From a virus: a DNA stretch of 64,000 nt. The notes below the pieces were generated by a model. That model was given only the letters and a program-made list of their open reading frames with translations. It had not been told where the DNA came from and made no database searches. Each line of letters opens with the position of its first letter. Within the stretch, counting starts at the first letter, position 1. The position numbers and the translations under genes were made by a program. This document shows, piece after piece, positions 1-64,000 of the stretch. The stretch is from IMG/VR virus record IMGVR_UViG_3300021478_000002, positions 1-64,000 of that record, one strand, 5' to 3'.

Positions 1-2511
1 GTAACCAACGCATCGACAACGACAATCCGGTTGATCAATTCTGACCTCACCGTCAATAACACTGCGGATCTGACTTTTGCCACTAACGATGCAGGAGGGA
101 CAGTAACTACGGCTGCGAAGGTCACTGCCGTGTTCTCCTCGCACACCACAAGTGCAGTCTCTGCCAGCCTCGCTTTTGTGACCGTGAATGCCGCTTCGGC
201 TGGTGAACGGATGAGGATTGACCCAACTGGCAATGTGGGCATAGGCACCGTGCCCGCTGCTACTTTTCATGTCAGGGGTGCGAACGGCACCAGTGGCCTC
301 TCTCCGCAAAGCTACACCACGGCTTTTCTTGAGAATGGCTCGACGACATATCTGGAGTTGGCGGCCAATGCGAGTCCTGGCCCAGGGAATTGCGGGATTG
401 TTTGGAGCAGCGGGTCCTCGCAAACGAGTTACATGATCGACTACAACGGCGCAGTCCAATGGGTGGCGATGGGGGCATCTCGCCCGATTCAAATCTTCAC
501 CAATGGCGTCGAGCGCATGCGGATTACGGCGGTAGGTTACGTGGGCATTGGGACATCGACTCCCGGCACGCTTGGTGATGGTGGCAGCCCAACGATTCTC
601 CAACTGCACGGTGCGTCAGGTGGGACACCATACGGCCTATTCCAACTGAGCACGAACAGTGTGGCGTCTGGCAATCCAACGGGCATTATCACATTCGGAA
701 CCACAGGGGCCACTGGGTCGCAACGGACTGCTGAGATAGCCTCGATAATGACTGCCGCTTCTGGCTCTGCCGCTCAGGGGAATTTAATCTTCTATACCTC
801 AAACGGAAGCGTACTTGAGCGGATGCGGATTGACCAAAATGGCCTAGTGGGTATCGGGACGCCGACCCCTCCCTGCCTTCTTTCGCCTGTGCTTACGCGG
901 GCCACGGCATTCAATGCTGGCGACAGTACGACATGGGCCGACATCATTGTGGAGAACTTTCAGAGCGGCGGTGCTGGTACGGGCACCGCGAATACGGCCA
1001 CGGGCATCGGCTTCAACGTTTCTGGCTATCACGGCAATGCCACGGTGTGCGCGGGTATCGCCGCAGTGAGGACAATCGGCACGGGAGATGCACAAACCGA
1101 TCTGGTATTTATTGCGCGGGCGCAGAGTGTTGTCCAGGCAGAACGCATGCGAATTGTGGGAGCGACGGGCTATGTGGGTATAGGCACCACGAGTCCGAAT
1201 ATGCCGTTGTCCGTATTCGGCAGTGTAGCTGGAGCCTATAACGGTGTGGTGATCGCAAACGGAGGGGCGGGCACTGTAGGTAATACAGCAGCACTAACCT
1301 TTGCTCTGGGCAATGCCGGGAGTACTCCGACTGGAAGCATTGCAAACGTGTTTGAAGGAAGTGGCCAAGGTGGTCTGGCCTTCTCTACTTATAATTCCGG
1401 CATGAGTGAGCGCATGCGTATCTCAGCGACAGGTCTGGTGGGGATAGGAACCACCTCCCCAATTGCTGGCTTGGACATTGAAGCCCCAAATGACTATCAG
1501 TTGTTCCTCACTGCTGCGGGTGGTGTCTCCTACGGCTTTGAGATTGGCCGCATCGTTGCCACTGGTCTGCTGCGGTTCTATGGGCGGCAAAGTGGGTATG
1601 CTGGCTACGTCTTCTCCACTGTCGATCATGCGAACATCTTCAACATCACGCCTGCTGGCACTGTCGGTGTCGGTGCTGTCCCGAATACGAATATGTTCAC
1701 GGTCCTCAATCCCACCAACGCAACCACCATTGCAACTGCCAACCAGATCGGGATCTGCGAGAACAGCAATAATGGCGGCTATCGGCTCAATCTGGGTTAC
1801 GGTCCTGTTGTGGGAAGTGACTGGGCTGGGGTGATTCAAGTTACCCCTGTTGGCAAATCTCTTGTGCTCAATGCCAGTGGCGGCAATGTCGGGATTGGCC
1901 TTGGCACCGGAGCCGTAAATGCGCCACTCACAGTTGCAGCCGCTGCTACATATGGCTCTGGGTACGCTCAGATTGAAGCCGTTAGTAATGCCAACAATAC
2001 CAGTCGGATGCTACTTGGCTATGACACTACGAACAACATCGGGTGGATTCAAGCAGTCACGACTGGTGTCGCCAACCGTCAGATCATGATCAACCCGAAT
2101 GGTGGCAATGTGGGCATCGGCGTTGTGCCCAGCTACGTACTGCAACTGAGTGCAGACTCAGCGGGCAAGCCAGGGTCAAACGTCTGGACGGTGGTGTCGG
2201 ATCTGCGCGTAAAGCGTAACGTTCAGCCGTACACGCTAGGCTTAGAGACGCTGCTTCAGCTACGCCCGATTTCCTACGAGTACAACGGTGAGGCCGCCAC
2301 GCCAGAGGGATTCAAGAGTGTCGGGCTAATCGCGCAGGAGGTGGAAGCACTTCTTCCCCACTTCGTCAGCCGCGTTCCCGGCAAGATTGCAGGCAAGGAT
2401 GACGAAGTCCTGGGGCTGAACACCGGGGACGTACAGTGGATGACGGTGAACGCGCTTAAGGAACTCAACGAGCGCCTGAAAAGACTGGAAGAGAAGATGA
2501 GGACAAACTGA
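1..2511 (+). CDS. Tail fibre with C-terminal S74 chaperone (5' partial)
   Basis: The reading frame is open from base 1, so the N-terminus lies outside the window; 836 codons are visible. The body repeats a module ending in ERMRI...GxVGIGT, five clear copies plus three shorter GNVGIG copies, the usual shaft pattern of host-recognition fibres. The last 100 residues form a peptidase S74 (intramolecular chaperone) domain: SDLRVK with Ser733 and Lys738 (counted from base 1) as the expected self-cleavage dyad, then GLIAQEVEALLP and a C-terminal coiled coil. The known role of S74 is to trimerise the fibre and then cut itself off. It lies upstream of the head genes, which is unusual. It shares a middle domain (QIG...NNGGYRLNLG) with the second fibre near 28.3 kb. 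Confidence 0.9.
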   Translation, partial: VTNASTTTIRLINSDLTVNNTADLTFATNDAGGTVTTAAKVTAVFSSHTTSAVSASLAFVTVNAASAGERMRIDPTGNVGIGTVPAATFHVRGANGTSGLSPQSYTTAFLENGSTTYLELAANASPGPGNCGIVWSSGSSQTSYMIDYNGAVQWVAMGASRPIQIFTNGVERMRITAVGYVGIGTSTPGTLGDGGSPTILQLHGASGGTPYGLFQLSTNSVASGNPTGIITFGTTGATGSQRTAEIASIMTAASGSAAQGNLIFYTSNGSVLERMRIDQNGLVGIGTPTPPCLLSPVLTRATAFNAGDSTTWADIIVENFQSGGAGTGTANTATGIGFNVSGYHGNATVCAGIAAVRTIGTGDAQTDLVFIARAQSVVQAERMRIVGATGYVGIGTTSPNMPLSVFGSVAGAYNGVVIANGGAGTVGNTAALTFALGNAGSTPTGSIANVFEGSGQGGLAFSTYNSGMSERMRISATGLVGIGTTSPIAGLDIEAPNDYQLFLTAAGGVSYGFEIGRIVATGLLRFYGRQSGYAGYVFSTVDHANIFNITPAGTVGVGAVPNTNMFTVLNPTNATTIATANQIGICENSNNGGYRLNLGYGPVVGSDWAGVIQVTPVGKSLVLNASGGNVGIGLGTGAVNAPLTVAAAATYGSGYAQIEAVSNANNTSRMLLGYDTTNNIGWIQAVTTGVANRQIMINPNGGNVGIGVVPSYVLQLSADSAGKPGSNVWTVVSDLRVKRNVQPYTLGLETLLQLRPISYEYNGEAATPEGFKSVGLIAQEVEALLPHFVSRVPGKIAGKDDEVLGLNTGDVQWMTVNALKELNERLKRLEEKMRTN

Positions 2512-2512
2512 A

Positions 2513-2806
2513 ATGGCAATGACTTACGATGAATCCGCCGCACTCATGAATGACATGGCCTTCCGAGGGCGCATCAAAGTGTCGGCGTTGAAATACGCCG
2601 ACTCGATCCTGGGCGAACCCACTGGGACTCCCGCGCACAACACGCGGCTGCGCTGGGCGAGCAACTGTGAGCAGAATCCCGATATGACGGCGACGCAACT
2701 CCAGCCACCCGTCGTCATGGATGGCGCTGTCCAGGCAGCCGGGTCCACGATAGACGATACCGCGCTACAGGGCAGCGTCGAGGCCGTCGTCAACAAGCTG
2801 TTGTAG
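2513..2806 (+). CDS. Small hypothetical protein between fibre and head genes
   Basis: 97 residues, starting MAMTYDES one base after the fibre stop, with a purine-rich stretch (gaagagaagatgagg) as ribosome site. It has no recognised domain; composition is that of a soluble globular protein. Position between fibre and gpW-like gene suggests a virion or assembly role, but this is inference only. Confidence 0.65.
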   Translation: MAMTYDESAALMNDMAFRGRIKVSALKYADSILGEPTGTPAHNTRLRWASNCEQNPDMTATQLQPPVVMDGAVQAAGSTIDDTALQGSVEAVVNKLL

Positions 2807-2827
2807 ACTTCCGTTGAGGGGAACTTT

Positions 2828-3097
2828 ATGCCCGCTCCCAGACCTTTGCCCGGCCTGAAGCCGAGGGCCCGAATCCGCGCGCTGCAGCTTCAGACGCAGT
2901 ATGACGCCCTGCAAGATGCCATTGGACTGGGCGCGCGGACGGTGCGCTTCCAGGACCGCACGATTGAATACCAGAGCGTCGACGAAATGATCAAGGCGGC
3001 GAACTATCTCTACCTGCAGCTCGCCTCGACCGGCGGCATTCCCGGCGTCACCGGCGTCAAGCGCCAGATCCGCATGTACACGGACAAGGGCCTATGA
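2828..3097 (+). CDS. gpW-like head-tail joining protein
   Basis: 89 residues. The core (residues 18-62) matches the gpW pattern: a helix (LQTQYDALQDAI), a beta hairpin (RTVRFQDRTIEYQS) and a second helix (VDEMIKAANYLYLQL). In lambda, gpW stabilises DNA in the filled head and forms the site for tail attachment. Its place directly before the portal gene region is as in lambda. The start has a GAGGGGA ribosome site. The next gene overlaps its stop as ATGA. Confidence 0.75.
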   Translation: MPAPRPLPGLKPRARIRALQLQTQYDALQDAIGLGARTVRFQDRTIEYQSVDEMIKAANYLYLQLASTGGIPGVTGVKRQIRMYTDKGL

Positions 3098-3447
3098 CGA
3101 CGCCGAGCATCATGCCGGGACGCGGCAAGGCGGTCATCACGCAGCGCGCCGCGCTGATCTCGACTCTGCGGACGTGGTTCCTCTACCGCGACGAGGCGCT
3201 CTGGGCCTTCGTCGGTGGCACGGAGGGCGCACTCCCCCTGGAAGAGATCGTTATCAACGAAGAAACGGCGGCGCGCATCGACGAGACCAACGAGGCCGCC
3301 AAGCGCGCTTGGGCCATCGCCGAGAAGATCGCCCACGAGAACGGCCAGAAGACTTCGACCGTCATGCGCGAGGCCATTACTGAACTGCTGACGAACGAGG
3401 CTCCGGCCTTCCTGCTGGCCGTCCCGCACATTCCAGGCTCGTTCTAA
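3094..3447 (+). CDS. Hypothetical head-region protein
   Basis: 117 residues, translationally coupled to the gpW-like gene by an ATGA overlap. It is mostly helical, with an Ala/Glu-rich segment at residues 50-90 (ETAARIDETNEAAKRAWAIAEK). No family was recognised. Its slot between gpW and portal suggests a head assembly or packaging accessory role (inference). Confidence 0.6.
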   Translation: MTTPSIMPGRGKAVITQRAALISTLRTWFLYRDEALWAFVGGTEGALPLEEIVINEETAARIDETNEAAKRAWAIAEKIAHENGQKTSTVMREAITELLTNEAPAFLLAVPHIPGSF

Positions 3448-3479
3448 ATCCAAATATGCGCTAGTATGGTCGCAACGCC

Positions 3480-5195
3480 ATGGGGCTAGCATGGTGCGCA
3501 ATGCCCATGGCTTCCGCGCGCACTCTCGGTCGGCTGCACAATACGCCGATCTCCGGCCTGACGCCGAGCGTGCTCAACCGGCAGGCGCAATCCGGCACCT
3601 TCCCACCCCAATACACCGGCTATAGCGGCAGCGGGTCGCCGTACGAGAGCACCGGCTCAGGCCGCCGCCTGTCCACCTGGAACCCGACACGCCTGGGACC
3701 GACGACATCGCTCTGGTCGACGCGCGACCTCATGCTGGCGCGCTGCCACGATGAGGTGCGCAACAACCCGCTGGCCACCAGCGCCGTGGACAACTTCGAG
3801 TCGCAGATCGTCGGCAACGGGATCAAGCCGAAATGGGCGTTGAAGGATGAGGCGCTGAAACTCCAGATCGAGAACGAATTCAAGCTGTGGGCGCTCTCCA
3901 AGACCACCGACTACGGCGGCCTGTGCGACTACTACGGCCTGCAGGCGTTGGCCGCGCGCGAGATCTTCGAGGGCGGCGAAGTCTTCGTGCGCCGCCACAT
4001 CCGCCCGGTCGGCTGGTCGGCCAACCCCAACATCAAGCAGCCCATGCGCGTGCCCATGCAGATGCAGTTGATCGAAGCCGAGCAGTGTCCCATCTGGCTC
4101 AACATCACGGCCTCCAGCTCCACGGTCGCGAAACCCGGCTCGGTGATCCGCACCGGCAAGGAATTCGACAAAGACGGGCGGCTGGCGGCCTTTCACCTGT
4201 ATCAGGAGCATCCCGGCGAAACCATGTTTTTCACCAGCACGGCGCTGCAATTTACGCGCGTCGGCAGCGACCACATGCTGCACTGTTACAAGCCCTACCG
4301 CGCCGGTCTCCTGCGCGGGCAGCCGCACTTATCGAGCGTCCTGGTGCTGCTGCATGAGCTGAGTAAGTACACCGACGCGACCGTGGTGGCCAAGCAGGTC
4401 CAGGCCATGTTCGCGGGCTTCATTAAGAAAATCGTGCCGGAATCGGACGTGGTCCCGACCGATCTGACGGGCCCAGTGCCGGGCTCGCCGGTCAACCCTT
4501 ACCTTCCGCCGGGCGTGAGGTGGGGCGAAGTGGAGGCGGGCTCGTTCAACGAGCTGTATCCCGGCGAGGATATCGTGTTCCCCTCGCTGCCGCAGAACAA
4601 CGACCTGCAGACCTTCATGACGGTCATGTTGCATCAGTTCTGCGCCGCCATCGGCGCGACCTACGAACAGGTCACCGGCGATCTGCGCGGCGTCAATTTG
4701 TCCTCGATCCGCGTCGGCGTGCAGGACGCGCACCGCAAGTGCGAGCAGTTCATTTACAACGTTCTGGTGACGCAGTTCTGTGCACCGACGTTGCGCTGGT
4801 GGATGGACGAGGCGGTATTGTCGGGCCGTCTCAACCTCCCCGGCTACGCGGACGAGCCGGAGCAGTACCTGGATGTGGCGTGGACGCCGTCGGGCTGGTC
4901 CTGGATCGATCCGCAGAAGGACATCGAGGCCAAGCAGACGGCGGTGCGCTGCGGCTTCACCAGCCGTGAGAAGGTATGCGCCGAATCGGGCGAGGACGCG
5001 AGCGAGATCGATCAGGAGCAGATCCGCGACAATGCGCGGGCCGATGCGGCGGGTCTCGTCTACGACAGCGATCCGCGCAAGATCCTGATCGGCAGAGAAG
5101 CCAATCCCCAGGTCGAGGAGGAGGGCCCGCCGGAAGCAGCCGAAGCAGAACCGGGGCCAGCGCCCCCAAAGTCTGGTATTATGCGGGCTAAATAA
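3480..5195 (+). CDS. Portal protein, lambda gpB-like family
   Basis: 571 residues, usual length for the lambda-type portal. Family hallmarks: an early helical segment (LMLARCHDEVRNNPLATSAVDN) followed by a GNGIKPKW turn, a long alpha/beta wing, and the late helix ATYEQVTGDLRGVNLSSIRVG, where the family has a conserved 'Y..l..D......SS.R' pattern. The portal is the dodecameric ring for DNA entry and tail attachment. The C-terminus is acidic and proline-rich. There is no clear ribosome site at ATG 3480; in-frame ATGs at 3501 and 3507 are alternatives. Six bases separate it from the protease. Confidence 0.9.
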   Translation: MGLAWCAMPMASARTLGRLHNTPISGLTPSVLNRQAQSGTFPPQYTGYSGSGSPYESTGSGRRLSTWNPTRLGPTTSLWSTRDLMLARCHDEVRNNPLATSAVDNFESQIVGNGIKPKWALKDEALKLQIENEFKLWALSKTTDYGGLCDYYGLQALAAREIFEGGEVFVRRHIRPVGWSANPNIKQPMRVPMQMQLIEAEQCPIWLNITASSSTVAKPGSVIRTGKEFDKDGRLAAFHLYQEHPGETMFFTSTALQFTRVGSDHMLHCYKPYRAGLLRGQPHLSSVLVLLHELSKYTDATVVAKQVQAMFAGFIKKIVPESDVVPTDLTGPVPGSPVNPYLPPGVRWGEVEAGSFNELYPGEDIVFPSLPQNNDLQTFMTVMLHQFCAAIGATYEQVTGDLRGVNLSSIRVGVQDAHRKCEQFIYNVLVTQFCAPTLRWWMDEAVLSGRLNLPGYADEPEQYLDVAWTPSGWSWIDPQKDIEAKQTAVRCGFTSREKVCAESGEDASEIDQEQIRDNARADAAGLVYDSDPRKILIGREANPQVEEEGPPEAAEAEPGPAPPKSGIMRAK

Positions 5196-5200
5196 ACACC

Positions 5201-6934
5201 ATGAAAGCGCCGTTGATGCATGTCGCCAGTCTGATCTTCAACGAGCCGCTCGCTATCATGCCCACCAAGCTGGAAGCAATCCTGCACGCCATCGGGCCCA
5301 GGTTAGTCGTCAACGATGCTTCGCTGGATGAGCTGATGCGGCTGCGCTCCATTCACTCGCGACCGGTCCTGCTGGAGGACGCCGTGGTGTTCGACGCCCA
5401 GGCTCCTGCGCAGGATGGCGGCGGCGAGGACAAACCCTACCGGCTGACGCCCGAGGGTGTCGCGGTGATTCCAATTCGCGGCACGCTGATGAAGCGCAAC
5501 TCCTGGATCGCGGCGGCCTCCGGTCTCTGCAATTACGCGAGCCTCGCGCAGGCCGTCACGCAGGCGAAGGGCGATCTCCAGGTCAAGGCGATCCTGCTCG
5601 ATGTGGACTCGCCCGGCGGGACCACCCACGGCTGCTTCGAGCTGTCGGACGCGATCTACCGCATGCGCAGCGCCGACAAGCCCATGTGGGCCGTGGCCAA
5701 CGATCTGGCCGCCAGCGCGGCCTATGCGCTCGCGAGCGCCGCCGATCAGATCTGGGTGACGCGCACGGCAGGCGTCGGCAGCGTCGGCGTGTTTGCGCTG
5801 CACGCGGACCAGTCGGGTCTGGATGAGCAGGCCGGAGTCAAGTACACCTACGTGTTCGCCGGAGAAAAGAAGACCGACGGCAATCCGCATGAGCCACTGA
5901 GTAAGTCGGCGCGCGCGGATATCCAGGCCGAGGTGGATCGCGAGAACAACATCTTCATCGCCACCGTGGCGCGCAATCGCGGCTTCGCCAATGCCAGCTT
6001 CGAGAAAATCGCTGGCACCAAAGCAGGGGTCTATTTCGCACAGAACGCACTGCCGCTGATGGCCGATGAGGTGGGAACTTTCCAGGAAGCCCTGGAGGCC
6101 CTGACGGCAAAAGTCAGCGGGCCCAAGGTGATGTCCTCTGGAAAAGTTGCATTACAAACAGAGTCGGGCAATAATGCTTCCGACAGCGCGAAGGAAGAAG
6201 TCAAGGAGCCGAAAGAAGGAGACGTAGCTATGGCGAAACAGGGCACTGAGGAAACGAGGCGCGCGATCAAGGCCGAGGCCGACGAAGAAGTCGCGGCCAC
6301 CCTCGCCGCCGCCAAACCGGACGACGAGGACCCGGAGGACGATGACGACGAGGACGACGAGAAAAAGCCGAAGGAAGACGCCAAGTCCAAAAAGTCCAAG
6401 AAAGCCGACGATGAAGCGGAAGCTCGTCGCAGCTCCGTGACCGAGATCCCGACCACGGCGAACGCGCCCGCCAAGCGGATCGCCGAGCTGTGCCAGATCG
6501 CCGGTGCGCCGGAGCTGGCTGCCGACTACATGATCAAGGGCTACACCGTCGACAAGGTGATCGAGAAGTTGAGCGCGCGCCGCGCCAAGGCCTCCGCCGA
6601 GGGTGGGGTCAACTCTTTCGTCGCGGGTGACGGCGGAGGTTCGGGTGGCGGCGGCCACGCATCGGTCGATGCCGCCATCGAGCAGGCGCGCATCATGTCG
6701 GCCAACTCCGGTGGCAGGCTCTCGCAGTCCAAGTGCATGGAGCAACTCATGCGCGCCAATCCCGATATTTATAACGGCTACCTGGAAGAGCGCGGCAGGG
6801 TCGCCGCCCAGGTGGCGTTCACGGGTGGAGGCCGGGCGTTGACTGAGTACGTTTTGAACAATCAGCGGCGCTACATGGCGAACCTGGGTCTGGGCACCAC
6901 CATTGAGGACGTGCCGGGCCGCAGGGCGATGTAA
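5201..6934 (+). CDS. S49-family capsid protease with C-terminal scaffold region (gpC-like)
   Basis: 577 residues. Residues 80-300 are a ClpP/SppA-type (S49) protease domain: PIRGTLM, LLDVDSPGG, the nucleophile in AASAAY (Ser172), GVGSVGV, and the base lysine in GEKKTDGNP (Lys223/224). In lambda, gpC is the maturation protease. After residue 340 comes a highly charged, low-complexity stretch of Glu/Asp/Lys, then an Ala-rich helical end, as expected for a scaffold. The scaffold part also has its own start inside this gene at 6230 (separate entry). The stop is followed at once by the ribosome site of the cement protein gene. Confidence 0.9.
   Translation: MKAPLMHVASLIFNEPLAIMPTKLEAILHAIGPRLVVNDASLDELMRLRSIHSRPVLLEDAVVFDAQAPAQDGGGEDKPYRLTPEGVAVIPIRGTLMKRNSWIAAASGLCNYASLAQAVTQAKGDLQVKAILLDVDSPGGTTHGCFELSDAIYRMRSADKPMWAVANDLAASAAYALASAADQIWVTRTAGVGSVGVFALHADQSGLDEQAGVKYTYVFAGEKKTDGNPHEPLSKSARADIQAEVDRENNIFIATVARNRGFANASFEKIAGTKAGVYFAQNALPLMADEVGTFQEALEALTAKVSGPKVMSSGKVALQTESGNNASDSAKEEVKEPKEGDVAMAKQGTEETRRAIKAEADEEVAATLAAAKPDDEDPEDDDDEDDEKKPKEDAKSKKSKKADDEAEARRSSVTEIPTTANAPAKRIAELCQIAGAPELAADYMIKGYTVDKVIEKLSARRAKASAEGGVNSFVAGDGGGSGGGGHASVDAAIEQARIMSANSGGRLSQSKCMEQLMRANPDIYNGYLEERGRVAAQVAFTGGGRALTEYVLNNQRRYMANLGLGTTIEDVPGRRAM
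6230..6934 (+). CDS. Nested scaffold protein from internal start (Nu3-like)
   Basis: An in-frame ATG at 6230 (codon 344 of the protease) is preceded by AAGGAGA at 6216-6222, seven bases upstream, a better ribosome site than that of the protease gene itself. Translation from here gives 234 residues: acidic and lysine-rich (residues 1-75), then helical. This copies the known lambda C/Nu3 arrangement, where the scaffold is made separately from the 3' end of the protease gene. Seen: the start and ribosome site. Inferred: the function. Confidence 0.65.
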   Translation: MAKQGTEETRRAIKAEADEEVAATLAAAKPDDEDPEDDDDEDDEKKPKEDAKSKKSKKADDEAEARRSSVTEIPTTANAPAKRIAELCQIAGAPELAADYMIKGYTVDKVIEKLSARRAKASAEGGVNSFVAGDGGGSGGGGHASVDAAIEQARIMSANSGGRLSQSKCMEQLMRANPDIYNGYLEERGRVAAQVAFTGGGRALTEYVLNNQRRYMANLGLGTTIEDVPGRRAM

Positions 6935-6943
6935 GGAGGAACG

Positions 6944-7348
6944 ATGCCGTACAACGAAGGAATGCTCAACACTTTCAGCGCCCCTGCCGGGGCCGATCTG
7001 AGCGGCAAGCAATTCTATGGCGTGGCGCTGGTCAACGACACCAACAACCCTCCCGGTGTGCACGTGGCGCTCGGCGTGGCCGCCAAAGGGATTGCGGGCG
7101 TACTGCAGAACAATCCGCTGATGGGGCAGGCCGCCTGCTATCAGTCCAGCGGAATTACCAAGGTGGCCATTTCCGCCAGCCAGACGATTGTGGGCGGCAC
7201 CACCCTGCTTGATTTGGACGTCGGCGGGACCTTTACCGCGCATGCGGCGGGCACGGCTGTTGCCCAGGCCCTGGAGAGTGTGGCCCCGGTAGCGAACATT
7301 ATGATCATCAGCGCCAAGCTGATGCCGAGCAATTTGCCCACTGCGTAA
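6944..7348 (+). CDS. Capsid cement/decoration protein (DUF2190-like)
   Basis: 134 residues, Gly/Ala/Val-rich beta protein (DLSGKQFYGVALVNDTNN, GIAGVLQNNPLMGQAACYQ, AKVAI-type strands) matching small capsid cement proteins of the DUF2190 type, which bind the capsid surface after expansion. It has a near-perfect ribosome site (TAAGGAGG) overlapping the stop of the protease gene, consistent with high expression, and it sits directly before the major capsid gene as in lambda D-E. Confidence 0.8.
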   Translation: MPYNEGMLNTFSAPAGADLSGKQFYGVALVNDTNNPPGVHVALGVAAKGIAGVLQNNPLMGQAACYQSSGITKVAISASQTIVGGTTLLDLDVGGTFTAHAAGTAVAQALESVAPVANIMIISAKLMPSNLPTA

Positions 7349-7377
7349 GCTTTTTGTTTTTTTGAGTGTGTTTTGCC

Positions 7378-7420
7378 GGGCCTTGACGGGTAGGCCCTAA
7401 CCCCAAAGTGATAACATCCC
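7378..7420 (+). ncRNA. Conserved hairpin-plus-tail RNA element, copy 1 (5' UTR of capsid gene)
   Basis: Stem GGGCC (7378-7382) / GGCCC (7393-7397) with a 10-nt loop containing GGG, then a 23-nt tail, TAACCCCAAAG followed by TGATAACATCCC. Two other copies at 59821 and 60727 keep stem, loop GGG and tail. The loop GGG could pair with one of the CCC runs in the tail, forming a pseudoknot. A short hairpin with a CCTTTT tail follows (7433-7448, CGCAC/GTGCG). Function is unknown; it lies 93 nt ahead of the capsid start. Confidence 0.55.
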
Positions 7421-7512
7421 GCCCTTGAGAGACGCACATTTCCGTGCGCCTTTTCCCAACCAATCTATTTTCACTGCCGGTCAGTATTGGCCGTGTGAGG
7501 AGTTAAGGAACG

Positions 7513-8595
7513 ATGGCTCAACCTACCATGTCCGATTTGCACGTCAACGCTCTGCTGACTGACATGAGCGCGATGTACGCGCAAGAGGAGACCGTTTTCA
7601 TCGCGCGCGATGTGTTTCCCATCGTGAGCGTAACCAAGGTGTCTGACCGGTACACCGTCTATTCGCGCGCCGACTTTAACCGCAACCAGATGCAGAAGCG
7701 TGCGCCCGGCACGACCGTCAAGAACATCGGCTACCGGGTCGACACCAACCCGACGTACCTCTGTGACGTCTGGGCGCTGGGCAAGACGATTGACGATCAG
7801 GTGCGCGGCAACGCGGACTCAATCTTCAATCTCGACCTGGAGGCCACACGGCTGCTCACCACGCAGTCGTTGATCAATCGCGAGTACGCCTGGATGAGTA
7901 CCTTCTTCCAGCCCGGCGTCTGGAGCAACCTGTGGACCGGCGGAGCGGCGGCGACCCCTCCCTATCCCACGGTTCCGGCCACTTCGCCCGCCAGCAGCTA
8001 CACGTTTATGAAATGGAGCAATGCGTCCTCTACGCCTATCCAGGACGTACGCCAGCTCAAGCAGATCGTGCAGCTCACCAGCGGCGGCTTCCGCCCCAAC
8101 CGCATGGTGATCGGTCGGCCCGTCTTCGATGTGCTGCTCGACCATCCCGAGTTCGTGGACCGCGTCAAGTACGGCCAGACCGCGCCCAAGCCCGCGCAGG
8201 TGATTCTCGACACGCTGGCCGCGATCTTCGAAATGGATCGCGTGCATGTCAGCGATGCGATCTACAACACCGCCGCTGAAGCCGCCGGTGTGGACTCTGG
8301 CGCGACGTATGTTCCTCCCGCGTACAACCAGGGCATCAACGCCGGTGAGTCGAATGCCTTCCTCGCTGGCCCCAACGTGTGGCTCGGCTATACGCCGAGC
8401 GCGCCCGGCATCATGACGCCCGCATGCGGCTACACGTTCGCGTGGTCAGGCTACTTCGGAGCCACCCAGACCGGAGAACGCCTCTCCAGCTACTACTTCC
8501 AACCCGACCGCAGCACGCACGTCGAGATCGAAAGCGCGTACGTCCACAAGGTCATCAGCGCCGACATGGGCGGCTTTCTCGCGGGCTGCATTTAA
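7513..8595 (+). CDS. Major capsid protein, HK97 fold, lambda gpE-like
   Basis: 360 residues. The pattern is that of gpE-family capsids: a helical N-arm, FPIVSVTKVSDRYTVYSRADF, a mid-section RQLKQIVQLTSGGFRPNRMVIGRPVFDVLLDHPEFVDRV in pieces typical of the A-domain, and the end motif SSYYFQPDRSTHVEIESAYVHK. A GAGGAGTTAAGGA ribosome region precedes ATG 7513. The long leader (7349-7512) carries the structured element at 7378. It follows the cement gene and precedes the Ig/BACON-like gene. Confidence 0.92.
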   Translation: MAQPTMSDLHVNALLTDMSAMYAQEETVFIARDVFPIVSVTKVSDRYTVYSRADFNRNQMQKRAPGTTVKNIGYRVDTNPTYLCDVWALGKTIDDQVRGNADSIFNLDLEATRLLTTQSLINREYAWMSTFFQPGVWSNLWTGGAAATPPYPTVPATSPASSYTFMKWSNASSTPIQDVRQLKQIVQLTSGGFRPNRMVIGRPVFDVLLDHPEFVDRVKYGQTAPKPAQVILDTLAAIFEMDRVHVSDAIYNTAAEAAGVDSGATYVPPAYNQGINAGESNAFLAGPNVWLGYTPSAPGIMTPACGYTFAWSGYFGATQTGERLSSYYFQPDRSTHVEIESAYVHKVISADMGGFLAGCI

Positions 8596-8605
8596 GGAGT
8601 TGACC

Positions 8606-9406
8606 ATGGGAATCGCATTAGAGATCCTGCGCAGGCGCAGGCCACCGGTCAAATCCGATCTGCCGCCGGAGCTGCCGGTCAAGCAGGGTGACGAGCCCAC
8701 TGAAGAGCAGAAGGCCACGGTGCTGCGCGAGGCGGTCAACTACTATATCCGCTCCGGCCTCCGAGCGCCCGACGTCCGCGCGATCTGCGAGGAGTTCTGC
8801 GCGGCCATCGATGCGGCGGCGGGCGGCGGCGGAGTGTCTGGCGATGTGACGGTCTTGCCGACCAGCGCGACCGCGCCAGCCGAGGCTGGGACCGGGACTT
8901 TCGCTGTGTCCCTGACCAGCGAAGGCTCATGGATGGCGACTGCGATAGATCCGTGGCTGCACATTGATTCGCCGACGGGACCGCAGACGGCATCTGGGAC
9001 GGTGGAGTTCAGCATGGAGGCGAATAACGGGGTAGTGGGACAGCCCCCTGCGGATCGGGTAGGGACGGTCGCCGTGAATAACGCAATATTCGAAGTGACC
9101 CAAAGTCCGTGGGACGTGCTGCCGGTGGAGCTATCGCCGAAGGAAGCGACGTTGGCTGCGACGTCAAGTGTGGGGAATAAGTTCGATGTGACGATCACGG
9201 GATCGGGGACAAGTGGGACGTGGACGGTGGATATCGAGAATGCAGCCAGACTGTGGCTGATCGTGGCCTCTCCCACGGCACCGCAGAGTACCAACGGCAC
9301 GGTGACGTATAGCGTGCAGGCAAACGCGCTCACAACTGAGCGGACGGGCAAGTTCTTCGTGAACGGCCAGCCCTTCACGGTTACTCAAGCCGCCGGAGGC
9401 GTATGA
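8606..9406 (+). CDS. Protein with two BACON/Ig-like domains, probable head fibre or decoration
   Basis: 266 residues from ATG 8606, chosen because TAAGGAG ends 6 nt before it; a TTG 6 nt upstream also keeps the frame. Residues 1-75 are a helical head-binding-like part. Residues 80-170 and 175-265 are two copies of one beta module: GSW..., a hydrophobic D.WL.I or ARLWLIV strand, SPT(G/A)PQ, GTV.(F/Y)S..(A/Q)N, then a final FxVTQ strand. That is the BACON-type pattern, a carbohydrate- or mucin-binding-like beta sandwich. Its place right behind the capsid gene suggests an exposed capsid appendage (inference). Confidence 0.6.
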   Translation: MGIALEILRRRRPPVKSDLPPELPVKQGDEPTEEQKATVLREAVNYYIRSGLRAPDVRAICEEFCAAIDAAAGGGGVSGDVTVLPTSATAPAEAGTGTFAVSLTSEGSWMATAIDPWLHIDSPTGPQTASGTVEFSMEANNGVVGQPPADRVGTVAVNNAIFEVTQSPWDVLPVELSPKEATLAATSSVGNKFDVTITGSGTSGTWTVDIENAARLWLIVASPTAPQSTNGTVTYSVQANALTTERTGKFFVNGQPFTVTQAAGGV

Positions 9407-9768
9407 TCCACGACCTCATACCATGGCGTACATTGACGCGCACCGGCATTCCGGCGCTCAAGGTGACCCGCCGTCAGATCGTGCTCGGTGAGGTGATCGT
9501 GCCGGTCGGCGAGACGCTCGATCCCGAGCTGCTCCCTCTGCAGATCCGCCGCGAGCGGCTGCGCCAGTTCTACGAGCAGCGTTTGCTGGAGCCGGTCAGC
9601 GCGCCCAAAGACTCCCGGCAGTTCTACCGCGAGCAGCTCGCGCGCGCGCAGGGCCAGGAGGTTCCGATCACGCCGATCCAGCCGGTCGCCTCGCAGATCG
9701 TGGCTGACCTGCCAGCCATCGAAGTTGAAGTGGAAGCGGCGAAGCGCAGGCCGAAAGGAGCCAAGTAG
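9403..9768 (+). CDS. Hypothetical head-region protein
   Basis: 121 residues, ATGA overlap with the preceding gene. The N-terminal half has a small beta unit (KVTRRQIVLGEVIVPVGE); the middle is basic and helical (RRERLRQFYEQRL); the end is Ala/Lys-rich. No family was recognised. Position suggests a head completion or neck-associated role. Confidence 0.6.
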   Translation: MIHDLIPWRTLTRTGIPALKVTRRQIVLGEVIVPVGETLDPELLPLQIRRERLRQFYEQRLLEPVSAPKDSRQFYREQLARAQGQEVPITPIQPVASQIVADLPAIEVEVEAAKRRPKGAK

Positions 9769-10124
9769 TGGACTTCGATTCGTTGGTAGCCACGATGGAC
9801 GACACGCTGGTCGCGACCTTTCAGAAAGTCGACCCGGCGGCAGGTGTTCTCCAGGTCACGCTGCATCCCAACGACGCGACCGGCGACGTCACGGTGTCCT
9901 GCATTGTGAAGAACCCGATCATGGAAGAGGATTATACGCCGGGCAGCCAGACCGGCACCTCCATGCTGACCCTGTTCATCCCGGCATCGGCTGGCGTGGT
10001 GGCGCTGCGCGGCCAGACAGCGACCTACAACGGCGTCGACTACGACGTCCTGCAATCCGATGCCGACCGCTGCGGCGGCGTGCATATCCGCATGCGCGCA
10101 CGCACGCAGCCGTACAGCCAGTGA
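9768..10124 (+). CDS. Putative head-closure (stopper) protein
   Basis: 118 residues from GTG 9768, sharing one base with the upstream TAG stop; a GAAAGGAG ribosome site precedes. Beta-rich, ending VVALRGQTATYNGVDYDV followed by a charged strand (HIRMRARTQ), the typical sequence of small neck proteins of the gpFII/stopper kind. Position between capsid and tail terminator candidate agrees. Function is inferred from fold pattern and order. Confidence 0.5.
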   Translation: MDFDSLVATMDDTLVATFQKVDPAAGVLQVTLHPNDATGDVTVSCIVKNPIMEEDYTPGSQTGTSMLTLFIPASAGVVALRGQTATYNGVDYDVLQSDADRCGGVHIRMRARTQPYSQ

Positions 10125-10134
10125 GGCCTATTGA

Positions 10135-10782
10135 ATGCTCGACCCGGATATCGTTCTCAGTTCGGTGCTGGCCTCGCTGCAATCGATCCCTGATTTGGCG
10201 ACGGAACTGGGTGCGCCCACTATCCCAGCGACCGACTCGATTACGGGCCATTTTTTTTATAGCGGCGAGGAGAACGCCTACATCCGCTCGCTCGCGCTGA
10301 TGAAGAGCCCCTCCATCCTGCTGGCCTACCTCGATTACATCATGGGCAACTATGATGGCATGACCGTCTGGAAGCACCGGATGAATCTCTGCATCCGCTC
10401 GCGCAATAAGGCGTCCAACGGCAGCGCCGCCACAGCGCAGCATATCTGGTGGATGGCCATGAACCTGCCGATCTCGGTGCCGCAGGTCGCGCCCAACATC
10501 CGCTACGTGGATCTGGCGGGCGGCATGCTGTGGCTCTTCGAGACCAATCTGAAGCACCAGACGGACGAGCTGGGCCAGGACTTCTTCATTGGCACCATGG
10601 TCTTCAACGAATACGGTGACGCGGGACCGGACGGCCAGGAGTTCCTGAACGTTGGGCCCAGCAGGCTGGTTCAGCTTGCGCCCACGGTTGACGGCTTCGC
10701 GCATGCGATCAGGCAGAATTTATCCGCCGACGAACGGCGACAGCTCCTCGAAGGAATCACAGAGGAACAAGGAGTCAGTTAA
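10135..10782 (+). CDS. Putative tail terminator/completion protein
   Basis: 215 residues. It follows the probable stopper and precedes the probable tail tube, the slot of the tail terminator in siphoviruses. The first 100 residues alternate helix and strand (VLASLQSIPDLATELGA, SPSILLAYLDYI, MTVWKHRMNLCIRS), as in gpU/terminator-type proteins; the C-terminus is extended. There is no signature residue to prove this. Confidence 0.45.
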   Translation: MLDPDIVLSSVLASLQSIPDLATELGAPTIPATDSITGHFFYSGEENAYIRSLALMKSPSILLAYLDYIMGNYDGMTVWKHRMNLCIRSRNKASNGSAATAQHIWWMAMNLPISVPQVAPNIRYVDLAGGMLWLFETNLKHQTDELGQDFFIGTMVFNEYGDAGPDGQEFLNVGPSRLVQLAPTVDGFAHAIRQNLSADERRQLLEGITEEQGVS

Positions 10783-11810
10783 TGGCGACACGCATACAAA
10801 ATAAAATTCTCGGCCTGGGACTGCACCGGCAGGCCGACATCGTCACAGCCAACACTACGTTCCTCCGTTTCCGCCAGCTCAACGCGGAGCTTGCGCCGAG
10901 CGGTTTCCTCACCGAGAACGACGCCAACGAAATCGGCAAGGGCAATGAGTTCATCTCCGCCAGCGGCGTGTACCCGGTCTCTTACAACCCGCTGGCCAGG
11001 ATTGACAAGTATTCGTCGGCGGAGTTCATGACCTGGGCGTTTGCCTTCGCGCTGGGTAAGGTCGCCGAAGCCACCGGCGACTACACTCTTACGCCCATCG
11101 ATCCCTGCATTGACGGCCTGGAATTGCCGTACTTTACCGTGGTCGAGCAGGTGTGCGAATCCGGCGGGCAGGCGTTGGACGATGCCTTTATCGGCTGCGC
11201 CATCGAGGACGTCACCTACGATTTCAATTACGGGCCGGGCCGTCAATCGGGCCGGGTGACGTGCAACTGGGTCGGTTCCGGCAAGATGGCAACGCCGTCT
11301 ACCGTGACAGTCCCTCCCGCTGTCAGCGAGCACTACATGCTGACCGGCTCGATGCAGTTGACGATTAACGGAATCAATTACATCACCGCCAAGACGATCC
11401 TGTCAGGCCAGATTGCCTGGAAGAACAACCTGCTGGTCGGCCCTGGTTTCTTCCCCGGCAGCGGCATGCAGAACGGCGCAGCCATCCGTGGGCGCATCGA
11501 AATCGGCCCGCGCGCGTCTACCTTCACCTTCACCGCGCGCCTATTGAAAAGTTCGACGGAGTACGCGCTGCTCATCGGGCAGAATACCGGCACGGCCACC
11601 ATCACCGTGAGCTTCGACGCCACCCACACCATGACCTTCACTTATCCGAGCATCCAGTACGAGGCGGTGGTGAACGGCGAGCAGGACGGCATCGTCAGCG
11701 TTACGGTCACCGTCGCGACCAAATACGATCCCACCCTTGGCGTGCTCACCATCACCTCGCAATGCGGCATCACCGGCATCGCGCAGGCTGGCACCCTGAT
11801 TACGGGATAA
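10782..11810 (+). CDS. Probable major tail tube protein
   Basis: 342 residues, start shares one base with the upstream stop and has an AAGGAG site. Beta-rich with Ig-like C-terminal part (residues 190-342: GSMQLTINGINYITAKTILSG, GPRASTFTFTARLL, GTATITVSFDATHTMTFTYPS), characteristic of tail tube or tail sheath-like beta proteins. Its position before the frameshifted tail chaperone, plus its size and strand pattern, argue for the tube. It is longer than lambda gpV (246 aa). Confidence 0.6.
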   Translation: MATRIQNKILGLGLHRQADIVTANTTFLRFRQLNAELAPSGFLTENDANEIGKGNEFISASGVYPVSYNPLARIDKYSSAEFMTWAFAFALGKVAEATGDYTLTPIDPCIDGLELPYFTVVEQVCESGGQALDDAFIGCAIEDVTYDFNYGPGRQSGRVTCNWVGSGKMATPSTVTVPPAVSEHYMLTGSMQLTINGINYITAKTILSGQIAWKNNLLVGPGFFPGSGMQNGAAIRGRIEIGPRASTFTFTARLLKSSTEYALLIGQNTGTATITVSFDATHTMTFTYPSIQYEAVVNGEQDGIVSVTVTVATKYDPTLGVLTITSQCGITGIAQAGTLITG

Positions 11811-11820
11811 GGAGCTGGAT

Positions 11821-12081
11821 ATGGCCCTTGGCAGCAACTCGAAAACGAACGTCGGGATACGGCGGTTCATTTACACCACGACTCCGCCGGGATACCGCAA
11901 CTTCGAACCCAACGGCACGCAGACGTACGTGGTTACGTCGAGCCACGGCTACGTCCACGCGGGCAATGCCTATGCGAAGGGCCAGACCATTGCCTACGAC
12001 GCCGCTGGCGGCACGCTGTACAGCAACCTCGCGCGTCTGGAGCGCAGCTTCAATGGCCATTTGATTGATCCGTCGAGCTAG
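11821..12081 (+). CDS. Small structural protein candidate
   Basis: 86 residues with an AAGGAG ribosome site. Rich in Tyr, Gly and Asn, with a repeated (Y/N)AKGQTIAYDAAGGTLYSN-like beta pattern. Family unknown. Position between tube and chaperone suggests a minor tail component. Confidence 0.6.
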   Translation: MALGSNSKTNVGIRRFIYTTTPPGYRNFEPNGTQTYVVTSSHGYVHAGNAYAKGQTIAYDAAGGTLYSNLARLERSFNGHLIDPSS

Positions 12082-12092
12082 AGGAGAACTGA

Positions 12093-12797
12093 ATGTACGG
12101 TGAGCTGTTTCTCATCAAAACGACGCAGGGCGGCGAGATTCCGGCGATCCCCATCGTCATCCAGAACCCGGCCAAGGTCGCGGCGCTGCGTCTCCCGACC
12201 GCCGAGGAGATCAGCGCCTATACCGGCAGCATCCGGCAGGTGATCCACCGGCTGGGCCGCCGCCAGAGCGAAGATCGCGACGTGCCCAACACCGAGGCCG
12301 AGCGCAAGCTCTTCGACGCGATCCGTCTGGACAGAACCGGCGACGAGTTCGACGAAGCGGAGATGCGCCACTCCATCGATCTGGTGTTGCGCCACAACGT
12401 GATCGCCTGTGAGCGCGACGGCGATCAGTACGTGATCAAAGTCAACACCCTCTGGGGCGTTACCTCTCACACCTGCCGTATCCCCACCACGCGCGAACTG
12501 CAGAACTACCGGGAAGGCGTCATCAAGTCGCGCGAGCTGCCCCACAACGTCGAGGAGCGCCGCTTCCCGCCGGAAGCGCCGGTGCAGTTCTATAACGCGA
12601 TCATCACGGCGGTAGAAGGGTACGCGCCGCAGTTCAACGTGCCCATCGGCACCGTCAACGGCAACCGGCATGTGCTCGAAGGCGCGGAGCTGAAGGCGCT
12701 CCTGCCGCAGATCCCGCCGCACCATAAACGCAGCGTGGCGGGCGAAGTCTCCAGCGCACTCTATGATCTCGACCCGCAACTTGACCCAAACGCATAG
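12093..12797 (+). CDS. Tail assembly chaperone, short form (gpG-like)
   Basis: 234 residues. It sits in the G slot between the tail tube and tape measure, the only position where lambda-type phages make two products by frameshift. N-terminal beta hairpin (GELFLIKTTQGGEIPAI), helical middle (AAALRLPTAEEISAYTG in part), mixed C-terminal half. A CCCAAAC slippery site lies 4 bases before the TAG stop and joins it to a downstream frame (separate entries). In lambda, gpG and gpGT coat the tape measure protein during tail assembly and are not in the virion. Confidence 0.7.
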   Translation: MYGELFLIKTTQGGEIPAIPIVIQNPAKVAALRLPTAEEISAYTGSIRQVIHRLGRRQSEDRDVPNTEAERKLFDAIRLDRTGDEFDEAEMRHSIDLVLRHNVIACERDGDQYVIKVNTLWGVTSHTCRIPTTRELQNYREGVIKSRELPHNVEERRFPPEAPVQFYNAIITAVEGYAPQFNVPIGTVNGNRHVLEGAELKALLPQIPPHHKRSVAGEVSSALYDLDPQLDPNA

Positions 12798-13285
12798 AGC
12801 CGGAAGAGTGGCCATACCCGCTACCGCTCCGGCTGCTGATCTACCGGCTGCTGCGCGGCGAGGAGCTGTGCCGTGGCGAGGACCAGGGCGCGAGCGCGTG
12901 CCCGCTGGCCGACACGGTGCGCTGCGTGGCCTGCGGCTATCGCTGGAAGGCCGACGACGTGAACGTGCCCGGCCCGTGCCCTTCCTGCGATCAGAATGCC
13001 TCCGTGGCCGAGCGCTGCGAGAGCTGCCCGGTGGTGGAAGTGGAGCACTACCGTGCGACCACGCCGAGCGGCCAGCTCCTGGACCGCGTGCTGGAACACG
13101 AGTTCGACACGAAGCACTACCGGGTCGATCCCGGCGACGTCAGCGCGGAAGTCAGGGAAGGCTTGAAGGTGCTGGAACACGAGCGAACGCGATGGGAAAA
13201 GGAAACGCGCGAGAAGGCCGACCAGGAGCGCGAGGAGCAGCAGCGGATACGGGAGATGCAGCGGAAGCAGGGGCGAGGGTTCTAG
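12093..13285 (+). CDS. Tail assembly chaperone, -1 frameshift product (gpGT-like) with zinc ribbon
   Basis: Predicted fusion of codons 1-233 of the short form with the -1 frame from 12791 to the TAG at 13283, about 397 residues. The second frame is open from 12785, has no ATG or ribosome site near its start, and is clearly coding: RIEPEEWPYPLPLRLL, then CPLADTVRCVACGYRW and GPCPSCDQ giving CxxC...CxxC (zinc ribbon), and a highly charged helical tail (ERTRWEKETREKADQE). Lambda gpGT works the same way. The zinc ribbon in the T part is an added feature. Not proved without protein data. Confidence 0.7.
12785..12791 (+). promoter_or_regulatory. Programmed -1 ribosomal frameshift site, C CCA AAC
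   Basis: The heptamer CCCAAAC fits X XXY YYZ, and the zero-frame codons are CCA and AAC, as the tandem-slip model requires. It lies 4 bases before the zero-frame TAG and 3 bases after the upstream limit (TGA) of the -1 frame, so the slip falls in a 15-base overlap. Confidence 0.72.
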
Positions 13286-13587
13286 CGACCTATTCCATGC
13301 TCCCGGCAATTACCCAGGACAGAGAGCATATCGGACGTCATTTCGGAGAGCCTCATTTTTCGCAAATACGTGCAAGTCTCCACCATCATTTCGGCGTCCT
13401 TGGGGTTCAGCGGAGTGACGCTACCGTCCTTGTGTGTCACGAATGTCTGGCCCGCGAGCTGCCGAGCCTCAGCCCTTTGCTGCACCTCCAAGCCCCGAAC
13501 GTCGTTGGACGTCTGGACTACCGCAATGATCACGCAAATAACGAGGTACGCGAGGCAGGCAACACCGAAGTATTTCACGATTTTCAT
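13282..13587 (-). CDS. Minus-strand membrane-anchored small protein (moron candidate)
   Basis: 101 residues, opposite to all neighbours. Residues 1-26 form one transmembrane helix or uncleaved signal (KYFGVACLAYLVICVIIAVV) after a basic start MKIVK; the rest is soluble and charged, with Cys residues near the end. Its stop overlaps the 3' end of the chaperone frame by 4 bases, and about 76 bases on its 5' side could hold a promoter, though none is convincing. A lone reversed gene within a tail operon is typical of accessory cargo expressed from prophages. It might act in the host envelope (inference). Confidence 0.55.
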   Translation of the reverse strand: MKIVKYFGVACLAYLVICVIIAVVQTSNDVRGLEVQQRAEARQLAGQTFVTHKDGSVTPLNPKDAEMMVETCTYLRKMRLSEMTSDMLSVLGNCREHGIGR

Positions 13588-13663
13588 AGATCTTCAGGCT
13601 ACCAACCTGTGGAAAACGCAGGCAATAGTTCGTGGGATAAATCTGGGAAAGTTGGGGCGAAAC

Positions 13664-14149
13664 ATGGCTGCTTTTGAAACTCGCATCACCTACTCCAAGC
13701 TCTCGTTTTCGCCGATTGCGACCGAAGACATGGCGGCCATCGGCGGCATCGTGCTCGACCACATGAAGGCCCGCATCCAGGCGCATGTGGACTGGGATGA
13801 CAATCCCGCCAGACCGCTGAAGCCAAGCTACGCGCAGGAGAAGGTAAAGGGCAGGCGCGTGGCCTTGACCGGCGGGCAGCTTTTTCGCGGCCAACCCTTC
13901 CGCGATTGGACGCTGCGCGGGCGCACGATGCAATCGCTGAAAGTGAAATCGGTGTCTCAGGATCAGGTGACCATCGGGCCGGTCTCAGAGGAGGCCTCCA
14001 AGATCATCAACGCGCGCAATCCGCTCGATCATATGTGGGCGATGTCGCCGAGCGATACCGAGGTTCTGCACGAAGCCGTTTACAACACCATAATGCAGAC
14101 CGTGCGCGTGCGACTCCAGCCGACCGGCGAAGTGAGGATGGTCGCCTAA
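13664..14149 (+). CDS. Minor tail/virion morphogenesis protein candidate
   Basis: 161 residues from ATG 13664. Frame extends upstream, but that part lies over the reversed gene and lacks coding character. Contains a helix with ATEDMAAIGGIVLDHMKARIQAHVDWDD and RGRTMQSLKVKS, DHMWAMSPSD, like small proteins found before tape measures in proteobacterial phages. Its stop TAA overlaps the tape measure start (TAATG). Confidence 0.6.
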   Translation: MAAFETRITYSKLSFSPIATEDMAAIGGIVLDHMKARIQAHVDWDDNPARPLKPSYAQEKVKGRRVALTGGQLFRGQPFRDWTLRGRTMQSLKVKSVSQDQVTIGPVSEEASKIINARNPLDHMWAMSPSDTEVLHEAVYNTIMQTVRVRLQPTGEVRMVA

Positions 14150-17100
14150 TGGGATCGTTTCCCTCCGATCTGACGATGAAGGTCAACATCGACCCTACAT
14201 CTGCCCTCGCGACTGCCAAAAAGATGGACGAATTGCTAAGGCAAGGCGCGAAGGGCGATGCCGAGGCATACAAGCAGGCCGCAGAGATGGGCATGAGCAT
14301 GGCCAAGCAACTGATCAACACCAGCACGCGCGCCGGTCGCCAGCTCGAAACCCAGCTTCGGTCCATCGAGAAACAGACGCAGTCGCTGGGAAAGACTGCA
14401 ACGGAGATGAATGAGCAGCAGCGGAGCTGGATGCTGGAGCGCGCACGCGGGTTAAAGAACCAGGAGGAGCAGGAAAAACGGATCAATGCGATCTACGATC
14501 AGCGGCGGAAATATTTTCAAGAGGAGGAGCGCAGGCAGCAGCAGAAAGGTCCCGGCACCGGTGCCCTGCTCTTCCGTGGTGCGCGCGATATTTTCGAAGG
14601 CCGCATGAGCTACGGCATGATGGATCTCGGCAGGGCCGCGCTTGGCGGGATGGGGGGCGGGGGCGCAGCAGCGGGAGGGGCGGCGGCTGGCGCAGGAGCG
14701 GGCGGAGTTGGAGGCGTGCTCGCCGGAATCAGCGGTACTGCGCTCGCCATCGGCGGTGTGGCGGCGGCCCTGGTCGGCGTGGAAGTCGCCGGTTACGCCG
14801 CCGCCAAAGCTATCGGCGAGTTTGGCCGCGAAGTCCACGACGTGCAGATCAAGACGGGGATGACCGCCGTCGAAGTGCAGCGCCTTCAGTTCGCCGCCCA
14901 AGTCACCGGTCAGGACATCGGCATCGTGGATCGCATGATGCGCGGCCTCACCATGGCCATCGAAGGCACCGATAAGAAGGCCTTTGCCGCCGCCAAGACT
15001 CTCCAGGACATGGGCGTTGATTTGGTGGCTTTGCAAAAGGGTGGGATCAAGCCGCTGGAGCTATTGCAGCAAATCTCCACCGCGCTTGAAAAGCAGCCCA
15101 ACAAATGGCTGCAGAACAAGGAGGCCATGGATCTATTCGGTCGCTCTGGCATTCCGGCGCTGCCCATGATCACGGAGCTGAACCGAGCGCTGGGGGAAAG
15201 CGGAAAACTCCATTTCGTCGACCAGGACCAAATCGACCGATGGAGGGAGGGAAATGTCGAGATCGCGAGAATGGAGACCGAGCTGAAACTGATCAAGCTC
15301 CACCTGGAGGGACTGGTCGCCAAGCCATTCATCATCACCATCGATGTGGTGGGGAAGCTGGGCGATCTGTTGACGAAGGGTATGGGCCAGCAAGAAAAGT
15401 CGGGCCAGGAGCCGGATATACCGGAGGACTTGATCGGGCGCTTTCGTGCCGCCATGGGCGCGGAGAAGACAGCGGAGAGAGCGCCGTATGTCGCCGCGCA
15501 GCAATACGCGAAGGAATTGCAGAAAAACAGCTTGGAGGCGGCGGAGCAGGAGCTATCAGCGGCGAAAGAGGTCTACGACGAAGATCTGAAGAGAGCAGCC
15601 TTAGGCACGGTCATGATCGATCAGCTCAAGGAGCACGAGGCGATCTACAAGAGAATCAGAGATCACGTGGAAGCAATGAGAAAGGCTGATAGCGACCGGA
15701 AGGCCATCGCAGAAGCGCTGCGCCGCTCAATCCTGAATGCGGAGCAGCAGAGAGAGAATCCGTTCGCGCTCCCGGCGGAAGCAGCGTTGAATCGAGATTT
15801 GAGGATGCACGGAATTACGCCAGCCGACGCATTCCGCTTCTCCTGGCACGCTGCGCCGCAGATTTTGTTTGAGCGCGGGCAACAGGCCGCCAAGTTTCAG
15901 ACGGAGATGCTGGGCGTGCAGGAGACCACACAGCGCGAGCTGATGCGTGCGCGCCTGGGCGGCATCGAGCCGGTGAATGTCCGCGAGCTGGGCCAGGGCG
16001 GCGTCACGCGCGCCGACGTGGAGCATGACATCGTGGAGCAGTATCAGCAGCGCGTCGAAATCGCGAAGGAGACCCGCACTATCGAAGAGGACCTGATCAA
16101 CAAACGCAAGATCGACGCCAAAGATAATGTCGGATTGGCCCAGAAGGCACGTGACCTCGAAGCTGTTGCGGGCAAGGAGTTGGTCGCCAATGCAGAAGCC
16201 ACAATGGCGATAAAGAAACAGGCGCACGCACTCGCCCAGAGAGAGCGAGATGAGGAGCGGAAGCATACAGAGACGATGTCGAGGATTCAGCTCGCCGACC
16301 AGGAGGAGTCCATCAAGCACGACGCGGATCTGGCGCGGAAACAAGCCGAGCTACGCTTCAAGGGCGACAACCCGGCGGCGGGCATCGCCGAATCATATCG
16401 AATCGCCGTGGAGGAGTCTCACCAGCTTTACGATCTGGAGATGCAGCGCATCGCCCTGCATGAAACCGGCTATAAGGCCGAAGAGGACGCTGCCATGGCT
16501 CTCCACAAATTGCACCGGGAGGATGAGGCCGCGCGCGAAGATGCCCAGCTCAAGCTGGCGCAGATGCAACAGCAACAACTCGACGCTCTGAAGAGCAAGA
16601 TCGAGCCGCTCTACCACACGCTGTTCACGAACCCTAGGCAATTTGGCACGCAGCTTCGCCAGACGGTGCAGGAAGCTGCGCTGCACCCCATCGTGAGCGG
16701 CCTGAGCGAGATGACCGCCACGGCGCTGCACCCGCTCATTTACGGCGCGGGCGGCACGGGAGGGATCGCAGGTACTCTCGGCGGGATGTTCGGCGGCGGC
16801 AGGCTCAACGACGTCCACCTGATCAACGGCGCGGTGCCGGTTCACATCGTGGGCGCTGGTGGCGGCTTCGGCGGAGGAGGTGGTGGTTTCTTCGGCGGCG
16901 GCTACGGTGGTGGTGGTGGCGGCGGCCTGCCGAGCTTCGCGCAACTCGCGAACCTCCCGATGACCACCGGCTCATACGGCGGCATGGATTTCGGCGGGAT
17001 GGCCCTGAGCAGTGCGCTTGGAGGCGGCGTCGGCACATCGCTTTATAACCTGCCAACCGGCGGCAGCTCTGGCATGAATTTTGGTGCCATGACCCTGGCG

Positions 17101-18060
17101 TCTGCCCTTGGCGGCGGTGGTACGGCCAGCGGCGGTCGCGGATTCAACCTGGGCGGCCTGGGCGGGCTCGCGCGTGGTCTGTCGGGCTGGAAACAGATGC
17201 TCGGCTTCGGCGCGGTGCGCGGAAGCACTCCCGGCTCGGAGTCTCTGGCGCGGGCAGCCGAAGGCCCAGGTGTGAGCGCAGGGGGCGCATTCAGCCTGAG
17301 AGGCTTTGCTGGATCGCCACTGGCCAGAGCCGGAGCCATGACCGGCGGGATGATGGCAGCGCAATCCGGTCTGCTCGGACAGCAGCGTGGCACCGGCCTT
17401 GGTGTCCTGGAAGGCACGCTCGGCGGAGCCGCTATCGGGTTCTCCTTGGCTCCTCCCGGCTTCCAGCCATTGGGCGCTGCCATCGGCGCAGGTGTCGGCC
17501 TGGGGATCGGCTTGGGCGAGATGATCGCGGGCGTGGAATCGCCGCGCAATGAGGCCAAGCGGCTGGTGAGAAGTGTCTACCATATCTCGATCAACAACAC
17601 GACCGCCGACCAGATCGTTTCCATCGCCAACCAATCGTACAGCGGCCACGTCTCTATCGCGGTGCGCTCGCCCGAGGTGCGCCATATGCTGGGGCTCTAC
17701 GCCGCCGGAACGGGCCAGGGGTCGATCTTCGCCCAGTCGTCGAACGAACCGCACGGAGCTTCGCTGGTGGAATCTGGCGGCATCCTTGCGCAGCAGGCGA
17801 CCTATCAGTACGGGCAGGCATTCAGCCAAAGTTCGAACCTGCCGATCTATGGCGGCACGCCCACGCACGTGCTGGGGCCGCCGGGCGGCGGCATGCAGCT
17901 CTCGCTGAATATCGGCGGCCAGGATGCCGCGCGATTTTTGCAGGGGAACGTAGTGAGCCCTGATGTCGTGCAAGGACAATATGCGGCGGCCATGTATGGT
18001 TCTTCCGGTCGAGTGTCGCAGAGTTTGATGATGTCGGAGCCCGGCAGTATCGCGTCTTGA
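14149..18060 (+). CDS. Tape measure protein
   Basis: 1303 residues, by far the longest helical protein here, and in the tape measure slot. Residues 40-135: coiled coil rich in Gln/Glu/Lys. Residues 165-225: Gly/Ala-rich hydrophobic stretch that could insert in the host membrane. Residues 240-420: the common TMP pattern (TGMTAVEVQRLQFAAQVTG, PLELLQQISTAL). Residues 490-830: long coiled coil. Residues 870-1140: Gly-rich segment with FGGGGGGFFGGGYGG-like runs. At roughly 1.5 Angstrom per residue this would set a tail near 195 nm (estimate from length only). ATG 14149 is used since it abuts the previous stop. Confidence 0.9.
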   Translation: MGSFPSDLTMKVNIDPTSALATAKKMDELLRQGAKGDAEAYKQAAEMGMSMAKQLINTSTRAGRQLETQLRSIEKQTQSLGKTATEMNEQQRSWMLERARGLKNQEEQEKRINAIYDQRRKYFQEEERRQQQKGPGTGALLFRGARDIFEGRMSYGMMDLGRAALGGMGGGGAAAGGAAAGAGAGGVGGVLAGISGTALAIGGVAAALVGVEVAGYAAAKAIGEFGREVHDVQIKTGMTAVEVQRLQFAAQVTGQDIGIVDRMMRGLTMAIEGTDKKAFAAAKTLQDMGVDLVALQKGGIKPLELLQQISTALEKQPNKWLQNKEAMDLFGRSGIPALPMITELNRALGESGKLHFVDQDQIDRWREGNVEIARMETELKLIKLHLEGLVAKPFIITIDVVGKLGDLLTKGMGQQEKSGQEPDIPEDLIGRFRAAMGAEKTAERAPYVAAQQYAKELQKNSLEAAEQELSAAKEVYDEDLKRAALGTVMIDQLKEHEAIYKRIRDHVEAMRKADSDRKAIAEALRRSILNAEQQRENPFALPAEAALNRDLRMHGITPADAFRFSWHAAPQILFERGQQAAKFQTEMLGVQETTQRELMRARLGGIEPVNVRELGQGGVTRADVEHDIVEQYQQRVEIAKETRTIEEDLINKRKIDAKDNVGLAQKARDLEAVAGKELVANAEATMAIKKQAHALAQRERDEERKHTETMSRIQLADQEESIKHDADLARKQAELRFKGDNPAAGIAESYRIAVEESHQLYDLEMQRIALHETGYKAEEDAAMALHKLHREDEAAREDAQLKLAQMQQQQLDALKSKIEPLYHTLFTNPRQFGTQLRQTVQEAALHPIVSGLSEMTATALHPLIYGAGGTGGIAGTLGGMFGGGRLNDVHLINGAVPVHIVGAGGGFGGGGGGFFGGGYGGGGGGGLPSFAQLANLPMTTGSYGGMDFGGMALSSALGGGVGTSLYNLPTGGSSGMNFGAMTLASALGGGGTASGGRGFNLGGLGGLARGLSGWKQMLGFGAVRGSTPGSESLARAAEGPGVSAGGAFSLRGFAGSPLARAGAMTGGMMAAQSGLLGQQRGTGLGVLEGTLGGAAIGFSLAPPGFQPLGAAIGAGVGLGIGLGEMIAGVESPRNEAKRLVRSVYHISINNTTADQIVSIANQSYSGHVSIAVRSPEVRHMLGLYAAGTGQGSIFAQSSNEPHGASLVESGGILAQQATYQYGQAFSQSSNLPIYGGTPTHVLGPPGGGMQLSLNIGGQDAARFLQGNVVSPDVVQGQYAAAMYGSSGRVSQSLMMSEPGSIAS

Positions 18061-18087
18061 AGTTGCGTGATTTATGGGTGAGAATAT

Positions 18088-18152
18088 GGCAGGGCTAGGT
18101 AAGGCGAGGCGGGGCAGGGCTTGGCGAGGCCGGGCTCGGTCTGGCATGGCGT
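18088..18152 (+). repeat. Pentamer tandem repeat GGCNN, 13 units
   Basis: Between the tape measure stop and the next gene there are 13 consecutive 5-base units: GGCAG, GGCTA, GGTAA, GGCGA, GGCGG, GGCAG, GGCTT, GGCGA, GGCCG, GGCTC, GGTCT, GGCAT, GGCGT. GG is fixed and the rest varies, so this is not simple slippage. The unit length is not a codon multiple. A second such array is at 36584. No coding role is seen. Confidence 0.85.
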
Positions 18153-18173
18153 GGGCGTCAATGACGCAAGGGC

Positions 18174-18629
18174 ATGGCGGGTTCCGTCATGCCTTCTAAC
18201 CTCTCGCCAGCGACGGTCGCGCCCGGCAATGTGCTGCCGCAGTCACTCTCTACCTCATTCGTGGAGACTCTAGTCTATCCGTTGCTCGCCGTCTCATATG
18301 CCGACGGCACTTTCGAGCGTTCGTTGATTGTGGATGGAGTCAATCCGCCGCGCGCGCTGCGCACCTGGGTCATGGCGAAGCGGCTGACGACGGCGCAGCT
18401 TACAACGTTGTTCAATTTCTGGACGACTCAGGCGGTCGGCGGTCTCAATGCGTTCTACTTCTACAATCCGGTCGATATACTGCCCGGCCAGCACATCGGC
18501 TCCAACTACGACCCGACCGGCAATAATACGCAGGGTCGTGTGATCTGCTTCTTCCGGGGCGACTGGGCGCAACGCACCGAGCTGGGACGCCACGCAGGGC
18601 CCAACCTAATGCTCATCGAGGTCGCGTGA
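18174..18629 (+). CDS. Distal tail protein candidate
   Basis: 151 residues; ATG 18174 or ATG 18189. The middle (SLIVDGVNPPRALRTWVMAKRL, LFNFWTTQAVGGLNAFYFYNP) resembles the compact beta domain of distal tail proteins of the DUF2460 type, with 'G..NAFYFYNP' as the best landmark. It forms a pair with the N-terminus of the next gene and lies just after the tape measure, where distal tail proteins are usually coded. Confidence 0.6.
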   Translation: MAGSVMPSNLSPATVAPGNVLPQSLSTSFVETLVYPLLAVSYADGTFERSLIVDGVNPPRALRTWVMAKRLTTAQLTTLFNFWTTQAVGGLNAFYFYNPVDILPGQHIGSNYDPTGNNTQGRVICFFRGDWAQRTELGRHAGPNLMLIEVA

Positions 18630-18630
18630 G

Positions 18631-21600
18631 ATGGCGGATCAAATCGGTCGCATCCCGGTGCCAGTCCCGGTCAGGTCGGGCGCTACCTTCACGCTGAAAT
18701 CCGAGTATGGCTACGGCGTCACACAGGATTGGCGCGTTGTGGAACACCGCTTTGGCGAGTTGGCCACGCTCGGAGTGCAGCGATACGGCGTCGGCAGCGG
18801 CGCGCGCCATTTTCAGTGGGTCAAATCCTCCCTGAACTACGCCGACCGGCAGTATCTGCTCACCTTCTACAATCAGGTGCAGGGTTCGTATCAATCCTTC
18901 ACATACCCGGTGCCCAACACCGACCGCTCGACATTCACCAACGTCGAGGTCATATTCGACACGCCGCCGATCTCCATCACGGATCTGGTCAACCGCGCGC
19001 AGACCGGCCTGACCTTCACGGAGATCGTTAGCCAGGGTGCCGCATATACCGGCACCGTCGGTGCGGTATGCAGCCGCTTCCCGTCCACGGCCCTGGCTGC
19101 GGCGCTCGCCAGCGAGGTCCAGATCATCATCCCGCTGATTCACATCAAGGTGCGCAACCCGGCTGTGCCTGACATCTACCTGTCCGACCGGCGCGTCAAT
19201 ATGGTCGGTTTTCCCGGCGCACCCAGCCCGGTGACGTTCCTGCCGCGCCTGCTGGGCGTGGGCGTACCGGGCACTCAAGACGTCATCATGTCGCAGTCTC
19301 TCGATGGCCGCTCCGATAACGTCAGGTTCACGCTCGGCAACGCGGACAGGGCGATGTCGCAGCTCGTCAACGACTGCTCACTGGAATACGCCTCCATCGA
19401 TATGAGCTTCTTCCACGTCGGCACCGGCATCCTGCTGCAGCTCTGGAAGGGCGTGGTCCTCTCGTGGCAAGCGGATGGATCGCCGCAGTTCAGCATGCAG
19501 TGCTCCGACGGTCTCTATCCCATCACCCAGGCATACCCGCCGCGCACCGTTAGCAGGCAGTGCTGGAAGCCGTTCAACGCGGATGTCGTGCCCGGCTACC
19601 GGCCCTGCCCGTGGGCGACGGTCGGCGGCAACGTCGGCAATGCGACGTCCTGCGACTATTTCTTCAACTCGCCGAACGGCTGTCTCTCGCACGGCATGTC
19701 GAACTACTTCGGCGGCCATCCCGAACAACCGCAGAACGTGGTGATCAAAGATAACGGCACCGGCATTATGGGCGGATTTTTCCGTTCGACGGTGACATCA
19801 ACCTCGATCCTGTCGGATAGCATCTGGGGCCAGCCGCTGCCGGAAATTTGGTGCAATTATTTCGGCTCGCCGCAGCGGGCCTTTTGGGCGAACTGTCAGA
19901 TCGCCGCTGTTCGCGACGAGTCCGATTACATGGACTTGTTGGGGATTGTGGGCGCGGGACCTATCGGCGCTTTCGAAGGCATGAGCGTGCAGACCAACAG
20001 CGACGGCTACAAATTTGTCGTGGCACCGACGGCGGATGGGTTCTTCCCACAAGGCTTCAAGGTGGACAGCCACCTCAATATCGCCAGCAACTACTACCAG
20101 CTAGGCCTGGGCTTGCGTCAGTCGCTCGGCAACGATCCCGCACACTTGGCCACGGCCCCCACCGATGGCATCGATGCGTTCTCGCTCGGTCAGGGGTCGC
20201 CGCAGCACTGGGACGAGCCCGACCCGAATTGGAGCAACCTCGCCGGGCATCCGAATACCATCATTCCCTACGCGGCAGGCACGGCGCTCTGCGAGGTGCG
20301 CTATCCCAAGTCTGCCGGGACCGGCCTTGCGCCGACGACCGCCGAGAGTCATAGCATGCAGTGCCCGATCCGCTTCGGGTTGACCGGCAGCGTCTTCGAT
20401 ACGACCGGCGCGCGCACGCTCGTTTCCGGTCTGGTCAACCCCTTCTGGGTGGCCGCCAATTCTTATTTTCGGGCGCTGGGAATCCAGCATGCGGATGCCG
20501 CCACGCAACTCTCCTATCTGGTCCTCAGTTCGATCACCAACACGAGCGGCATGGGATGCGCGGATATCGCCGGGCAGTGGGTTGCCCCCGTCGTCGGCAT
20601 GCAGGTGATTCCGACCTATGTCGTGACCACTGCGGGCCAAGCATTGGCACACTACAATCTCGATTTTTTCAATGGCAACTTCGGCACCTTTACTTATCAG
20701 AACAGTTCCGGCACCGTCATAACGATGTCGCTCTCGGCAGCCCAAACAGCAGGCTACATCACCGTCGTCAGCCAGCCGAACCAAGAGCTGCAATTCGTGT
20801 TCCAGGGCAGCATCGCGGAATTCAAACCGTTCCGCGATTGGCTGACGGAGATTCTCAACTGTGCGTTGGGTTATTTTTGCTTCGAGTTCGGCCAGTTGAA
20901 AATGGGCATCCGCTACAGTGCGGTGCCGACCGATTCGTTCACCATCGGCTCGATGCTGTACCAGTCGCTGACCATCACGCCGATCCAGTCCCAGTTCGAA
21001 TACCTGAAGATCACCTTCGCGAACGTGGAGCTGCAATACCAGCAGGATCTCGCGGAATACCAGGACAAGGACCACGCGATCTACTATGGCCGCGCCGGTA
21101 CGCCGCTGACCAGCAACATGCGCTCCGTGGGCTGCTCCACGCTTTCGCAGGGTCTGCGGATCGCCGTCACGCGCACGCGCGAGGAGATCGGCGGCATCCT
21201 GCGCAAGGACCTTGGAGACGCCCAGAAGTACATCGAGTGGGACAACCATAAGCGCGTGAGCTTCAAATCCACACTGCTCGCGCTCAACAACGAGATCGGG
21301 CAGGTGATTGGCATCCAGCATCCCGACCTGCCGACGTACCCCGGTGCCGTGCCGAATCCCAACAAGCCCGGCAACAACGGTCCCTTCCCCGCGCATACGT
21401 GGCCGTTCCGCATCCAGAAGTGGATGCTCCACAGCGACTGGTCGGTCAGCATCCTGGCTGACTCGTGCGTGGATAGCATGTATGACCTGGACGTTGGTCC
21501 GCAACCCTTAGGCGTCGGCCCGCGCCCGCTGCCGGTGATGTTTTTCCCCGAGCCACTGGGTCAGTGGGCCCCGTATCAGGTGCAGGCCGATCCGGCGGAT

Positions 21601-22857
21601 GCGCTCTACCCGAGCGAGTGGACGTTCAATTTGCAACAGACCTTCCAATACCAGGGAGACGGCGTGCTGCTTACCAGCGCCGTGGTCGCGGGCTGCCTGC
21701 CGGTCAATCAATTCGTGCCCGGCTGCGGCGCTCCTGACGTCAAGAAGGGCGATGTCTCATGGGCGACCACTGGCGGCAGCATTCCCGGCGGCACCACCCT
21801 GTTCGTCCAGATCTGCGCGGCCATCGCGGACACGACGAACCCCGCGAACCCCGTGGTGACGCAATACAGCCCGCCGTCAGAGATCCTGGTGCTCCAGGTG
21901 CCGACCGGCACGAATACGAATACGCTGACGATCAATGATATCCAGTGGCCGACGGCGAGCGGCCTGAATGCCTGGGTGCTGTTTGCGAACACCGTCGAGG
22001 ATCTGCTCTGCGGCCAGGAAGCCGCGCTCGGCCAGCCCGCGTCCATCACCTTCGCCGGGCCGGTGCTCCGGCAGACGTACGGCGTCCCTGACTTCGACCT
22101 GAACATTCTGCGCCTGCGCGCCCAGGTGCTGATCCATGGCGGCGTGCTCGGCGCGGGCGTCGATGCGCTGACCAGCTCGCCACATACCATCACCAGCCAC
22201 GCCACGATTGATCTCGCAGGCACGGACAACTGGGCGAATCGCGTGCTCGCCATCATTGGTCGCCAGCAGGGCAGCGGCATCGCCCCGTTCGCGCATTTCA
22301 ACATCACGTCGTTCTCCCCGTCGATGGGCACGTTTACGCTGGACCGCGATCCCATAGCGGCGGGCGTGCAGGTAGGCGACATCTTCGTCGTGTGCTTCCT
22401 GGGCGCGGACAACGGCTCAAACCCGCATGTGGTCGGCGACCCCGGCCTGAGCAACGCGAACAATACTCCACCGCACACCGGCGAGCTGGTGAACGACCCC
22501 AACCGCATTGGCCGCATGGTCCGCGTCATCAAAGGTACGAGCCGTGGGATGTCGGCGAAGATCGTCAGCAACGATACCACTAGCTACACGCTCGATCAGG
22601 CGCTGCCCATTGATACCACGAGCGTGTGGGTCGTCTGCGATCCCGGCTGGAATTATTCCAAGGACGTGATCGTTAACAATGCCGATCCCATGAAGGTCAC
22701 GGCGTCGGCCATCGAAATCAACAATTACAAACGGCTCGCGCTGTTGGTGGAAGGCGTGACGATTGACAACGAGGCGCAGATTGTGGACGACGCCAATGCG
22801 TGCGTCCGAATGCTTTTCATTCCCGGTGCGCAGGGCACCACCAACGTGACGACCTGA
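18631..22857 (+). CDS. Large tail-tip (hub) protein
   Basis: 1408 residues, starting one base after the previous stop. Residues 8-105 are distal-tail-like (FTLKSEYGYGVTQDWRVVEHRFGE, 'Y.....G.YQSFTYP'). Residues 170-330 resemble the tail-hub region common in this group, with a cysteine cluster (QCWKPF..., CPW, SCDYFFNSPNGCLSHGMS) that may bind metal or form an iron-sulfur-like site. The middle to C-terminus is beta-rich, with a probable Ig-like part at residues 1020-1150. It is likely the central tail tip at which fibres attach. Position and length support this; enzymatic activity is not evident. Confidence 0.75.
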   Translation: MADQIGRIPVPVPVRSGATFTLKSEYGYGVTQDWRVVEHRFGELATLGVQRYGVGSGARHFQWVKSSLNYADRQYLLTFYNQVQGSYQSFTYPVPNTDRSTFTNVEVIFDTPPISITDLVNRAQTGLTFTEIVSQGAAYTGTVGAVCSRFPSTALAAALASEVQIIIPLIHIKVRNPAVPDIYLSDRRVNMVGFPGAPSPVTFLPRLLGVGVPGTQDVIMSQSLDGRSDNVRFTLGNADRAMSQLVNDCSLEYASIDMSFFHVGTGILLQLWKGVVLSWQADGSPQFSMQCSDGLYPITQAYPPRTVSRQCWKPFNADVVPGYRPCPWATVGGNVGNATSCDYFFNSPNGCLSHGMSNYFGGHPEQPQNVVIKDNGTGIMGGFFRSTVTSTSILSDSIWGQPLPEIWCNYFGSPQRAFWANCQIAAVRDESDYMDLLGIVGAGPIGAFEGMSVQTNSDGYKFVVAPTADGFFPQGFKVDSHLNIASNYYQLGLGLRQSLGNDPAHLATAPTDGIDAFSLGQGSPQHWDEPDPNWSNLAGHPNTIIPYAAGTALCEVRYPKSAGTGLAPTTAESHSMQCPIRFGLTGSVFDTTGARTLVSGLVNPFWVAANSYFRALGIQHADAATQLSYLVLSSITNTSGMGCADIAGQWVAPVVGMQVIPTYVVTTAGQALAHYNLDFFNGNFGTFTYQNSSGTVITMSLSAAQTAGYITVVSQPNQELQFVFQGSIAEFKPFRDWLTEILNCALGYFCFEFGQLKMGIRYSAVPTDSFTIGSMLYQSLTITPIQSQFEYLKITFANVELQYQQDLAEYQDKDHAIYYGRAGTPLTSNMRSVGCSTLSQGLRIAVTRTREEIGGILRKDLGDAQKYIEWDNHKRVSFKSTLLALNNEIGQVIGIQHPDLPTYPGAVPNPNKPGNNGPFPAHTWPFRIQKWMLHSDWSVSILADSCVDSMYDLDVGPQPLGVGPRPLPVMFFPEPLGQWAPYQVQADPADALYPSEWTFNLQQTFQYQGDGVLLTSAVVAGCLPVNQFVPGCGAPDVKKGDVSWATTGGSIPGGTTLFVQICAAIADTTNPANPVVTQYSPPSEILVLQVPTGTNTNTLTINDIQWPTASGLNAWVLFANTVEDLLCGQEAALGQPASITFAGPVLRQTYGVPDFDLNILRLRAQVLIHGGVLGAGVDALTSSPHTITSHATIDLAGTDNWANRVLAIIGRQQGSGIAPFAHFNITSFSPSMGTFTLDRDPIAAGVQVGDIFVVCFLGADNGSNPHVVGDPGLSNANNTPPHTGELVNDPNRIGRMVRVIKGTSRGMSAKIVSNDTTSYTLDQALPIDTTSVWVVCDPGWNYSKDVIVNNADPMKVTASAIEINNYKRLALLVEGVTIDNEAQIVDDANACVRMLFIPGAQGTTNVTT

Positions 22858-22858
22858 C

Positions 22859-25800
22859 ATGAGCACCGATTACACCGTTAAGATCACCGACAGGCTCCTG
22901 CGCTTCGACACGACCAACGACGACGTCCTCCTTACGCTCCTGCCCTTCAAACAGACCCCGAATGCGCCCTACGAAATCCACCGCATCAGCAAGGGCGACG
23001 GGCACACCGTCACGATTCGCGTCGATCCATCGACCACAGATTTTCTCCTGCCCGACCGCAGCACGACGATCTTACTGACCGATGCGAATCCGACGGCGAT
23101 GATCCGCATCCCGGCAGACGGTGCTTCTCCGGCCTTCGTCGCCCAAGGCGGCGGCAGCGGTGGTGGTGGCGGCGGCGGCACGGATACAATCATTGGGCCG
23201 GTCACCGGCTTCACGAGCGCAGGCGAGGTGGGCACCCGCTACGCCAGCGATCCCGACCGGCTCGTGCATCTGACCATCGGGTTCGTGCCGATCTCTCCGG
23301 TGCCGCAGCCGATCACCTACTTCGTCAGCGCCGACGATGGCGCGCACTGGACCTGGATCGGGTCGCAGCGCATGCAGGCGACCGGCCAGCAGCTCCTGGT
23401 GGACCGGCTGGCTCCAGGCGCGACGTCGACGTGGATGATGGCGGCGGTCGCGGGCAACCTGGGAGGCGATCCCTCACCTATCCTGGACGCCAACCTGAGC
23501 ACGCTCTATGCGGGCGTCGTTCGGTCCAGTTCGTTCCCGGTGCTCGGCCTGACAGCGCCTGCTGCCTCGACCGGGATCACGGCCACCATCGGCACCCAGC
23601 AAAATGTGGTCTCAGCGGATGGCTTCACACAGTATGGTGTGATTACCGGCGTCTCCTACAACGGCGGGATTGTCGGCATGGTCTACACGGACCCGGTCGG
23701 CACGAGCAATTTTTTCGTGCGTATCACGTCTCAGATTTTGGACTCCTCTCGCAATTCGCTGGCAGCGGAAGCGCCGCACGGAGGAACGCTGATTACCGGG
23801 GGATCGCACTCCGAACCACCCCATCTCATTACCTACGTGCCCGGCTTGGCGTTCGTTCGCTACCGGTTTTACTTGGCGAATCGGAACTCACAAGGCGGCG
23901 GCGACTTCTCCGACGCGAGCACCAACACGTTACAGATGGTCAGCTACAACAGCGCCGCGCCCGCCGACCACTATGACGTCCCGATCACCATCCCGCCATT
24001 CACGCCGATCAACCCCGACACCGCTTTCAACGTCACCTCAGTCACGGCGTCCGAAGTGGGGCCGAAATACCAGGACACCCAGCAGGGCCTGCACACCACT
24101 ATCGGCGTGGTCCCGGTCATCGACCATGACTACAGCAGCCCGCGCACGGTCACGATCTGGTTCGATTTCGGAACCGGGAACCCGGTGTGGCAGGGCTGGT
24201 ACTCATTGTCCAACCAGGGGCAGGTGGTCCGCATCGGAGACTCCACGCTGGGCACCGACGGCGTTCGCAAATCGGGCAACATTTGGGTTCCCGCAAACGC
24301 CGGTCAGGGCAACTGGATTTGCTACTGCGGCGCGGGCCACCTCGACAACGGCACCAATCCCAACGCATACAAGTCGTGCAATTTTACGGTGGTGCCGGTG
24401 GCCCCCTGCTTGCCCAACGGCGTCACCAACGCACAATTTCTTCCCAATCCGGCGACCAGCGACCCTATCGATTACAGCAAATACGATCCCGGCATCTGGT
24501 TTTGGGAATATTACTGCCTGACGTTCCAGCCGCCGACCCTGGCGTTCGACCCGAACTACTGGTTCACGCTCGTCACAATTCAAAAAGGCGGAATCATCGG
24601 CGGCGTGTGGACCCAAGCCCCCGACTCTGAGGGTATCAACGCGGACCCGCACCTTAACTTTTTGGGCAGGGTGCATGCGGAGATCAACCAGCTTCCCGGC
24701 GTCAGCGGCGGCCAGATTAGCATCCTGAAAAAGTTCGGTGCTAACCCTGCGACCTGGAACATCCCGCCAGCGCAGAACGAAGACCTGACTCCGAATCCTT
24801 ACCGGACCTTTCGCTTCTGGCTGTACAACGTGAGCAGGCTGGGCACGGACACAAGCGGCAGCGGCGGCGCTGGCACCTACACGTTGCAGACGTCCTGCTG
24901 GCCCGGCGGTGCGGATCACTTCGATCTGACGCCGGTGCCGAAGAACAGTTCGCTTGATTTCCGCGCTGCGAACCCGGCGACGATCACCGCTCCGCTCACC
25001 GGCGGCAACGGCCAGCCGCTGACAATCCCGCCGTACGATGCGGGGAGCGGGACGGGCGGAATTGGTGTCGGATATCTGGGGCCTCAGTCGGTCCATGCGA
25101 TCAACATGGCTAAGGACTCCATCACCGCAGCCAATCAGGCGCTGGCGGCAAGCTCGGTGGTAGATCCGAACCTCGTGAGCATGGGCATCAACAAGGTCAC
25201 CTACGGCACCAGCATATTCGCGGGCGATGTGGTTCTCAGCCGGGGCATCAGCCTGCCCGTGATCATTCTGAAAAATACCGGGATCTTTTTGTACGGGCAG
25301 GCAGATGCTTCAACTGGCGCTTCCGGCCTACTCAGCAAGCCCTACGTCGGCATTCAGAATAATGCGATTGGACTCTTTCAGGGAGGTACGGGAACAGCAT
25401 CAAATTCGGGGCCGGGAACAGGCGGCTCAGTCTTTCTCGACGCGGCGAACGCTGCGATCACGATCTACAGCACAAACGGTGATATCACCAAGCCCTACCT
25501 CACGGTGAATTCAGCGGGAATCATGATCGTGAACGGCGTGAACAGCTTCGCCGTCAACAGCAATGCGATGGTGTTTCTCGACACCGGGAATAAAAACCGG
25601 ATCGACATCAATTCGGCTGGGATCACCCTGTCGAATAAGATCAACGCTGACGGTACGATCCCCACTACAGCCAATCAACTGGTGATGCTCTCCACCGGGC
25701 TACAGTTCACGATTGCTCAGGTTGCACAGATCACGGTCCACCAGACGAATGGCATCACCCTCTCAAACGGCGGCACCAGCAGCGTCGTGGTCACCAATGC

Positions 25801-26479
25801 CAATGTCACGATTACCGCATCGGGCGCGCAGGCGACGTTCAGCAGCAACCAGATTCAGATGATACAAGGTGCCGCGACCGTGACGATCACCGCCGCCTCG
25901 CTCAAACTTTCCAACGGCACCAGCAGCGTGGAAGTCACCTCCAGTAACGTCACGATTACCAACGGAAGCCTGACCGCTGCAACGATTAACGGCGGCTCGC
26001 TGACCATCACGACCAGTCAGGGAATCGTCTCAATCACTCCCTCAACGAGCGGCGTCCAGGTGTCGGGCAACGGAGGAGTCGATCTCACTCACCTTGGCTC
26101 CAGTGTCATTTCGATTTACACCGGGTCACCAACCTACGGCTCTGAATTGTCGCCAACCACGCTGCTTGTGGGGCGGTTCGGCACCAGCCCTATTCTCACT
26201 ATTGGTCTAAATGCGAATGACGGCTCGATGAAGATCGGCAACAAGACTGTGATTGACGCGAACCAAGTGTGGCGGGAAAGCGTGCAGTGTACCGACCATA
26301 TTTTCGGCAATGATTTTGGGATCTCTGGCGTTGCCGTAGGGTGGCCGCAGACCTCGACGTCCGCAGGTAATCCAGGCGGCCCAGGCCCAGGCGCTGCTCA
26401 GGGGGCTGTATATAGCTTCGCCACCGGGGCAGGCAAAACCGTTTATGTTTGCGGCGGTCTTATCCTCAACGTAGTGTAG
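22859..26479 (+). CDS. Large modular tail protein/fibre
   Basis: 1206 residues. Residues 1-95: a small beta domain (TDYTVKITDRLLRFDTTNDDV), a known N-terminal attachment type in phage tails. Residues 96-106: a glycine linker (GGGSGGGGGGG). Residues 108-690: three related modules each starting 'vTGFTSAGEVGTRYASDP' or 'SVTASEVGPKYQDTQQG' and containing a PITYFVS/TIWFDFG strand, likely receptor-binding or Ig-type domains. Residues 700-1140: short beta repeats around NG(I/V)T(L/I)SN and TVTITAASL, likely a trimeric beta-helix shaft. No S74 domain. Probably a side or central tail fibre. Confidence 0.75.
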   Translation: MSTDYTVKITDRLLRFDTTNDDVLLTLLPFKQTPNAPYEIHRISKGDGHTVTIRVDPSTTDFLLPDRSTTILLTDANPTAMIRIPADGASPAFVAQGGGSGGGGGGGTDTIIGPVTGFTSAGEVGTRYASDPDRLVHLTIGFVPISPVPQPITYFVSADDGAHWTWIGSQRMQATGQQLLVDRLAPGATSTWMMAAVAGNLGGDPSPILDANLSTLYAGVVRSSSFPVLGLTAPAASTGITATIGTQQNVVSADGFTQYGVITGVSYNGGIVGMVYTDPVGTSNFFVRITSQILDSSRNSLAAEAPHGGTLITGGSHSEPPHLITYVPGLAFVRYRFYLANRNSQGGGDFSDASTNTLQMVSYNSAAPADHYDVPITIPPFTPINPDTAFNVTSVTASEVGPKYQDTQQGLHTTIGVVPVIDHDYSSPRTVTIWFDFGTGNPVWQGWYSLSNQGQVVRIGDSTLGTDGVRKSGNIWVPANAGQGNWICYCGAGHLDNGTNPNAYKSCNFTVVPVAPCLPNGVTNAQFLPNPATSDPIDYSKYDPGIWFWEYYCLTFQPPTLAFDPNYWFTLVTIQKGGIIGGVWTQAPDSEGINADPHLNFLGRVHAEINQLPGVSGGQISILKKFGANPATWNIPPAQNEDLTPNPYRTFRFWLYNVSRLGTDTSGSGGAGTYTLQTSCWPGGADHFDLTPVPKNSSLDFRAANPATITAPLTGGNGQPLTIPPYDAGSGTGGIGVGYLGPQSVHAINMAKDSITAANQALAASSVVDPNLVSMGINKVTYGTSIFAGDVVLSRGISLPVIILKNTGIFLYGQADASTGASGLLSKPYVGIQNNAIGLFQGGTGTASNSGPGTGGSVFLDAANAAITIYSTNGDITKPYLTVNSAGIMIVNGVNSFAVNSNAMVFLDTGNKNRIDINSAGITLSNKINADGTIPTTANQLVMLSTGLQFTIAQVAQITVHQTNGITLSNGGTSSVVVTNANVTITASGAQATFSSNQIQMIQGAATVTITAASLKLSNGTSSVEVTSSNVTITNGSLTAATINGGSLTITTSQGIVSITPSTSGVQVSGNGGVDLTHLGSSVISIYTGSPTYGSELSPTTLLVGRFGTSPILTIGLNANDGSMKIGNKTVIDANQVWRESVQCTDHIFGNDFGISGVAVGWPQTSTSAGNPGGPGPGAAQGAVYSFATGAGKTVYVCGGLILNVV

Positions 26480-26483
26480 AAAA

Positions 26484-26690
26484 ATGCTTATGGAAAACCT
26501 ACAGAACGAATATCAACTCACATCCGACGAACAGGGACTGGTCAAACCCCTGATCGAAAACATTGAGGCAATGCAACGCGAAACCCAGGCCATCCTCCGT
26601 GCGATCACGCGCCTGCGCGCTCTGGAAGGCAACTGGAATTTGGTCGGCGATAAACTGGTCCGCATGCAGTCCCCCAACGGGAACGGGTAA
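26484..26690 (+). CDS. Small helical tail-associated protein
   Basis: 68 residues between two large tail genes. Helical (LVKPLIENIEAMQRETQAILRAITRLRALEG), with a C-terminal beta-like end. A small coiled-coil protein before a fibre gene is common as a fibre assembly partner, but no family was recognised. An ATG six bases further in (26490) is an alternative start. Confidence 0.6.
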   Translation: MLMENLQNEYQLTSDEQGLVKPLIENIEAMQRETQAILRAITRLRALEGNWNLVGDKLVRMQSPNGNG

Positions 26691-26696
26691 AACACT

Positions 26697-29516
26697 ATGG
26701 CCTCCACCGTCTTCGCAACCGTCACCACTCCTGGGCCTGCTGGCCCGACCGGCCCTCCCGGCTACAGTCCGCAGTTCATCGTCCAGGCTGGCGCTCCCAC
26801 GGTCGGCTTGGGGCAGAACGGGGACATGTTTATCGACAGCAGCACCGGGAATGTGTGGGGGCCGAAGGCGAATAACGCGTGGCCAAGCGTGCCCGCCTGC
26901 AACATCAAAGGCCCGACTGGTGCCACGGGCGCTGCTGGCTATTCGCCGCAGTATATCGTCGCGGCGGGCGCTCCCGCACCTGCCACCGGCCAGAACGGCG
27001 ACATGTACATCGACAGCAGCACAAGTAATGTGTTCGGCCCAAAGACCGGCGGAGCGTGGGGAGGCGTGGTCTGCAATATCAAGGGGGCCACGGGCGCGAC
27101 CGGCCCCCAAGGCCCTCCTGGCGTCGGCTACAACCCGAAGGGCGCGTGGTCGTCGGCGACGACGTATGTGCAGGGGGATGAGGTTACCAGCGTCAACCTG
27201 CTCTACATCTCCCTGCAGGGCGGCAACCTCAACAACGTCCCGGCCAGCTCTCCGACATGGTGGCAGCTTGTGGGCAGCGGAACCTCGCAAACGCCGTGGA
27301 CGAGTGATATCGATGGCGGCACGCACACGCTCTTTAACGTCGGGAAAATCGCCGTCGGCAATCCCGGTACGGTGCTGCCCGATGCCGACACCGCGAATGT
27401 TCACGTGATGGTCGGACCCTCCGTGGCCGGGTCGGCTTACGGAGAGATGCATCTCATTGCCAATGCGTCAAGCGGGGCAGTGGGCAGCTTCAATTTTGCC
27501 AATCTCGCCAACACCGGCACTGAGAAGCGCATCGGCGCAATTGCCGTGTACACCGATGGGGCTATCAATTCAGGATCTATGGCGTTCTACACCTGGAATA
27601 CAGGGGCAGTCGCCGAAGCAGCGCGCATCTCATCGCAATCCAACGTCGGCATTGGCCTAGCCCCAACCAATACCGCGCGCGTGGACGTACTCGCGCAGGG
27701 TGCCATCGGCATCCGCCTGAAGGCCGTCACCGGCAACAACGTGCAGCTCCGGTTCGCCGGTAGTGGAGCGACGGGCGATATATGGGCAGTGGGCTCCGAT
27801 ATCCTCGCGGGAAACGGCGGCAAGGACTTTACGATTGACGACTTGGCGGCTGGCCCGCGCTTCGTGATCCTGCCATCCGGCAATTGCGGCATTGGCCTGA
27901 CCGCCCCGGCCCAGAGGCTCGACGTCGGGGGAACGATAGGATTCACGACTTATTTGTACGGCGATAGCAAACTGGCACTCCAGACGAACGATGCGTTTCT
28001 CCGCATCAATGCCTCTGGAAGTTTTACATCGGGTATCTGGGTCGGTGCCAGCCCCTTCTACATGAACTCCGGGGCGCTGCATCTCGGCAGCCAGGGAGGC
28101 ACTGGCTCTATCAATATTTCCGCCACTGCCGCAGATGCAGGCAATAGGGTCCAAATCGACGGGAACGCCAACGGCATCACCTTCTTCAACACCAAGGGAA
28201 ATTTCGGAATCAACACACCATCACCGACAGGAGTGCTTACCGTAATCCCTGCGAGCAATCCGAATTCAGTCGCGACCGCAACTCAAATCCAGATCGGGGA
28301 AGCCAGCGACAACGGTGCCTATCGCCTCAGCCTGGGCTTCGGCGTCCTCTCAAGTACGTGGTGCGGAATCATTCAGAATACCGCTGGCGGCGCTGCTGGA
28401 TATCTCATGATCAATCCCAGCGGCGGCCTCGTCGGGATCGGCGGCGGCACGACCCTTCCCATTTTCAATTTGCAGGTGATCGGCAATCTCGGCGTGACTC
28501 AGAGCGCGAACCTTCACATCACGTTGGGGATTGCTCCCGGCGGTGTCGCGACGGCTACCGGCATCACTGCGGGCGGCTTGTATTATGACACCGGGAATAA
28601 CTGCCTCCGCCTCGAAACGCTGAGTGCCAATGTCGCATGGCGACCCCTGGTCATCAACTACTCTGGCGGCAACGTGGGCATCGGAGCTAATCTGGCTCCT
28701 GTCTATACGCTTGACGTGACTGGAAGCTGCCGCGCCACATCCGGCTTCGCCACCAGCAGCAAATACAACGTGTTCGGCGGTCCCGTTGGCAGTGCGACGG
28801 CTCCCGCTCCCACCGACGCGAATCTGGTTCTGTATAACAACAGCGGCGGGAACTGGGCCGGGATCGGCAGCGACAGCGCCGGAAACATGTGGTTCCGAAC
28901 GGGCACATCGGGAACGCCGAATCCGGCCCTGATGATCTACGCCAACCCGCAGAATCGGGTGGGCGTCAACCAGCTCACCCCAAGCTACGCTCTCGACGTC
29001 ACAGGTGACATCAACGCCACAGGAAATTTCAGGCTCAACGGCGCTGTGTTCCAAGGCGGCGGCTTGGCAGGCGTCCAGACCAACGGTGGTGGCAACACAA
29101 CTGGTACGTTCACTTGGATCAATTTTTGCTCTTCCTCGCCCATCATCGTTCAAAATCTCGGTGTCAGCGGGCCGAACAATAACACGATATCGATCAGTTA
29201 CGGGTATTCTTCCGATCTGAGGCTCAAGCAGAATGTCGTACCGCTTGAAGGTGGCCTTTCCGTGATCATGCAACTGAAACCAGTGCGCGGTGAGTGGAAC
29301 GGTCTTGCCAGCACCAACGAGGGAGAGCCGATCGTTTCGGTAATCGCACAGGATCTGCAAGCCGTCATACCCGATGCCATCCATCCATTCCCGGCGAGGT
29401 TGCAGCCGGAGGATACAGAACTCACCGACATCTTAGGATTTGATCCGATGGCAATCGTCGCGCATTTGATTCTAGCCGTTCAGCAACTGAATCAACAGTT
29501 GAATCCCCCGGCGTAG
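26697..29516 (+). CDS. Collagen-like tail fibre with S74 chaperone
   Basis: 939 residues. Residues 9-145 carry three collagen-like G-X-Y stretches (GPAGPTGPPG, GPTGATGAAG, GATGATGPQGPPG) alternating with a repeated module YSPQ(F/Y)IV.AGAP...GQNGD(M)(F/Y)IDSS. Residues 150-200 (WSSATTYVQGDEV) look like a small carbohydrate-binding module. Residues 210-820 are shaft repeats of the VGIG type. The end has an S74 domain: SSDLRLKQNV (Ser839, Lys844), VIAQDLQAVIP. It lies at the end of the late operon and meets the Xre gene tail to tail. Confidence 0.88.
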   Translation: MASTVFATVTTPGPAGPTGPPGYSPQFIVQAGAPTVGLGQNGDMFIDSSTGNVWGPKANNAWPSVPACNIKGPTGATGAAGYSPQYIVAAGAPAPATGQNGDMYIDSSTSNVFGPKTGGAWGGVVCNIKGATGATGPQGPPGVGYNPKGAWSSATTYVQGDEVTSVNLLYISLQGGNLNNVPASSPTWWQLVGSGTSQTPWTSDIDGGTHTLFNVGKIAVGNPGTVLPDADTANVHVMVGPSVAGSAYGEMHLIANASSGAVGSFNFANLANTGTEKRIGAIAVYTDGAINSGSMAFYTWNTGAVAEAARISSQSNVGIGLAPTNTARVDVLAQGAIGIRLKAVTGNNVQLRFAGSGATGDIWAVGSDILAGNGGKDFTIDDLAAGPRFVILPSGNCGIGLTAPAQRLDVGGTIGFTTYLYGDSKLALQTNDAFLRINASGSFTSGIWVGASPFYMNSGALHLGSQGGTGSINISATAADAGNRVQIDGNANGITFFNTKGNFGINTPSPTGVLTVIPASNPNSVATATQIQIGEASDNGAYRLSLGFGVLSSTWCGIIQNTAGGAAGYLMINPSGGLVGIGGGTTLPIFNLQVIGNLGVTQSANLHITLGIAPGGVATATGITAGGLYYDTGNNCLRLETLSANVAWRPLVINYSGGNVGIGANLAPVYTLDVTGSCRATSGFATSSKYNVFGGPVGSATAPAPTDANLVLYNNSGGNWAGIGSDSAGNMWFRTGTSGTPNPALMIYANPQNRVGVNQLTPSYALDVTGDINATGNFRLNGAVFQGGGLAGVQTNGGGNTTGTFTWINFCSSSPIIVQNLGVSGPNNNTISISYGYSSDLRLKQNVVPLEGGLSVIMQLKPVRGEWNGLASTNEGEPIVSVIAQDLQAVIPDAIHPFPARLQPEDTELTDILGFDPMAIVAHLILAVQQLNQQLNPPA

Positions 29517-29520
29517 CCCG

Positions 29521-29811
29521 TCATCCGTTGTCGTTGCGCTTCATCTCCCGCTGCGCCTTCCGCAGATTGCTCTCGAAGCGTTCGGCGAACTGCGTAAAGC
29601 TGATGGGAAAGACGGGTAGCAGTCTGTAGATAGTATCGAGCGTGGGCAGATGGCGTCCGCGCTCCAGCCCGCCCATATACCCCCGGTCAACTCCTGATTC
29701 CAGCGCCAACATTTCCTGTGCCATTCCCTTGGTGCGGCGAAGCTCGATTATGGTCATGGCAAATGCCTTCCGTAGTAGCTCACGGTCAGGCCCTTTCGCT
29801 CCTGCCCTCAT
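29521..29811 (-). CDS. Xre/Cro-type helix-turn-helix regulator
   Basis: 96 residues. Residues 15-70 are an HTH_3 domain: AFAMTIIELRRTKGMAQEMLALESGVDRGYMGGLERGR in pieces, the classic Xre sequence with the turn at ESGVDRGYM. Short for a lambda CI-type repressor (no dimer/cleavage domain), so closer to Cro or a host-type regulator. The gene is convergent with the second fibre gene and lies downstream of the AraC gene on the same strand. It might control the early promoter at 31283 (inference). Confidence 0.8.
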   Translation of the reverse strand: MRAGAKGPDRELLRKAFAMTIIELRRTKGMAQEMLALESGVDRGYMGGLERGRHLPTLDTIYRLLPVFPISFTQFAERFESNLRKAQREMKRNDNG

Positions 29812-29877
29812 GCTTGATGGTTACATTCCCACCGGATTGAGAGCCACGCGATAAAGCTCCACGTGATAAATAATACT

Positions 29878-30975
29878 TCAGCGGTCACCTTCCGGCGCAG
29901 CGCCCGGCGCGATGATGAACCTCCTGCGGCTGCGCTGGATCGTCTCGAAGGGAGTCTCGCCGTGGAACTCCCGCTGGTAATGATCGGCAAAGCGCCCGGC
30001 ATTGCTGAATCCGCATTCGTGGGCGATGGAGATGACCGTATCGTGGGGCTGAGGGTTCTCCAATCGGTTGTGCGCGCAGTGCAGCCGCATGCGCCGCACG
30101 ATCATCTCCGGTGTCATGTCGCGGATGCGGTGGCAGGCCTCCCGCAGGGTTCGCGCGCCGACACCAGTCGCACGCGCCAGATCTCCGACCGTGATGGGTT
30201 GGCGAATGTGCGCTTCAATGTATTCTTCCATCATGGCGACGTGCCGCCGGGCAGGCCCGCCGAAGTGGTGTCCGAGCAGCGGCAGATAGTTGTTTTGCGT
30301 TTGCTCGATCAGCGCGCCAACCAATTTGCGCTGAAACTCTTGGCCGAGCAGAGGATACTTTTCGAAGACGCCGCCGTCGCGCTCCAGTTCGTCCAGGAGA
30401 TAATCAATTCTCTGCCCGAGATAGGTGGAAGGCCACAAACCCATCGACCCGATGATTTCGAGTGGTTGATGGACCGGCTCTCCGATCAAAAGCTCTGCTT
30501 CCCGTTTTACTATTGCGGCTGGCAGCGCTATCGTCACTGAGGACGTGGTGCCCACCCATCGCGGCAATTTATTCGCGGCATGTTGCCCCGGCATCGCCAG
30601 ATACCCGGAGCCAGCCGTGAAGAGGTGTTCGCGGTTGTCGGCCCGGCGCTCGATGCCACCTCTTTCCACACGCGCCAAGCTATAGTCTGCGGTTACCAAG
30701 TCAATCGATAACCCGTCAGTTACTTCTACTGCATTGATTGTGAGTAACTCCAATTTGGCCGTATGAACGGTGAAGTGAAATTTCTCGTGTCCCTTCAACA
30801 AGTCGATCTGGCGGCCCAATAAGCGGGCAGCGGATGCAAAGAACTCTTCCACATCTTCGGTATCGAAACGCAGGTGTCGCGCCAGTCGCAACATTCTCCT
30901 CCCATGGTGGGCATCCCCTATACGAAATCGGCGGGCGAGGCCGCCGTTTCTGTCCATGGAGGACGAAAACGGCAT
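29878..30975 (-). CDS. AraC-family transcriptional regulator
   Basis: 365 residues as drawn from ATG 30975; ATG 30894 has a purine-rich GGGAGGAGA just upstream and would give 338 residues, the more usual length. Residues 30-210: AraC-binding-like sensory domain. Residues 265-345: two HTH units, ITVGDLARATGVGARTLREACH and the AraC signature ISIAHECGFSNAGRFADHYQREFHGETPFE. AraC regulators are rare in phages and typical of bacterial chromosomes, so this may be captured host DNA or a lysogenic-conversion gene. Confidence 0.88.
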   Translation of the reverse strand: MPFSSSMDRNGGLARRFRIGDAHHGRRMLRLARHLRFDTEDVEEFFASAARLLGRQIDLLKGHEKFHFTVHTAKLELLTINAVEVTDGLSIDLVTADYSLARVERGGIERRADNREHLFTAGSGYLAMPGQHAANKLPRWVGTTSSVTIALPAAIVKREAELLIGEPVHQPLEIIGSMGLWPSTYLGQRIDYLLDELERDGGVFEKYPLLGQEFQRKLVGALIEQTQNNYLPLLGHHFGGPARRHVAMMEEYIEAHIRQPITVGDLARATGVGARTLREACHRIRDMTPEMIVRRMRLHCAHNRLENPQPHDTVISIAHECGFSNAGRFADHYQREFHGETPFETIQRSRRRFIIAPGAAPEGDR

Positions 30976-31000
30976 AGCCGACTGCCGTTACTGTCACCGG

Positions 31001-31029
31001 TTGTTAATAAATTTTGGAGTCGCTATACA
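31001..31029 (+). promoter_or_regulatory. Sigma70-type promoter upstream of the leader ORF
   Basis: TTGTTA (31001-31006), 17-base spacer, TATACA (31024-31029). It points toward the early region and lies between the reversed AraC gene and the leader ORF at 31123, so it could also be bound by AraC or Xre. Confidence 0.5.
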
Positions 31030-31122
31030 GATGTCATTGACCGCCGTATACTGCTCGCAATTCCTCCCCCGAAACACTGCGTAAAACTAGGCGTGCGTAA
31101 ACAGCACGAAGGAGTGTTTTAA

Positions 31123-31188
31123 ATGGACGTTTCAATTCCGCAGAATGTAACGGTTACGGGGAATTCAATCTCCCCGCCCCTTCCGTGA
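31123..31188 (+). CDS. Small leader ORF, 21 residues
   Basis: ATG 31123 has AAGGAG 8 bases upstream. The peptide starts MDVSIPQNVTVTGNS and is followed directly by a GC-rich hairpin (31190-31208). It might be a leader peptide for attenuation or an unrelated short protein. Nothing in its sequence is diagnostic. The ribosome site is the main support. Confidence 0.35.
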   Translation: MDVSIPQNVTVTGNSISPPLP

Positions 31189-31189
31189 T

Positions 31190-31208
31190 CCGCGCGGCTT
31201 TCGCGCGG
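31190..31208 (+). terminator. GC-rich hairpin, possible terminator
   Basis: CCGCGCG / CGCGCGG, a 7-bp stem with a 5-base loop, followed by GTTTGG. The U-tract is weak. It separates the leader ORF from the repeat array and main early promoter. Confidence 0.4.
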
Positions 31209-31209
31209 G

Positions 31210-31264
31210 TTTGGCACCACTTTGGCACCGCTTTGGCACCGCTTTCGCACCAATAAGGCACATA
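31210..31264 (+). repeat. Five 11-bp tandem repeats, operator-like array
   Basis: Units at 31210, 31221, 31232, 31243 and 31254: TTTGGCACCAC, TTTGGCACCGC (twice), TTTCGCACCAA, TAAGGCACATA. All keep GCAC at the same place. The 11-bp spacing puts each unit on the same face of the helix. The array ends 18 bp before the -35 of the early promoter, a good position for an activator or a repressor. The TTTGGCACC core could be one half-site. Confidence 0.75.
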
Positions 31265-31282
31265 TTTTCAACAATTTAGGGC

Positions 31283-31311
31283 TTGACACGAGAATTGGCT
31301 GGCGGTAGTAT
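31283..31311 (+). promoter_or_regulatory. Early promoter (strong sigma70-type)
   Basis: TTGACA (31283-31288), 17-base spacer, TAGTAT (31306-31311). It heads the recombination operon that begins at 31418. It is the best sigma70 match in the control region. Confidence 0.7.
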
Positions 31312-31417
31312 TCGAGTTGCGCGGAAGCGGCGCACAGCGAGTTTTCTCGGCGAGGGCCAAACAAAATAATAGGGTCAATTCATACAGGATATCTGTGTGC
31401 CTAGGAGACTTTCGTAT

Positions 31418-31708
31418 ATGAAAACACAGTGGGAAGCCTTTACCGTTCGCCTCAATTTGCAGATGCGAACGGACATCAAGGACGCCATGGAAGAGCTGCG
31501 GGCGAGGCGGCACCGGGCCGAGGGTGGATACGTAAGCCTGGGTCGTGTCTATGCCGAAGCCGCGCTGCTGCTGCTGGAGAGCGAGGGCATCAGCATCGCG
31601 ACGGACGAATCCGGCAAGGCGCGCAAACCACTGGCGCTGCCAGCCCCGAAACCCGCGAAGTCGGATACCCGGCGGAAGCGCGGCGCAATCGCGGTGCGGG
31701 CATCATGA
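31418..31708 (+). CDS. Small ribbon-helix-helix-like protein
   Basis: 96 residues from ATG 31418, chosen because AGGAGA lies 9 bases upstream. The first 60 residues have the length and order of an RHH regulator: a strand (AFTVRLNLQM), a helix (TDIKDAMEELRARRHR), then YVSLGRVYAEAALLLLES. The tail is Pro/Lys-rich (LALPAPKPAKSDTRRKRG). As the first gene behind the early promoter it may be an autoregulator. The family assignment is tentative. Confidence 0.6.
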   Translation: MKTQWEAFTVRLNLQMRTDIKDAMEELRARRHRAEGGYVSLGRVYAEAALLLLESEGISIATDESGKARKPLALPAPKPAKSDTRRKRGAIAVRAS

Positions 31709-31890
31709 GCCAAGAGTCCCTGTTGGGCAACCACTATCTGTGCGACCTCTGCTCTCGCCAGCGCCCTGGAGAGCCGCGCGAGGTGGGTTGTAAGTGGCTC
31801 GACGGCTTCTTCGTTTGCGTGGAGTGTTTCAATCTCTACTGCCGCGAGCTGATGGCCGCCGGAAGGAAAGTGTATGTCTCACGAGCTTGA
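31705..31890 (+). CDS. Small CxxC zinc-binding protein
   Basis: 61 residues, ATGA overlap with the previous gene. CDLC at residues 13-16 and CVEC further on form a likely zinc ribbon. It overlaps the start of the exonuclease gene by 17 bases. The family was not recognised. Confidence 0.6.
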   Translation: MSQESLLGNHYLCDLCSRQRPGEPREVGCKWLDGFFVCVECFNLYCRELMAAGRKVYVSRA

Positions 31891-32872
31891 TCTGGAAGCC
31901 AGGAAGGATGCTTACGGAGCCAGTGAGCTGGGCGCGTTCCACGGCGTTGATCCGTACTACAGCCTTCTCGATAAATATCTCCGAGATGTGGAGGGCGTTG
32001 TCTACCCACCCACCAAACAGATGCAATACGGCAAGCTCTTCGAGGAGGCCATCTTTAACGTTGCCTGCCTGGAGACCGGCAAGCAATTCCGGCCTTCCTT
32101 CAACAGAACATATCGGCACCCGGAGTTCCCGAAATACCGCTTGGTGGCCACGCCCGATGGGCTCTGGCCGGAGGACGATCCGAACGAAGGCGGCGTGGAG
32201 TGCAAGTCTCTAAACCCGCACCAGTGGCACCAATATGGGCCCACCGTCGATGACATTCCGCCGCGTGTGGAGTTGCAGGCGCGCGGCAATATGGCAGTCT
32301 TGCAAAGGCCGCGATGGACCGTCGCTGTCTGGTGCGGCGACCGGCTTCTGCTCTACACGGTCGAGCGCGATCTGGAATTCGAGGTCTTCATCCTGGAGCA
32401 CGCCGAACGGGAATACCGGCGCTACTTCGACGCCAGGGAGCGCCCGCCTATCGACGGCAGTAAGAACGCTTCGGCGTGGCTACAGCGGAAATGGCCCACG
32501 CATAAGCGCCCCGATCTGCGCGTGGCTACCGACGCAGAGATCGAGCAGCTCCGGCGATACGGCAGACTGCGCGCCGACCAGAAGGAGTTGGCCAGGGAGC
32601 GCGCCAAGCTCGAAAACGAAATCAAGGATGCCATCAAAGACCGCGAGGGATTGGTGTGGGAGGGTGGCCGGTTTACGTGGCGGCGCACCAAGGATTCGAC
32701 CTTTGTTGACTGGGAGTCGATGGCGATAGGCCTGCGAACCTTCTACATCAAAGATGAAGACGCGCGCGTGAAATTGACCGAAGACTACACGCACACGAAG
32801 CCGGGATCACGCCGCATCTATTTCGCGTCGGACGAATTCATTGAGACCGAGGAGGCCGCCGATGCAGCCTGA
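31874..32872 (+). CDS. YqaJ-type phage exonuclease (lambda Exo superfamily)
   Basis: 332 residues. The nuclease core reads: GASELGAFHGVDPY (family N-terminus), YGKLFEEAIF (Glu58), VATPDG (Asp95), VECKS (Glu109, Lys111) and VELQ (Gln135), the D-ExK-Q set of YqaJ/lambda-Exo nucleases. Residues 215-250 are a charged helix. It digests one strand of double-stranded DNA ends to make substrate for the annealing protein. RecT, coded 277 bases downstream, is the partner. Confidence 0.88.
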   Translation: MSHELDLEARKDAYGASELGAFHGVDPYYSLLDKYLRDVEGVVYPPTKQMQYGKLFEEAIFNVACLETGKQFRPSFNRTYRHPEFPKYRLVATPDGLWPEDDPNEGGVECKSLNPHQWHQYGPTVDDIPPRVELQARGNMAVLQRPRWTVAVWCGDRLLLYTVERDLEFEVFILEHAEREYRRYFDARERPPIDGSKNASAWLQRKWPTHKRPDLRVATDAEIEQLRRYGRLRADQKELARERAKLENEIKDAIKDREGLVWEGGRFTWRRTKDSTFVDWESMAIGLRTFYIKDEDARVKLTEDYTHTKPGSRRIYFASDEFIETEEAADAA

Positions 32873-33146
32873 CTTGTTCAGCCCGGCCCATGACGGATCG
32901 GGGGTAACGGAGCCGGATCAGGTGCCGGTTGTTGAGCGCCTGGGCAACGAGGTCGCGGCGCTGCGCAAGATCATTGCGGACTTGCTGAAGCATGTGGGCC
33001 AGCCCGCCGTCTGCAGGGGCCCGCAATGCCAGCAGGGTATTTTCATGGTCTTCCACAGATCGGGCAAGTTGACGCCGTACAACGCGGACGGCACCAATCA
33101 TTTTGGAACGTGCATTGATCGCGAACTATTCAGGAAGGAGAAGTGA
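32862..33146 (+). CDS. Small cysteine-containing protein between exonuclease and RecT
   Basis: 94 residues, overlapping the exonuclease end, with GAGGAGG as ribosome site. Residues 24-45: amphipathic helix (RLGNEVAALRKIIADLLKH). Residues 52-60: CRGPQC; a later Cys and His could complete a metal site. May be an accessory for the recombinase pair (inference from location only). Confidence 0.6.
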   Translation: MQPDLFSPAHDGSGVTEPDQVPVVERLGNEVAALRKIIADLLKHVGQPAVCRGPQCQQGIFMVFHRSGKLTPYNADGTNHFGTCIDRELFRKEK

Positions 33147-33148
33147 GC

Positions 33149-34111
33149 ATGGCGGAAGATCCAAAACCAACGAGCGAACAACTGCCGGTAGATGACACCG
33201 ATATCGACAAGGCCGCTGTGGTCGAGCAAGCCGTCCAGAGTATTGCCAAGCAGCCGAAGCCCAGGACCGTTCGCGATTTGATCCAGGGGACGGAGTTCAA
33301 GAACGCGCTGCGAGCGGTTCTGCCGCGCGCGATGCGGCCCGACCGGTTCGTGCGCGTGGCACTCACCGCCATGATGCGGACACCAGATCTGGCGGAGTGC
33401 TCCAGGGAGAGCCTGTTCAAGGCGCTGCTCGATCTGTCGAGTTACGGCCTGGAACCGGACGGGCGGCGCGCGCACCTGATTCCATTTCGCAATAGCAAGA
33501 TGTGCGCGTGCGGCCACGAAATGGACGCGCATCGCGGGCAGGAGTGCTCGAAGTGCGACTGCCGCCAGCGGCGCACGCTGATCGAATGCACGTTGATCAT
33601 CGACTACAAGGGTCTTGCCGAGCTGGTGCGCCGGTCGGGCGACGTGAGCTACATCCACGCGGACGTGGTCTACGGCAACGACGAATGGAGCTATTCCTTC
33701 GGCACTGGCGCGCACTTGAAGCACACGCCCAGCGCCAAGGATCGCGGCACCGAGAAGATCGCCTACTACAGCTATGTGCGCCTGAAGGACGGGTCCGAGG
33801 ATTTCGTGGTTATGAACCCGGCGGAGGTAGAGAAGATTCGCAAGCGCAGTAAGTCTCCTGACAAGGGCCCGTGGGTCACCGACTACGACGAAATGGGCAA
33901 GAAGACCGCGTTCCGGCGGCACAGCAAATGGCTGCCGCTCTCGCCGGAAGTACGCGGTGCCATCGAGCAGGAGGACACCGAGGCGGTGGATATCTCTGGC
34001 TGGGAGGAACTCGTTGAAGAGCCGAAGGAAGGCCTGCCTCCGGCGCGGCCCACCCTGAAAGACAGGCTCATGCCGGGTAAGGAACAGCCCAAGGCGGAGG
34101 CCGGGAAATGA
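33149..34111 (+). CDS. RecT-family ssDNA-annealing protein with zinc-ribbon insertion
   Basis: 320 residues from ATG 33149 (AAGGAG 8 bases upstream; GTG 33143 is too close to it). RecT landmarks: ALPRAMRPDRFVRVALTAM-type helix, SLFKALLDLSSYGLEPDGR, HLIPF, LIIDYKGLAELVRRSG, SYVRLKDG, KKTAFRRHSKWLPLSPE. A 30-residue block at 114-143 carrying C119, C121, H123, H128, C133, C136 and C138 is inserted between 'HLIPFRN' and 'IECTLIIDYKGL', where other RecTs have a few residues. It should anneal ssDNA made by the YqaJ nuclease. Confidence 0.88.
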   Translation: MAEDPKPTSEQLPVDDTDIDKAAVVEQAVQSIAKQPKPRTVRDLIQGTEFKNALRAVLPRAMRPDRFVRVALTAMMRTPDLAECSRESLFKALLDLSSYGLEPDGRRAHLIPFRNSKMCACGHEMDAHRGQECSKCDCRQRRTLIECTLIIDYKGLAELVRRSGDVSYIHADVVYGNDEWSYSFGTGAHLKHTPSAKDRGTEKIAYYSYVRLKDGSEDFVVMNPAEVEKIRKRSKSPDKGPWVTDYDEMGKKTAFRRHSKWLPLSPEVRGAIEQEDTEAVDISGWEELVEEPKEGLPPARPTLKDRLMPGKEQPKAEAGK

Positions 34112-34407
34112 GGTGGCCGTGGGAGCACCGGCCAGCACTGACCACGGCGCAGCTCGCCGTGGAGAACCTGCTGACGCAGTTGACGAAGCTGCCGGTCGGG
34201 CAGTCCATCGTGCTCATGGATCGTGCGGGCGATGGCTTTGGCGGCCTCGTGGTGAAGCGCCATTCGCGGCACACGTTGGTCTTCCAACGCAGCGGCTTTC
34301 AGGGACACTCGCGCTGGGCTGACCGGCCCGATGAGGCGCGGGAAGAGATCGCAGCGTACATCAACACCGGCAAGCTGCACGAGCCCGACAACATTAAGGG
34401 GTTTTGA
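34108..34407 (+). CDS. Hypothetical protein
   Basis: 99 residues, ATGA overlap with RecT. A helical N-terminus (LTTAQLAVENLLTQLTKL) is followed by beta strands (GQSIVLMDRAGDGFGG, HTLVFQRSG). No family recognised. Part of the early operon. Confidence 0.6.
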   Translation: MRWPWEHRPALTTAQLAVENLLTQLTKLPVGQSIVLMDRAGDGFGGLVVKRHSRHTLVFQRSGFQGHSRWADRPDEAREEIAAYINTGKLHEPDNIKGF

Positions 34408-34674
34408 ATGGAAATCTCGCCGCTGGTTCTCGCGAACTTGAATCGCTGGATCTCGCACGGTGTCAATCCGGGGCACTTCTTGACCGCAGTGTTGATGAAC
34501 GACCTGCGCGAGGCCGTGGTGCGCGCCGACGATGACAACCTCCGCGCGCTGCCGGAGATTGTGAATTGGGTTCGCAGGAACGCGCCCATCGGCTGCTGGG
34601 GCAGCCCGCAGGCCGTGAACCGCTGGAGGATGTCGCGGCGGCGCGCAGTCCACGAGCCGCAGATCAAGGGGTAA
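34408..34674 (+). CDS. Conserved phage protein with 'L.NDL.EA..RAD..N' motif
   Basis: 88 residues, starting right after the upstream stop. The run HFLTAVLMNDLREAVVRAD followed by DNLRALPEIVNWV and CWGS is a pattern I have seen in many phage early-region proteins of similar length. Function is not known; the fold is presumably helical. Confidence 0.65.
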   Translation: MEISPLVLANLNRWISHGVNPGHFLTAVLMNDLREAVVRADDDNLRALPEIVNWVRRNAPIGCWGSPQAVNRWRMSRRRAVHEPQIKG

Positions 34675-34677
34675 AGC

Positions 34678-34932
34678 ATGGGACGCAACGATTGGGTGGA
34701 GTCGGACGGCAGGATTATGCCCAGCACCATTTTCGAACCAACGCGCGAGCAGATCCGGTCTGCTGCCTGTAAGTTGTGCGGGGATAGTGGCGTCCTGATC
34801 GAGTGCATTGACGAGGAGCGCTACAACGTCACGGTGCCGTGCTGGAAGTGCCAGGAATATTGCAGGATTTGCGACAAGCATGTAGCGAAGACCGGGCACA
34901 AGTGCGTGCCGAAGAAGGAGAAGAAGCCATGA
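34678..34932 (+). CDS. Zinc-finger-like early protein
   Basis: 84 residues, with seven cysteines: ACKLCGDSG, IEC, CWKC, CRICDKH and a late HKC. These give two potential zinc sites. The C-terminus is lysine-rich (VPKKEKKP). May bind nucleic acid or host protein; no family recognised. Confidence 0.6.
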   Translation: MGRNDWVESDGRIMPSTIFEPTREQIRSAACKLCGDSGVLIECIDEERYNVTVPCWKCQEYCRICDKHVAKTGHKCVPKKEKKP

Positions 34933-35153
34933 GCCGCCGCCGTCAATGGGGTGAGGATTCCACCGCGAGCATCGATCTTTCATCAGGTGGGTCAGTCACC
35001 CTGAGCTTCAAAGGAAATCTGTTCGACCTGTCGGCTGACGAGCGGAAACTGATAAGCGATCTGTCGGCCATCATCCAGACGTACAGGGATGCCGAGCAGG
35101 AGCCGGGCCGACTTGCACCGGCGCTGCCGGTCAGGGAGGTACAGCATGGCTAA
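34929..35153 (+). CDS. Small hypothetical protein
   Basis: 74 residues; ATGA overlap with the upstream gene. Has a beta strand pair (SIDLSSGGSVTLSFKGNLFDL) followed by a helix (ERKLISDLSAIIQTYRD). Unrecognised. Confidence 0.6.
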   Translation: MSRRRQWGEDSTASIDLSSGGSVTLSFKGNLFDLSADERKLISDLSAIIQTYRDAEQEPGRLAPALPVREVQHG

Positions 35154-35364
35154 GATGTGCGAGCCGCAAATCGACGCCGATCTCGAAATCGCGGAACAGG
35201 CGGAGAAGGAAACCCTGGCGCAACTCGCGATTATCCGGCTGATGAAGCCGCTCACGCAGGAGCAGCGCGGGCGTGTTTTCCGAGCCATTCTCCACCTTCT
35301 GGAGGCCGACAAGCTGGTGCCGGGCGTGATCGATGCCTTCAGGCAGCCGGAGGTGCACCGGTGA
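35146..35364 (+). CDS. Small helical hypothetical protein
   Basis: 72 residues, overlapping its neighbour by 8 bases, with GGGAGG as ribosome site. Mostly helical (LEIAEQAEKETLAQLAIIRLM, QRGRVFRAILHLLEADKL). Unrecognised. Confidence 0.6.
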   Translation: MAKMCEPQIDADLEIAEQAEKETLAQLAIIRLMKPLTQEQRGRVFRAILHLLEADKLVPGVIDAFRQPEVHR

Positions 35365-35534
35365 AGCTACATCAGATGGTCGAGGATTTCGCCGACAAGT
35401 GGGGGCCCAGCAGGCCTGCCAGATATCAGAACTTTGTGTTCGAGCTGCGCGAGCTGCTGGAGGCGTATGGCCGGGCCGCGCTCCAGCATGAGAGTCTGCC
35501 CGACACCGACCACGAGCACGGAGATCCGGTATGA
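35361..35534 (+). CDS. Small hypothetical protein
   Basis: 57 residues from GTG 35361, GTGA-coupled to the upstream stop. Helical (FVFELRELLEAYGRAAL) with an acidic end. Shorter than most database cut-offs, but its coupling on both sides supports it. Confidence 0.55.
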   Translation: MKLHQMVEDFADKWGPSRPARYQNFVFELRELLEAYGRAALQHESLPDTDHEHGDPV

Positions 35535-35761
35535 AGAAACTCTCCATGCGCTCGGCGATGCGTTGTGAGGCGGCGAAGACCGGGCGCTGCCGGTGCCGAT
35601 GCGGCGGCCTGCTCCATGGCGCGGCCAGGGGCATGGACCCGGAGTACTTCGCGGCGCTGCCGGATGACGACCCGCACAAGGCGATGCAGCGCCAGGAAAA
35701 GAAGAGGCGCGTGCTGAAGCGCGACCGGGTGCCGCCGCTGTTTGAGGGAATTGAAGCGTGA
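35531..35761 (+). CDS. Small basic protein with CRCRC motif
   Basis: 76 residues, ATGA overlap. Cysteines at TGRCRCRCGG suggest a metal knuckle; the rest is basic. Ends SVPPLF-like (RVPPLFEGIEA). Common in phage early operons, but no function known to me. Confidence 0.6.
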   Translation: MKKLSMRSAMRCEAAKTGRCRCRCGGLLHGAARGMDPEYFAALPDDDPHKAMQRQEKKRRVLKRDRVPPLFEGIEA

Positions 35762-35765
35762 GCGT

Positions 35766-36224
35766 ATGGCGACGGCGACTTGCTACATACCGATTGTGTT
35801 GACGCCAGACGAGGTGTGTCTCGCTGCCCACCACGCCATCCAGCGCCGCCGGGCGAAGCTGACCGGCGAGCGGCGGGATCGAGAGCAGGGGCAGCGGTCA
35901 CTCTGGGACAACGAAGTCGAGGGCGCGTGCGCGGAGCTGGCCTTCTGCAAATTCCATCGGATCTATTGGTCCGGTGTGACGGGGCTCAGGGCGAGGGATG
36001 GCGGCGTGGAGGAAGTCCGCTGGACGCGCCACGACGAAGGCGGCCTAATCCTCTATACCAACGACCGTGACGATGCGCGCATGGTGCTGATGGATGGCCA
36101 TGCGCCGAACTTTCGCATCATCGGCTGGCTGTACGGTCGCGAAGGGAAAGTCGATCAATACCGCGATCCGGCAGGGTATTTTCTGGTGCCGCGCCGGATA
36201 CTGCGGTCCTACATGGAGGCGTGA
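35766..36224 (+). CDS. Possible PD-(D/E)xK-type phage protein
   Basis: 152 residues from ATG 35766; GTG 35742 would add eight residues. Pattern: LWDNEVEGACAELAF (helix with Glu), VEEVRW, LILYTNDRDDARMVLMDG, FRIIGWLYGREGK, YFLVPRRIL. This 'E...E.A....EVR...D..VLV..GW' order occurs in a widespread phage family that looks like a degenerate nuclease fold. The catalytic function is unproven. Confidence 0.55.
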   Translation: MATATCYIPIVLTPDEVCLAAHHAIQRRRAKLTGERRDREQGQRSLWDNEVEGACAELAFCKFHRIYWSGVTGLRARDGGVEEVRWTRHDEGGLILYTNDRDDARMVLMDGHAPNFRIIGWLYGREGKVDQYRDPAGYFLVPRRILRSYMEA

Positions 36225-36583
36225 TGGGCGATCAACGAACGTACGAACAGGTGAGGCGGAACTTTACCGACAAAGAGATGACCGACATGCACGATGCGCT
36301 GGTGCAGCGCGTGGGCGAGGTCAAAGATCTGCGCTCCGAAAAAACCCAGGCCAACGCCTCGATGAATGCCGCCATTAAGGGCACGGAGAAGGGCGTCTTC
36401 GACCTTCAGGAGAAACTGGCGCTGGGTTACGAGACGGTCGAGATCGAGGTGCTCGCCGTCATGGATAGGCCGACGGTCGGCACCAAGACCATCATCCGCG
36501 TCGATACGGGCCAGGAGCTGCGCACCGAGATAATGACGGCGCGCGAGAAGCAGCAGAGTTTCGGATTCGAAGAGCCGAAATAA
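36224..36583 (+). CDS. Conserved early protein, coiled coil plus beta domain
   Basis: 119 residues from ATG 36224 (one base overlap with the stop). Residues 8-62 helical (MTDMHDALVQRVGEVKDLRSE), residues 68-105 strands (GYETVEIEVLAVMDRPTVGTKTIIRVDTG). C-term ends FGFEEPK. No family recognised. Its stop is followed at once by the second pentamer repeat. Confidence 0.6.
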   Translation: MGDQRTYEQVRRNFTDKEMTDMHDALVQRVGEVKDLRSEKTQANASMNAAIKGTEKGVFDLQEKLALGYETVEIEVLAVMDRPTVGTKTIIRVDTGQELRTEIMTAREKQQSFGFEEPK

Positions 36584-36627
36584 GGCATGGCAGGCGAGGC
36601 GAGGGATGGCGCGGACGGGCGTGGAGA
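36584..36627 (+). repeat. GGNNN pentamer repeat, second array
   Basis: Nine units from the base after a stop: GGCAT, GGCA (one base short), GGCGA, GGCGA, GGGAT, GGCGC, GGACG, GGCGT, GGAGA. Same kind as the 13-unit array at 18088, and likewise between two genes. Confidence 0.75.
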
Positions 36628-36658
36628 AGCACGGCGGCGCAGGTTTGGGGCATGACGA

Positions 36659-38548
36659 GTGAGCTTGCGTCGGTTCTTTAATCGTAGAGAACGGCGCGCT
36701 TTGTTCCTGGCGGCAGAGGGCTACTGCCGTTGTGGCCTGGAACTCGAAAAGGGATGGCACGCCGATCATGTGGTCGCCTTCGCGGCGGGCGGCGAAACAG
36801 ACGTGTTCAATGGGGAAGCGCTCTGTCCAAAATGCAACCAACGGAAGGGGGGCAAAGGCATGGATTTACGCGAATGGCAGGGAAGATTTCTTAGGCACTT
36901 CAGCGAGTTCATGGAGAAGCAGCGGGACTATCTGTTGGTGGCCACTCCCGGCTCTGGCAAGACGACGGGGGCCACCCATGCCTCGCTGCGTCTCCTGAAT
37001 TCCAGAATTGCTGAACGCATAGTGGTCGTCGTGCCCACCGAATCGCTGAAAAACCAGTGGGCAAAGGCGGCACATAAATGCGCCCGACTATCGTTGAACC
37101 CGGATTGGGCTGGCGATGCCCCTGAAGGACGAGACTTCCGTGGGGTTGTCGTTACGTACCACAGTCTCTCGTCCGCTTCGCAGCGCTCAATGCACGCGCA
37201 ACTCTGTCGGCGGCGGAGAACAGCAGTGATTTTCGATGAAATACACCACCTGGGCGAAGGCGCGTGGGGCGTGGGGGCTCAACAAGCTTTCGGCCATGCA
37301 GCGTTTCGGCTTGGGCTCTCAGGAACTCCCTTCCGGTCTGATGGTGTGCGAATACCCTTTGTCCGTTACGAACCGCATCAGGACGTGGAAGGTGCGGTCG
37401 AGTGTATCGCTGATTTTTCCTATAGCTACATGGATGCGATGCGCGCACGCCCGCAGGTGTGCCGTTTCGTCTATTTTCCGCGCCGAGAAGGGGAGGCGCA
37501 TTGGATCGGGCGCAAGGGCGAGCAGCGGGCAGCGATTAGCGAGCAGATATCCAAGGATCTCGACAGTGAACGCCTGCGCGCCATTCTTGAGCCGTCGGGA
37601 GAATACATTCGAACCCTATTCCAACAGGCTGATGAAAAGCTCACGGAGTGCCGCGCCACCGGACATCGAAACGCGGGAGGACTGATCATAGCCTCTGACG
37701 TATACGCTGCGGAACGCTACATGCGGGTGATTGAATCGATCACCGGCGAGAAGGCGATGCTCGTCGTCTCCAACCATGAAGAGGCCACCAGTATCGATGC
37801 TTTTAGGGGCTCGACATGCCGCTGGTTGGTAGCCGTCCGTATGGTTAGTGAGGGCGTCGACATCGACCGCTTGCGGACACTCGTTTATGCGACCGACTAC
37901 CGGACGGAGCTGTATTTCCGGCAAGCCGTAGGCCGGGTAGTTCGCATGACCGACGGGATCACCAATCAACCGGCGTACGTCTTTATCCCTGACGACAAGC
38001 AACTGCGCGAGTGGGCTACGAACATCGAGAACGAAGTCAATCAGATCTTGCGCGAACGGGAGCGGGAACCTAAAACCGGCGGCAATCCTAACGGCGGCTC
38101 GTTGAGTAACGGCGTGTTCCATGTCCTAAATACCAGCGCGGCGACCGACGCCGGGACGATAGCGCCGGGAGTTACGTATACGCCCGAAGAAATTGCTGAG
38201 GCCAGAACACTGCGCAGCGAGTTTGGGATCTCCGAGGCGCATGAAGAGCAAATCGCCCATATGCTGCGGGCACACGATAATCGCAAAGGAACAGAATCGA
38301 CGCCGGGTCCGGTGCTGGCTGAGGACGAGCCTCCCCACGTCAAACTGGCTCGTCTTAGGCGGGAATGCTCGAAGCTGGCCAACCGGCTCGACAAAATACT
38401 TGAACGCGAACCCGGTGAAACGCACGCCGAATGGAGAAGGCAAGGTGGCATGCCGCAAGGGGGGGCCTCAATAGATGATCTCGAAAAGAAAAAGAAATGG
38501 CTCGTTCAGCGAGTCGCACAATTTGCCGATGGCTCAGGAGATGAATGA
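36659..38548 (+). CDS. HNH endonuclease-superfamily 2 helicase fusion
   Basis: 629 residues from GTG 36659. Residues 20-66 are an HNH domain: CRC (C23, C25), WHADHVVAFAAGG (H34, D36, H37), N51, ALCPKCNQRKGG (C56, C59, N60). Residues 92-470 are an SF2 helicase: ATPGSGKTT (Walker A, K101), DEIHH (193-197, DExH), SGTPFRSDG, VRMVSEGVDI, RQAVGRVVRM (motif VI). The C-terminus has a helical part with a Lys-rich end. Could act in replication, recombination or as a restriction-like nuclease on foreign DNA (inference). Confidence 0.85.
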   Translation: MSLRRFFNRRERRALFLAAEGYCRCGLELEKGWHADHVVAFAAGGETDVFNGEALCPKCNQRKGGKGMDLREWQGRFLRHFSEFMEKQRDYLLVATPGSGKTTGATHASLRLLNSRIAERIVVVVPTESLKNQWAKAAHKCARLSLNPDWAGDAPEGRDFRGVVVTYHSLSSASQRSMHAQLCRRRRTAVIFDEIHHLGEGAWGVGAQQAFGHAAFRLGLSGTPFRSDGVRIPFVRYEPHQDVEGAVECIADFSYSYMDAMRARPQVCRFVYFPRREGEAHWIGRKGEQRAAISEQISKDLDSERLRAILEPSGEYIRTLFQQADEKLTECRATGHRNAGGLIIASDVYAAERYMRVIESITGEKAMLVVSNHEEATSIDAFRGSTCRWLVAVRMVSEGVDIDRLRTLVYATDYRTELYFRQAVGRVVRMTDGITNQPAYVFIPDDKQLREWATNIENEVNQILREREREPKTGGNPNGGSLSNGVFHVLNTSAATDAGTIAPGVTYTPEEIAEARTLRSEFGISEAHEEQIAHMLRAHDNRKGTESTPGPVLAEDEPPHVKLARLRRECSKLANRLDKILEREPGETHAEWRRQGGMPQGGASIDDLEKKKKWLVQRVAQFADGSGDE

Positions 38549-39188
38549 AGAGCCGCCCCGCGAATTACTCGCAAACGGGGATGTGGTATTCGATCTCGCG
38601 GAGACGGCTCGCGCCGACGCCGCTGCCTTGAAAGATGCACCGAAAATGGTCCGCAAGACTCTGGAGCGGGGGGCGTGGCGAAAGTTCGCGGACCCGTACA
38701 GCAAGGCCGTCTTCGAATATGGGCCGGATGAGTTCGAGAAATTCACGCTGGCGAAGCGGCCTGCTGGCCTGGAATTGCCGGAAGGCATCAAGACCCTGAT
38801 TGGCATTTGCGAATTGGCGAAAGGCGACGAGGACGCGGCGGCGGCGCTCGTGATATTGCGCGGGCTGGAGCCAAAGGCAGATACCCACGCCGAAGCTGGA
38901 GCGAAAGGCGGCAGGGGCAAGAAAGCTCCTGATAATATCAGGGGCTTTTCAGAGTACGGTACTTCCGATACCTACCTGCTGCGTCGTCTGAAGCGCGACC
39001 ATGCCGACCTTGCGGCGAAGGTTGTGAGCGGCGAGATGAGCGCCCACGCTGCCGGAGTCGAGGCGGGCTTCGTAAAACTGATGGTTCAGCACGAGCCGAC
39101 CGTTACCGGGTTCGCGCGTGCAGCCAAAAAGCACCTGACTGATGCCGACCGACTGCAACTGGCGAAACATCTTGAGGCAACCGGATGA
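38529..39188 (+). CDS. DNA-associated protein of a ParB/transposon-linked type
   Basis: 219 residues if started at ATG 38529; ATG 38475 and ATG 38541 are alternatives. Key region, residues 125-175: GAKGGRGKKA, then YGTSDTYLLRRLKRDHADLAAKVVSGEMSAHAAGVEAGF in pieces, a helical motif seen widely in cyanobacterial, acidobacterial and phage proteins of unknown function, often next to ParB- or MTase-like genes. It overlaps the helicase gene by 20 bases. Confidence 0.65.
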   Translation: MAQEMNEEPPRELLANGDVVFDLAETARADAAALKDAPKMVRKTLERGAWRKFADPYSKAVFEYGPDEFEKFTLAKRPAGLELPEGIKTLIGICELAKGDEDAAAALVILRGLEPKADTHAEAGAKGGRGKKAPDNIRGFSEYGTSDTYLLRRLKRDHADLAAKVVSGEMSAHAAGVEAGFVKLMVQHEPTVTGFARAAKKHLTDADRLQLAKHLEATG

Positions 39189-39370
39189 AACCTCCAGAGG
39201 ACAAGAAGCCGCCGTTATCGCGCGCCGACATGGAGACCATCATCCGTATTGGCCGCGAGCGCGCCGTGCTGCTGGCGCGCCTGAAGGAGGCCATCCTGAC
39301 CGGCGACGGGCTGCTGGAGCACCAGCTCGCGCGTGAGCTGGTGGGCCTGCCCAAGGAGGCCACGCAGTGA
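39185..39370 (+). CDS. Small helical hypothetical protein
   Basis: 61 residues, ATGA overlap. Two helices (METIIRIGRERAVLLARLKEA; LEHQLARELVGLP). Unrecognised. Confidence 0.6.
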   Translation: MKPPEDKKPPLSRADMETIIRIGRERAVLLARLKEAILTGDGLLEHQLARELVGLPKEATQ

Positions 39371-39561
39371 CGTCCCACTGGGTAAGCACCCTCGCATTCA
39401 CCATCCTGGTGAAGACCGACGGAGCGAAGATCGTGTTCACCGCGCCGCTGGTGAAGCGCTTCTACGGGCAGCCCGTCGGCAATCTGCTCAACTGGGCGAT
39501 CCCCTTCGGCGGCCTGCGGCATACAACCTGGGAATCGGCGCAAAAATCACCGATGGGGTGA
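39367..39561 (+). CDS. Small hypothetical protein
   Basis: 64 residues from GTG 39367, GTGA-coupled. Mixed strand and helix (LAFTILVKTDGAKIVFTAPLV). Its stop is 7 bases before the integrase promoter. Confidence 0.55.
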   Translation: MTSHWVSTLAFTILVKTDGAKIVFTAPLVKRFYGQPVGNLLNWAIPFGGLRHTTWESAQKSPMG

Positions 39562-39568
39562 AATATTA

Positions 39569-39597
39569 TTGACGTGCGCATGTAGTCGTGCAAAACT
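39569..39597 (+). promoter_or_regulatory. Integrase promoter, member of the CATG-box family
   Basis: TTGACG (39569-39574), 17-base spacer beginning TGCGCATGTAGTCGTG, AAAACT (39592-39597). The 13 bases GCATGTAGTCGTG are identical, at the same offset, to the promoter at 47942. ATG 39605 is 8 bases past the -10, so the message has little or no leader. The TTTCACCCC box is absent here. Confidence 0.6.
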
Positions 39598-39604
39598 GGA
39601 ATCC

Positions 39605-41356
39605 ATGATGCAACCAAACGAACTTCCCCCCGAGGTAATTTCCCTTATCAGATTCAGCACCGCCGAGCAGGTCGGCGAAGGCAAGGCCGGGATTGACGGC
39701 CAGCGCCAAGTCAACCAGTCCAGCGCAGCTTACCACGGTCTCAAGATCCGCCGCGAGATGGTGGTCGTGGATGTGTCGGGTAAGCACGTCAAGGACGACC
39801 CGCAGTTCCAGGCACTCTTCAAGGAGCTGGAGGACCCGACGCTCGCCGGTGTGGTCACATCCGAGCAGTCGCGCATCGTGCGTCCCGAGAGCTTTGACGA
39901 TTATCCGATCCTGGGCCACTTCCAGCGCAATAAGAAGTTGATCTATACGCCGACCGGGCGCATCGATCCCAACACGCCGGAAGGCCGCATGGCGCTCACC
40001 GTCGGCGGCATGATGTCGGGCGAGGAGCTGCACAACCTGCGTAGCCGCTTCGCGCGCGGCAAGGCCACCAAACGCCTCGAAGGCAAGCACGTCGGCGGCA
40101 ATCAGATGTTGCCCAAGACCGTGCGCTTCGTGCGCGAGCGCAACGCCGAAGGTGTGAAGACCGGCAAGTCGCACTGGGAGCTGGTACCGCTCGAAGCCGA
40201 GCGCATGAAGCGCGCCTTCCAGTTGCTTCTGGAGGGTCACAGCTACGAGACCATCGCGGAGATGGTCGGTGGCTGGACTGGCAGCGGCCTGCACCGCGCC
40301 TTCATGAACCCGATCCACATCGGCATCCGCCGCTGCGAGTGGACCGTGGGCGCGGAGTATCTGCCGGAGCCGACCGTCAAGAACCCGACGCCGAAAAAGC
40401 GCCGCTATCTGATCAAGCGCGCCGCGCCGCTCGACGTGCCCACGCGCCAGGAGTTGGAGTCGGGCGCGAAGCCGCCGGTCGTGGAGCCGATCATCTCTCT
40501 CGCCGATTGGGATCGCGCGCAGGAGATCATTGCCGCACGCATGAGCCACTGGCGCAAGGGCAAGCTCAAGAACGAAGGCCGCGACCGTGGCGTAGCGACC
40601 GGCATCGCGGACTGCTCCTGCGGCATGCCGCTCTACATGAAGTACGGCTCGCGCGGCTCGCACACCGACGCCTACATCTGCAAGTCGCGTCACCCGAGGG
40701 GCAAGGGCTGCGGCATGAAATCGATCAAGCGCATCGACCTCGACGCGGCCATCGCGCAAACCATAATGATGCTCGCCGACGCCAGCTTCGTGATGTCGGC
40801 GCTGGAGGCCGCGCTGGCGCTACAGGTGGCCGTTCCCGATCCGGCGCGCGTGCAACGCGAACTGGCGCTCGCCAAGCTCGAAAGCGGGCGCAAGGAAATG
40901 ATTGTTATGGTGCGCAAGGGCGAGATGACGCGCGACGAATTCCGCGAGCAGATGGGCGCGCTGGAGATGGAGGTCCGCGCACTCGAAGCTCTAGTCCCGG
41001 CACCGGCACCGAAGGTGGATGCGAGGCAGCTCGTGGAGCTGGTGGTGGCGGTCTTCACTGAGTTCGCCTTCCTGGCGTTCGTTCAACAGCGTGAGGTCTT
41101 GCGCGGAGCCGTGCGCAGCATTATTGTGGATGGGCATGCGAGGGCGATTACGACTGTGACCATCGACGGGGGATACCTGGGACGCGGCGCTAATTCAGTA
41201 CTGCATTCAAGAGCGCAGTACGGAATTAACTCCATTCCCGATCTGACGATTCGGTTCCCCGAACCGTTCATGATTCCAGACACTTACGTGGACCGGCGCA
41301 CAGCCAACGGGCATCACCCCGCGAGCATCGCCAGCCGGTGGGAGTCGGTCCAATGA
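39605..41356 (+). CDS. Large serine recombinase (phage integrase)
   Basis: 583 residues. Resolvase catalytic domain at residues 11-165: SLIRFSTAEQ with Ser18 as nucleophile, DGQRQVNQS, EQSRIVRP, LHNLRSRFARG helix. Recombinase domain at 180-330 (GGNQMLPKTVRFVRERN, GGWTGSGLHRAFMNPIHIG). Zinc ribbon near 340-370 (DCSCGMPLYMKY, CKSRHPRGKGCG). A coiled coil at 400-460 is typical for large serine integrases. It would integrate or excise the phage between short att sites; none was identified. Promoter at 39569 of the leaderless-like family. Confidence 0.92.
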   Translation: MMQPNELPPEVISLIRFSTAEQVGEGKAGIDGQRQVNQSSAAYHGLKIRREMVVVDVSGKHVKDDPQFQALFKELEDPTLAGVVTSEQSRIVRPESFDDYPILGHFQRNKKLIYTPTGRIDPNTPEGRMALTVGGMMSGEELHNLRSRFARGKATKRLEGKHVGGNQMLPKTVRFVRERNAEGVKTGKSHWELVPLEAERMKRAFQLLLEGHSYETIAEMVGGWTGSGLHRAFMNPIHIGIRRCEWTVGAEYLPEPTVKNPTPKKRRYLIKRAAPLDVPTRQELESGAKPPVVEPIISLADWDRAQEIIAARMSHWRKGKLKNEGRDRGVATGIADCSCGMPLYMKYGSRGSHTDAYICKSRHPRGKGCGMKSIKRIDLDAAIAQTIMMLADASFVMSALEAALALQVAVPDPARVQRELALAKLESGRKEMIVMVRKGEMTRDEFREQMGALEMEVRALEALVPAPAPKVDARQLVELVVAVFTEFAFLAFVQQREVLRGAVRSIIVDGHARAITTVTIDGGYLGRGANSVLHSRAQYGINSIPDLTIRFPEPFMIPDTYVDRRTANGHHPASIASRWESVQ

Positions 41357-41604
41357 CCGGCCAACCGAGCTTAACAGTACAGCGGAGCCCCTACGGGGGC
41401 TCCGTTTGCATTTTGGGGGACCGCTGGGCCCGGCTGAACTACCCGCAAGGGAAGAAGCGCTGGCACGCTACGAACGGCCACCGGGCCATCTGCGGATCGG
41501 TGGAGTTCGACCATCCACGGGCCGAGTTCAGCGCGGTGAAGCCGGAGCGCGGCAGACTCTGCAAGCGCTGTGTGGCAATCCTGGCGTCTACAGGGGGTCT
41601 GTGA
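41353..41604 (+). CDS. Small CxxC protein
   Basis: 83 residues, ATGA overlap with the integrase stop. Contains W, H and one CKRC knuckle near the C-terminus (RLCKRCVAIL) plus ICGS. Likely zinc-binding. Function unknown. Confidence 0.6.
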   Translation: MTGQPSLTVQRSPYGGSVCILGDRWARLNYPQGKKRWHATNGHRAICGSVEFDHPRAEFSAVKPERGRLCKRCVAILASTGGL

Positions 41605-41927
41605 TGCGCAGCCCGTCTGCTCGCCCGGCCTGGATTCGCTGCCCCGAGGGATGCGAGGACTACTGGTGCCAGATCCACCAGCAACACGTTTTTCAGTGCG
41701 ACTGTCCTCCCGTCGAGGAGTGGGAGGAAGATCCCTACGTCACCGGCGCACCGGTGAAGTGCAGCGTGTGTCAGGACGACGGCTGGCTCGCCTACCCTAC
41801 CTGGGCCGACGAGGAGAAAAAAGTGATCCGCATCCGCAAGGTCGCCTGCCCGCGAGGCTGTCCGCTGGCCGACCCGGATGAAAAGGGCGTCCTGCCTGCG
41901 TTCGACGGCGGAGGTGCCACAGCATGA
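41604..41927 (+). CDS. Zinc-ribbon protein with several cysteine pairs
   Basis: 107 residues, coupled by TGATG. Cysteine groups: RCPEGCEDYWC, FQCDCPP, KCSVCQDDG and VACPRGC, forming two probable zinc sites; the CSVCQDDGW part looks like a DnaJ-type CxxCxxxG knuckle. Unknown role. Confidence 0.6.
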   Translation: MRSPSARPAWIRCPEGCEDYWCQIHQQHVFQCDCPPVEEWEEDPYVTGAPVKCSVCQDDGWLAYPTWADEEKKVIRIRKVACPRGCPLADPDEKGVLPAFDGGGATA

Positions 41928-42127
41928 ACACGCCGATCAATCCTGGGAATACCGGAATTGGCACCACCAGCCCGCAACACCTACTGCACATCTCCCAGCC
42001 GCCGCCTTGGCGCTCGAAACTCTGGATTACTCCTGAGTTCGCGTGCGACTTCACGCACGACGCGCCAAACCGCTGGCGGCGCTTCTGGTATTGGGCGCTG
42101 CTCGGCTGGCGCTGGAGCAAGCCATGA
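41924..42127 (+). CDS. Small Trp/Arg-rich protein with fibre-like N-terminus
   Basis: 67 residues, ATGA overlap. The N-terminus (NPGNTGIGTTSPQHLLHIS) matches the VGIGTTSP...L.I repeat of the tail fibres. The C-terminus (APNRWRRFWYWALLGWRWSKP) is a Trp-rich, possibly membrane-associated helix, of a kind seen in small phage proteins. It is not clear how both parts came together. Confidence 0.5.
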   Translation: MNTPINPGNTGIGTTSPQHLLHISQPPPWRSKLWITPEFACDFTHDAPNRWRRFWYWALLGWRWSKP

Positions 42128-42207
42128 ACACTTCCGGTCTAGCCAGGGGTAAGGGCGTACTCGTACACGCTGGTCTGATGTGGAGCGCCGCCGGAGATCG
42201 CCCATGA
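42124..42207 (+). CDS. Very small ORF, 27 residues, coupled on both sides
   Basis: ATG 42124 overlaps the upstream TGA (ATGA) and its own stop overlaps the next start the same way (ATGA). Peptide starts MNTSGLARGKGVLVHAG. Chaining of ATGA overlaps is the support; it may also be just a translational relay. Confidence 0.35.
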   Translation: MNTSGLARGKGVLVHAGLMWSAAGDRP

Positions 42208-42398
42208 GCACCCTGGTGTGGAGTGACAGCAGCATCAGCGAATGCCCCGGCTGTGGTGCAACCGTGGTCGTCGGCATCATGTCGCTGTGCGCTACCTGCG
42301 CCTGCGGCATGTACTACGTGGACGCTGACGGATGGCGCGGCTGGTATTACTCACCCGCACACTTTGCGGGTGGCGGCGAGCCCGTGGGGAGGCCCTGA
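42204..42398 (+). CDS. Small zinc-ribbon protein
   Basis: 64 residues. ECPGCGATVVVG and LCATCACGMYYVD make a CxxC-CxxC ribbon like those of phage transcription or DNA-handling accessory proteins. The C-terminus has aromatic residues (WRGWYYSPAHF). Confidence 0.6.
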   Translation: MSTLVWSDSSISECPGCGATVVVGIMSLCATCACGMYYVDADGWRGWYYSPAHFAGGGEPVGRP

Positions 42399-42542
42399 AT
42401 GTATTGGGATCACGAGCGCTTCCAGACCCACTGCCGATTCTGCAATAAAACGCTGGAGGCCGATTCGGCGGCGGAAGCCATCGAGCTGGTCGAGGAGCAC
42501 GAAAAAACCGACTGTCCGAAAAGAAAGGTCGTGGCGAAATGA
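42399..42542 (+). CDS. Small C2-type zinc-finger protein, 47 residues
   Basis: ATG 42399 directly follows the previous stop; the end overlaps the next start as ATGA. THCRFCNKTLEA with a later DCPKRK resembles a single zinc-finger. Glu-rich helix between them (EAIELVEEHEKT). Confidence 0.5.
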   Translation: MYWDHERFQTHCRFCNKTLEADSAAEAIELVEEHEKTDCPKRKVVAK

Positions 42543-42868
42543 GACACTGCGCGCAAGGCCACTTCATCCCCGAAGACAAGCTGACCTGTCCCGAGTGCGC
42601 CACGGCGCGCGGCGAGGAGGCCTTCCATAGCCTGCAGCTCGAATTCCTGCGCAAGGCGGCAGACGGCGAGCATAACTACACGCTGCGCGTTGCCAAGGGC
42701 CCCGACCGGCACGTGCTGATGTACACGTCGTGGGTACGCACCTTCTGCGGGCAGGAACTGAAGACGAAGCCGCAGATTGCATACGAGGCACTCGACGCCA
42801 ACGCGCTCTCCAGGGTCTGCGCCGGATGCCGTATCGAAATTACCCGTGCGCTCCAGGAGGTTTCATGA
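42539..42868 (+). CDS. Zinc-finger-like protein
   Basis: 109 residues. HCAQGHFIPEDKLTCPECA at the start and CAGCR near the end frame a central segment with FCGQEL. Probably two zinc sites. Unknown function; early/accessory position. Confidence 0.6.
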   Translation: MRHCAQGHFIPEDKLTCPECATARGEEAFHSLQLEFLRKAADGEHNYTLRVAKGPDRHVLMYTSWVRTFCGQELKTKPQIAYEALDANALSRVCAGCRIEITRALQEVS

Positions 42869-43077
42869 GGCGCTTTGCACTTTGCGAACACAAGCGGGTC
42901 ATCGTCGCGGGCGCGGTGCGCGTCCATGCGCGCCTCAGGGCGTTGCGCTGCGGTGAGTGGCCCATCGTAGGCGTTTTTCAACTGGACGAAGGCGAGTGGA
43001 CGGAGCTGGCGCAGCTCTGCTCTGAACTTGGGATCGCGGTGACACAAGATGTCGAAGAATCCGCAATTCAAACTTAG
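42865..43077 (+). CDS. Small hypothetical protein
   Basis: 70 residues, ATGA overlap, overlapping the VRR-NUC start by 29 bases. No clear motif; helical end (WTELAQLCSELGIAVTQD). Confidence 0.55.
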   Translation: MRRFALCEHKRVIVAGAVRVHARLRALRCGEWPIVGVFQLDEGEWTELAQLCSELGIAVTQDVEESAIQT

Positions 43078-43414
43078 GCCGCCAGTTCTGAAGCTGTCGG
43101 AGAACGACGTCGAAAGCGGCTGCCTGGATATCCTGCGTCTGCGCAACTACTGGCCCGTGCGGCTGCACGCCGGGCTTTTCAAGAGCGCAGACGGGAAGCG
43201 CTGGATTCGCGGTGTTGAGAAGGGCACCCCGGATTATCTGGCGGTGCGCCCGCCGAGCTTCTTCATGGAAACGAAGCGACCGGATGGCATCCTGAGCGAC
43301 GACCAGAAGCGGAAGATCGACCACCTCCAGAGATTTTTCGGGCTCGAAACCATCGTGGTGGAAGGTGCCGAGGAACTGCTCGCGTGGTTGGAACGCCGTG
43401 ATCGCAGCCCGTAA
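43049..43414 (+). CDS. VRR-NUC domain nuclease
   Basis: 121 residues. VRR-NUC landmarks: NDVESGCLDILRL (Glu22), KGTPDYLAV (Asp62), FFMETKRPDG (ExK, Glu74 and Lys76), LSDDQKRKI (Gln86). These small PD-(D/E)xK nucleases act on branched DNA, such as Holliday junctions. A role in phage replication or packaging intermediates is inferred. Confidence 0.85.
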   Translation: MSKNPQFKLRPPVLKLSENDVESGCLDILRLRNYWPVRLHAGLFKSADGKRWIRGVEKGTPDYLAVRPPSFFMETKRPDGILSDDQKRKIDHLQRFFGLETIVVEGAEELLAWLERRDRSP

Positions 43415-43420
43415 AAAAAG

Positions 43421-43449
43421 CGCGGGTGCCTACTCGATAAGCACCCGCG
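43421..43449. terminator. Strong hairpin after the nuclease gene
   Basis: CGCGGGTGC / GCACCCGCG, 9-bp stem with an 11-base loop; seven A's lie just before it, so on the minus strand it reads as stem plus T-run. The + strand has no T-run after it. Followed by 130 bases with a small ATGCCG/CGGCAT hairpin (43474-43490) and no clear promoter. Confidence 0.45.
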
Positions 43450-43580
43450 TTCGGTGGTCCCAGTGATCCTGCGATGCCGTCACCCGGCATTGCAAAACCC
43501 AGTCCAGGATACGGGTCCTCATCCTCCCCCGAGGACGAAGCTTATTTGGCAACGAAGACGGCACTCAGAAAGGAAATCTT

Positions 43581-44501
43581 ATGCCGTTACTCAACAGCAT
43601 ACTCGAAATCCACAATCTGTCCAGTGGGGCACACCGGGCTTTAATTGGCTTGTTATCGTTCCGAAACAAAGCCAATGGGCAGTGTAATCCGAAGATGGAG
43701 ACGCTGGGAGAACGCCTGGGCGGAATCCCCGAGCGCACATTACGCCGCTGGTTGCACGAGCTGCGGCTCGCCGGTGTAGTGTACGCGACCAAACATCGCG
43801 GGTCGAATTCCTACCGGATTAACATTTCCACAGACTGTGAAAAACCGGCTGTGGAAAACGCTCAAGACCGGCCAAAAGTGGCCGCTCAAGACCGGCCAAA
43901 AGTGGCCGCTCAAGACCGGCCAAAAATGGCCGGTCTCAACGCTCGTATCCTTACTGAACAGACAGTATTGAACAGACAGAGGGGAACCGCCGCCGCCGAC
44001 GTACACGCTATACGTGTGGAAAAGGCGGCGGCGGCGGCACTGCCCTTGTTTGATGAAATCGAAACCCCAACACCCCAGGCCGAGGCTGAGAAGCTGGTGG
44101 CCGAGCTGATGCCGCAGCACCCGGAGCCGGGCAATTTGCCTAAGGCCATCAACGAAGCTGCAAAGCTCCTGGCCAGCAGGCCGGAGACGCTCACGGCGAC
44201 CATCGAGACCCTCCGGCGCAACCACGGGCTCTGGCGGGCGCGCTGGGCCACGTATGCCGCCGGTCGATTCGTGCCGCAGTTGTGGCGCTGGTTTCATGAC
44301 GGCGACTGGGAACATCCGCCGGTGGACCGGAAACCGGTGCAGAGCGAGACGTGGCACGAGCGCCACGAGCGGGAACGCAAGGAATCGGACGAGGAAAATT
44401 ACCGGCGTTATGCCGAGCTAGGTATGTGGTCGGCGCTGCGCGAGTATGGCGGCGATGCTCTTGTGGAGGTATGGCGTGAGAAAGTCAAAGCTGTTGGATG
44501 A
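43581..44501 (+). CDS. Replication initiator, lambda gpO-like
   Basis: 306 residues with an AAAGGA ribosome site. Residues 8-75 are a winged helix (SSGAHRALIGLLSFRNKANGQCNP, ETLGERLGGIPERTLRRWLHELRLAGVV), the HTH_36 pattern of phage initiators. Residues 94-117 are three repeats of QDRPK(V/M)A coded by the 24-bp iterons. The C-terminal half is helical and would bind a helicase loader. As in lambda, the origin repeats appear to lie inside the initiator gene. The next gene begins 26 bases before its stop. Confidence 0.8.
   Translation: MPLLNSILEIHNLSSGAHRALIGLLSFRNKANGQCNPKMETLGERLGGIPERTLRRWLHELRLAGVVYATKHRGSNSYRINISTDCEKPAVENAQDRPKVAAQDRPKVAAQDRPKMAGLNARILTEQTVLNRQRGTAAADVHAIRVEKAAAAALPLFDEIETPTPQAEAEKLVAELMPQHPEPGNLPKAINEAAKLLASRPETLTATIETLRRNHGLWRARWATYAAGRFVPQLWRWFHDGDWEHPPVDRKPVQSETWHERHERERKESDEENYRRYAELGMWSALREYGGDALVEVWREKVKAVG
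43860..43931 (+). repeat. Three 24-bp iterons, candidate replication origin
   Basis: Units at 43860, 43884 and 43908. Units 1 and 2 are identical; unit 3 differs by one base (AAAAATGG). Each holds the dyad GGCCA AAAG TGGCC. Upstream are two DnaA-box-like 9-mers, ATTTCCACA (43824-43832) and TTTTCCACA on the other strand (43850-43858), the latter 8 of 9 to TTATCCACA. Confidence 0.75.
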
Positions 44502-44859
44502 TTTTACCTACGACAAGGAAATCGAACGCTTAAGTGCCTTGCCGAAATTCCCGCAGATGCCCGCCGCCCAGAAAGAACTACGTCGGGCGCTGCGGCGGAT
44601 TTCGGAGACCGATATCGATTTCCTGCACCGGCTGATCAGCGATGTGATTGATCAGGCTTTCACCTGCCCGACGCCAGCGGACCTGATCAGGATCGCCGGA
44701 GAGAAGCGCGCCCGCGTGCAGACAGCGGTCGGCAACGCCGACTGCGAAATCTGCCACGGCAGCGGCTTCGTGACGACCGAACGGCAGGTTAACATTCGCG
44801 GAGTGGAGCCATACGAAGCGGAATTTGCGGCGCTATGCGCCTGCCGGGGAGGGAAGTGA
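44476..44859 (+). CDS. P-like helicase loader candidate with zinc knuckle
   Basis: 127 residues from GTG 44476, chosen for GGAGGT five bases upstream. Residues 10-75: helical (IERLSALPKFPQMPAAQKELRRALRR, DIDFLHRLISDVIDQAF, CPTPADLIRIAG), close to the pattern of short phage helicase loaders. C-terminus: CEICHGSGF and CAC, a DnaJ-type knuckle. Overlap with the initiator gene fits an O-P pair. No ATPase motif seen. Confidence 0.6.
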   Translation: MRKSKLLDDFTYDKEIERLSALPKFPQMPAAQKELRRALRRISETDIDFLHRLISDVIDQAFTCPTPADLIRIAGEKRARVQTAVGNADCEICHGSGFVTTERQVNIRGVEPYEAEFAALCACRGGK

Positions 44860-44860
44860 G

Positions 44861-45091
44861 ATGGATTTGAATCCATTCGCCGCCTGGGGCGAATCGGTGC
44901 GCGGCCTCCGTGACCGGTTCACCACTGAGCTGGGCGAGGAGCGGCCATTCTCACCCTACCGGGACGACGTCCTGGATGGGATGGCGGAGATGACCGCGCT
45001 CTGCAAATCTCTCGGCGTCTCGCTGCAACGATTGCAGCAGCACGACGCGAAGGCCTTCGACGCGTTCGTGCGGGCGCTAGAGACCAGTTAG
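44861..45091 (+). CDS. Small helical protein ending the replication operon
   Basis: 76 residues, with GGGGAGGG ribosome region. Helical, with TALCKSLGVSLQRLQQHDAK. Followed by a good terminator. Unrecognised. Confidence 0.6.
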   Translation: MDLNPFAAWGESVRGLRDRFTTELGEERPFSPYRDDVLDGMAEMTALCKSLGVSLQRLQQHDAKAFDAFVRALETS

Positions 45092-45097
45092 AGACAG

Positions 45098-45123
45098 AAA
45101 CGGCAGTCGGAACCGCCGTTTTT
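45098..45123 (+). terminator. Rho-independent terminator
   Basis: AAACGGC / GCCGTTT, a 7-bp stem with 10-base loop, then TT; the T-run is TTTTT overall. It closes the replication operon. The 122 bases between it and the next gene (45246) have no certain promoter; TTGGCA (45181) with TATGAA 15 bases later is the best guess. Confidence 0.65.
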
Positions 45124-45245
45124 GTACATCCGAAACGCAATGGGTAGGAATCGAACATAATGCGCGAAAGCGGTGTATGATTGGCACGCTGGTGACAGTA
45201 ATATGAATCCTTCAAGCGGCAGGACACAGGCGAGGGCAAACCGAA

Positions 45246-45716
45246 ATGAAAAAAGATGACGGCGACTTAAATAAATACGCGCAGATGGGGCTCGCGGCTC
45301 TGATCCCCGGCATGCAGCGCATGATTGAACTGATGCAGCACGAGCTGGACATGATGCGCGAGCGACTGACAGGCTTGCAGGAGCCGCGCAAGAAGACGGG
45401 CCGACCGCCGAAGGCGATTGCCGGAGAGAAGCTGGCGAGCGGCTGGCCCGCCGATCCCGAGGAGCGCAAAGCTGAGGCGAGGCGGCGCATGCAGAACCGC
45501 GACTCCAAGCGCAGGCAGCGCGCGGCGAAAGCTGCGAAGTCTATGGTGAGTAAAGATTCTCCCGACCACGACAAGTTCCGCAAGAAGATGAAACAGGCCG
45601 CCAAGCGTCGGTGGGCTAACATGAGCTTCAAGGAACGCAAGGCCAAGCTCGCGGCGATGCGGGCCGGAAGGAAACAGAAGAAGGCCCCGGTCCTCAAACT
45701 GGAGGCAGTATCATGA
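45246..45716 (+). CDS. Highly basic hypothetical protein
   Basis: 156 residues. The N-terminus is helical (LIPGMQRMIELMQHELDMMRERL); then GRPPKA, a single AT-hook-like core (GRP), followed by a long Lys/Arg-rich part (RRRMQNRDSKRRQRAAKAAK). Likely DNA- or RNA-binding. First gene of a new operon after the terminator. Confidence 0.65.
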   Translation: MKKDDGDLNKYAQMGLAALIPGMQRMIELMQHELDMMRERLTGLQEPRKKTGRPPKAIAGEKLASGWPADPEERKAEARRRMQNRDSKRRQRAAKAAKSMVSKDSPDHDKFRKKMKQAAKRRWANMSFKERKAKLAAMRAGRKQKKAPVLKLEAVS

Positions 45717-46003
45717 CATTCCCAACGGAAGCGGAAGCGCGCGAATTCATCAGGTCGACGACAATCGACATCAAGATCGAAAAGGTTTCTGTGATCCCGA
45801 CAACTCACGGGTACTGGACGATTACCAGCGCCAAAGAATCCGAGCGGCCAGCCAAAACCTGTTCCATCTGCGGGGAGTCATTCCGCGAGTTCAAGAATAA
45901 TGCCCAGCCCATCAACGGCGGCGGCTGCTGTAACTATTGCGATGATCACGTGGTGACGCCAGCCCGGCTCGCACTCTCGCGGCAGCAGAGGGCCAACTCA
46001 TGA
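45713..46003 (+). CDS. Zinc-finger-like protein
   Basis: 96 residues, ATGA overlap. CSICGES...CCNYCDDH gives a CxxC-CxxC ribbon in the second half. The first half is mixed strand and helix (FIRSTTIDIKIEKVSVIP). Unrecognised. Confidence 0.6.
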   Translation: MTFPTEAEAREFIRSTTIDIKIEKVSVIPTTHGYWTITSAKESERPAKTCSICGESFREFKNNAQPINGGGCCNYCDDHVVTPARLALSRQQRANS

Positions 46004-46347
46004 CGCGCCTTTCCAACCGGCAGTGGCCGATGTTGAAGATGCTTTTCGATAACGGCAGCGATGTCTACATGACGCTTGAAGAAGCGGCGCAGTTTGATCA
46101 AAGACCATTCCGAAGCATGCTGATTCAGCGGTGGTGCGCGTACCGGCCCGGTCGCGGCTTTCATATCACGAAGGAAGGCAAGGCCGCGATGTACGAGTTC
46201 CAGACGACCGACATCGTCCGCAAGAATCCGAACCTGCCGCTGACGGCTTACTTCGATGCGACGGCCTACGGGTTGCACGTGCCCAGGCGCAAGGCCGCAG
46301 CGAAGACGGTGCGTGAGCTGGTCTCTAGCAGTCGGGGTGTCGCTTGA
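46000..46347 (+). CDS. Putative winged-helix protein
   Basis: 115 residues, ATGA overlap. Segment LSNRQWPMLKMLFDNGSDVYMTLEEAAQF...LIQRWCAYRPGRGFHITKEGKAAMYEF in parts has the order of a winged helix with a 'GRGFHITKEG' wing. May be a regulator or DNA-modifier accessory. Tentative. Confidence 0.55.
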   Translation: MTRLSNRQWPMLKMLFDNGSDVYMTLEEAAQFDQRPFRSMLIQRWCAYRPGRGFHITKEGKAAMYEFQTTDIVRKNPNLPLTAYFDATAYGLHVPRRKAAAKTVRELVSSSRGVA

Positions 46348-46919
46348 CCGATGCCGAACTCCAGGGGATCGCGGCGCAGTCCCTGAACATGGCGAAGCGC
46401 GACCTCGCGCGTGGTAGATTTAACTTCCTGCTTGCCGCCTATAACCTATGCGACACACCGCCGCTGCACCGCATGGACAAGATCGAAGCGCTGGTTATCG
46501 AACGGCTGGGCGAGAACTGGCTCAATAGCGGCAGGACCAAGAACATCGGCTTTCAGACGCTGCGCATCGCCGTCGATTTGCTGCCGCCCGATGCGGTCGT
46601 CATCGTCACCATGTGCAACGGTTTTTCTCTGACCGCGAAGTTCTGGGAGCTGACTCCGGCGCAGCAAAGGGAGCTGCACAACGCGACTCACGACCGCCAC
46701 CACGAAGCCGTCAAAGAGGGCTTGATGGACGTGTGCGACGTTCTGCTGGCGACCGTCCAGACGCCCGAACGGGTGTGTATGTATCAACAGAACCTGGACC
46801 GGCGTGGGGAGTTCACTGGCAGGCCTGAGACGAAATGTTTTCCGCAAGAAGGGTTCGATGGCCGGTTGAAGATGTACGGGAAACACTATGACCCGGTGAA
46901 GTTTGCGTACGAGGCCTGA
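46344..46919 (+). CDS. Hypothetical protein
   Basis: 191 residues from TTG 46344 (TTGA overlap with upstream stop). The first in-frame ATG is 46389, giving 176 residues. It has helical and mixed parts (LNMAKRDLARGRFNFLLAAYNL). The C-terminus carries CMYQQNLDRRGEFTGRP. No family recognised. Confidence 0.55.
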   Translation: MTDAELQGIAAQSLNMAKRDLARGRFNFLLAAYNLCDTPPLHRMDKIEALVIERLGENWLNSGRTKNIGFQTLRIAVDLLPPDAVVIVTMCNGFSLTAKFWELTPAQQRELHNATHDRHHEAVKEGLMDVCDVLLATVQTPERVCMYQQNLDRRGEFTGRPETKCFPQEGFDGRLKMYGKHYDPVKFAYEA

Positions 46920-46920
46920 T

Positions 46921-47412
46921 ATGCCACTACTCGATGACCAGCACGTGCAGGAATTGCTCAAGCTCGCAGAGCATCACCGGGAGTGTGGCGAGTGCGGACA
47001 CTTCGCCGCGCATGATTATTGCCGTTCCTGCGACGAGTTCTACTGGCTGCACGCGCCCGGCTGCCGCATGTATGAGACGAAGCATTTCGGCCACCGGCTG
47101 ACCATTGTGCCGTTCGTGGAGGATCGCGGCGGAGGGGGAGTGCAACCAAAGCAACCCGTGCTCGAATGCATGTTCTTCGCGAACGGCGTCACCGCCGTCT
47201 TTCACGACGGCGAACAGCAGCCGCGATTGCAGCAGTCGTGGCTGGAGTTGTTCGCGGAATTCCTGGAGTCGCACGGGCGCGATCCGCTTGCCTACCGGCT
47301 GATCATGCCCGATGGCAAGAAGGCCAGCTTCTTCCGTACGGAGGATGGCTGGAGCTGGAGATTTTCCCATGAAGGACAAGGACACAAAGAAACCACCCCG
47401 ACGTCGAGCTAG
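46921..47412 (+). CDS. Zinc-finger-like protein
   Basis: 163 residues. Residues 22-36 hold CGECGHFAAHDYCRSC (two CxxC), then APGCRMYETKHFGH, so a zinc ribbon is likely. Residues 80-150 are a separate mixed domain (ECMFFANGVTAVFHDGEQQPRL). It overlaps the next gene by 44 bases. Confidence 0.6.
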   Translation: MPLLDDQHVQELLKLAEHHRECGECGHFAAHDYCRSCDEFYWLHAPGCRMYETKHFGHRLTIVPFVEDRGGGGVQPKQPVLECMFFANGVTAVFHDGEQQPRLQQSWLELFAEFLESHGRDPLAYRLIMPDGKKASFFRTEDGWSWRFSHEGQGHKETTPTSS

Positions 47413-47695
47413 CTATACACTATGTGACGAGTTGGAATACTGGATTGGCCGGGAACTGACTCGACGCCGGACTCTCAAATTGCGGCACGCGAGCAAGAAC
47501 GAGATTCTGAACGACTGGGGGATGGCATGGGTCAACTACCTCCGGCAATACTACCCTGGACTCTATCCCGCCAATTCCGGTTTAGCCCACCTTGGCGTGG
47601 CGGTCGAAGTGAAGGCGGTAGATCCGGCTGACGAGGCCAAACTCGAACAGTTGCTCGACAACGGCATCGGAGTGGGCTTCCAGAAAATACCATGA
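47369..47695 (+). CDS. Hypothetical basic protein
   Basis: 108 residues from ATG 47369, with GGAG 8 bases upstream, in another frame inside the end of the previous gene. Basic start (KDKDTKKPPRRRASY), a helix (ELEYWIGRELTRRRTLKLRHASK), acidic end. No family recognised. Confidence 0.6.
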   Translation: MKDKDTKKPPRRRASYTLCDELEYWIGRELTRRRTLKLRHASKNEILNDWGMAWVNYLRQYYPGLYPANSGLAHLGVAVEVKAVDPADEAKLEQLLDNGIGVGFQKIP

Positions 47696-47925
47696 GGCGC
47701 GACCCCAAGACGCCGGAAGAGTGGCAGGAAGCCGTCGATGCCGCCGCAGGCGCGCGCGCCATTGCCGATTGCGCGATGTACGGGCTGATCACGGGCGGCC
47801 CCAAGATCAACGTACGGCGCTGTGACGACATCCTGGCACGCGGACGCAAGCGCGGCATCGCGCCGTCGCGCACGGACACGGAACTGGTGGTCGAGCTGGT
47901 CAAGCAGATCAACGCTATGCTTTAA
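47692..47925 (+). CDS. Small hypothetical protein
   Basis: 77 residues, ATGA overlap. Helical, basic middle (DILARGRKRGIAPSRTD). Ends 3 bases before the TTTCACCCC box of the next promoter. Confidence 0.55.
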   Translation: MRRDPKTPEEWQEAVDAAAGARAIADCAMYGLITGGPKINVRRCDDILARGRKRGIAPSRTDTELVVELVKQINAML

Positions 47926-47970
47926 TTTCACCCCAAGCTCTTTGACAACTGCATGTAGTCGTGGCATGAT
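47926..47970 (+). promoter_or_regulatory. Promoter module A (leaderless type)
   Basis: TTTCACCCC (47926-47934), 7 bases, TTGACA (47942-47947), 17-base spacer with ACTGCATGTAGTCGTGG, CATGAT (47965-47970). The predicted start, 7 bases past the -10, is 47977, which is the A of the next gene's ATG. Confidence 0.75.
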
Positions 47971-47976
47971 TGACTC

Positions 47977-48219
47977 ATGACACACAACGGAATCGAATAC
48001 GTGACCAAAGAAGAAGCGGCGGCGCGGTGCAGGGCATTCGCGGCGGCCAACCCCGGCAGCGTGTTTCACAACTATGCACACGACAAAGTGGTCCGTACTG
48101 CGGACAACCGAACGACGCTGTACGAGTGGAACAAGTTGTACGCGGACGTGGTTAAGAGTAACCCGGAGCTGAAGGGCCTGTGGACCTTGAACACGCGTTA
48201 TACCCAGGAGGCCAAGTAG
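47977..48219 (+). CDS. Small hypothetical protein, leaderless
   Basis: 80 residues. The ATG has no ribosome site; the promoter module ends 6 bases before it. Helical (KEEAAARCRAFAAANPG, EWNKLYADVVK). Unrecognised. May be a small effector made early from its own promoter. Confidence 0.65.
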   Translation: MTHNGIEYVTKEEAAARCRAFAAANPGSVFHNYAHDKVVRTADNRTTLYEWNKLYADVVKSNPELKGLWTLNTRYTQEAK

Positions 48220-48221
48220 CC

Positions 48222-48476
48222 ATGACGATCACCGACTACATCAACCGCAAGGGCATCGAGGCGCTGCTGGACGACCGCCAGGATCTCTGCAAGGGCCTGC
48301 TGGAGGCCGCCCGCATCGCCATCGGCAGCCGCTGCCCCGAAGGGCACGGCAACGACGAGATCTCGCTCAACGGCGACGGGGAGGCCTTCTGCGCCGCCTG
48401 CGACGAGGTCTACTCGCTGAATGAGGAGGCATGCAAATGCCTGCGGCACCTGGGCTACGACGTGTGGGCGGAGTAG
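48222..48476 (+). CDS. Zinc-ribbon protein
   Basis: 84 residues with CAGGAGG ribosome site. SRCPEGHGNDE...AFCAACDEVY...ACKC suggests a ribbon (CxxGH...CxxC). N-terminal half helical (RKGIEALLDDRQDLCKG). Follows the leaderless gene in one operon. Confidence 0.6.
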   Translation: MTITDYINRKGIEALLDDRQDLCKGLLEAARIAIGSRCPEGHGNDEISLNGDGEAFCAACDEVYSLNEEACKCLRHLGYDVWAE

Positions 48477-48521
48477 TTTCACCCCATCGTAATTGACAAC
48501 AACATGCGGATGGTAGATACT
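48477..48521 (+). promoter_or_regulatory. Promoter module B (leaderless type)
   Basis: TTTCACCCC (48477-48485), 7 bases, TTGACA (48493-48498), 17-base spacer with ACAACATGCGGATGG, GATACT (48516-48521), then TTGAAT and ATG 48528. The predicted start falls on the A of the ATG. Confidence 0.8.
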
Positions 48522-48527
48522 TTGAAT

Positions 48528-48953
48528 ATGAGCACAGCAAAACAGATCAACGCCTACCGCGAGATTCTCCACACGCGCCAGCAAGAGCACCTGCGCAAGA
48601 CCTACGGCATGCAGCCGGTTGCCGCCCGCTTCATGGGCAAGTGCGGCTGTGGCCGCATCTTCGGCGAGGGCAGCGGCTGGGCCGCCGGTACGCCCTGCCG
48701 GTTCGACCGGGGCAACCTGATCGCCAAATACAAGGGCGAGGGCTGGTGGAACCTGTCCTGCATCGACACCGCGCGCCAGGATGAGTTCAAGGCCAACGCC
48801 CGCTACGTCCGTGAGGCACTCAGCCGCAGGGGCTGGGTGGCCTTCGACTGGACGAACGAAGCGCGGCAGGCAGATCTGTGGCGCGAAGAGCTGGAGTTCG
48901 ACGCCGAAGCCGCCGCGCGCGAGCGCGTCACCGACCGTCAGGAGGTGAAGTAA
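48528..48953 (+). CDS. Zinc-binding accessory protein, leaderless
   Basis: 141 residues. ATG 48528 is chosen because of the promoter module; the ATG at 48504 lies inside the promoter. Helical start (TAKQINAYREILHTRQQEHLRK), then KCGCGRIFGEGSG, PCRFDRGNLIAKYKGEGWWNLSC as a possible Cys site, and a charged helical end. Unrecognised. Confidence 0.6.
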   Translation: MSTAKQINAYREILHTRQQEHLRKTYGMQPVAARFMGKCGCGRIFGEGSGWAAGTPCRFDRGNLIAKYKGEGWWNLSCIDTARQDEFKANARYVREALSRRGWVAFDWTNEARQADLWREELEFDAEAAARERVTDRQEVK

Positions 48954-49174
48954 TGAAGCCCGGCGACAAAGTCCAAGTACACACGGATCGCGGCTACCGC
49001 GACTGCATCGTACTCGAAAGCAAGCCCTACCGGACCTGGGTGGAGTGGCGCTATCAGTTCGACCCGATGCCGCAGTTCGATCCGGCCACCTGGATCTCCC
49101 CCAGCACCGGCGGCTGGGCAGCCTCCCAGTATTTCCGGCCACGGCCCGCAGGGATTTCACCCCAAAATATTTGA
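48953..49174 (+). CDS. Small SH3-like protein candidate
   Basis: 73 residues, TAATG overlap. Beta-rich (GDKVQVHTDRGYRDCIVLESKPYRTWVEWR in parts), as in small KOW/SH3-like folds. Its 3' end contains the TTTCACCCC box, and its stop codon TGA lies inside the TTGACA of promoter C. Confidence 0.6.
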   Translation: MKPGDKVQVHTDRGYRDCIVLESKPYRTWVEWRYQFDPMPQFDPATWISPSTGGWAASQYFRPRPAGISPQNI

Positions 49175-49199
49175 CAACAACATGCGGACGGTAGATACT
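49155..49199 (+). promoter_or_regulatory. Promoter module C (leaderless type)
   Basis: TTTCACCCC (49155-49163), 7 bases, TTGACA (49171-49176), 17-base spacer with ACAACATGCGGACGG, GATACT (49194-49199), TTTGAAT, ATG 49206. The predicted start is the A of the ATG. Almost identical to module B. Confidence 0.8.
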
Positions 49200-49205
49200 T
49201 TGAAT

Positions 49206-49481
49206 ATGAACTGCTCACGTCAACACATTCACCGGGCGCTGGACTTCAGCGCCATCAGAAACGCGGACACCGCGATGGCCAACGCCATCCTGGCGCTGCT
49301 GCGCCGCCGCAAGAACGCCCTGCGCGAAAAAGAGATCGCCCGCTGGTTCCGTGCCACGCCCCAGGCCTTTATCTCCGCGACACTGGGCGACATGCTGCTG
49401 CGGGATGACGTCAAGGCCTGCCGCACCTCGCTGAACCGCAACCGCTGCGTTCTGGAATACTACCTGCCGGAGGTGAACTAG
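49206..49481 (+). CDS. Winged-helix-like small protein, leaderless
   Basis: 91 residues. A helical start (HIHRALDFSAIRNADTAMANAIL) is followed by REKEIARWFRATPQAFISATLGDML, a typical HTH/winged-helix turn, and a strand end (CVLEYYLPEV). It may be a regulator of the promoter family, but only by position. No ribosome site is visible. Confidence 0.6.
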   Translation: MNCSRQHIHRALDFSAIRNADTAMANAILALLRRRKNALREKEIARWFRATPQAFISATLGDMLLRDDVKACRTSLNRNRCVLEYYLPEVN

Positions 49482-49483
49482 CC

Positions 49484-49723
49484 ATGATGCACGACGATCT
49501 GATCGGCGTTAGCTTCCTGCCCAACAACGGCGAGGGCCTCACCCTTCAAGACCTGCTGGAGCTGATCCGCAATTTCCCAGCGAAGGCGCGGCAGAATTAC
49601 GTGCGGGTGAACATGGGCGGCGAGAGCGCCGAAGTCACCGGCATCGCATTCGCCCAATCCGACCAAGCCGAGAAATGGGAGTTCAAGATTTACATCACTA
49701 CCGACTACAAGGAAACCAAATGA
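49484..49723 (+). CDS. Small hypothetical protein
   Basis: 79 residues, 2 bases after the previous gene, with GGAGG ribosome site. Mixed alpha/beta (TLQDLLELIRNFPAKARQNYVRVNMGG). Unrecognised. Confidence 0.6.
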   Translation: MMHDDLIGVSFLPNNGEGLTLQDLLELIRNFPAKARQNYVRVNMGGESAEVTGIAFAQSDQAEKWEFKIYITTDYKETK

Positions 49724-50103
49724 CAGATAACAACGGCATCATTAGAACGGAATTCGACCGCATCCTGGCCAGCCTCAACGGCCTGCCGGATGTGACCCAT
49801 ACCGCGCCATCCACCATCCGTACCGTGGACTTCATCGGCACCAGCCATACCTTCGTAATCACGACCTATCGGATGAGGGATCGCGGCGACACCGTGTTTT
49901 TGGAGACCATCTCAGGCGATGACAGAGCCCTGCGCCTCGTGATCCCACCGGCGGTCGCGGATGCCATCGTGCGCCAGCGCGATGCCTTGACAACCAAGGT
50001 GCGCCGCAGGATCGGGAAGGCCAGCGCCGAGGCACGCAAGGCGCGCGGCGAGCAGCCCGGCTTCATGAAACACAAAAAGGCGGTGAAGAAACCGGGGGCC
50101 TAA
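49720..50103 (+). CDS. Hypothetical protein with basic tail
   Basis: 127 residues, ATGA overlap. Beta first half (VDFIGTSHTFVITTYRMRD), then a Lys/Arg helix (VRRRIGKASAEARKARGEQPG) and a basic end. Looks like a nucleic-acid-binding tail. Unrecognised. Confidence 0.6.
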   Translation: MTDNNGIIRTEFDRILASLNGLPDVTHTAPSTIRTVDFIGTSHTFVITTYRMRDRGDTVFLETISGDDRALRLVIPPAVADAIVRQRDALTTKVRRRIGKASAEARKARGEQPGFMKHKKAVKKPGA

Positions 50104-50111
50104 CGCCCCCA

Positions 50112-50156
50112 TTTCACCCCAAACTATTTGACGTCTGCATGCGGACGTGAGAAACT
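50112..50156 (+). promoter_or_regulatory. Promoter module D (leaderless type)
   Basis: TTTCACCCC (50112-50120), 7 bases, TTGACG (50128-50133), 17-base spacer with TCTGCATGCGGACG, GAAACT (50151-50156), TTGAAT, ATG 50163. Predicted start on the A of the ATG. Confidence 0.75.
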
Positions 50157-50162
50157 TTGAAT

Positions 50163-51140
50163 ATGAACGACACAGCAAACAACACGAACCTGACCGAAGC
50201 CTTCGAGACCACCGTCTGCGGGCGCTGCGGCGGCTGCGGCCAGTACAGCTACTGCCAGATGCATGGCACGGTGTGCTTCGGCTGCTCCGGCAAAGGCAAG
50301 GTCTACACCAAGCGCGCCAACGCGGCCATGGAATACGCCCGCACGCTGCGCACGGTGAAGGTGGAGCAGGTGCAGGTCGGCTGGCTGCTCTGGGAGGCCG
50401 GTGGGCCATTCAGCAAGGCCGGTTGGTTCACGGTTACGGCCATCGGGCAGGATGGCTCGAAGTACCGCACCAGCCCCGACGGCGAGTGGCTGCCCTACAC
50501 CAACTTCACCACCAAGCAGGGCACCATTGGCACCTTCCCCGGCAGTGACGTCCAGGCCGTCGAAAACAAGGCCCGCCTGACCGAAGTGCGCGCCCTGGCG
50601 CTCGCCTACCAAGCCACCCTGACCAAGCAGGGCACGGTGGCACCGGCGGGCTACTTCGAAGCCGAAGCCAAGCGCGAAGCCAAGCGCGCCGCCAAGGCGG
50701 AGGCCGCCCGCATCGCCTACGAGGCCGAGCAGGCCGCCCAGGCCGTCGTCCGCGCCGCGCAGGAAGCCGAAGCCCAGGCCCAGGCCGAAGCGCGCGCCGC
50801 CGAGCTGGAGGCCACCCGCATCGCCAAGCTTGCCACCACCCAGTACGTCGGCACCGTCGGCGAGCGCCGCGAGTTCACCCTGACGGTCGAGCGCACGGTG
50901 CGCTTCGAGTCCTACAAGTACGGCTGGCCCGCCGCGACCCTGTACATCTGCCGCGACGAGCAGGGCAATAAGGTGGTCTACAAGGGCACGGGCAGCTTCC
51001 TGCGCTCTGGCGAGACCGGCACGGTCACGGCGACGGTCAAGGATCACACGGAGTACCGCGACGAGAAGCAGACGGTGCTCACGCGCCCCAAGGTCGCCCG
51101 CCCGGCGGAAGAGGAAGCGGTGGCGGAGGCGGCGCAGTGA
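50163..51140 (+). CDS. DnaJ-zinc-finger-like protein with OB-like C-terminus, leaderless
   Basis: 325 residues from ATG 50163. Residues 19-46: VCGRCGGCGQY and VCFGCSGKGKV, two CxxCxGxG-type knuckles as in DnaJ. Residues 70-120: small beta domain (WFTVTAIGQDGSKYRTSPDG). Residues 158-225: Ala/Glu-rich coiled coil. Residues 230-310: beta domain (GERREFTLTVERTVRF, TLYICRDEQGNKVVYKGTG) of OB-type layout. Similar proteins occur in many phages and may bind DNA ends or nucleotides; the function is not known. Confidence 0.65.
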   Translation: MNDTANNTNLTEAFETTVCGRCGGCGQYSYCQMHGTVCFGCSGKGKVYTKRANAAMEYARTLRTVKVEQVQVGWLLWEAGGPFSKAGWFTVTAIGQDGSKYRTSPDGEWLPYTNFTTKQGTIGTFPGSDVQAVENKARLTEVRALALAYQATLTKQGTVAPAGYFEAEAKREAKRAAKAEAARIAYEAEQAAQAVVRAAQEAEAQAQAEARAAELEATRIAKLATTQYVGTVGERREFTLTVERTVRFESYKYGWPAATLYICRDEQGNKVVYKGTGSFLRSGETGTVTATVKDHTEYRDEKQTVLTRPKVARPAEEEAVAEAAQ

Positions 51141-51316
51141 GCGCCATCATCCGCATGACCCGGTTCGGCAGGATCTGGAAAATCCTGCTGGACTGCGGTC
51201 ACACCATGGAGCGCACCCAGGCCGAGATCAAGTTGCAGCAGCTCTACATCGACAAGCGCATCGGGTGCCGGGAGTGCGAGCGCGAGCCGCTCGATTCCCT
51301 GACCATCAGCAAATAG
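51137..51316 (+). CDS. Small CGH-CxxC protein
   Basis: 59 residues from GTG 51137 (GTGA overlap). MTRFGRIWKILLDCGHTMER, then IGCRECERE: a CGH...CxxC zinc site. The same layout is seen in the genes at 53707, on the minus strand at 61337 and probably at the right edge (63920). Confidence 0.55.
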   Translation: MSAIIRMTRFGRIWKILLDCGHTMERTQAEIKLQQLYIDKRIGCRECEREPLDSLTISK

Positions 51317-51401
51317 TCGAAACGGGAATTGACACCGTCACGCGGAGATGGCCTCCCGCGCTTTGAACAAGACAGGCTAAATGAAAAGGAAAAACCAAAC
51401 G

Positions 51402-51767
51402 ATGAAACGCATAGCTGTACTCTTGACTGTTCTCACGGTACTGGCGAGCTTCGCCGGTGCTCAGACCATATTCGGCACGCAGACGCGGATCGGAAACGCG
51501 ACCGTTTATTCCGACAGCCGTGGCAACACGGGGACCTCGATGCAGATCGGCAACCAGACCTACGGAACCCACCGTGACGCTTCGGGGACTTATAACAGCA
51601 CCCAGACGCAGATCGGCAACCAGACCGTGTACCAGAATTCGCGCGGCACCACAGGCAACACCATGCAGGTAGGCAACCAGAGCTTCAGTACCTACCGGAA
51701 CGGAGGAACCACCACGACCTGCACGAGCAATCGCATCGGCAATCAGGTCTTCACCAACTGCCGGTAA
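51402..51767 (+). CDS. Secreted repeat protein (IGNQT repeats)
   Basis: 121 residues. Residues 1-20 are a signal peptide (KRIAVLLTVLTVLASFAGA, cleavage after AGA-Q). The mature part has about five imperfect repeats of TQxRIGNxTVYxxSRGTTG / MQIGNQTY, reminiscent of curlin-type beta repeats, then a Cys pair (TCTSNRIGNQVFTNC). An in-frame ATG at 51381 would add seven residues. Exported by a Sec-type route if made, perhaps as a lysogenic-conversion protein; similar IGN repeats are found in bacterial secreted proteins. An aberrant copy of the TTGACA box lies at 51329. Confidence 0.7.
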   Translation: MKRIAVLLTVLTVLASFAGAQTIFGTQTRIGNATVYSDSRGNTGTSMQIGNQTYGTHRDASGTYNSTQTQIGNQTVYQNSRGTTGNTMQVGNQSFSTYRNGGTTTTCTSNRIGNQVFTNCR

Positions 51768-51774
51768 TCCAAGC

Positions 51775-51792
51775 GGGGGCCGCAAGGCCCCC
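51775..51792 (+). terminator. GNRA-capped hairpin
   Basis: GGGGGCC GCAA GGCCCCC, a 7-bp stem with a GCAA tetraloop, 7 bases after the stop of the secreted gene. No U-tract follows, so it may stabilise or cap the message 3' end instead of terminating. Confidence 0.5.
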
Positions 51793-51814
51793 CACTAGAG
51801 ATCGAAAGGACGAG

Positions 51815-51898
51815 GTGTTAGAAGCTATCGAAGTTACCGCATTCATTCTGCTGATGATCATGATTTATGTCGGCAAAAAGAAAGGGAAATGGAAGTAA
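51815..51898 (+). CDS. Small single-pass membrane peptide, 27 residues
   Basis: From GTG 51815, with AAAGGA six bases upstream. One hydrophobic helix (VTAFILLMIMIYVG) and a basic end KKKGKWK. It might be a small holin-like or regulatory membrane peptide, but this is a guess from hydropathy. Confidence 0.45.
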   Translation: MLEAIEVTAFILLMIMIYVGKKKGKWK

Positions 51899-51909
51899 TC
51901 ACGAAGAGG

Positions 51910-51932
51910 ACCGGCGGTATCCTGCCGCCGGT
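51910..51932 (+). terminator. Inverted repeat, weak terminator candidate
   Basis: ACCGGCGG / CCGCCGGT, 8-bp stem, 7-base loop, no T-run afterwards. Confidence 0.35.
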
Positions 51933-51964
51933 GCCTTGCCAAAAGGGCGGGAAGTGAAACTGGT

Positions 51965-51987
51965 TTGACAACGGCATACGGTATTGG
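51965..51987 (+). promoter_or_regulatory. Variant of the TTGACA-CATG box
   Basis: TTGACA (51965-51970) followed by ACGGCATACGG; the middle keeps CAT but no proper -10 follows. A real ribosome site (GGGAGG, 51986-51991) precedes ATG 52000, so this is not leaderless. Confidence 0.4.
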
Positions 51988-51999
51988 GAGGATTAAATC

Positions 52000-52200
52000 A
52001 TGACATCGGACGAGAGAATCGACAAGCTGGCAGAGACAGTGCAGAACCTGGAGCGGGTGGTGCGCCAAGGCTTCGCCGTGCTCACGGAACTGCATGGTGA
52101 TACGCAGCGCGAGATGCAGAAAATGGCCAATTCGGTGTCTGCCTTGGCGGATCACATCGCGGACCATAACACGCGGCTGGATAAATTGGAGGGCAAGTAA
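52000..52200 (+). CDS. Small coiled-coil protein
   Basis: 66 residues. The whole chain shows heptads (DKLAETVQNLERVVRQGFAVL, HNTRLDKLEG). Typical of small phage coiled-coil partners. Immediately followed by the next ATG. Confidence 0.6.
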   Translation: MTSDERIDKLAETVQNLERVVRQGFAVLTELHGDTQREMQKMANSVSALADHIADHNTRLDKLEGK

Positions 52201-52629
52201 ATGAGCACCGAGACCGAGATCAAGGCAGTCAAGTGCTGCCCGCATTGCGAGGCAGAGCTGACGCCGGAGGAAATCAAGACGCTGTGGTCGAGCTACACCA
52301 CGTCGCTGCGCACGACGCTGGGCGGGCCGAAGCGCACGCCGCGCCCCTGCCCGAGCTGCGGCATGACCTGCGACACTGCGCGCGAGGCCTGGAGTCACTG
52401 CCGCATCCCGCGCAACCTGGACCCGGCGGCGCTGTTGGCCTACGTGCTAGGCCGGATGCCGGAAGAGCTGACGAAACTCCTGAGCCACCGTCATGGCGGT
52501 CTGGCGAACCTGCACGTCGCCGTGACCGGCATCCTGATGACGAAGCTCAAACCGGCGCAGAAGCGGCAGGCGAAGTGGTATCTGAGCATGATCGACCGCG
52601 CCATGGACAAGCTGGAGGACGTGGCCTGA
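52201..52629 (+). CDS. Zinc-ribbon protein
   Basis: 142 residues. CCPHCEAEL...RPCPSCGMTCDT forms a CxxC-CxxC ribbon; a His/Cys group continues (WSHC). C-terminal half helical (LLAYVLGRMPEELTKLLSHRH). No family recognised. Confidence 0.65.
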   Translation: MSTETEIKAVKCCPHCEAELTPEEIKTLWSSYTTSLRTTLGGPKRTPRPCPSCGMTCDTAREAWSHCRIPRNLDPAALLAYVLGRMPEELTKLLSHRHGGLANLHVAVTGILMTKLKPAQKRQAKWYLSMIDRAMDKLEDVA

Positions 52630-52878
52630 ATGGACAACGAAATCGGGCGCGAGTTGCTCGCGAGCGAGCTGAAGCCGAAGACCATCGTGGTGCTCGAAAG
52701 GCCCGACACCGCCATTGTCACTATGTGGGTGGCCGAGGTGACGCCCCAATACGTCATTTTCCTGGCAGGCGTTACCCAAACCTGTTTCCTCGCGCAGCGC
52801 GCCGGTCCCCACCTGGAGCAGATCACGGACGACACGGGCCGCATGCTGCGCGTCTTCGAATACCTAGGGGAACCATGA
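52630..52878 (+). CDS. Small beta-rich hypothetical protein
   Basis: 82 residues, abutting the previous stop. Strand pattern (KTIVVLERPDTAIVTMWV, YVIFLAGVTQTCFL). May be an SH3- or KOW-like fold. ATGA overlap with the next gene. Confidence 0.6.
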   Translation: MDNEIGRELLASELKPKTIVVLERPDTAIVTMWVAEVTPQYVIFLAGVTQTCFLAQRAGPHLEQITDDTGRMLRVFEYLGEP

Positions 52879-53123
52879 CAGACCGGTTGAAGCGCGGAGA
52901 CTACGTGCGGGTGCGCCTGAGTGATCGCGACGAGTGGACACCGGCGTTCGTCGCGCTGGCGTCCGACACCGATCCATCTTCCGTCATGCTGATGCTGGAT
53001 GGCGCGGTGCGGTCGTCGTCGGGCGGCATGTTCGTTAATGCCCTGCCGTTGACGATAGACTACGCAGCGGAAACCGTCACCAGCCTGCATGGCGATGCCT
53101 ACGACATCGAGGTGCCGTCTTGA
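52875..53123 (+). CDS. Small beta-rich hypothetical protein
   Basis: 82 residues, ATGA overlap. KRGDYVRVRLSDRDEWTPAFVALA fits a small SH3-like domain, similar in layout to its upstream neighbour, so the pair may derive from duplication. Confidence 0.6.
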   Translation: MTDRLKRGDYVRVRLSDRDEWTPAFVALASDTDPSSVMLMLDGAVRSSSGGMFVNALPLTIDYAAETVTSLHGDAYDIEVPS

Positions 53124-53710
53124 CCGTACCCGAACGTATCGCCCGGCTGCCGCGCGATCCGCGTGGTTACCCGATCCCGTGGAACGTGCTGCGCGAGGGC
53201 GACACGGCGTTCTTCACGATCAACGACGACCGCCGCGCCTGGGAGGCTTTGCGCAAAGGCCTGTGCCCGATCTGCGGCGAGCGCCTTGGGCGCTATCTCT
53301 GGTTTGTCGGCGGCCCGCGCTCCGCGTTCGATCCCGGCGGATGCTACCTCGACCTGCCCGGCCATCGCGACTGCATGGAGTTCGCGTTGATGACGTGCCC
53401 CTACTTGGCAATGCCGAAATACCTGGGGCGCATCGACGTCGTGCATCCCGAGAAGCTGCCGCCGCAGGCAAAGCTCCTGCTCGATGAGACCATGATCCGC
53501 GACCGGCCCGAGATCTTCGTGGCCGTCGCCTGCACGCGCATCGAGGCCAATGATCGCGGGCCGCTTCAGCCGTACTTGAAGCCGGTCGCACCGTTTCTCG
53601 ATTGGACCTACTGGCGGCATGGCCGCCAAATCACCGAAGAGGAGGCAATGCCGTTCCTGCGCGCGGCGCTGGGCGACGAATGGCAGCTACCGGGGAGGGC
53701 AGCAGCATGA
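53120..53710 (+). CDS. Conserved phage zinc-ribbon protein
   Basis: 196 residues from TTG 53120 (TTGA overlap). 'RG.PIPW' near residue 15, LCPICGERLG, FVGGPRSAFDPGGCYLD, GHRDCMEFAL and TCPYLAM give the Cys/His set of a protein that is common in phages of actinobacteria and proteobacteria; its role is not known to me. Confidence 0.7.
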   Translation: MTVPERIARLPRDPRGYPIPWNVLREGDTAFFTINDDRRAWEALRKGLCPICGERLGRYLWFVGGPRSAFDPGGCYLDLPGHRDCMEFALMTCPYLAMPKYLGRIDVVHPEKLPPQAKLLLDETMIRDRPEIFVAVACTRIEANDRGPLQPYLKPVAPFLDWTYWRHGRQITEEEAMPFLRAALGDEWQLPGRAAA

Positions 53711-53931
53711 AGATCGCGCTCGATAGCGGCGGCGGCTACCTGGAGCCCGACGAGGGACCGCGCGACACGCGCTTCCACAAGCGCATTGTGCGCGTCGAGG
53801 TGATCCAGGGCATGCGCGCGGGCCATCAGTTGATGCTCGAATGCGGCCATGGCGTGATGGCCATCGGCAACCTCGCGCACGCCGAAGGCGTGGTTCTCTG
53901 CACAAAATGCCGCGACTTGGAGGAAGGGTGA
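53707..53931 (+). CDS. CGH-CxxC small protein
   Basis: 74 residues, ATGA overlap. Contains LMLECGHGVMAIG and LCTKCRD, the same zinc layout as the 51137 gene. The first half is helical and strand (IVRVEVIQGMRAGHQ). Function unknown. Confidence 0.6.
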   Translation: MKIALDSGGGYLEPDEGPRDTRFHKRIVRVEVIQGMRAGHQLMLECGHGVMAIGNLAHAEGVVLCTKCRDLEEG

Positions 53932-54617
53932 ATGAAGAGCTAGCCAATGCGAGCAAAGAGCTAGCCAAGGCCGCTGCAGCCCTGCGCGGCATCCAGGAGC
54001 GCCAGGAGGCCCGCCGCCGGGCTGCGCGCTTCCGGCCTGACGGCAAGCTGCGGCCAACTGAGTCGCGCAACCGGTTCATCGCGGAGACCGCCCTGGTGCG
54101 CGAGCCGATCCCTGACGGCCACGGTGCCGAGTTCTGGATCACATACACCGGCAATCGCGCGGAGTGGCAGCGCGTGAAAGACGATCCGATCCTGGCCCAG
54201 CTTCCCGAGCTTTCGAAGCACCTCGATCCCGACGCGCTCAACGGCTACGTGGCCTATCCGAAGCGCCACGCGCCGCGCCTGCCGAAGGGTGACTGCAACA
54301 TTGTGCAATACATTCCGGTGCATGGCGGCATCACCTGGGCGTGCAAAGACAGCTACATGGCCGTGTGGGGCTTCGACACCATGCACTGTAACAGCGCAGA
54401 GCAGCCGCGCGCCGACCAGGATTGGATTCGCGCCAACTGTTGGGTACTGTATCGCGGGCTGATGCTCGCGGAGAAGCGCTGGCCGGAATTCCGGCGGGCC
54501 TCACGGTCGCGGCGCGCGGAGATCGCCGATGAACTGCTCGCGTTGATCGAGGAGCAGCCGCTGCTGGAGAAGCTCGGCTTCAACGCCATGATCAACATGC
54601 TGTTCGGGAGGATTTGA
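53928..54617 (+). CDS. Hypothetical protein
   Basis: 229 residues from GTG 53928, GTGA overlap, GAGGAAG ribosome site. Residues 1-30 helical (NEELANASKELAKAAAAL). Residues 95-155 contain a run with conserved Trp/Cys/His (GYVAYPKRHAPRLPKGDC, YMAVWGFDTMHCN). C-terminal helices. The family was not recognised; length and complexity suggest a real globular protein. Confidence 0.6.
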   Translation: MNEELANASKELAKAAAALRGIQERQEARRRAARFRPDGKLRPTESRNRFIAETALVREPIPDGHGAEFWITYTGNRAEWQRVKDDPILAQLPELSKHLDPDALNGYVAYPKRHAPRLPKGDCNIVQYIPVHGGITWACKDSYMAVWGFDTMHCNSAEQPRADQDWIRANCWVLYRGLMLAEKRWPEFRRASRSRRAEIADELLALIEEQPLLEKLGFNAMINMLFGRI

Positions 54618-54757
54618 TGGGATTCGGACAAGATCAGAACGGAATCTTTAAGCCGCTGCCCGATGGGCGCGTGCTGCGCGTCACCAAGCGAACGTTCAAC
54701 ACCATCCTGACCCTTTCCAGTTCTCAGCAGGACGACGGGTGGAAGGATGGCTGGTGA
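54617..54757 (+). CDS. Small hypothetical protein, 46 residues
   Basis: The ATG shares a base with the upstream TGA (TGATG), with GGGAGG as ribosome site. Composition is soluble (KPLPDGRVLRVTKRTFNTIL). The tail is WKDGW. Confidence 0.5.
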   Translation: MGFGQDQNGIFKPLPDGRVLRVTKRTFNTILTLSSSQQDDGWKDGW

Positions 54758-54766
54758 TACACGACC

Positions 54767-54961
54767 ATGGAAGCCGCCGTGAGCGACTTTGTGATCTGGG
54801 AACCGGGCGAGACCGTGATCTGCGTGCTCTGCAACAGGGAGCGCGGCGGCGACGATCCGCCCGGCAATTGGATGCGGCACCGGCCCAGCCAGCGGCGGCG
54901 CATCCCGATCTTCGGCGAGCGCTGGGGGACGTTGGGCTACATGGAGTACATCCACGAATGA
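54767..54961 (+). CDS. Small zinc-finger-like protein
   Basis: 64 residues. VICVLCNRERGG gives one CxxC. The rest is Trp/Arg/Pro-rich (DPPGNWMRHRPSQRRR). Stop overlaps the next start as ATGA. Confidence 0.5.
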   Translation: MEAAVSDFVIWEPGETVICVLCNRERGGDDPPGNWMRHRPSQRRRIPIFGERWGTLGYMEYIHE

Positions 54962-55296
54962 AGAAAAAACGCTTGGCACTAATCGTCAGCGGGAAGACCG
55001 TCGCCGATGCCTGCCCGAACTGCATGCATAGGCTGGATGGGATGACGGCGGCCCGTCTGGACGGACCTTTCGAGCGTACCGGGCCGACGAGGCGGGTCAG
55101 CCTGAAGGGAAATGTGAGCATGTGCGTCTACTGCGGGGCAATGCTGGTTTTTGCCGACGATGAGGGACACCTGCGGACGATGACCGCTGCGGAGCGGTCC
55201 ACTTACCATCTGGAGCCGGTCCTTCAAGACATCATGGACAAAATTCGGTCCAAGCGGCCCAACCCACCCGACTTCACGAGGAAGAATTTCAATTGA
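54958..55296 (+). CDS. Zinc-ribbon protein
   Basis: 112 residues. ACPNCMHRLDGM and SMCVYCGAMLVFADDEGH form a CxxC-CxxC ribbon, with a strand pair between them. The C-terminus is helical. It sits 7 bases before the gene pair next described. Confidence 0.65.
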   Translation: MKKKRLALIVSGKTVADACPNCMHRLDGMTAARLDGPFERTGPTRRVSLKGNVSMCVYCGAMLVFADDEGHLRTMTAAERSTYHLEPVLQDIMDKIRSKRPNPPDFTRKNFN

Positions 55297-55303
55297 GGCG
55301 CAC

Positions 55304-56227
55304 ATGCCACGACTGATCGATGACCTGCGCGCCAAGAGCGCCCGGATCGCGAAGCCGCACTTCGTGCCGCCTGACAAGGTGGACGCATGGCAGGATATGG
55401 CCAAGCGCACGCACGAGACGCTGATGTGGCCGGAGCTGCCGGTGCTGCTCATCGACAACGTGTCCGAGTACTTTTACACGAGCGAGCAAGAGTATTGGGA
55501 TCTGCGCGACGACTTCCCGAATCTGGCTCCGCCCTATCCGGTGTTCTGGGCCGAGTGCAAGATGGCCAAGCGCATCCACAGCAAGCAGTGTGGCGACACC
55601 AACGTGGGCGCTCTCGTGCCGCATGGCCGACTTGGCGCGCTGATTCACGGTCTCAATCCGTCGGAGGTAAACGGCGAGGGCATCCCCGAGAACGTCCGGT
55701 GGATTCTGTGGTGCGAGCTGTTCATCGACTACGGTCGGCGCGGCGTGACGGCGGATGGACCGCATGGTTCCACATTCCTGTGCGTGGATGCCGAGGGCGT
55801 GATCATCGAAAAGCCGTGGATGCAGTCGCTCGCCGACCAGAGCGATGCCGGGATCATGCGCAGCTACATGACGTTCTTCAACCCGGTCTTCCTGGCGATG
55901 AGCTTTCTCCACTGCCGGAACGTCACCATCGTCGAGAACGAGGTGCCCCCGAAGGTCGCGAAGAAGTATCGCGCGCGCACCGGCGTGCAGCCGACCCGCT
56001 ACAAGACTCTGATCATCGAGCCGCTGAAAAAGATCCTGCGCACCGAAGGCCGCAGCGACACGGTCGGCGTGCAGAAGGCGATGCACATCTGCCGGGGCCA
56101 CTTCAAGGACTACCGCGAGGGTCGCGGGCTGTTTGGCAAATATCACCAGCTCGTGTGGCAGCCATCCATCGTGCGCGGCACCAAGGGCAAGAGCGCGCCG
56201 CCGAGGGAGATCGAGGTCAAGCTATGA
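55304..56227 (+). CDS. Conserved phage protein paired with the AcrVA2-like gene
   Basis: 307 residues. No known domain in the first 240 residues; central region LFIDYGRRGVTADGPHGSTFLCVD. The C-terminus has AMHICRGHFKDY (residues 259-270) and LFGKYHQLVWQPSIVRG, a pattern I know from a broad family of phage proteins, often with a 'HICRGH' start. The following gene has a similar motif, so the two C-termini may be related. Role unknown; ATGA overlap with the AcrVA2-like gene, so they are co-translated. Confidence 0.65.
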   Translation: MPRLIDDLRAKSARIAKPHFVPPDKVDAWQDMAKRTHETLMWPELPVLLIDNVSEYFYTSEQEYWDLRDDFPNLAPPYPVFWAECKMAKRIHSKQCGDTNVGALVPHGRLGALIHGLNPSEVNGEGIPENVRWILWCELFIDYGRRGVTADGPHGSTFLCVDAEGVIIEKPWMQSLADQSDAGIMRSYMTFFNPVFLAMSFLHCRNVTIVENEVPPKVAKKYRARTGVQPTRYKTLIIEPLKKILRTEGRSDTVGVQKAMHICRGHFKDYREGRGLFGKYHQLVWQPSIVRGTKGKSAPPREIEVKL

Positions 56228-57300
56228 ATCCATCCATCGAAGAGAAGGTCAGGCGACCGGTAAAATATCTGACCGCAGTATCGCAACGCTATCCCGGCAT
56301 ATGGAGATCAGTGGATCAGTTGCGCGCAAATCGCGACAAGGTGGCGCAACACCACGATTGGCCGACATGGTGCTATTTGCCCCTGCCGGGGGCCGCAGGG
56401 ATTATTACCTCCCCGACCCTCGATGATGGCCAGGAGAATATAGAAGCAGCCTGCGTGGCGACGCTAGCTGGTTGGCGGCTTGCCAAGGACATTTATATTT
56501 TTGATGAGACCGTTCTTGAGGAGTTGTGGAATACGCCCATCGAAGGGAACATCCCTATCGATGTCCTGTATAGGCTGCCTACGTTATGTGCCTACGTGGC
56601 ATTCCCTTCGCCCAGAGACGTAGAAGACGGCAAGCTTCACGGCTTCTTCGTCCACCTGAACTACATCAGAATGCCGATGCTGGTGATCGCCATGGATTTC
56701 GGCACCCTTAATCGCATCTCCTCCGAGTATGTTCCTCTGGCTGTCTTTCCCGTGGAACTGCACGAGGGCGTTGATCTGCTCCAATGCCTGACGATCATGC
56801 ATGAAAAATTGCAGCGGCGGAGAGGCAAGCCACCTGAAGAGATCGAGCGAGTCGTACTGCCGGAAGCAATAAAACGTACGCTGGAACCGCTGGTGAGTCT
56901 TACGATTTATCTCTGTTCGACGTCGGCGGAAATCAGAGCGCGAGACCCGTTGCGCGGCCTAAAGCAGGGCCACTACACCAAGAAGACGAAGAAGGGCGTG
57001 CGCACTTTTGTCCCCGAGCAGCCGCAGGTTTGGGAGGTCGCGTATCGCATCGGGGCCACTTTACGCGCAGCAACCGCTGCCGCCGTATCGCGGAGCACCG
57101 ACAACGGCGGCACGCACGCAAGCCCGCGTCCGCACATGCGCAAGGCGCACTGGCACTCGTTCTGGACGGGTCCGAAGGCTGCTGTCGGCAAGGCTCCGGT
57201 GCCTGCGCGTGAGATTGTTCTCAAATGGATTCCGCCTATTGCCGTCGCGATGGGACCGGATGACGAGACCATTCCAACCGTCCACCGGGTGACGAGGTGA
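56224..57300 (+). CDS. AcrVA2-like protein (candidate type V anti-CRISPR)
   Basis: 358 residues. Residues 78-130 (TLAGWRLAKDIYIFDETVLEE, then PIDVLYRLPTLCAYVAF) and the end RPHMRKAHWHSFWTG (302-316) plus IVLKWIPPIAVAM follow the published AcrVA2 pattern, with its 'GxWRxxxGIYxxD', 'LPxWCVYV' and 'RPHxRRxHWHxxWxG...RW' landmarks as I recall them. AcrVA2 of Moraxella lowers Cas12a by causing loss of its mRNA. Homologs occur in many phages whose hosts lack Cas12a, so the role here is open. Size is close to that of AcrVA2 (about 320 residues), with a 35-residue longer N-terminus. Confidence 0.75.
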   Translation: MNPSIEEKVRRPVKYLTAVSQRYPGIWRSVDQLRANRDKVAQHHDWPTWCYLPLPGAAGIITSPTLDDGQENIEAACVATLAGWRLAKDIYIFDETVLEELWNTPIEGNIPIDVLYRLPTLCAYVAFPSPRDVEDGKLHGFFVHLNYIRMPMLVIAMDFGTLNRISSEYVPLAVFPVELHEGVDLLQCLTIMHEKLQRRRGKPPEEIERVVLPEAIKRTLEPLVSLTIYLCSTSAEIRARDPLRGLKQGHYTKKTKKGVRTFVPEQPQVWEVAYRIGATLRAATAAAVSRSTDNGGTHASPRPHMRKAHWHSFWTGPKAAVGKAPVPAREIVLKWIPPIAVAMGPDDETIPTVHRVTR

Positions 57301-57305
57301 AGCTT

Positions 57306-57512
57306 ATGAACTGTCCGTTTTATGGCCGTGCCATGTATCAGACGGGCCTGATCGGCGGGCCGCGACCGATTCTGCTGTTGAATACCAACGGCAATCAATG
57401 CGCCATCGTCACCACCAGCCACGCACCGTGCCGGATGGAGATCAACGGCGAGACCCCGGATTGGAAGACGTGCGTGCTGGTCCGCGACATGCGGATGGAG
57501 CCGGAGCTATGA
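57306..57512 (+). CDS. Small conserved phage protein
   Basis: 68 residues from ATG 57306 (GTG 57297 overlaps the upstream stop). NCPFYGRAMY, LLLNTNGNQCAIVTTSHAPC and PDWKTC are the landmarks of a small protein frequent in phages, with four Cys that likely bind zinc. Confidence 0.65.
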   Translation: MNCPFYGRAMYQTGLIGGPRPILLLNTNGNQCAIVTTSHAPCRMEINGETPDWKTCVLVRDMRMEPEL

Positions 57513-57655
57513 TCGAGCAGCCGCCCTACATCGTGTGCCCGAAATGCGGCATGGTCTCGCATAATCCGAACGACGTGCGAGAACGCTACTGCGGCAACTG
57601 CCACGGCTTCCACGACGATCTACTCAGGGAGCTGAAGGGCCGGGAGGAACCATGA
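57509..57655 (+). CDS. Small zinc-ribbon protein, 48 residues
   Basis: ATGA overlap. YIVCPKCGMVSHNPNDVRERYCGNCHGFHDD in pieces is a compact CxxC-CxxC ribbon known from phages and bacteria (DUF-type). A partner in DNA handling is possible but not shown. Confidence 0.65.
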   Translation: MIEQPPYIVCPKCGMVSHNPNDVRERYCGNCHGFHDDLLRELKGREEP

Positions 57656-58002
57656 GCGAACCTCTTGCGATCTACACCTGGGTCGGCGAGGACGAACACG
57701 CCAACATGATCGAACAACAAGTGGCCAAACTAAGGCGGGAGCGTGAGGCGAGCGAACAACAAGTGGCAAGCGTGATGACGGTGGAGAATGATCTGAAATA
57801 CGTCATACAGGGTGCGCATTACGGCAAGAATGACTGGTGGGACTTGCCCAACCAGACCTACGACAGTCGAAGCGAAGCCCTGTACCACAAGCGCTGGCCC
57901 AACGACCCAGACGACACGGGGTGGATGTGGATACCGGACCTTCAACTCCGTGTCGTGCGCCGGGTGCGGCGAGTGGTCACGGTCGAGCAATGTGTGTCCT
58001 GA
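57652..58002 (+). CDS. Hypothetical protein
   Basis: 116 residues, ATGA overlap. Helix at 25-45 (KLRREREASEQQVASVM); Trp-rich middle (NDWWDLPNQTYDSRSEA, GWMWIPDLQ). The end is basic (RVVRRVRRVV). Unrecognised. Confidence 0.6.
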   Translation: MSEPLAIYTWVGEDEHANMIEQQVAKLRREREASEQQVASVMTVENDLKYVIQGAHYGKNDWWDLPNQTYDSRSEALYHKRWPNDPDDTGWMWIPDLQLRVVRRVRRVVTVEQCVS

Positions 58003-58011
58003 GGCGCGAGC

Positions 58012-58251
58012 ATGAAGCACTGTAGCTTTTGCGAGGAGCCGATCTTGAAGGGAGAAGCTGCGCGGGTCTTCGGCGAGCCGCTGCACCAGGAATGCCACCT
58101 GCGCTTGATCTTCGGTTCGGTCGCCCACCTGGAGCGCCGGTGCGGCTGCTTCGTGCCGGGATCGATGGAAAGCGATCCGCTCACCATGACCAAGCGCCAA
58201 GCGGCGCGCGCGGCGGTCCTGCTCTTCGGCGTAATGTCACGGAGCAACTGA
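58012..58251 (+). CDS. Small zinc-finger-like phage protein
   Basis: 79 residues. HCSFCEEPILKGE, HQECHLR, RRCGCFVPG make a likely zinc site; this layout is common among small phage proteins. Starts 9 bases after the previous stop. Confidence 0.6.
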   Translation: MKHCSFCEEPILKGEAARVFGEPLHQECHLRLIFGSVAHLERRCGCFVPGSMESDPLTMTKRQAARAAVLLFGVMSRSN

Positions 58252-58318
58252 CACCACCATCCTGCTGCCGGAGGAATACTGACAACTGCATGTGATAGGC
58301 TGATGCCTGCGAGGGCTT

Positions 58319-58747
58319 ATGGACAAAAAGTTTGAGCGTGCACTACGAAAGGCGTGTAAAGAAGCGGGCGATTGGAGGGCTCAGGCTCGTCATGCTGCGA
58401 AATATCTTCGGCAGGCCGTTAAAGCGCCGACGGAGGAAGAGTCGGGCGACTACCTGGAGGAAGCCAGCCAATGTATATCTCAAATGTTCGAAGTATTCTG
58501 GGATCGCAAAGAAGGCAGCGCCGAGAACAAATACCTTGATCCGAATTACACACCGGACCCGCTTTTCGGGGATATTCCCTCCACGAGTCAGGTCCACCTT
58601 CCAGAAAGGGCTTGGCATCTGCTCTACATGCAGGCCAAGAGGGATGGCGTCGATATCCACACGGCGCTCGCCCGGCTGATCCTGCACGAACCATACGAGC
58701 CGCCGGAATTCCCCAAGCTGGATTTTGGTGGTGGCCCGGTCCAGTGA
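58319..58747 (+). CDS. Hypothetical protein
   Basis: 142 residues with GAGGG ribosome site. Helical first half (KFERALRKACKEAGDWRAQARHAAK), then an extended middle and a helix (LLYMQAKRDGVDIHTALARLI). A weak CTGACA-ACTGCATG box lies at 58279. Unrecognised. Confidence 0.6.
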   Translation: MDKKFERALRKACKEAGDWRAQARHAAKYLRQAVKAPTEEESGDYLEEASQCISQMFEVFWDRKEGSAENKYLDPNYTPDPLFGDIPSTSQVHLPERAWHLLYMQAKRDGVDIHTALARLILHEPYEPPEFPKLDFGGGPVQ

Positions 58748-58754
58748 TTGGCCA

Positions 58755-58799
58755 TTTCACCCTTTGCGGTTGACAACTGCATGCGATGGTCCGTATATT
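58755..58799 (+). promoter_or_regulatory. Promoter module E (leaderless type)
   Basis: TTTCACCCT (58755-58763), 6 bases, TTGACA (58770-58775), spacer with ACTGCATGCG, TATATT (58794-58799), then GTGAAT and ATG 58806. The predicted start falls on the A of the ATG with the TATATT choice, or one base before with GTATAT. Confidence 0.75.
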
Positions 58800-58805
58800 G
58801 TGAAT

Positions 58806-59126
58806 ATGAACAATGTTTGCCAATTCTGCAATGTCGAGCACGCAACCACGGTGCCGACCGTACACCTGAACGGAACCAGCGCCGAGGAGCTGCGTGATCA
58901 GCTCGACGCCGCCGTCGAAGGGCTGCGCGCCGCCCGGCAGGCCGTGGTGCAGGCCGCACCCAACGGGCGCGACTACTACGTGCAAGACGCCATCGCGCGC
59001 GGACGTGCCATGGGCGCACACGAACGCCGCTGCGGCGAACTGACCCGCATGCTGGCCGAGCTGGAAGAAATGCGCGACCACGTGCAGGCCGTCATCGACT
59101 TCAAGGCCGCGCAGCGGGCACGATGA
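58806..59126 (+). CDS. Small Cys/helical protein, leaderless
   Basis: 106 residues. VCQFCNVEH at the start is a Cys pair with His. Residues 22-100 are helical (EELRDQLDAAVEGLRAARQAVVQ, RMLAELEEMRDHVQAVIDF). Unrecognised. ATGA overlap with the next gene. Confidence 0.6.
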   Translation: MNNVCQFCNVEHATTVPTVHLNGTSAEELRDQLDAAVEGLRAARQAVVQAAPNGRDYYVQDAIARGRAMGAHERRCGELTRMLAELEEMRDHVQAVIDFKAAQRAR

Positions 59127-59710
59127 CCGCCCGCGAGATCTTCGACGGGATAGCGCCGCTGGTCGCGCCGTTGCTGGAGGCGGAGTTCGACCGGCGCGAC
59201 TCCTGCATCCTGGCCACACGGGTGGCGATTGAGACGGCGGCCTACTTCGGCATCGAAGCAAGGCCGCAGCCGGTCAAGGTGATGCTCCTGAACGCCACCT
59301 TCGCGCGCCACGTTGCCGAGGGCTTCGCGGGTGTCGACCGGAACCAGCCCTGTAGCACCTGGGGCGACGATTCCTGGGGCGTCGGCATCGGTATGGGCAA
59401 GCCGAACGAGCCGAACCGTTGGGACGGGCACCTGATCGCCGTCGCCGACGGTGCCTTCGGCGATTTCAGCATCCAGCAGGCCGAGCGGCTGCAACGAAAT
59501 ATCTACACCGGCCCGGCGCTGGTCGGCCCGTACCACGAAGAGGACATGTGGAGGGCGATCCACGAGCCGAGCGGCACCGTGGTCGAGTATTCGCGCACGC
59601 TGGACAATCAGTGGCGCAACGCGCCCGACTGGAAGGATGAGGCCCGCCGCCGCCCGATAGTCGGCAAACTGGTCCGCGCGCTGCGCGCGAGGGAGGTCAG
59701 CCGGTCCTGA
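59123..59710 (+). CDS. Possible papain/transglutaminase-fold protein
   Basis: 195 residues. DSCILATRVAIETAAYFG (Cys28 at a helix start), WDGHLIAVADG (His103) and GDFSIQQAERL (Asp114, Gln119) give a Cys-His-Asp order typical of transglutaminase- or NlpC-like folds. Related phage proteins of this type are known but of unclear activity. It closes the operon behind promoter E. A small hairpin (GCCCG/CGGGC, 59723-59735) follows. Confidence 0.55.
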   Translation: MTAREIFDGIAPLVAPLLEAEFDRRDSCILATRVAIETAAYFGIEARPQPVKVMLLNATFARHVAEGFAGVDRNQPCSTWGDDSWGVGIGMGKPNEPNRWDGHLIAVADGAFGDFSIQQAERLQRNIYTGPALVGPYHEEDMWRAIHEPSGTVVEYSRTLDNQWRNAPDWKDEARRRPIVGKLVRALRAREVSRS

Positions 59711-59784
59711 CTGGCCTTCCAGGCCCGTGGCGGGCTTCCTAGTGTGACAGCGGGCCATTCTACGCGCTGTAACCCAACTTTGCC

Positions 59785-59814
59785 TTGCTTGTGGCGACGT
59801 CGCGGGCTTACTAT
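59785..59814 (+). promoter_or_regulatory. Promoter ahead of RNA element copy 2
   Basis: TTGCTT (59785-59790), 18-base spacer, TACTAT (59809-59814). The predicted start at about 59821 is the first base of the hairpin, so the RNA would begin with GGGCC. Confidence 0.5.
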
Positions 59815-59820
59815 GCGTGT

Positions 59821-59861
59821 GGGCCGCCGGGACGGCCCTAACCCAAAAGCAATAGCATCCC
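59821..59861 (+). ncRNA. Conserved hairpin-plus-tail RNA element, copy 2
   Basis: GGGCCG (59821-59826) / CGGCCC (59833-59838), loop CCGGGA; tail TAACCCAAAAGCAATAGCATCCC. The stem is one pair longer than in copies 1 and 3. It lies 53 bases before the next ATG. Confidence 0.6.
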
Positions 59862-59913
59862 GTTCCCCCCTAACGGCACACACAGCAAATTTAGAGAATA
59901 GGAGAGCTTTGTC

Positions 59914-60597
59914 ATGGGTTTCCAACGTTTTATAGGCTTTGCATGGGTTCCAGGTCCCGGCGAGCCGACTGATCCAGGATTCGGCGGCGGCATTCCCGCA
60001 CCGCCCGATCCAGGCTGGGGGATTGGCAGTGGCCTGCATCCTTCGCATGGGCTGCCGGGCGGCGGGCACATCAGCACCGGGCCGATCTATCCCGGCGGGC
60101 ATCCCGGCAATAAGCCTCCGGGGCGGCCCATCGTTCCTCCGCATCCCGGCCAACGACCGCCGATGGGCGGCGCTCCGCCGCATCCGTGGCTTCCCGGTCA
60201 CTGGGACATCATCGATCCCGGCTGGGGCAAACCGCCGTTGATCGGATTTTTGCCGGTCGATCCCGGCTGGGGCGTTGACACTGGGACCGGACCCGATCAG
60301 GGCCTGCCGCCGACCGGAGCGCCTCCGGTGGCGGGAATGCCGCTACCTCCGACCGGCGCACCTCCGGCACCGGGCCAGGGTCTGCCAGGGACACCGCCCA
60401 CGAAGCCGCCGGTTGTCGGCGGCGGCCCGATCACGGGTCCTGGTGGTGGTGTCTGGGTGCCCGTCGATCCCGATTGGGGAGTGCCCGGCTGTCCCGGTGG
60501 CAAACCGCATCCGCCCATCTGGGCGTGGATTCCCGCGCCGCCTGATCTGAGCAAGCCGGTGCCGGTGCCGCCCGAACCTGCGCCCGCGCCGAAGTAG
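59914..60597 (+). CDS. Pro/Gly-rich protein
   Basis: 227 residues with TAGGAGAG ribosome site. Low complexity, rich in PG, PP and GW, with repeats like (D/P)PGWG(I/V/K) (residues 34, 102, 119 and others) and PPxGAPP. No signal peptide. Similar Pro/Gly-rich proteins occur in proteobacterial phages. Possibly a flexible virion or surface spacer. Upstream element 59821 and its promoter suggest individual control. Confidence 0.7.
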   Translation: MGFQRFIGFAWVPGPGEPTDPGFGGGIPAPPDPGWGIGSGLHPSHGLPGGGHISTGPIYPGGHPGNKPPGRPIVPPHPGQRPPMGGAPPHPWLPGHWDIIDPGWGKPPLIGFLPVDPGWGVDTGTGPDQGLPPTGAPPVAGMPLPPTGAPPAPGQGLPGTPPTKPPVVGGGPITGPGGGVWVPVDPDWGVPGCPGGKPHPPIWAWIPAPPDLSKPVPVPPEPAPAPK

Positions 60598-60678
60598 TCG
60601 TTCAACGAGTTGGCGAGGCAGGAGCTGGCCGCCGGATGCTTCCCGGTCCTGCGTCCAGGCCGTCGACCTGCCTCGCCA
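60598..60678. other. Intergenic stretch with no recognised feature
   Basis: 81 bases between the Pro/Gly-rich gene and the next promoter. It contains no convincing ORF, promoter or repeat. Confidence 0.5.
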
Positions 60679-60707
60679 TTGCATGTGCGCGGCGCTTGGA
60701 CTATGAT
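60679..60707 (+). promoter_or_regulatory. Promoter ahead of RNA element copy 3
   Basis: TTGCAT (60679-60684), 17-base spacer, TATGAT (60702-60707). Good sigma70 match. Predicted start near 60714, 13 bases before the hairpin of copy 3. Confidence 0.6.
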
Positions 60708-60726
60708 TGGGACGTCTTTCGCCGCC

Positions 60727-60769
60727 GGGCCGCTGGGACAAGGCCCTGACCCCGAAGTGATAACATCCC
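60727..60769 (+). ncRNA. Conserved hairpin-plus-tail RNA element, copy 3
   Basis: GGGCC (60727-60731) / GGCCC (60742-60746), loop GCTGGGACAA; tail TGACCCCGAAGTGATAACATCCC. The 14-base tail end AAGTGATAACATCC is identical to copy 1. Confidence 0.6.
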
Positions 60770-60872
60770 ACTCAGTTTTTACCGTATCGCCGCCACAGCG
60801 ACTAGCCCTCGCGTCCACGGCGGCGTTCCCACTCCATGTGTAGCCGCTTAACCTTGCCGGGGTGGGGCAACA

Positions 60873-60901
60873 CGGGGCAGCTTTCATTACGGGCTGCCCC
60901 G
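60873..60901 (+). terminator. Strong hairpin between RNA element and membrane gene
   Basis: CGGGGCAGC / GCTGCCCCG, 9-bp stem, 11-base loop. No T-run. It lies 27 bases before ATG 60928 and might act as an attenuator or stabiliser in this leader. Confidence 0.4.
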
Positions 60902-60927
60902 TTCCAACTCCGTTAAGGAGAAGACCT

Positions 60928-61092
60928 ATGACGATATCAGTCCTGTTTCTGGTGATCGCAATCGTGCTCTTCGCGCTCGGTTCCTGGAGCCGCTGGTGGG
61001 CCACCCAGCAGCAAGCCTACTACCCGACCTTCGTCTGCGGCGGCCTGTTCTTCTGGGCCCTCTCCCAGCTCTGGCCGATGCTCGCCAAGTAA
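60928..61092 (+). CDS. Small two-helix membrane protein
   Basis: 54 residues with TAAGGAGA 7 bases before ATG. Helix 1 (SVLFLVIAIVLFALGS), a short loop (WSRWWATQQQAYYP), helix 2 (TFVCGGLFFWALSQLW). Size and topology would fit a small holin-like or envelope protein, but no lysis gene is nearby. The 214-base leader carries the structured elements above. Confidence 0.65.
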   Translation: MTISVLFLVIAIVLFALGSWSRWWATQQQAYYPTFVCGGLFFWALSQLWPMLAK

Positions 61093-61337
61093 CAAAGTCC
61101 TCCATCCCTCCCTGGCTCACCAAGTGAGCCCGCTCCCGCGTTAAGGAACATTAATTTTGACACGTGTGCCTCGCGCCGGTCGTGGCATTCCCAGCACGTC
61201 ACGCGCTTGCCGATGAACAATCGCAGGCGAGTCAGGTCCGTCACCGGCACCACGTAACGGTGCCCGCAGGCGAGAACCACCAGATACTCCTGCGGCCCCA
61301 GCCGGTGGAGCCCGATGACGGTGGTCCTGGTGTCCAT
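61020..61337 (-). CDS. Minus-strand CGH-CxxC protein
   Basis: 105 residues from ATG 61337. VVLACGHRYVVPV and RVTCWECHDRR repeat the CGH...CxxC layout of the genes at 51137 and 53707, and this supports coding even though it overlaps the membrane protein gene by 73 bases at its 3' end. The last 35 residues may be an artefact of overlap. No promoter was found. Confidence 0.45.
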   Translation of the reverse strand: MDTRTTVIGLHRLGPQEYLVVLACGHRYVVPVTDLTRLRLFIGKRVTCWECHDRREAHVSKLMFLNAGAGSLGEPGRDGGLCYLASIGQSWERAQKNRPPQTKVG

Positions 61338-61385
61338 ATCGGGTCGCGCCGCCAAATTCTACCATCAACGCCGCCCGCGCCACTC

Positions 61386-61408
61386 TTGACAACTGCATGC
61401 AGATCAAC
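61386..61408 (+). promoter_or_regulatory. Orphan TTGACA-CATG box
   Basis: TTGACA (61386-61391) and ACTGCATGCAG follow the family pattern but no -10 or gene lies close. The rest of 61409-61677 is AT-richer than the flanks and has two GCTAAGTG repeats and an inverted CTTAGG/CCTAAG pair (about 50 bases apart, ending just before the next gene). No ORF seen. Confidence 0.4.
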
Positions 61409-61677
61409 AACTTACAGGCCATAACTTCATAGTTAGCTCTAAGTCGGTGTGTCAATATCGCGCGTTTTGGGCACTGCGGACACCCGCCCGCTGCACCACC
61501 CCTGAGGGTAGGACCCAAAAACATTCGCGTGCTAAGTGCGTTCAAAACGCGCGCCCGCTGCGTTAACGTGCGCTAAGTGATTGAAAGTAAGTGCGGGTTT
61601 CGGACGCGCCCATCTTAGGGCATTTACGACCCACTTACTACCACCCGTACATACCCTATGTCCTAAGGTGTTGACTT

Positions 61678-62604
61678 ATGACCAACACCAAACGCAACAC
61701 CACGAAGCACACGACCACGAAGCACAGCAAACCCGCGAACTATCGCAATATTCTGCAATTGCAGAATGCGAAAACCACAAAGGGCGAAGCGCTCGGGTAC
61801 ATAACTGGTATCTCGTATCTCGCACCCGCTAACGAATCGGGAGTTATGAATACTTGCCAATTCGCCACAACAGGCCCCGACGGCTGTCTAGATGTATGTA
61901 TCTATAAACAGGGTCGCGGGCGATTCACCAACACCATTAAGGCGCGCATCGCGAAGACAGTCTTTTTGCATGAGCACCGCGAGGACTTCTTAAACAGTTT
62001 GCGTTTTGACATTGAAGCGCTGCGGCTGAAAGCTTCGAAGCTTCGATTCTGCGCAGCATGCGCCACTATCGTGAAGGCGCGCACTAGCAAGGGTCGCGAG
62101 CGCCGCAATTGCCGCAAGTGTGGTAACGCGCTTGTGGCTGTGAAGTTTGCGGTACGTATCAATGGAACATCGGATCTAGCGTGGATACCGATGCAAATGT
62201 CGGCTGAATTCCCCGACGTCGAATTCTATGACTACACGAAGCTTCCGAAACCGTTTTTGCGCACGCGTCCCAACTATGCAATCACTTTCAGCCACACAGG
62301 TTACAACGCGTCCGATTGCATGCAAGCGCTCGCGAATGGTGTAAATGTGGCTGTCGCATTTGCGCTCAAAAAAGGGCAGCCGCTACCCGAGACTTGGAAC
62401 GGGTACAACGTCATAGACGGAGATACTCACGACTTGCGCTTTTTGGACGCGCGCGCGGTCGTGGTGGGTCTCCGTGGCAAGGGTACTTCGTGGAAACAGC
62501 CGACCGCGTTTATGGTAGATCCGAACGCGCAAACGCAAACCTGCATTATGCCAGCACTAATTCAGATCACAGCCGCAGCACAGCCGCAGCAAATCGCAGC
62601 ATAA
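61678..62604 (+). CDS. Conserved phage protein (DUF7227-like) with zinc-ribbon insertion
   Basis: 308 residues. Family landmarks: GYITGISYLAPA, TTGPDGCLDVCIY, GRGRFTNTIKARIAKTVFL, RINGTSDLAWIP, FPDVEFYDYTK, NYAITFSHTGYN, GVNVAVAF, VIDGDTHDLRFLD and VVGLRGKGTS. I know this as a very widespread phage protein of unknown function. Residues 124-152 (FCAACATIVKARTSKGRERRNCRKCG) are an inserted CxxC-CxxC ribbon that most relatives lack. Weak ribosome site. Confidence 0.75.
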   Translation: MTNTKRNTTKHTTTKHSKPANYRNILQLQNAKTTKGEALGYITGISYLAPANESGVMNTCQFATTGPDGCLDVCIYKQGRGRFTNTIKARIAKTVFLHEHREDFLNSLRFDIEALRLKASKLRFCAACATIVKARTSKGRERRNCRKCGNALVAVKFAVRINGTSDLAWIPMQMSAEFPDVEFYDYTKLPKPFLRTRPNYAITFSHTGYNASDCMQALANGVNVAVAFALKKGQPLPETWNGYNVIDGDTHDLRFLDARAVVVGLRGKGTSWKQPTAFMVDPNAQTQTCIMPALIQITAAAQPQQIAA

Positions 62605-62616
62605 GGGGAAAAAACG

Positions 62617-62874
62617 ATGAACACACAGCCGATGTATCTTGACGGAGTATTGACAGCACGTGAAGTTATGGCCACGAATGACAGCGCGCGCCTTATGTGG
62701 CGCATGGTGTGGCGCTCTATGCGCCATTGTGGCGGAATGGAGCGCGCGGACGCGCTGCTATTGGCACACCACACCACACGCGTGGCAATGCGCGCGCGTT
62801 TGCTCGCATGCGCCTATAGCGCGGTGTGGCTGTCAAGCTGGGAGAGAATGTCACTCTCGGGAGATGTGCGCTAA
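62617..62874 (+). CDS. Hypothetical Met/Arg/Ala-rich protein
   Basis: 85 residues, ribosome site AAGGGGA. Sequence is basic and hydrophobic (LMWRMVWRSMRHCGGMERADALLL, RARLLACAYSAVWL) without a clear domain. TAATG overlap with the next gene. Confidence 0.55.
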   Translation: MNTQPMYLDGVLTAREVMATNDSARLMWRMVWRSMRHCGGMERADALLLAHHTTRVAMRARLLACAYSAVWLSSWERMSLSGDVR

Positions 62875-63062
62875 TGGCACGCGTCATTTGGTCCGCGCGC
62901 TGCAAATCGGGGTATACGTTCAAGGGTCGTATCTGCAATCGCGCCACACCGCGCGGAATGCTCCTATGCTCTGATTGCCTTACAGCCGAACGCATCCCAG
63001 CACAGCCGAAATTAGGCGTATTGCGCGCGCTGCTAGTGGCTGTGCTCGCGATTTGGCGCTAA
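62874..63062 (+). CDS. Small Cys-containing protein
   Basis: 62 residues. SARCKSGYTFKGRICNR...MLLCSDCLTAERI gives four Cys as in a zinc ribbon. The end is hydrophobic (LRALLVAVLAIW), possibly a membrane helix. Confidence 0.55.
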   Translation: MARVIWSARCKSGYTFKGRICNRATPRGMLLCSDCLTAERIPAQPKLGVLRALLVAVLAIWR

Positions 63063-63085
63063 GATGCGCACGGTATCCCGTCTAT

Positions 63086-63796
63086 ATGATGGGTGTCCGT
63101 TTGCACCTTAGACCACAGCCACGCGGGCGACCACAGCCGCAGCACAGCCACGGACAGCCGCAGCCGCAGCCACGCGGGCGACCACCACGGGCGATAGCTC
63201 CACAGCCACGCGGGCGACCCTCACACCACAGCCACGCACAGCCACAGCCACGGGCGACAGCCACGGGCAATAGCTCCACACCACAGCCACGCGGGCGACC
63301 ACAGCCACGCGGGCGACCCTCACACCACAGCCACAGCCACGGACAGCCGCAGCGCGGGCGACCCTCACGCGGGCGACAGCACAGCCACGGACAGCCACGG
63401 GCGATAGCTCCACAGCCGCAGCCGCAGCACAGCCACGGGCGACCACAGCCACGCGGGCGACCCTCACAGCCGCAGCGCGGGCGACAGCCGCAACACAGCC
63501 ACGGACAGCCACGCGGGCGACCACAGCCACGGACACCACAGCCGCAGCGCGGGCGACAGCCACGCGGGCGACCACAGCGCGCGCAAATCACTGAAAAGAC
63601 ACGAAATACCGCGCGTTTACGCGTGCCATGGCGCGTCCGCGCCACTACTCACGCGTGTATTGCTCCTATCGGTAGGCAAGGGGAGAAACCCTACCGCCAT
63701 GAAAACAAAGGGGCGTTAACGTTCTGGCGCGCATCCGCCACGTTACACCGGTGTGGTACTGTGCATTTCACCCCGATAGTACGAAAAACGGGGTAG
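63086..63796 (+). CDS. Low-complexity protein with eight PRGRP (AT-hook-like) cores
   Basis: 236 residues from ATG 63086 or 63089. The first 170 residues repeat QPRGRP (eight PRGRP), QHSHGQP and PQRGRQ; PRGRP is the core of an AT-hook. The last 60 residues are ordinary (KTRNTARLRVPWRVRATTHAC). The repeat DNA is open on both strands and in several frames, so coding is not certain. No ribosome site was seen. Confidence 0.35.
   Translation: MMGVRLHLRPQPRGRPQPQHSHGQPQPQPRGRPPRAIAPQPRGRPSHHSHAQPQPRATATGNSSTPQPRGRPQPRGRPSHHSHSHGQPQRGRPSRGRQHSHGQPRAIAPQPQPQHSHGRPQPRGRPSQPQRGRQPQHSHGQPRGRPQPRTPQPQRGRQPRGRPQRAQITEKTRNTARLRVPWRVRATTHACIAPIGRQGEKPYRHENKGALTFWRASATLHRCGTVHFTPIVRKTG
63106..63590. repeat. 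Long GC-rich low-complexity repeat (CACAGCC / GCGGGCGACC)
   Basis: About 480 bases built from short blocks such as CACAGCCACG, CGGGCGACC and ACGGACAGCC in irregular order. The + strand has almost no T except in CTCCACA and ACCCTCACA units. Not a clean tandem array; no constant spacer. Unusual within this genome. Confidence 0.85.
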
Positions 63797-63919
63797 TTTT
63801 CGCCAGACGTAGAAAATTTGCGGGCACTTTTTGGGCACGGCCAATTTCAAAAAGCAATTTGGATTTTTTCGGGAGGGTGGCCCGGCGCTGGGCTGGCGCG
63901 CACTTGAAGTGGTAGAGTG
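63797..63919. other. Intergenic, no recognised feature
   Basis: 123 bases. Contains TTTGCGGGCACTTTTTGGGCACGG-like text in two short GGGCAC repeats, and a T-run at 63863. No clear promoter. A hairpin ACCCCG/CGGGGT lies just before it, over the previous stop. Confidence 0.4.
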
Positions 63920-64000
63920 ATGCCAATGTTCCGGCTGGTAAAAACACTCGACACCGCCGAGCCCGCCTACTTCCTGCTGTGCGATCACCGGCAATGCATG
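63920..64000 (+). CDS. Partial CGH-type small protein at right edge
   Basis: Starts ATG 63920 and is open to base 64000 (27 codons). MPMFRLVKTLD, then YFLLCDHRQC resembles the 'L.CGH' start of the CGH-CxxC family, with D in place of G. The remainder is beyond the window. Confidence 0.45.
   Translation, partial: MPMFRLVKTLDTAEPAYFLLCDHRQCM

Follow-up and report, generated by a model that had tools for sequence, protein, structure and literature searches.

Phage phiC31, which has a serine integrase, carries dispersed inverted repeats near its early promoters that are bound by its repressor. Scattered sites are also described for the C1 repressor of P1, which represses lytic genes through 22 operators spread over the phage genome and whose binding is strengthened by Lxc (PMC8546580), and for Cluster A phages such as L5 and Bxb1, with many stoperators per genome and a motif that differs between heteroimmune phages (PMC6550527). 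Leaderless cI and cro mRNAs of PY54 were mapped by RACE (PMC4488713), and leaderless promoters were predicted in Cluster O phages for PL1 and PR2, and similarly for PL2 (PMC4351075). The IncP proteins KorA and KorB are two cooperating regulators, with a 12-bp operator at the core promoter and another site that in some cases lies 4-10 bp upstream of it (PMC11790492). In archaeal viruses, early regulons place many small genes of unknown function behind a single conserved regulatory sequence, whose core is constant while other parts vary with the virus, and such regulons have been used to find anti-defence genes (PMC11065993).

We analysed a stretch of 64,000 nucleotides (the window; G000 in contig comparisons) of the IMG/VR virus record IMGVR_UViG_3300021478_000002. 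Its source is an uncultivated phage of temperate type, encoding a serine recombinase that matches the integrase family phrog_95 (E 7e-53). Five modules combine a box, TTTCACCCC, with TTGAC, a CATG core and a -10 hexamer (Table 1). The pattern TTTCACCCC-N5..8-TTGAC is found four times in the window and in none of 100 dinucleotide shuffles, the fifth copy (58755) having the box variant TTTCACCCT followed by N6. CATG lies inside a spacer of 17 or 18 bases in all five modules, and the ATG stands exactly 6 bases past the -10 hexamer, placing +1 at its A. The family of five promoters proposed in a preliminary description of this DNA is therefore real, and a recount of (G/T)TGAATATGA, said to be common to four of the five, gave the same result.

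Table 1 Promoter modules, related sites, candidate regulators and module genes in the window.
Feature	Position	Strand	Details
Module with inverted box	39555..39607	+	GGGGTGAAA 39555-39563; -35 TTGACG 39569-39574; CATG-centred site; -10 AAAACT 39592-39597; ATG 39605 (serine integrase)
Module 1	47926..47979	+	Box 47926-47934; -35 TTGACA 47942-47947; operator ~47943-47964; -10 CATGAT 47965-47970; ATG 47977
Module 2	48477..48530	+	Box 48477-48485; -35 TTGACA 48493-48498; -10 GATACT 48516-48521; ATG 48528
Module 3	49155..49208	+	Box 49155-49163; -35 TTGACA 49171-49176; -10 GATACT 49194-49199; ATG 49206
Module 4	50112..50165	+	Box 50112-50120; -35 TTGACG 50128-50133; near-palindrome ACGTCTGCATGCGGACGT; -10 GAAACT 50151-50156; ATG 50163
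Module 5	58755..58808	+	Box TTTCACCCT 58755-58763; -35 TTGACA 58770-58775; 18-base spacer; -10 TATATT 58794-58799; ATG 58806
Ambiguous copy	51965..52002	+	TTGACA; operator-like GGCATACGG; Shine-Dalgarno at would-be -10; ATG 52000; degenerate inverted box GAAGTGAAA 5 bases 5' of TTGACA (by eye)
Operator-like site	58280..58301	+	TGACAACTGCATG common with modules; without box or clear promoter
Operator-like site	61386..61408	+	CTGCATGCAG with TTGACA; without box or leaderless ATG
AraC-family regulator (PF12833) that may read box or operator	29878..30975	-	Relatives in G002, G005
Small XRE-type HTH protein (PF01381), candidate repressor	29521..29811	-	Relatives in G022, G025, G026; none found in G005, G018
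Large serine recombinase (PF00239, phrog_95 integrase)	39605..41356	+	Behind inverted-box module
Module gene, 80 aa	47977..48219	+	No Pfam match
Module gene, 141 aa	48528..48953	+	No Pfam match
Module gene, 91 aa	49206..49481	+	No Pfam match
Module gene, 325 aa	50163..51140	+	Resembles phrog_2319 (unknown function) in its C-terminal part; G005/G007 have partial relatives, likewise behind a module
Module gene, 106 aa	58806..59126	+	Related genes in G024 (N-termini match) and G004 (~12 residues shorter at N-terminus), both behind a promoter of the other operator type

Five weaker copies had also been listed. The one at 39569 is a full module with an inverted box, ahead of the serine integrase, and with it the ATG stands 6-7 bases past the -10 in six of six window modules. 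The copy at 51965 is ambiguous, since a good Shine-Dalgarno sequence (GGGAGGA, -10.2 kcal/mol) sits where the -10 was placed. The sites at 58279 and 61386 score above the best control match as operator-like sequences, but they have neither a box nor a leaderless ATG, and 51329 is no member, with no box, CATG or -10 seen by eye. One further window match from the box-started scan described below (13662, minus strand, TTCCCA, ATG 34 bases off) was taken as chance.

Ribosome sites were assessed as anti-Shine-Dalgarno pairing in the 20 bases upstream of a start. The six module starts gave values of -1.5 to -6.8, two of them, at -6.8, near the random 5% point of -7.0, whereas six of eight downstream genes tested reached -9.3 or better (two of the positions used, 48954 and 49723, lie one and three bases past the start). 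The G018 positions entered in this analysis were wrong and have been set aside. This agrees with the earlier statement that module starts lack a ribosome site and downstream genes have one. With +1 at or next to the A of AUG at all six, the module mRNAs are predicted from this anatomy to be leaderless; their transcription and leaderless translation we infer from sequence.

The same modules occur in the related IMG/VR contigs G004, G005, G007 and G024, and single or weak modules in G002, G022 and G026. A second lineage, comprising G018 (66 kb, with six box promoters that have TTGACA) and G019 (16 kb), has box and promoter without a fused ATG; in five of its eight rows the module lies 22-28 bases from an ATG. 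The two lineages have few morphogenesis genes in common, but share the box and some early genes that are up to 89% identical. G018 (four copies), G019 (three) and G004 were kept from a search of viral contigs for TTTCACCCC-N7-TTGAC, which returned at least 119 loci; L070 (G022) and L009 (G023) from this list were searched too, and the rest were dropped by eye. A check for a -10 behind the box gave seven rows besides G004 among the matches listed, including G018 and L061. In L061 an ATG lies four bases past the -10, and in L014, judged by eye, seven bases past TATAAA.

TTGACAACTGCATG was found at no fewer than 119 loci in viral contigs, with no convincing module among the best 60, and a scan of the genome collection with a 6-base gap between box and TTGAC gave 42 loci with one match each that looked like chance. 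The phage collection held no near match to bases 36000-60000; its best-ranked relatives share 36-39% identity in the portal and 33-36% in the terminase. A capsid alignment, from which two peptide patterns were taken, yielded no confirmed relative in the genome collection. Two weak partial matches in 396 genomes from the phylum of an Acidobacteriota genome, and none in six other genomes, do not indicate a host.

In a box-blind scan of TTGAC promoters in 17 contigs (42 rows; box called at ≤2 mismatches in either orientation within 20 bases upstream), a box was present at 18 of 19 promoters with an ATG 6-7 bases past the -10, versus 1 of 23 others. A scan started from the box (≤1 mismatch) gave 40 rows, versus 2 in reversed sequences. 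Among 24 rows with a TTG -35 in G000, G002, G004, G005, G007 and G024, the ATG lies 6-7 bases past the -10 in 21; two more fit with an 18-base spacer, and one (G005 4936) does not. Between genomes, identity over 26 forward modules with a 7-base gap is 97% in the box, 31% in the linker and 81% in the -35, the box value being partly a matter of choice because modules were picked by their box, a bias from which the box-blind contrast is free. The box occurs in both orientations and is common to the phage group: forward boxes lie 6-7 bases from TTGA in 27 rows and inverted ones 4-5 bases in six, two of which are matching sites in G022 and G026 and so not independent.

The box nevertheless is not the cause of leaderless starts, which follow from the anatomy, since the box promoters of G018 and G019 have no ATG fused to them, and leaderless-like starts are also found where there is no box. 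Loss of the module from relatives that keep its genes had been named as evidence against the interpretation. A promoter module turned out to be kept for genes 58806 (G024, G004) and 50163 (G005, G007), the result for G007 resting on the box-started scan and the gene comparison, since a start used in a further comparison was misplaced by five bases. For gene 58806 the box is degenerate in G004 (promoter 7388) and absent in G024 (16376), while an operator and the leaderless ATG are present in both.

The -35/-10 spacer is filled by a palindrome with CATG in its middle and arms that differ by phage. In G005 the palindrome GATGCATGCATC has eight exact copies, seven of them inside modules, and in G004 all four sites of AAACnnCATGnnGTTT are in promoters. 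A palindrome count over nine rows of G004, G007 and G024 misread two of them by taking the wrong CATG. Nine operator-like sites in the window lie above the best control, all within 39.5-61.4 kb and six in box promoters; seven of the nine are also among the 22 best reverse-strand matches, three above control. For G005, 12 module sites, one of them misaligned, went into its matrix. Exceptions occur: G005 26270 has box and leaderless ATG with the palindrome absent, the G002 site has no CATG, and in G018 just one site has an exact palindrome. The CATG core, inside a phage-specific palindrome, and the box, common to the group, are two differently evolving sites rather than one. The interpretation given earlier is supported in part. 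Leaderless starts under dedicated control, attributed earlier to one phage, are backed by anatomy and relatives as a property of a group of phages.

The early protein most widely common to G005, G018, G022 and G024-G027 is encoded at 55304-56227. Because it also occurs in G025 and G027, which are without convincing modules, it is no clear box reader. Its predicted model (pLDDT 74.5) gave no fold match at E 0.001 or better, no PDB relative was found by sequence, and at that threshold only unnamed or uncharacterised phage proteins match. An identity as AcrVA2, also considered, is not supported by the PDB sequence search or the fold comparison.

Taken together, the distances, recurrence, palindromes and both box orientations make it probable that the modules are a dispersed set of early promoters under common control in a temperate phage, the spacer palindrome being bound by a dimeric repressor peculiar to each phage and the box by a conserved protein. 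The modules would be sigma-70-type early promoters (TTGAC, 17-18 bases, -10) of one regulon. The palindrome on CATG, between -35 and -10, would be the operator of the putative repressor, which would shut the module promoters, including that of the integrase, in the lysogen. The box (R-TTTCACCCC-AA, 9 bases and nearly invariant), which faces either way and stands just 5' of the -35, centred near -47, may be bound by a conserved, possibly host, protein that either helps RNA polymerase, which we prefer, or stabilises the repressor. Transcripts would start at the A of the ATG or one base before it, giving leaderless mRNAs with direct AUG translation. Against this reading, a repressor common to the operator-bearing phages was not detected: the AraC-family protein occurs in G000, G002 and G005, the XRE protein of the window was not found in G005, a GerE-type protein exceeded the cut-off in G005 only, and 40 small G024/G007 proteins held no repressor candidate. 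In the window scan no above-control operator-like site lies beside the AraC or XRE genes. The exceptions noted above, with box, palindrome or CATG missing or degenerate, also speak against it.

It is unlikely that there is no repressor and that the AraC-family regulator reads the box as a MarA/SoxS-like class II activator, with the CATG palindrome as a second site for the same or another activator. Positions -51 to -43 suit class II activators, SoxS is a weak PDB relative of the protein, and in G000 and G005 its gene lies on the strand opposite nearly all others. An AraC-family HTH is present in three related contigs (G000, G002 and G005), yet G018 and G019, both of which may be incomplete, have no PF12833 match. 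Repressors usually bind where the palindrome is, between a -35 and a -10 that are normally spaced.

We consider it rather improbable that the regulators of both sites are host proteins borrowed by the phage. The two lineages, with box and early genes in common, may share hosts, and none of the phage DNA-binding proteins searched for (AraC, GerE and XRE types) turned up in all of them. However, phages with possibly the same hosts have different operator arms, as suits immunity encoded by the phage rather than one host regulator; for the box by itself, a host protein may be involved.

Recent duplication of a promoter cassette that has no regulator of its own, with the box hitch-hiking, would explain why modules resemble each other within a genome (88% identity between 48477 and 49155 over 58 bases). 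It is very unlikely, as the two conserved parts are separated by a near-random linker, a different lineage carries the box alongside other operators and inverted copies hold a narrow distance range. It is hardly credible that the repeats are not promoters but work at the level of RNA or translation, in the manner of start-associated sequences, or serve replication or packaging: they sit directly at start codons, but each ATG is preceded by a -35 and a -10 at standard distance, the box lies 5' of its own transcript in both orientations, and in G018/G019 five of eight rows have the module 22-28 bases away from an ATG.

Beyond the preferred regulon of repressor and box-bound protein, we tentatively suggest that two phage lineages of a shared host group assemble their early promoters from common parts. 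One would be a near-invariant box on which a conserved, probably host, protein docks whichever way the box faces, another an exchangeable palindromic operator in the spacer that sets immunity, and one of the lineages would add a start codon fused to +1. Exchange of the operator alone would then give a new immunity type with the box unchanged, and early takeover or anti-defence genes could be located by the promoter signature. A constant box with variable operator arms between relatives amounts to a natural experiment on immunity-type divergence and a signature for early host-takeover genes in contigs that lack annotation. For uncultivated phages this offers a testable promoter grammar, predicting start points of transcription and translation, early-regulon members and base pairs that may set immunity, and a large leaderless regulon, if true, would point to a host with efficient leaderless translation.

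Of the described systems, phiC31 resembles the window phage in dispersed repeats and a serine integrase; we know of no box or leaderless ATG there. Several operator copies at phage promoters make for dispersed operators, as with P1 C1, but the P1 operator is described as 17-bp and asymmetric (PMC8546580), whereas here the spacer holds a palindrome, and a distinct box and predicted leaderless starts come in addition. Stoperators, in the cited account, are 13-bp, asymmetric, mostly off-promoter and oriented with transcription (PMC6550527), whereas the window sites are palindromic and mostly within promoters. The start-associated sequences of Cluster K (13-bp, 3-7 bp 5' of the start), for which a role in translation initiation has been proposed, do not match either, only 6-7 bases separating the -10 from the ATG. 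PY54 and lambda cI have transcripts starting at AUG, and such transcripts are predicted for Cluster O; one to three promoters are concerned there, as against six for the window and over ten for G005, all sharing one module. KorB OB, compared by geometry only, is a 16-bp plasmid site (PMC11790492), whereas the box is 9 bp and asymmetric. The archaeal regulons differ in having archaeal promoters. A whole-word search of papers available without subscription for the box sequence on both strands gave no match, nor was the system found among them. Neither dispersed operators nor leaderless mRNAs are new in phages; what looks new is their joint occurrence with an almost invariant box that can be flipped and with operators that can be exchanged.

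Five genes in the window (bases 1-64000 of the 70,797-bp virus record G000) are preceded by modules with the leaderless-type anatomy proposed in the preliminary description, and the shuffled window sequence contained no box-TTGAC module. Four carry the nine-base box exactly, as TTTCACCCC-N7-TTGAC, and one has TTTCACCCT-N6. In all five, a spacer of 17 or 18 bases containing CATG is followed by a -10 and, six bases on, by the ATG. The region around 39569, earlier listed as a weak copy, proved to be a full sixth module with the inverted box five bases from TTGACG and the ATG seven bases past the -10. Of the other such copies, 51965 is ambiguous and carries a Shine-Dalgarno sequence, and 51329 is not a member.

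Features of the window discussed in the text or observed alongside
Feature	Position	Remarks
Small XRE protein	29521-29811	Strand opposite to nearly all other predicted genes
AraC-family protein	29878-30975	Strand opposite to nearly all other predicted genes
Direct repeats, ~11 bp (CTTTGGCACCG)	~31207-31262	Between divergent AraC gene and YqaJ/RecT operon; adjoin, upstream, a box-less TTGACA promoter; similar array in G002 (by eye)
Single reading frame	36659-38548	HNH nuclease motif and ResIII/DEAD helicase
Inverted box GGGGTGAAA of the sixth module	39555-39563	Upstream of serine integrase gene, ATG 39605
Replication-initiator-like gene	43581-44501	phrog_270, HTH_36
24-bp tandem repeat (CGCTCAAGACCGGCCAAAAGTGGC)	43859-43935	Three copies, inside gene 43581-44501
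Small protein	51381-51767	Signal-peptide-like start, QIGNQ-type repeats
Early protein	55304-56227	Function unknown; in phages of both lineages, 48-79% identity; structural matches to its model are all phage proteins without a name or characterisation
Imperfect CAGCCACGCGGGCGAC-type repeats	63116-63583	Dense
Isolated exact TTTCACCCC	63766-63774	No promoter behind; possibly chance

Seventeen relatives were obtained by portal search in viral contigs. The contigs compared were reached via portal, box or early-gene searches and are not a random sample. Box-N7-TTGACA, with up to two mismatches, matched five of 20 records (G005, nine; G018, five; G000, four; G019, three; G004, one), and the reversed control pattern matched once. 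A scan of 17 contigs for the box in either orientation plus a promoter gave 40 matches versus 2 in reversed sequence, with none in G001, G009, G011, G014 or G027; it also brought in G007 and G024, with two forward modules apiece. The module, whose search in related phages had been suggested earlier, is found in G004, G005, G007, G018, G019 and G024. G002 has one inverted-box site, without CATG. By eye, G022 (47892) and G026 (36785) each have one forward-box leaderless-like site; they also carry the inverted box at matching places, with the ATG 8 bases past a weak -10, and their sites count as weak members. Single matches in G006 (TTCACC) and G025 (TTGCGA), a second one in G022 and one at G026 47948 were unconvincing. 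Several of the contigs with unconvincing or no matches are short and might not include the early region. Two other viral contigs contain TTTCACCCC-N7-TTGAC on the minus strand with a promoter-like -10, L061 (3872; ATG four bases on) and L014 (4926; ATG seven bases on, by eye); each may be chance or a further member.

In a box-blind test (17 contigs; TTGAC promoters whose -10 is of fair quality, n=42), the ATG lay 6-7 bases past the -10 in 19 promoters, 18 of which had the box in the 20 bases upstream; the other 23 yielded one box, in G018. Counted from the box side (matches with a TTG -35 in G000, G002, G004, G005, G007 and G024, n=24), 21 had the ATG at 6-7 bases and two more did so with an alternative 18-base spacer, the exception being G005 4936, at 31 bases. 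Four extra forward-box sites in G005 (13031, 12462, 11371, 45127) also have it at 6-7, judged partly by eye. In G018 and G019, which make up the other lineage, the ATG lies 22-28 bases past the -10 in five of eight matches, and three have no ATG within 40 bases. Three G019 starts have anti-Shine-Dalgarno energies of -8.0, -7.9 (the module at 14682) and -6.4 (random 5% point, -7.0), and Shine-Dalgarno-like stretches precede G018 ATGs, by eye only. Because the ATGs of these box promoters are distant and follow such stretches, the module can be read as a promoter able to do without a fused start codon. Box-less leaderless-like starts occur in G000 (63926), G005 (73413), G006 (several) and G018 (2953, 32140, 32386), each possibly by chance. 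Since both kinds of exception exist, leaderless initiation looks like a habit of the phage group or host, not a box effect.

Forward modules in which 7 bases separate box and -35 (n=26) are, between genomes, 97% identical in the box, partly by choice as modules were selected by their box, 81% in the -35 and 31% in the linker. Each of the 26 boxes has a purine on its 5' side, and many have AA on the 3' side. Both the random linker to the -35 and the box-blind test favour selection over recent copying. The inverted box lies 4-5 bases from TTGA (six matches, two being the matching G022 and G026 sites) versus 6-7 for the forward box (27 matches), which would fit a bound protein centred one base off the box middle. 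As judged from sequence, the box is not indispensable: gene 58806 and its relatives keep the -35, operator, -10 and fused ATG whether the box is TTTCACCCT (G000), the degenerate TTTCTCCCA (G004) or absent (G024). Three boxes lie inside 76 bases (4834, 4855, 4901) upstream of the first G018 promoter.

The CATG box noted earlier is present, not as a stand-alone element but as the centre of a palindrome, a putative operator. A repressor bound between -35 and -10 would exclude polymerase. The palindrome arms are phage-specific: GATGCATGCATC has eight exact copies in G005, seven inside modules; G004, G007 and G024 have AAACnnCATGnnGTTT-like forms, with exact copies in promoters in 4/4 (G004) and 2/3 (G007) cases; G018 has AAATCGAGCGATTT at one site and degenerate forms at others; and the G000 palindrome is relaxed, its best form being ACGTCTGCATGCGGACGT at 50112. 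A matrix from six G000 sites recovers these plus 58280, 61387 and 51966, all above the best control score of 15.0. The supposed weak promoter copies at 58279 and 61386 survive as operator-like sites, lacking box and leaderless ATG. On the reverse strand, seven of the nine sites are among the 22 best matches, three above 15.0, and therefore behave as expected of a dyad. All nine lie within 39.5-61.4 kb.

Besides integrase, the five module genes of the window have no Pfam match above the curated cut-off, and for three of them (47977, 48528, 49206) the compared contigs yielded no relative. The set resembles early accessory regulons, and an anti-defence role would be a guess; an analogous role of an early regulon is described in archaeal viruses (PMC11065993). 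The repeats inside gene 43581-44501 are reminiscent of a lambda-type origin within the O gene. Among 48 small G018 proteins, one has a hit (E 1.2e-13) to the hairpin domain of Acb2/Tad1, an anti-defence family.

Among the contigs compared, relatives of the AraC protein occur only in G002 and G005 and those of the XRE protein in G022, G025 and G026; G005 additionally encodes a GerE-type protein, which G002 matches only below the threshold. These proteins are candidate binders at most, because none of them is found in all compared contigs and the matrix scan gave no operator-like site above the control score beside the window AraC or XRE gene. A host protein or mobile phage regulator is a plausible box reader, since the box spans two lineages that have few morphogenesis genes in common but kinship among their early genes, with identities reaching 89% (G018 vs G024).

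Dispersed inverted repeats are known from phiC31. Dispersed operators are likewise reported for P1 (22 sites; PMC8546580) and as Cluster A stoperators (PMC6550527). Leaderless phage mRNAs were mapped by RACE for PY54 cI and cro (PMC4488713) and predicted in Cluster O phages (PMC4351075), and KorA/KorB exert two-site control near a promoter (PMC11790492). The start-associated sequences of Cluster K, as described (PMC3203893), are placed elsewhere than the box and operator here. The open-access literature searched described no system in which fused start codons occur together with a near-invariant box that can be flipped and a spacer palindrome that can be exchanged; dispersed operators, leaderless phage mRNAs and two-site promoter control are already known separately.

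Follow-up and report, generated by a model that had tools for sequence, protein, structure and literature searches.

The window analysed here, a stretch of 64,000 nucleotides from an IMG/VR virus record, carries two overlapping genes on the plus strand, which we call B and A. Gene B (55304-56227, +) encodes a protein of 307 residues that falls into phrog_20769. Gene A (56224-57300, +) encodes a product of exactly 358 residues, the length given in an earlier note made from the sequence alone, and belongs to phrog_6160. The start codon of A lies over the stop codon (TGA) of B in an ATGA overlap (56224-56227, +), which makes coupled translation of the two genes probable. Neither gene matched Pfam or PADLOC, and NCBIfam lacks models for both of them as well as for FinQ and AcrVA2.

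The whole record comprises 70,797 bases and is probably complete, since the same protein stretch is present at both ends. The terminase of the phage is less than 40% identical to the best among known phages. The phage had been described as lambda-like, which fits its head genes (lambda-family portal, GpA terminase, S49 protease) but not its integrase, a large serine recombinase with Resolvase and zinc beta ribbon domains (39569-41356). The integrase of lambda, unlike that of this phage, is of the tyrosine type. The operon around A is a mosaic of small CxxC proteins whose order varies. The label of a zinc-ribbon operon applies loosely: CxxC pairs are present in several neighbours, of which GP88 (61678-62604) alone scores above a curated Pfam cut-off. 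A low-complexity, G+C-rich repeat tract with RGRPQPQ-type frames on the plus strand and CG-rich frames on the minus strand (62975-63796) separates the accessory genes from the terminase region.

Both genes recur together in one sister phage (L002; IMGVR_UViG_3300036833_000473), where A is 58% identical and the two genes are adjacent in swapped order. This phage is the only one of about 40 B-carrying records that contains A, and B was found in none of the 49 other A-carrying records, so we rejected the idea that A and B generally occur together. Because only two of the phages examined have both genes, a joint function is no more than a possibility. Across the family, no conserved partner gene was found upstream of A. 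With its sporadic occurrence and mosaic operon, A behaves like an accessory gene. Two B genes follow each other in locus L049 and lie close together in L033, so that doubling inside the superfamily is a recurrent arrangement.

The sister phage also encodes a Cas12m-like protein (L002:10540-12468 and 12474-13111; PDB 23vw Cas12m, E = 4e-83), and beside this gene lie about ten degenerate repeats with an irregular spacing of 47-98 nt that resemble a decayed CRISPR array. A B-carrying phage (that of L037, record G213) has a Cas12m gene 55% identical to it (L271:15-1370), together with an apparently intact array of 19 near-identical 36-nt repeats and spacers of 35-39 nt. A comparison of these spacers with the window phage and all fetched loci gave no convincing match.

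Gene A within the AcrVA2 and FinQ family

Searching all PDB chains with the product of A by phmmer retrieved AcrVA2 (7ci1; E = 3.5e-9), and both landmarks from which the earlier note had recognised the likeness recur in this alignment: IYIFDE...LPTLCAYV of A is aligned with IYQLDE...LPDWCVYV of AcrVA2, and RPHMRKAHWHSFWTG with RPHIRRGHWHGYWQG. In a PHROG search, phrog_6160 matched residues 15-343 of A (4.9e-39), and the sole PDB match of a 55-row profile of the A family was again AcrVA2 (4.6e-43). The earlier note had proposed a structural comparison with AcrVA2, and this agreed well with the sequence searches: an AlphaFold2 model of A (pLDDT 90.6) gave three significant Foldseek matches, every one of them AcrVA2 (best E = 2e-16, 7ci2), and aligned with 7ci2 over 285 residues in VIA-align (Z = 24.0). 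The scores against phrog_6160, of the family profile and of the predicted structure place the similarity far beyond chance, and the term AcrVA2-like thus holds for both homology and fold. Judged by sequence and model, A adds one more member to an established family. Its gene is under purifying selection, as indicated by a dN of 0.14 and a dS of 0.42 relative to L104 (dN/dS ≈ 0.33).

The same family contains FinQ, a protein of IncI1 plasmids. FinQ matched AcrVA2 in phmmer (E = 3.8e-17) and phrog_6160 (8.3e-48), and A aligned with FinQ in BLASTP over 308 columns at 24% identity (5e-18). From these sequence comparisons we firmly assign FinQ, AcrVA2 and A to one protein family. FinQ has in common with A a homologous region of about 300 residues and the most conserved of the C-terminal residues; it differs in being plasmid-borne, in its long tree branch and in its known effect on F tra transcripts. 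Within the literature library searched, we found no paper naming both FinQ and AcrVA2.

AcrVA2 of Moraxella (7ci1, 7ci2) and A share their fold, the W84, IY and LPxW motifs and the H-x-R-[RK]-x-H-W-H...G...W C-terminus, but the two proteins are only ~19% identical, and the N-terminal WPxWC motif of A is missing in AcrVA2. In a quick maximum-likelihood tree, A falls into a clade of 118 rows (support 99), whereas AcrVA2, Mcat5 and Shewanella Y11 form a separate clade with a support of 100. The AcrVA2 clade (AcrVA2 branch length 2.4) and FinQ both lie outside the clade of A on long branches. Given this identity and the different, well-supported clades, we discarded A as an orthologue of AcrVA2.

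Family members were detected by tblastn in phages of Moraxella, Shewanella, Leptospira, Lactobacillus, Pasteurella, Erwinia and Dickeya. They also occur on 631 plasmids, 569 of which are predicted to be conjugative, and among the matches listed, most of those on enterobacterial plasmids are annotated as FinQ. FinQ-like genes have already been noted in phages, since gp231 of Erwinia phage Special G was deposited under the name 'putative protein FinQ'. This protein and those of three other jumbo phages (Dickeya JA13_060, Erwinia Yoloswag gp241 and RisingSun gp126) match the A profile with E-values of 5e-29 to 3e-42, but unlike A they are very diverged and come from phages of 230-310 kb. A published search of UniRef30 with the AcrVA2 fold returned 342 matches, of which those with descriptions were all uncharacterised and one contained two AcrVA2-like domains (PMC12230656).

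Individual loci showed further features. On the Thioflavicoccus plasmid pTHIMO01 (L015:1-4014), a family member sits directly downstream of the BREX genes PglZ and BrxL, separated from them by a single small gene. Its other flank is occupied by a gene for a reverse transcriptase, which makes this a defence-island setting. In L231:4001-5035 and L144:2977-4046, the A-family genes are broken into two adjacent or overlapping frames and may represent decayed copies or sequencing errors.

Across 155 family sequences, conservation peaks in a C-terminal module of A (residues 300-342; 57121-57249, +), with a mean of 0.47 compared to 0.27-0.41 elsewhere. This module, which we infer to be the effector part, carries the signature H304-x-R306-K307-x-H309-W310-H311 (57133-57156, +). 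H304, R306, H309, W310, H311, G316 and W335 are kept in 98-100% of the sequences. A conforms to the family pattern H-x-R-[RK]-x-H-W-H...G...W as HMRKAHWH, with K replacing the usual R at position 307. The equivalent residues are intact in FinQ and in AcrVA2 (H286, R288, H291, W292, H293, G298 and W309, numbered as in the sequence used). Further upstream, the motif W84-R85...Y91...D94 (56473-56505, +) combines a Trp that is invariant among the 155 sequences with a following K-x-IY-x-F-D. A constant C-terminal module next to a more variable body would suit a shared effector with different targets.

Gene B as a probable remote second branch

The relation of the upstream gene B to A was missed in the earlier note. 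B matches phrog_20769 (4.5e-18), and direct BLASTP between A and B gave no signal. Its predicted structure (pLDDT 89.3) had no Foldseek match in the PDB under 1e-3, yet its two best matches in VIA are AcrVA2 entries (Z = 6.3 and 6.2, each over ~170 residues), followed by an unrelated entry at Z = 3.5. In a viral structure library, the model matched proteins of Dickeya phage JA13 and the Erwinia phages Yoloswag and RisingSun (E = 2.9e-3 to 4.7e-2). The corresponding genes, whose products have the same lengths as the three matched proteins (347, 341 and 333 residues), belong to the A family by sequence. The jumbo-phage members thus bridge A and B, as they match the A profile and three of them match B structurally.

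Profile-profile comparison pointed in the same direction. An enriched comparison of A and B spanned 112 columns and aligned the C-terminal signature together with the helix that precedes the C-terminus (E = 5.9e-4), with a score of 33.6 against 14.6 ± 2.7 for shuffled profiles, none of 150 reaching it. This link is clear only with the jumbo-phage members and more rows added; thinner profiles gave weak results (E = 0.03, and E = 0.02 with 3 of 200 shuffles equally good). The corresponding signature of B, H261-I-C-R264-G-H266-F267 (56084-56104, +), is invariant or nearly invariant in an alignment of 53 sequences. The pattern H..[RK].H[WFY] occurs near the C-terminus in 173 of 176 A proteins, 85 of 88 B proteins and none of 902 unrelated open reading frames, counts that overstate its universality because many loci were fetched by patterns containing part of the signature. 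Members found by pattern-free tblastn also carry it, for example AcrVA2, FinQ and the B relatives in four actinobacterial phages. Taken together, sequence profiles and the model make it very probable that B is a remote offshoot of the AcrVA2/FinQ superfamily. Beyond the membership of A, our analysis thus adds the link to FinQ and, with the coupled gene B, a superfamily branch that had been unannotated.

In related phages, B is common, with about 30 close relatives that are 45-79% identical. Other phrog_20769 proteins, such as Gordonia phage BritBrat gp54 and Mycobacterium phage Mutaforma13 gp50, share with B the sequence family and the C-terminal H-x-x-R-G-H-F; unlike in the window, an A gene was not seen in their fetched flanks.

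A candidate cassette for mRNA knockdown

The only two family members with known phenotypes, AcrVA2 and FinQ, both reduce the mRNA of their targets. For AcrVA2, our sources are a review and a meeting report covering preprint-level work. AcrVA2 is described as reading the nascent N-terminus and causing translation-dependent loss of cas12a mRNA, the first example documented in a prokaryote in which nascent-peptide reading leads to mRNA loss (PMC13131331). Meeting reports of 2025 extend the effect to other tagged nucleases (PMC12908700). Within the family, this mode of action is known for AcrVA2 only. FinQ is known from the literature to inhibit F-plasmid transfer by lowering the transcripts of the tra operon. 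Because FinQ belongs to the family, lowering of transcripts appears as a common trait, with Cas12a as one target among others.

We see slightly better than even odds that B and A constitute a paired, translation-coupled cassette that knocks down the mRNAs of rival genes and is not specifically directed at Cas12a. Such a cassette would consist of two distant superfamily members. The body of each protein would bind one specific nascent peptide emerging from the ribosome, in the manner of AcrVA2, and the C-terminal His/Arg module (H-x-R-[RK]-x-H-W-H ... G ... W-x-P-P) would then cause loss of the translated mRNA. The peptide read would differ by member, being Cas12a for AcrVA2 and F-plasmid Tra proteins for FinQ, while the target proteins of A and B would most likely belong to a rival phage, to a plasmid or to a defence system of the host. 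This proposal builds on the observed homology and fold, the shared signature, the overlap of the two genes, purifying selection, the distribution over phages and plasmids and independence from Cas12a; by analogy with AcrVA2, it assigns to A and B a mechanism, an effector part and targets that we infer.

Among the alternatives, A and B may be FinQ-like exclusion factors, directed at the genes with which competing plasmids or integrative elements transfer or express themselves. Membership of FinQ in the family and the large share of predicted conjugative plasmids among the plasmid matches speak for this, but blocking conjugation would profit a phage less than a plasmid. We regard it as unlikely, and more as a choice of target inside the knockdown proposal than as a separate mechanism.

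It is likewise improbable that family members bind their completed target protein after translation, or target RNA polymerase and terminate transcription, with the mRNA effects of AcrVA2 and FinQ being secondary. In favour of this reading, structure 7ci2 contains AcrVA2 bound to an internal Cas12a peptide, 618-634 (PMC13131331). FinQ has moreover been described as a transcription terminator: PMC8744291, citing Ham and Skurray 1989, states that tra-operon transcription is stopped at several sites in a Rho-independent manner, and the 1989 work read this as termination, not as mRNA decay. Against it, the effect of AcrVA2 is tied to translation and to the N-terminal residues that the mRNA encodes (PMC13131331).

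The earlier note had presented A as a candidate anti-CRISPR. A true anti-Cas12a role, in a host with type V-A CRISPR whose Cas12a would be lowered as by AcrVA2, could draw on the family homology and fold and on the reported activity of AcrVA2 against several Cas12a orthologues (PMC13131331). The low identity, the separate clade and the long AcrVA2 branch argue against it, as does the absence of any further recognised acr gene near A. In addition, a search with TIGR04330 found Cas12a in none of 50 bacterial genomes from many phyla that contain family members. In a control set of 151 genomes, all from one family, the same search detected Cas12a in 12. Cas12a is rare. The result is therefore no proof of avoidance, as chance would give the same, but it does indicate that the family does not require Cas12a. 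The anti-CRISPR designation is thus not upheld, and we consider this role of A quite improbable. The earlier interpretation is thus supported in part; its better half is the suggestion of a possible wider, translation-linked lowering of other mRNAs, which has independent backing from FinQ.

We give equally little credence to A and B being core-biology proteins of the phage, for example regulators of its own mRNAs, with no role against rivals: the abundance of B in this phage group and the location of B-family genes near antirepressor genes in Gordonia and Mycobacterium phages would fit, but A is sporadic, as is typical of accessory genes.

Implications for mobile genetic elements

Returning to the paired knockdown cassette, a broader and more tentative version of it, to which we assign somewhat less than even odds, would unite AcrVA2, FinQ and the A and B families in a single large superfamily that has been overlooked. 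Its members would destroy mRNAs under the guidance of nascent peptides and serve phages and plasmids in attacking one another as well as the defences of their hosts. FinQ would then act by the AcrVA2 mechanism and not by transcription termination, and A and B would be a coupled pair with two targets or a heterodimer.

The second superfamily branch, represented by B, occurs in mycobacteriophages and other phages, and the conserved residues identified here provide named candidates for mutation. If FinQ works like AcrVA2, the classical system of E. coli K-12 and the F plasmid can serve to dissect the mechanism, which would then be an old and general weapon among mobile elements and no CRISPR curiosity. 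Our analysis suggests that the family may switch off chosen rival genes at the mRNA level, with CRISPR as one target only.
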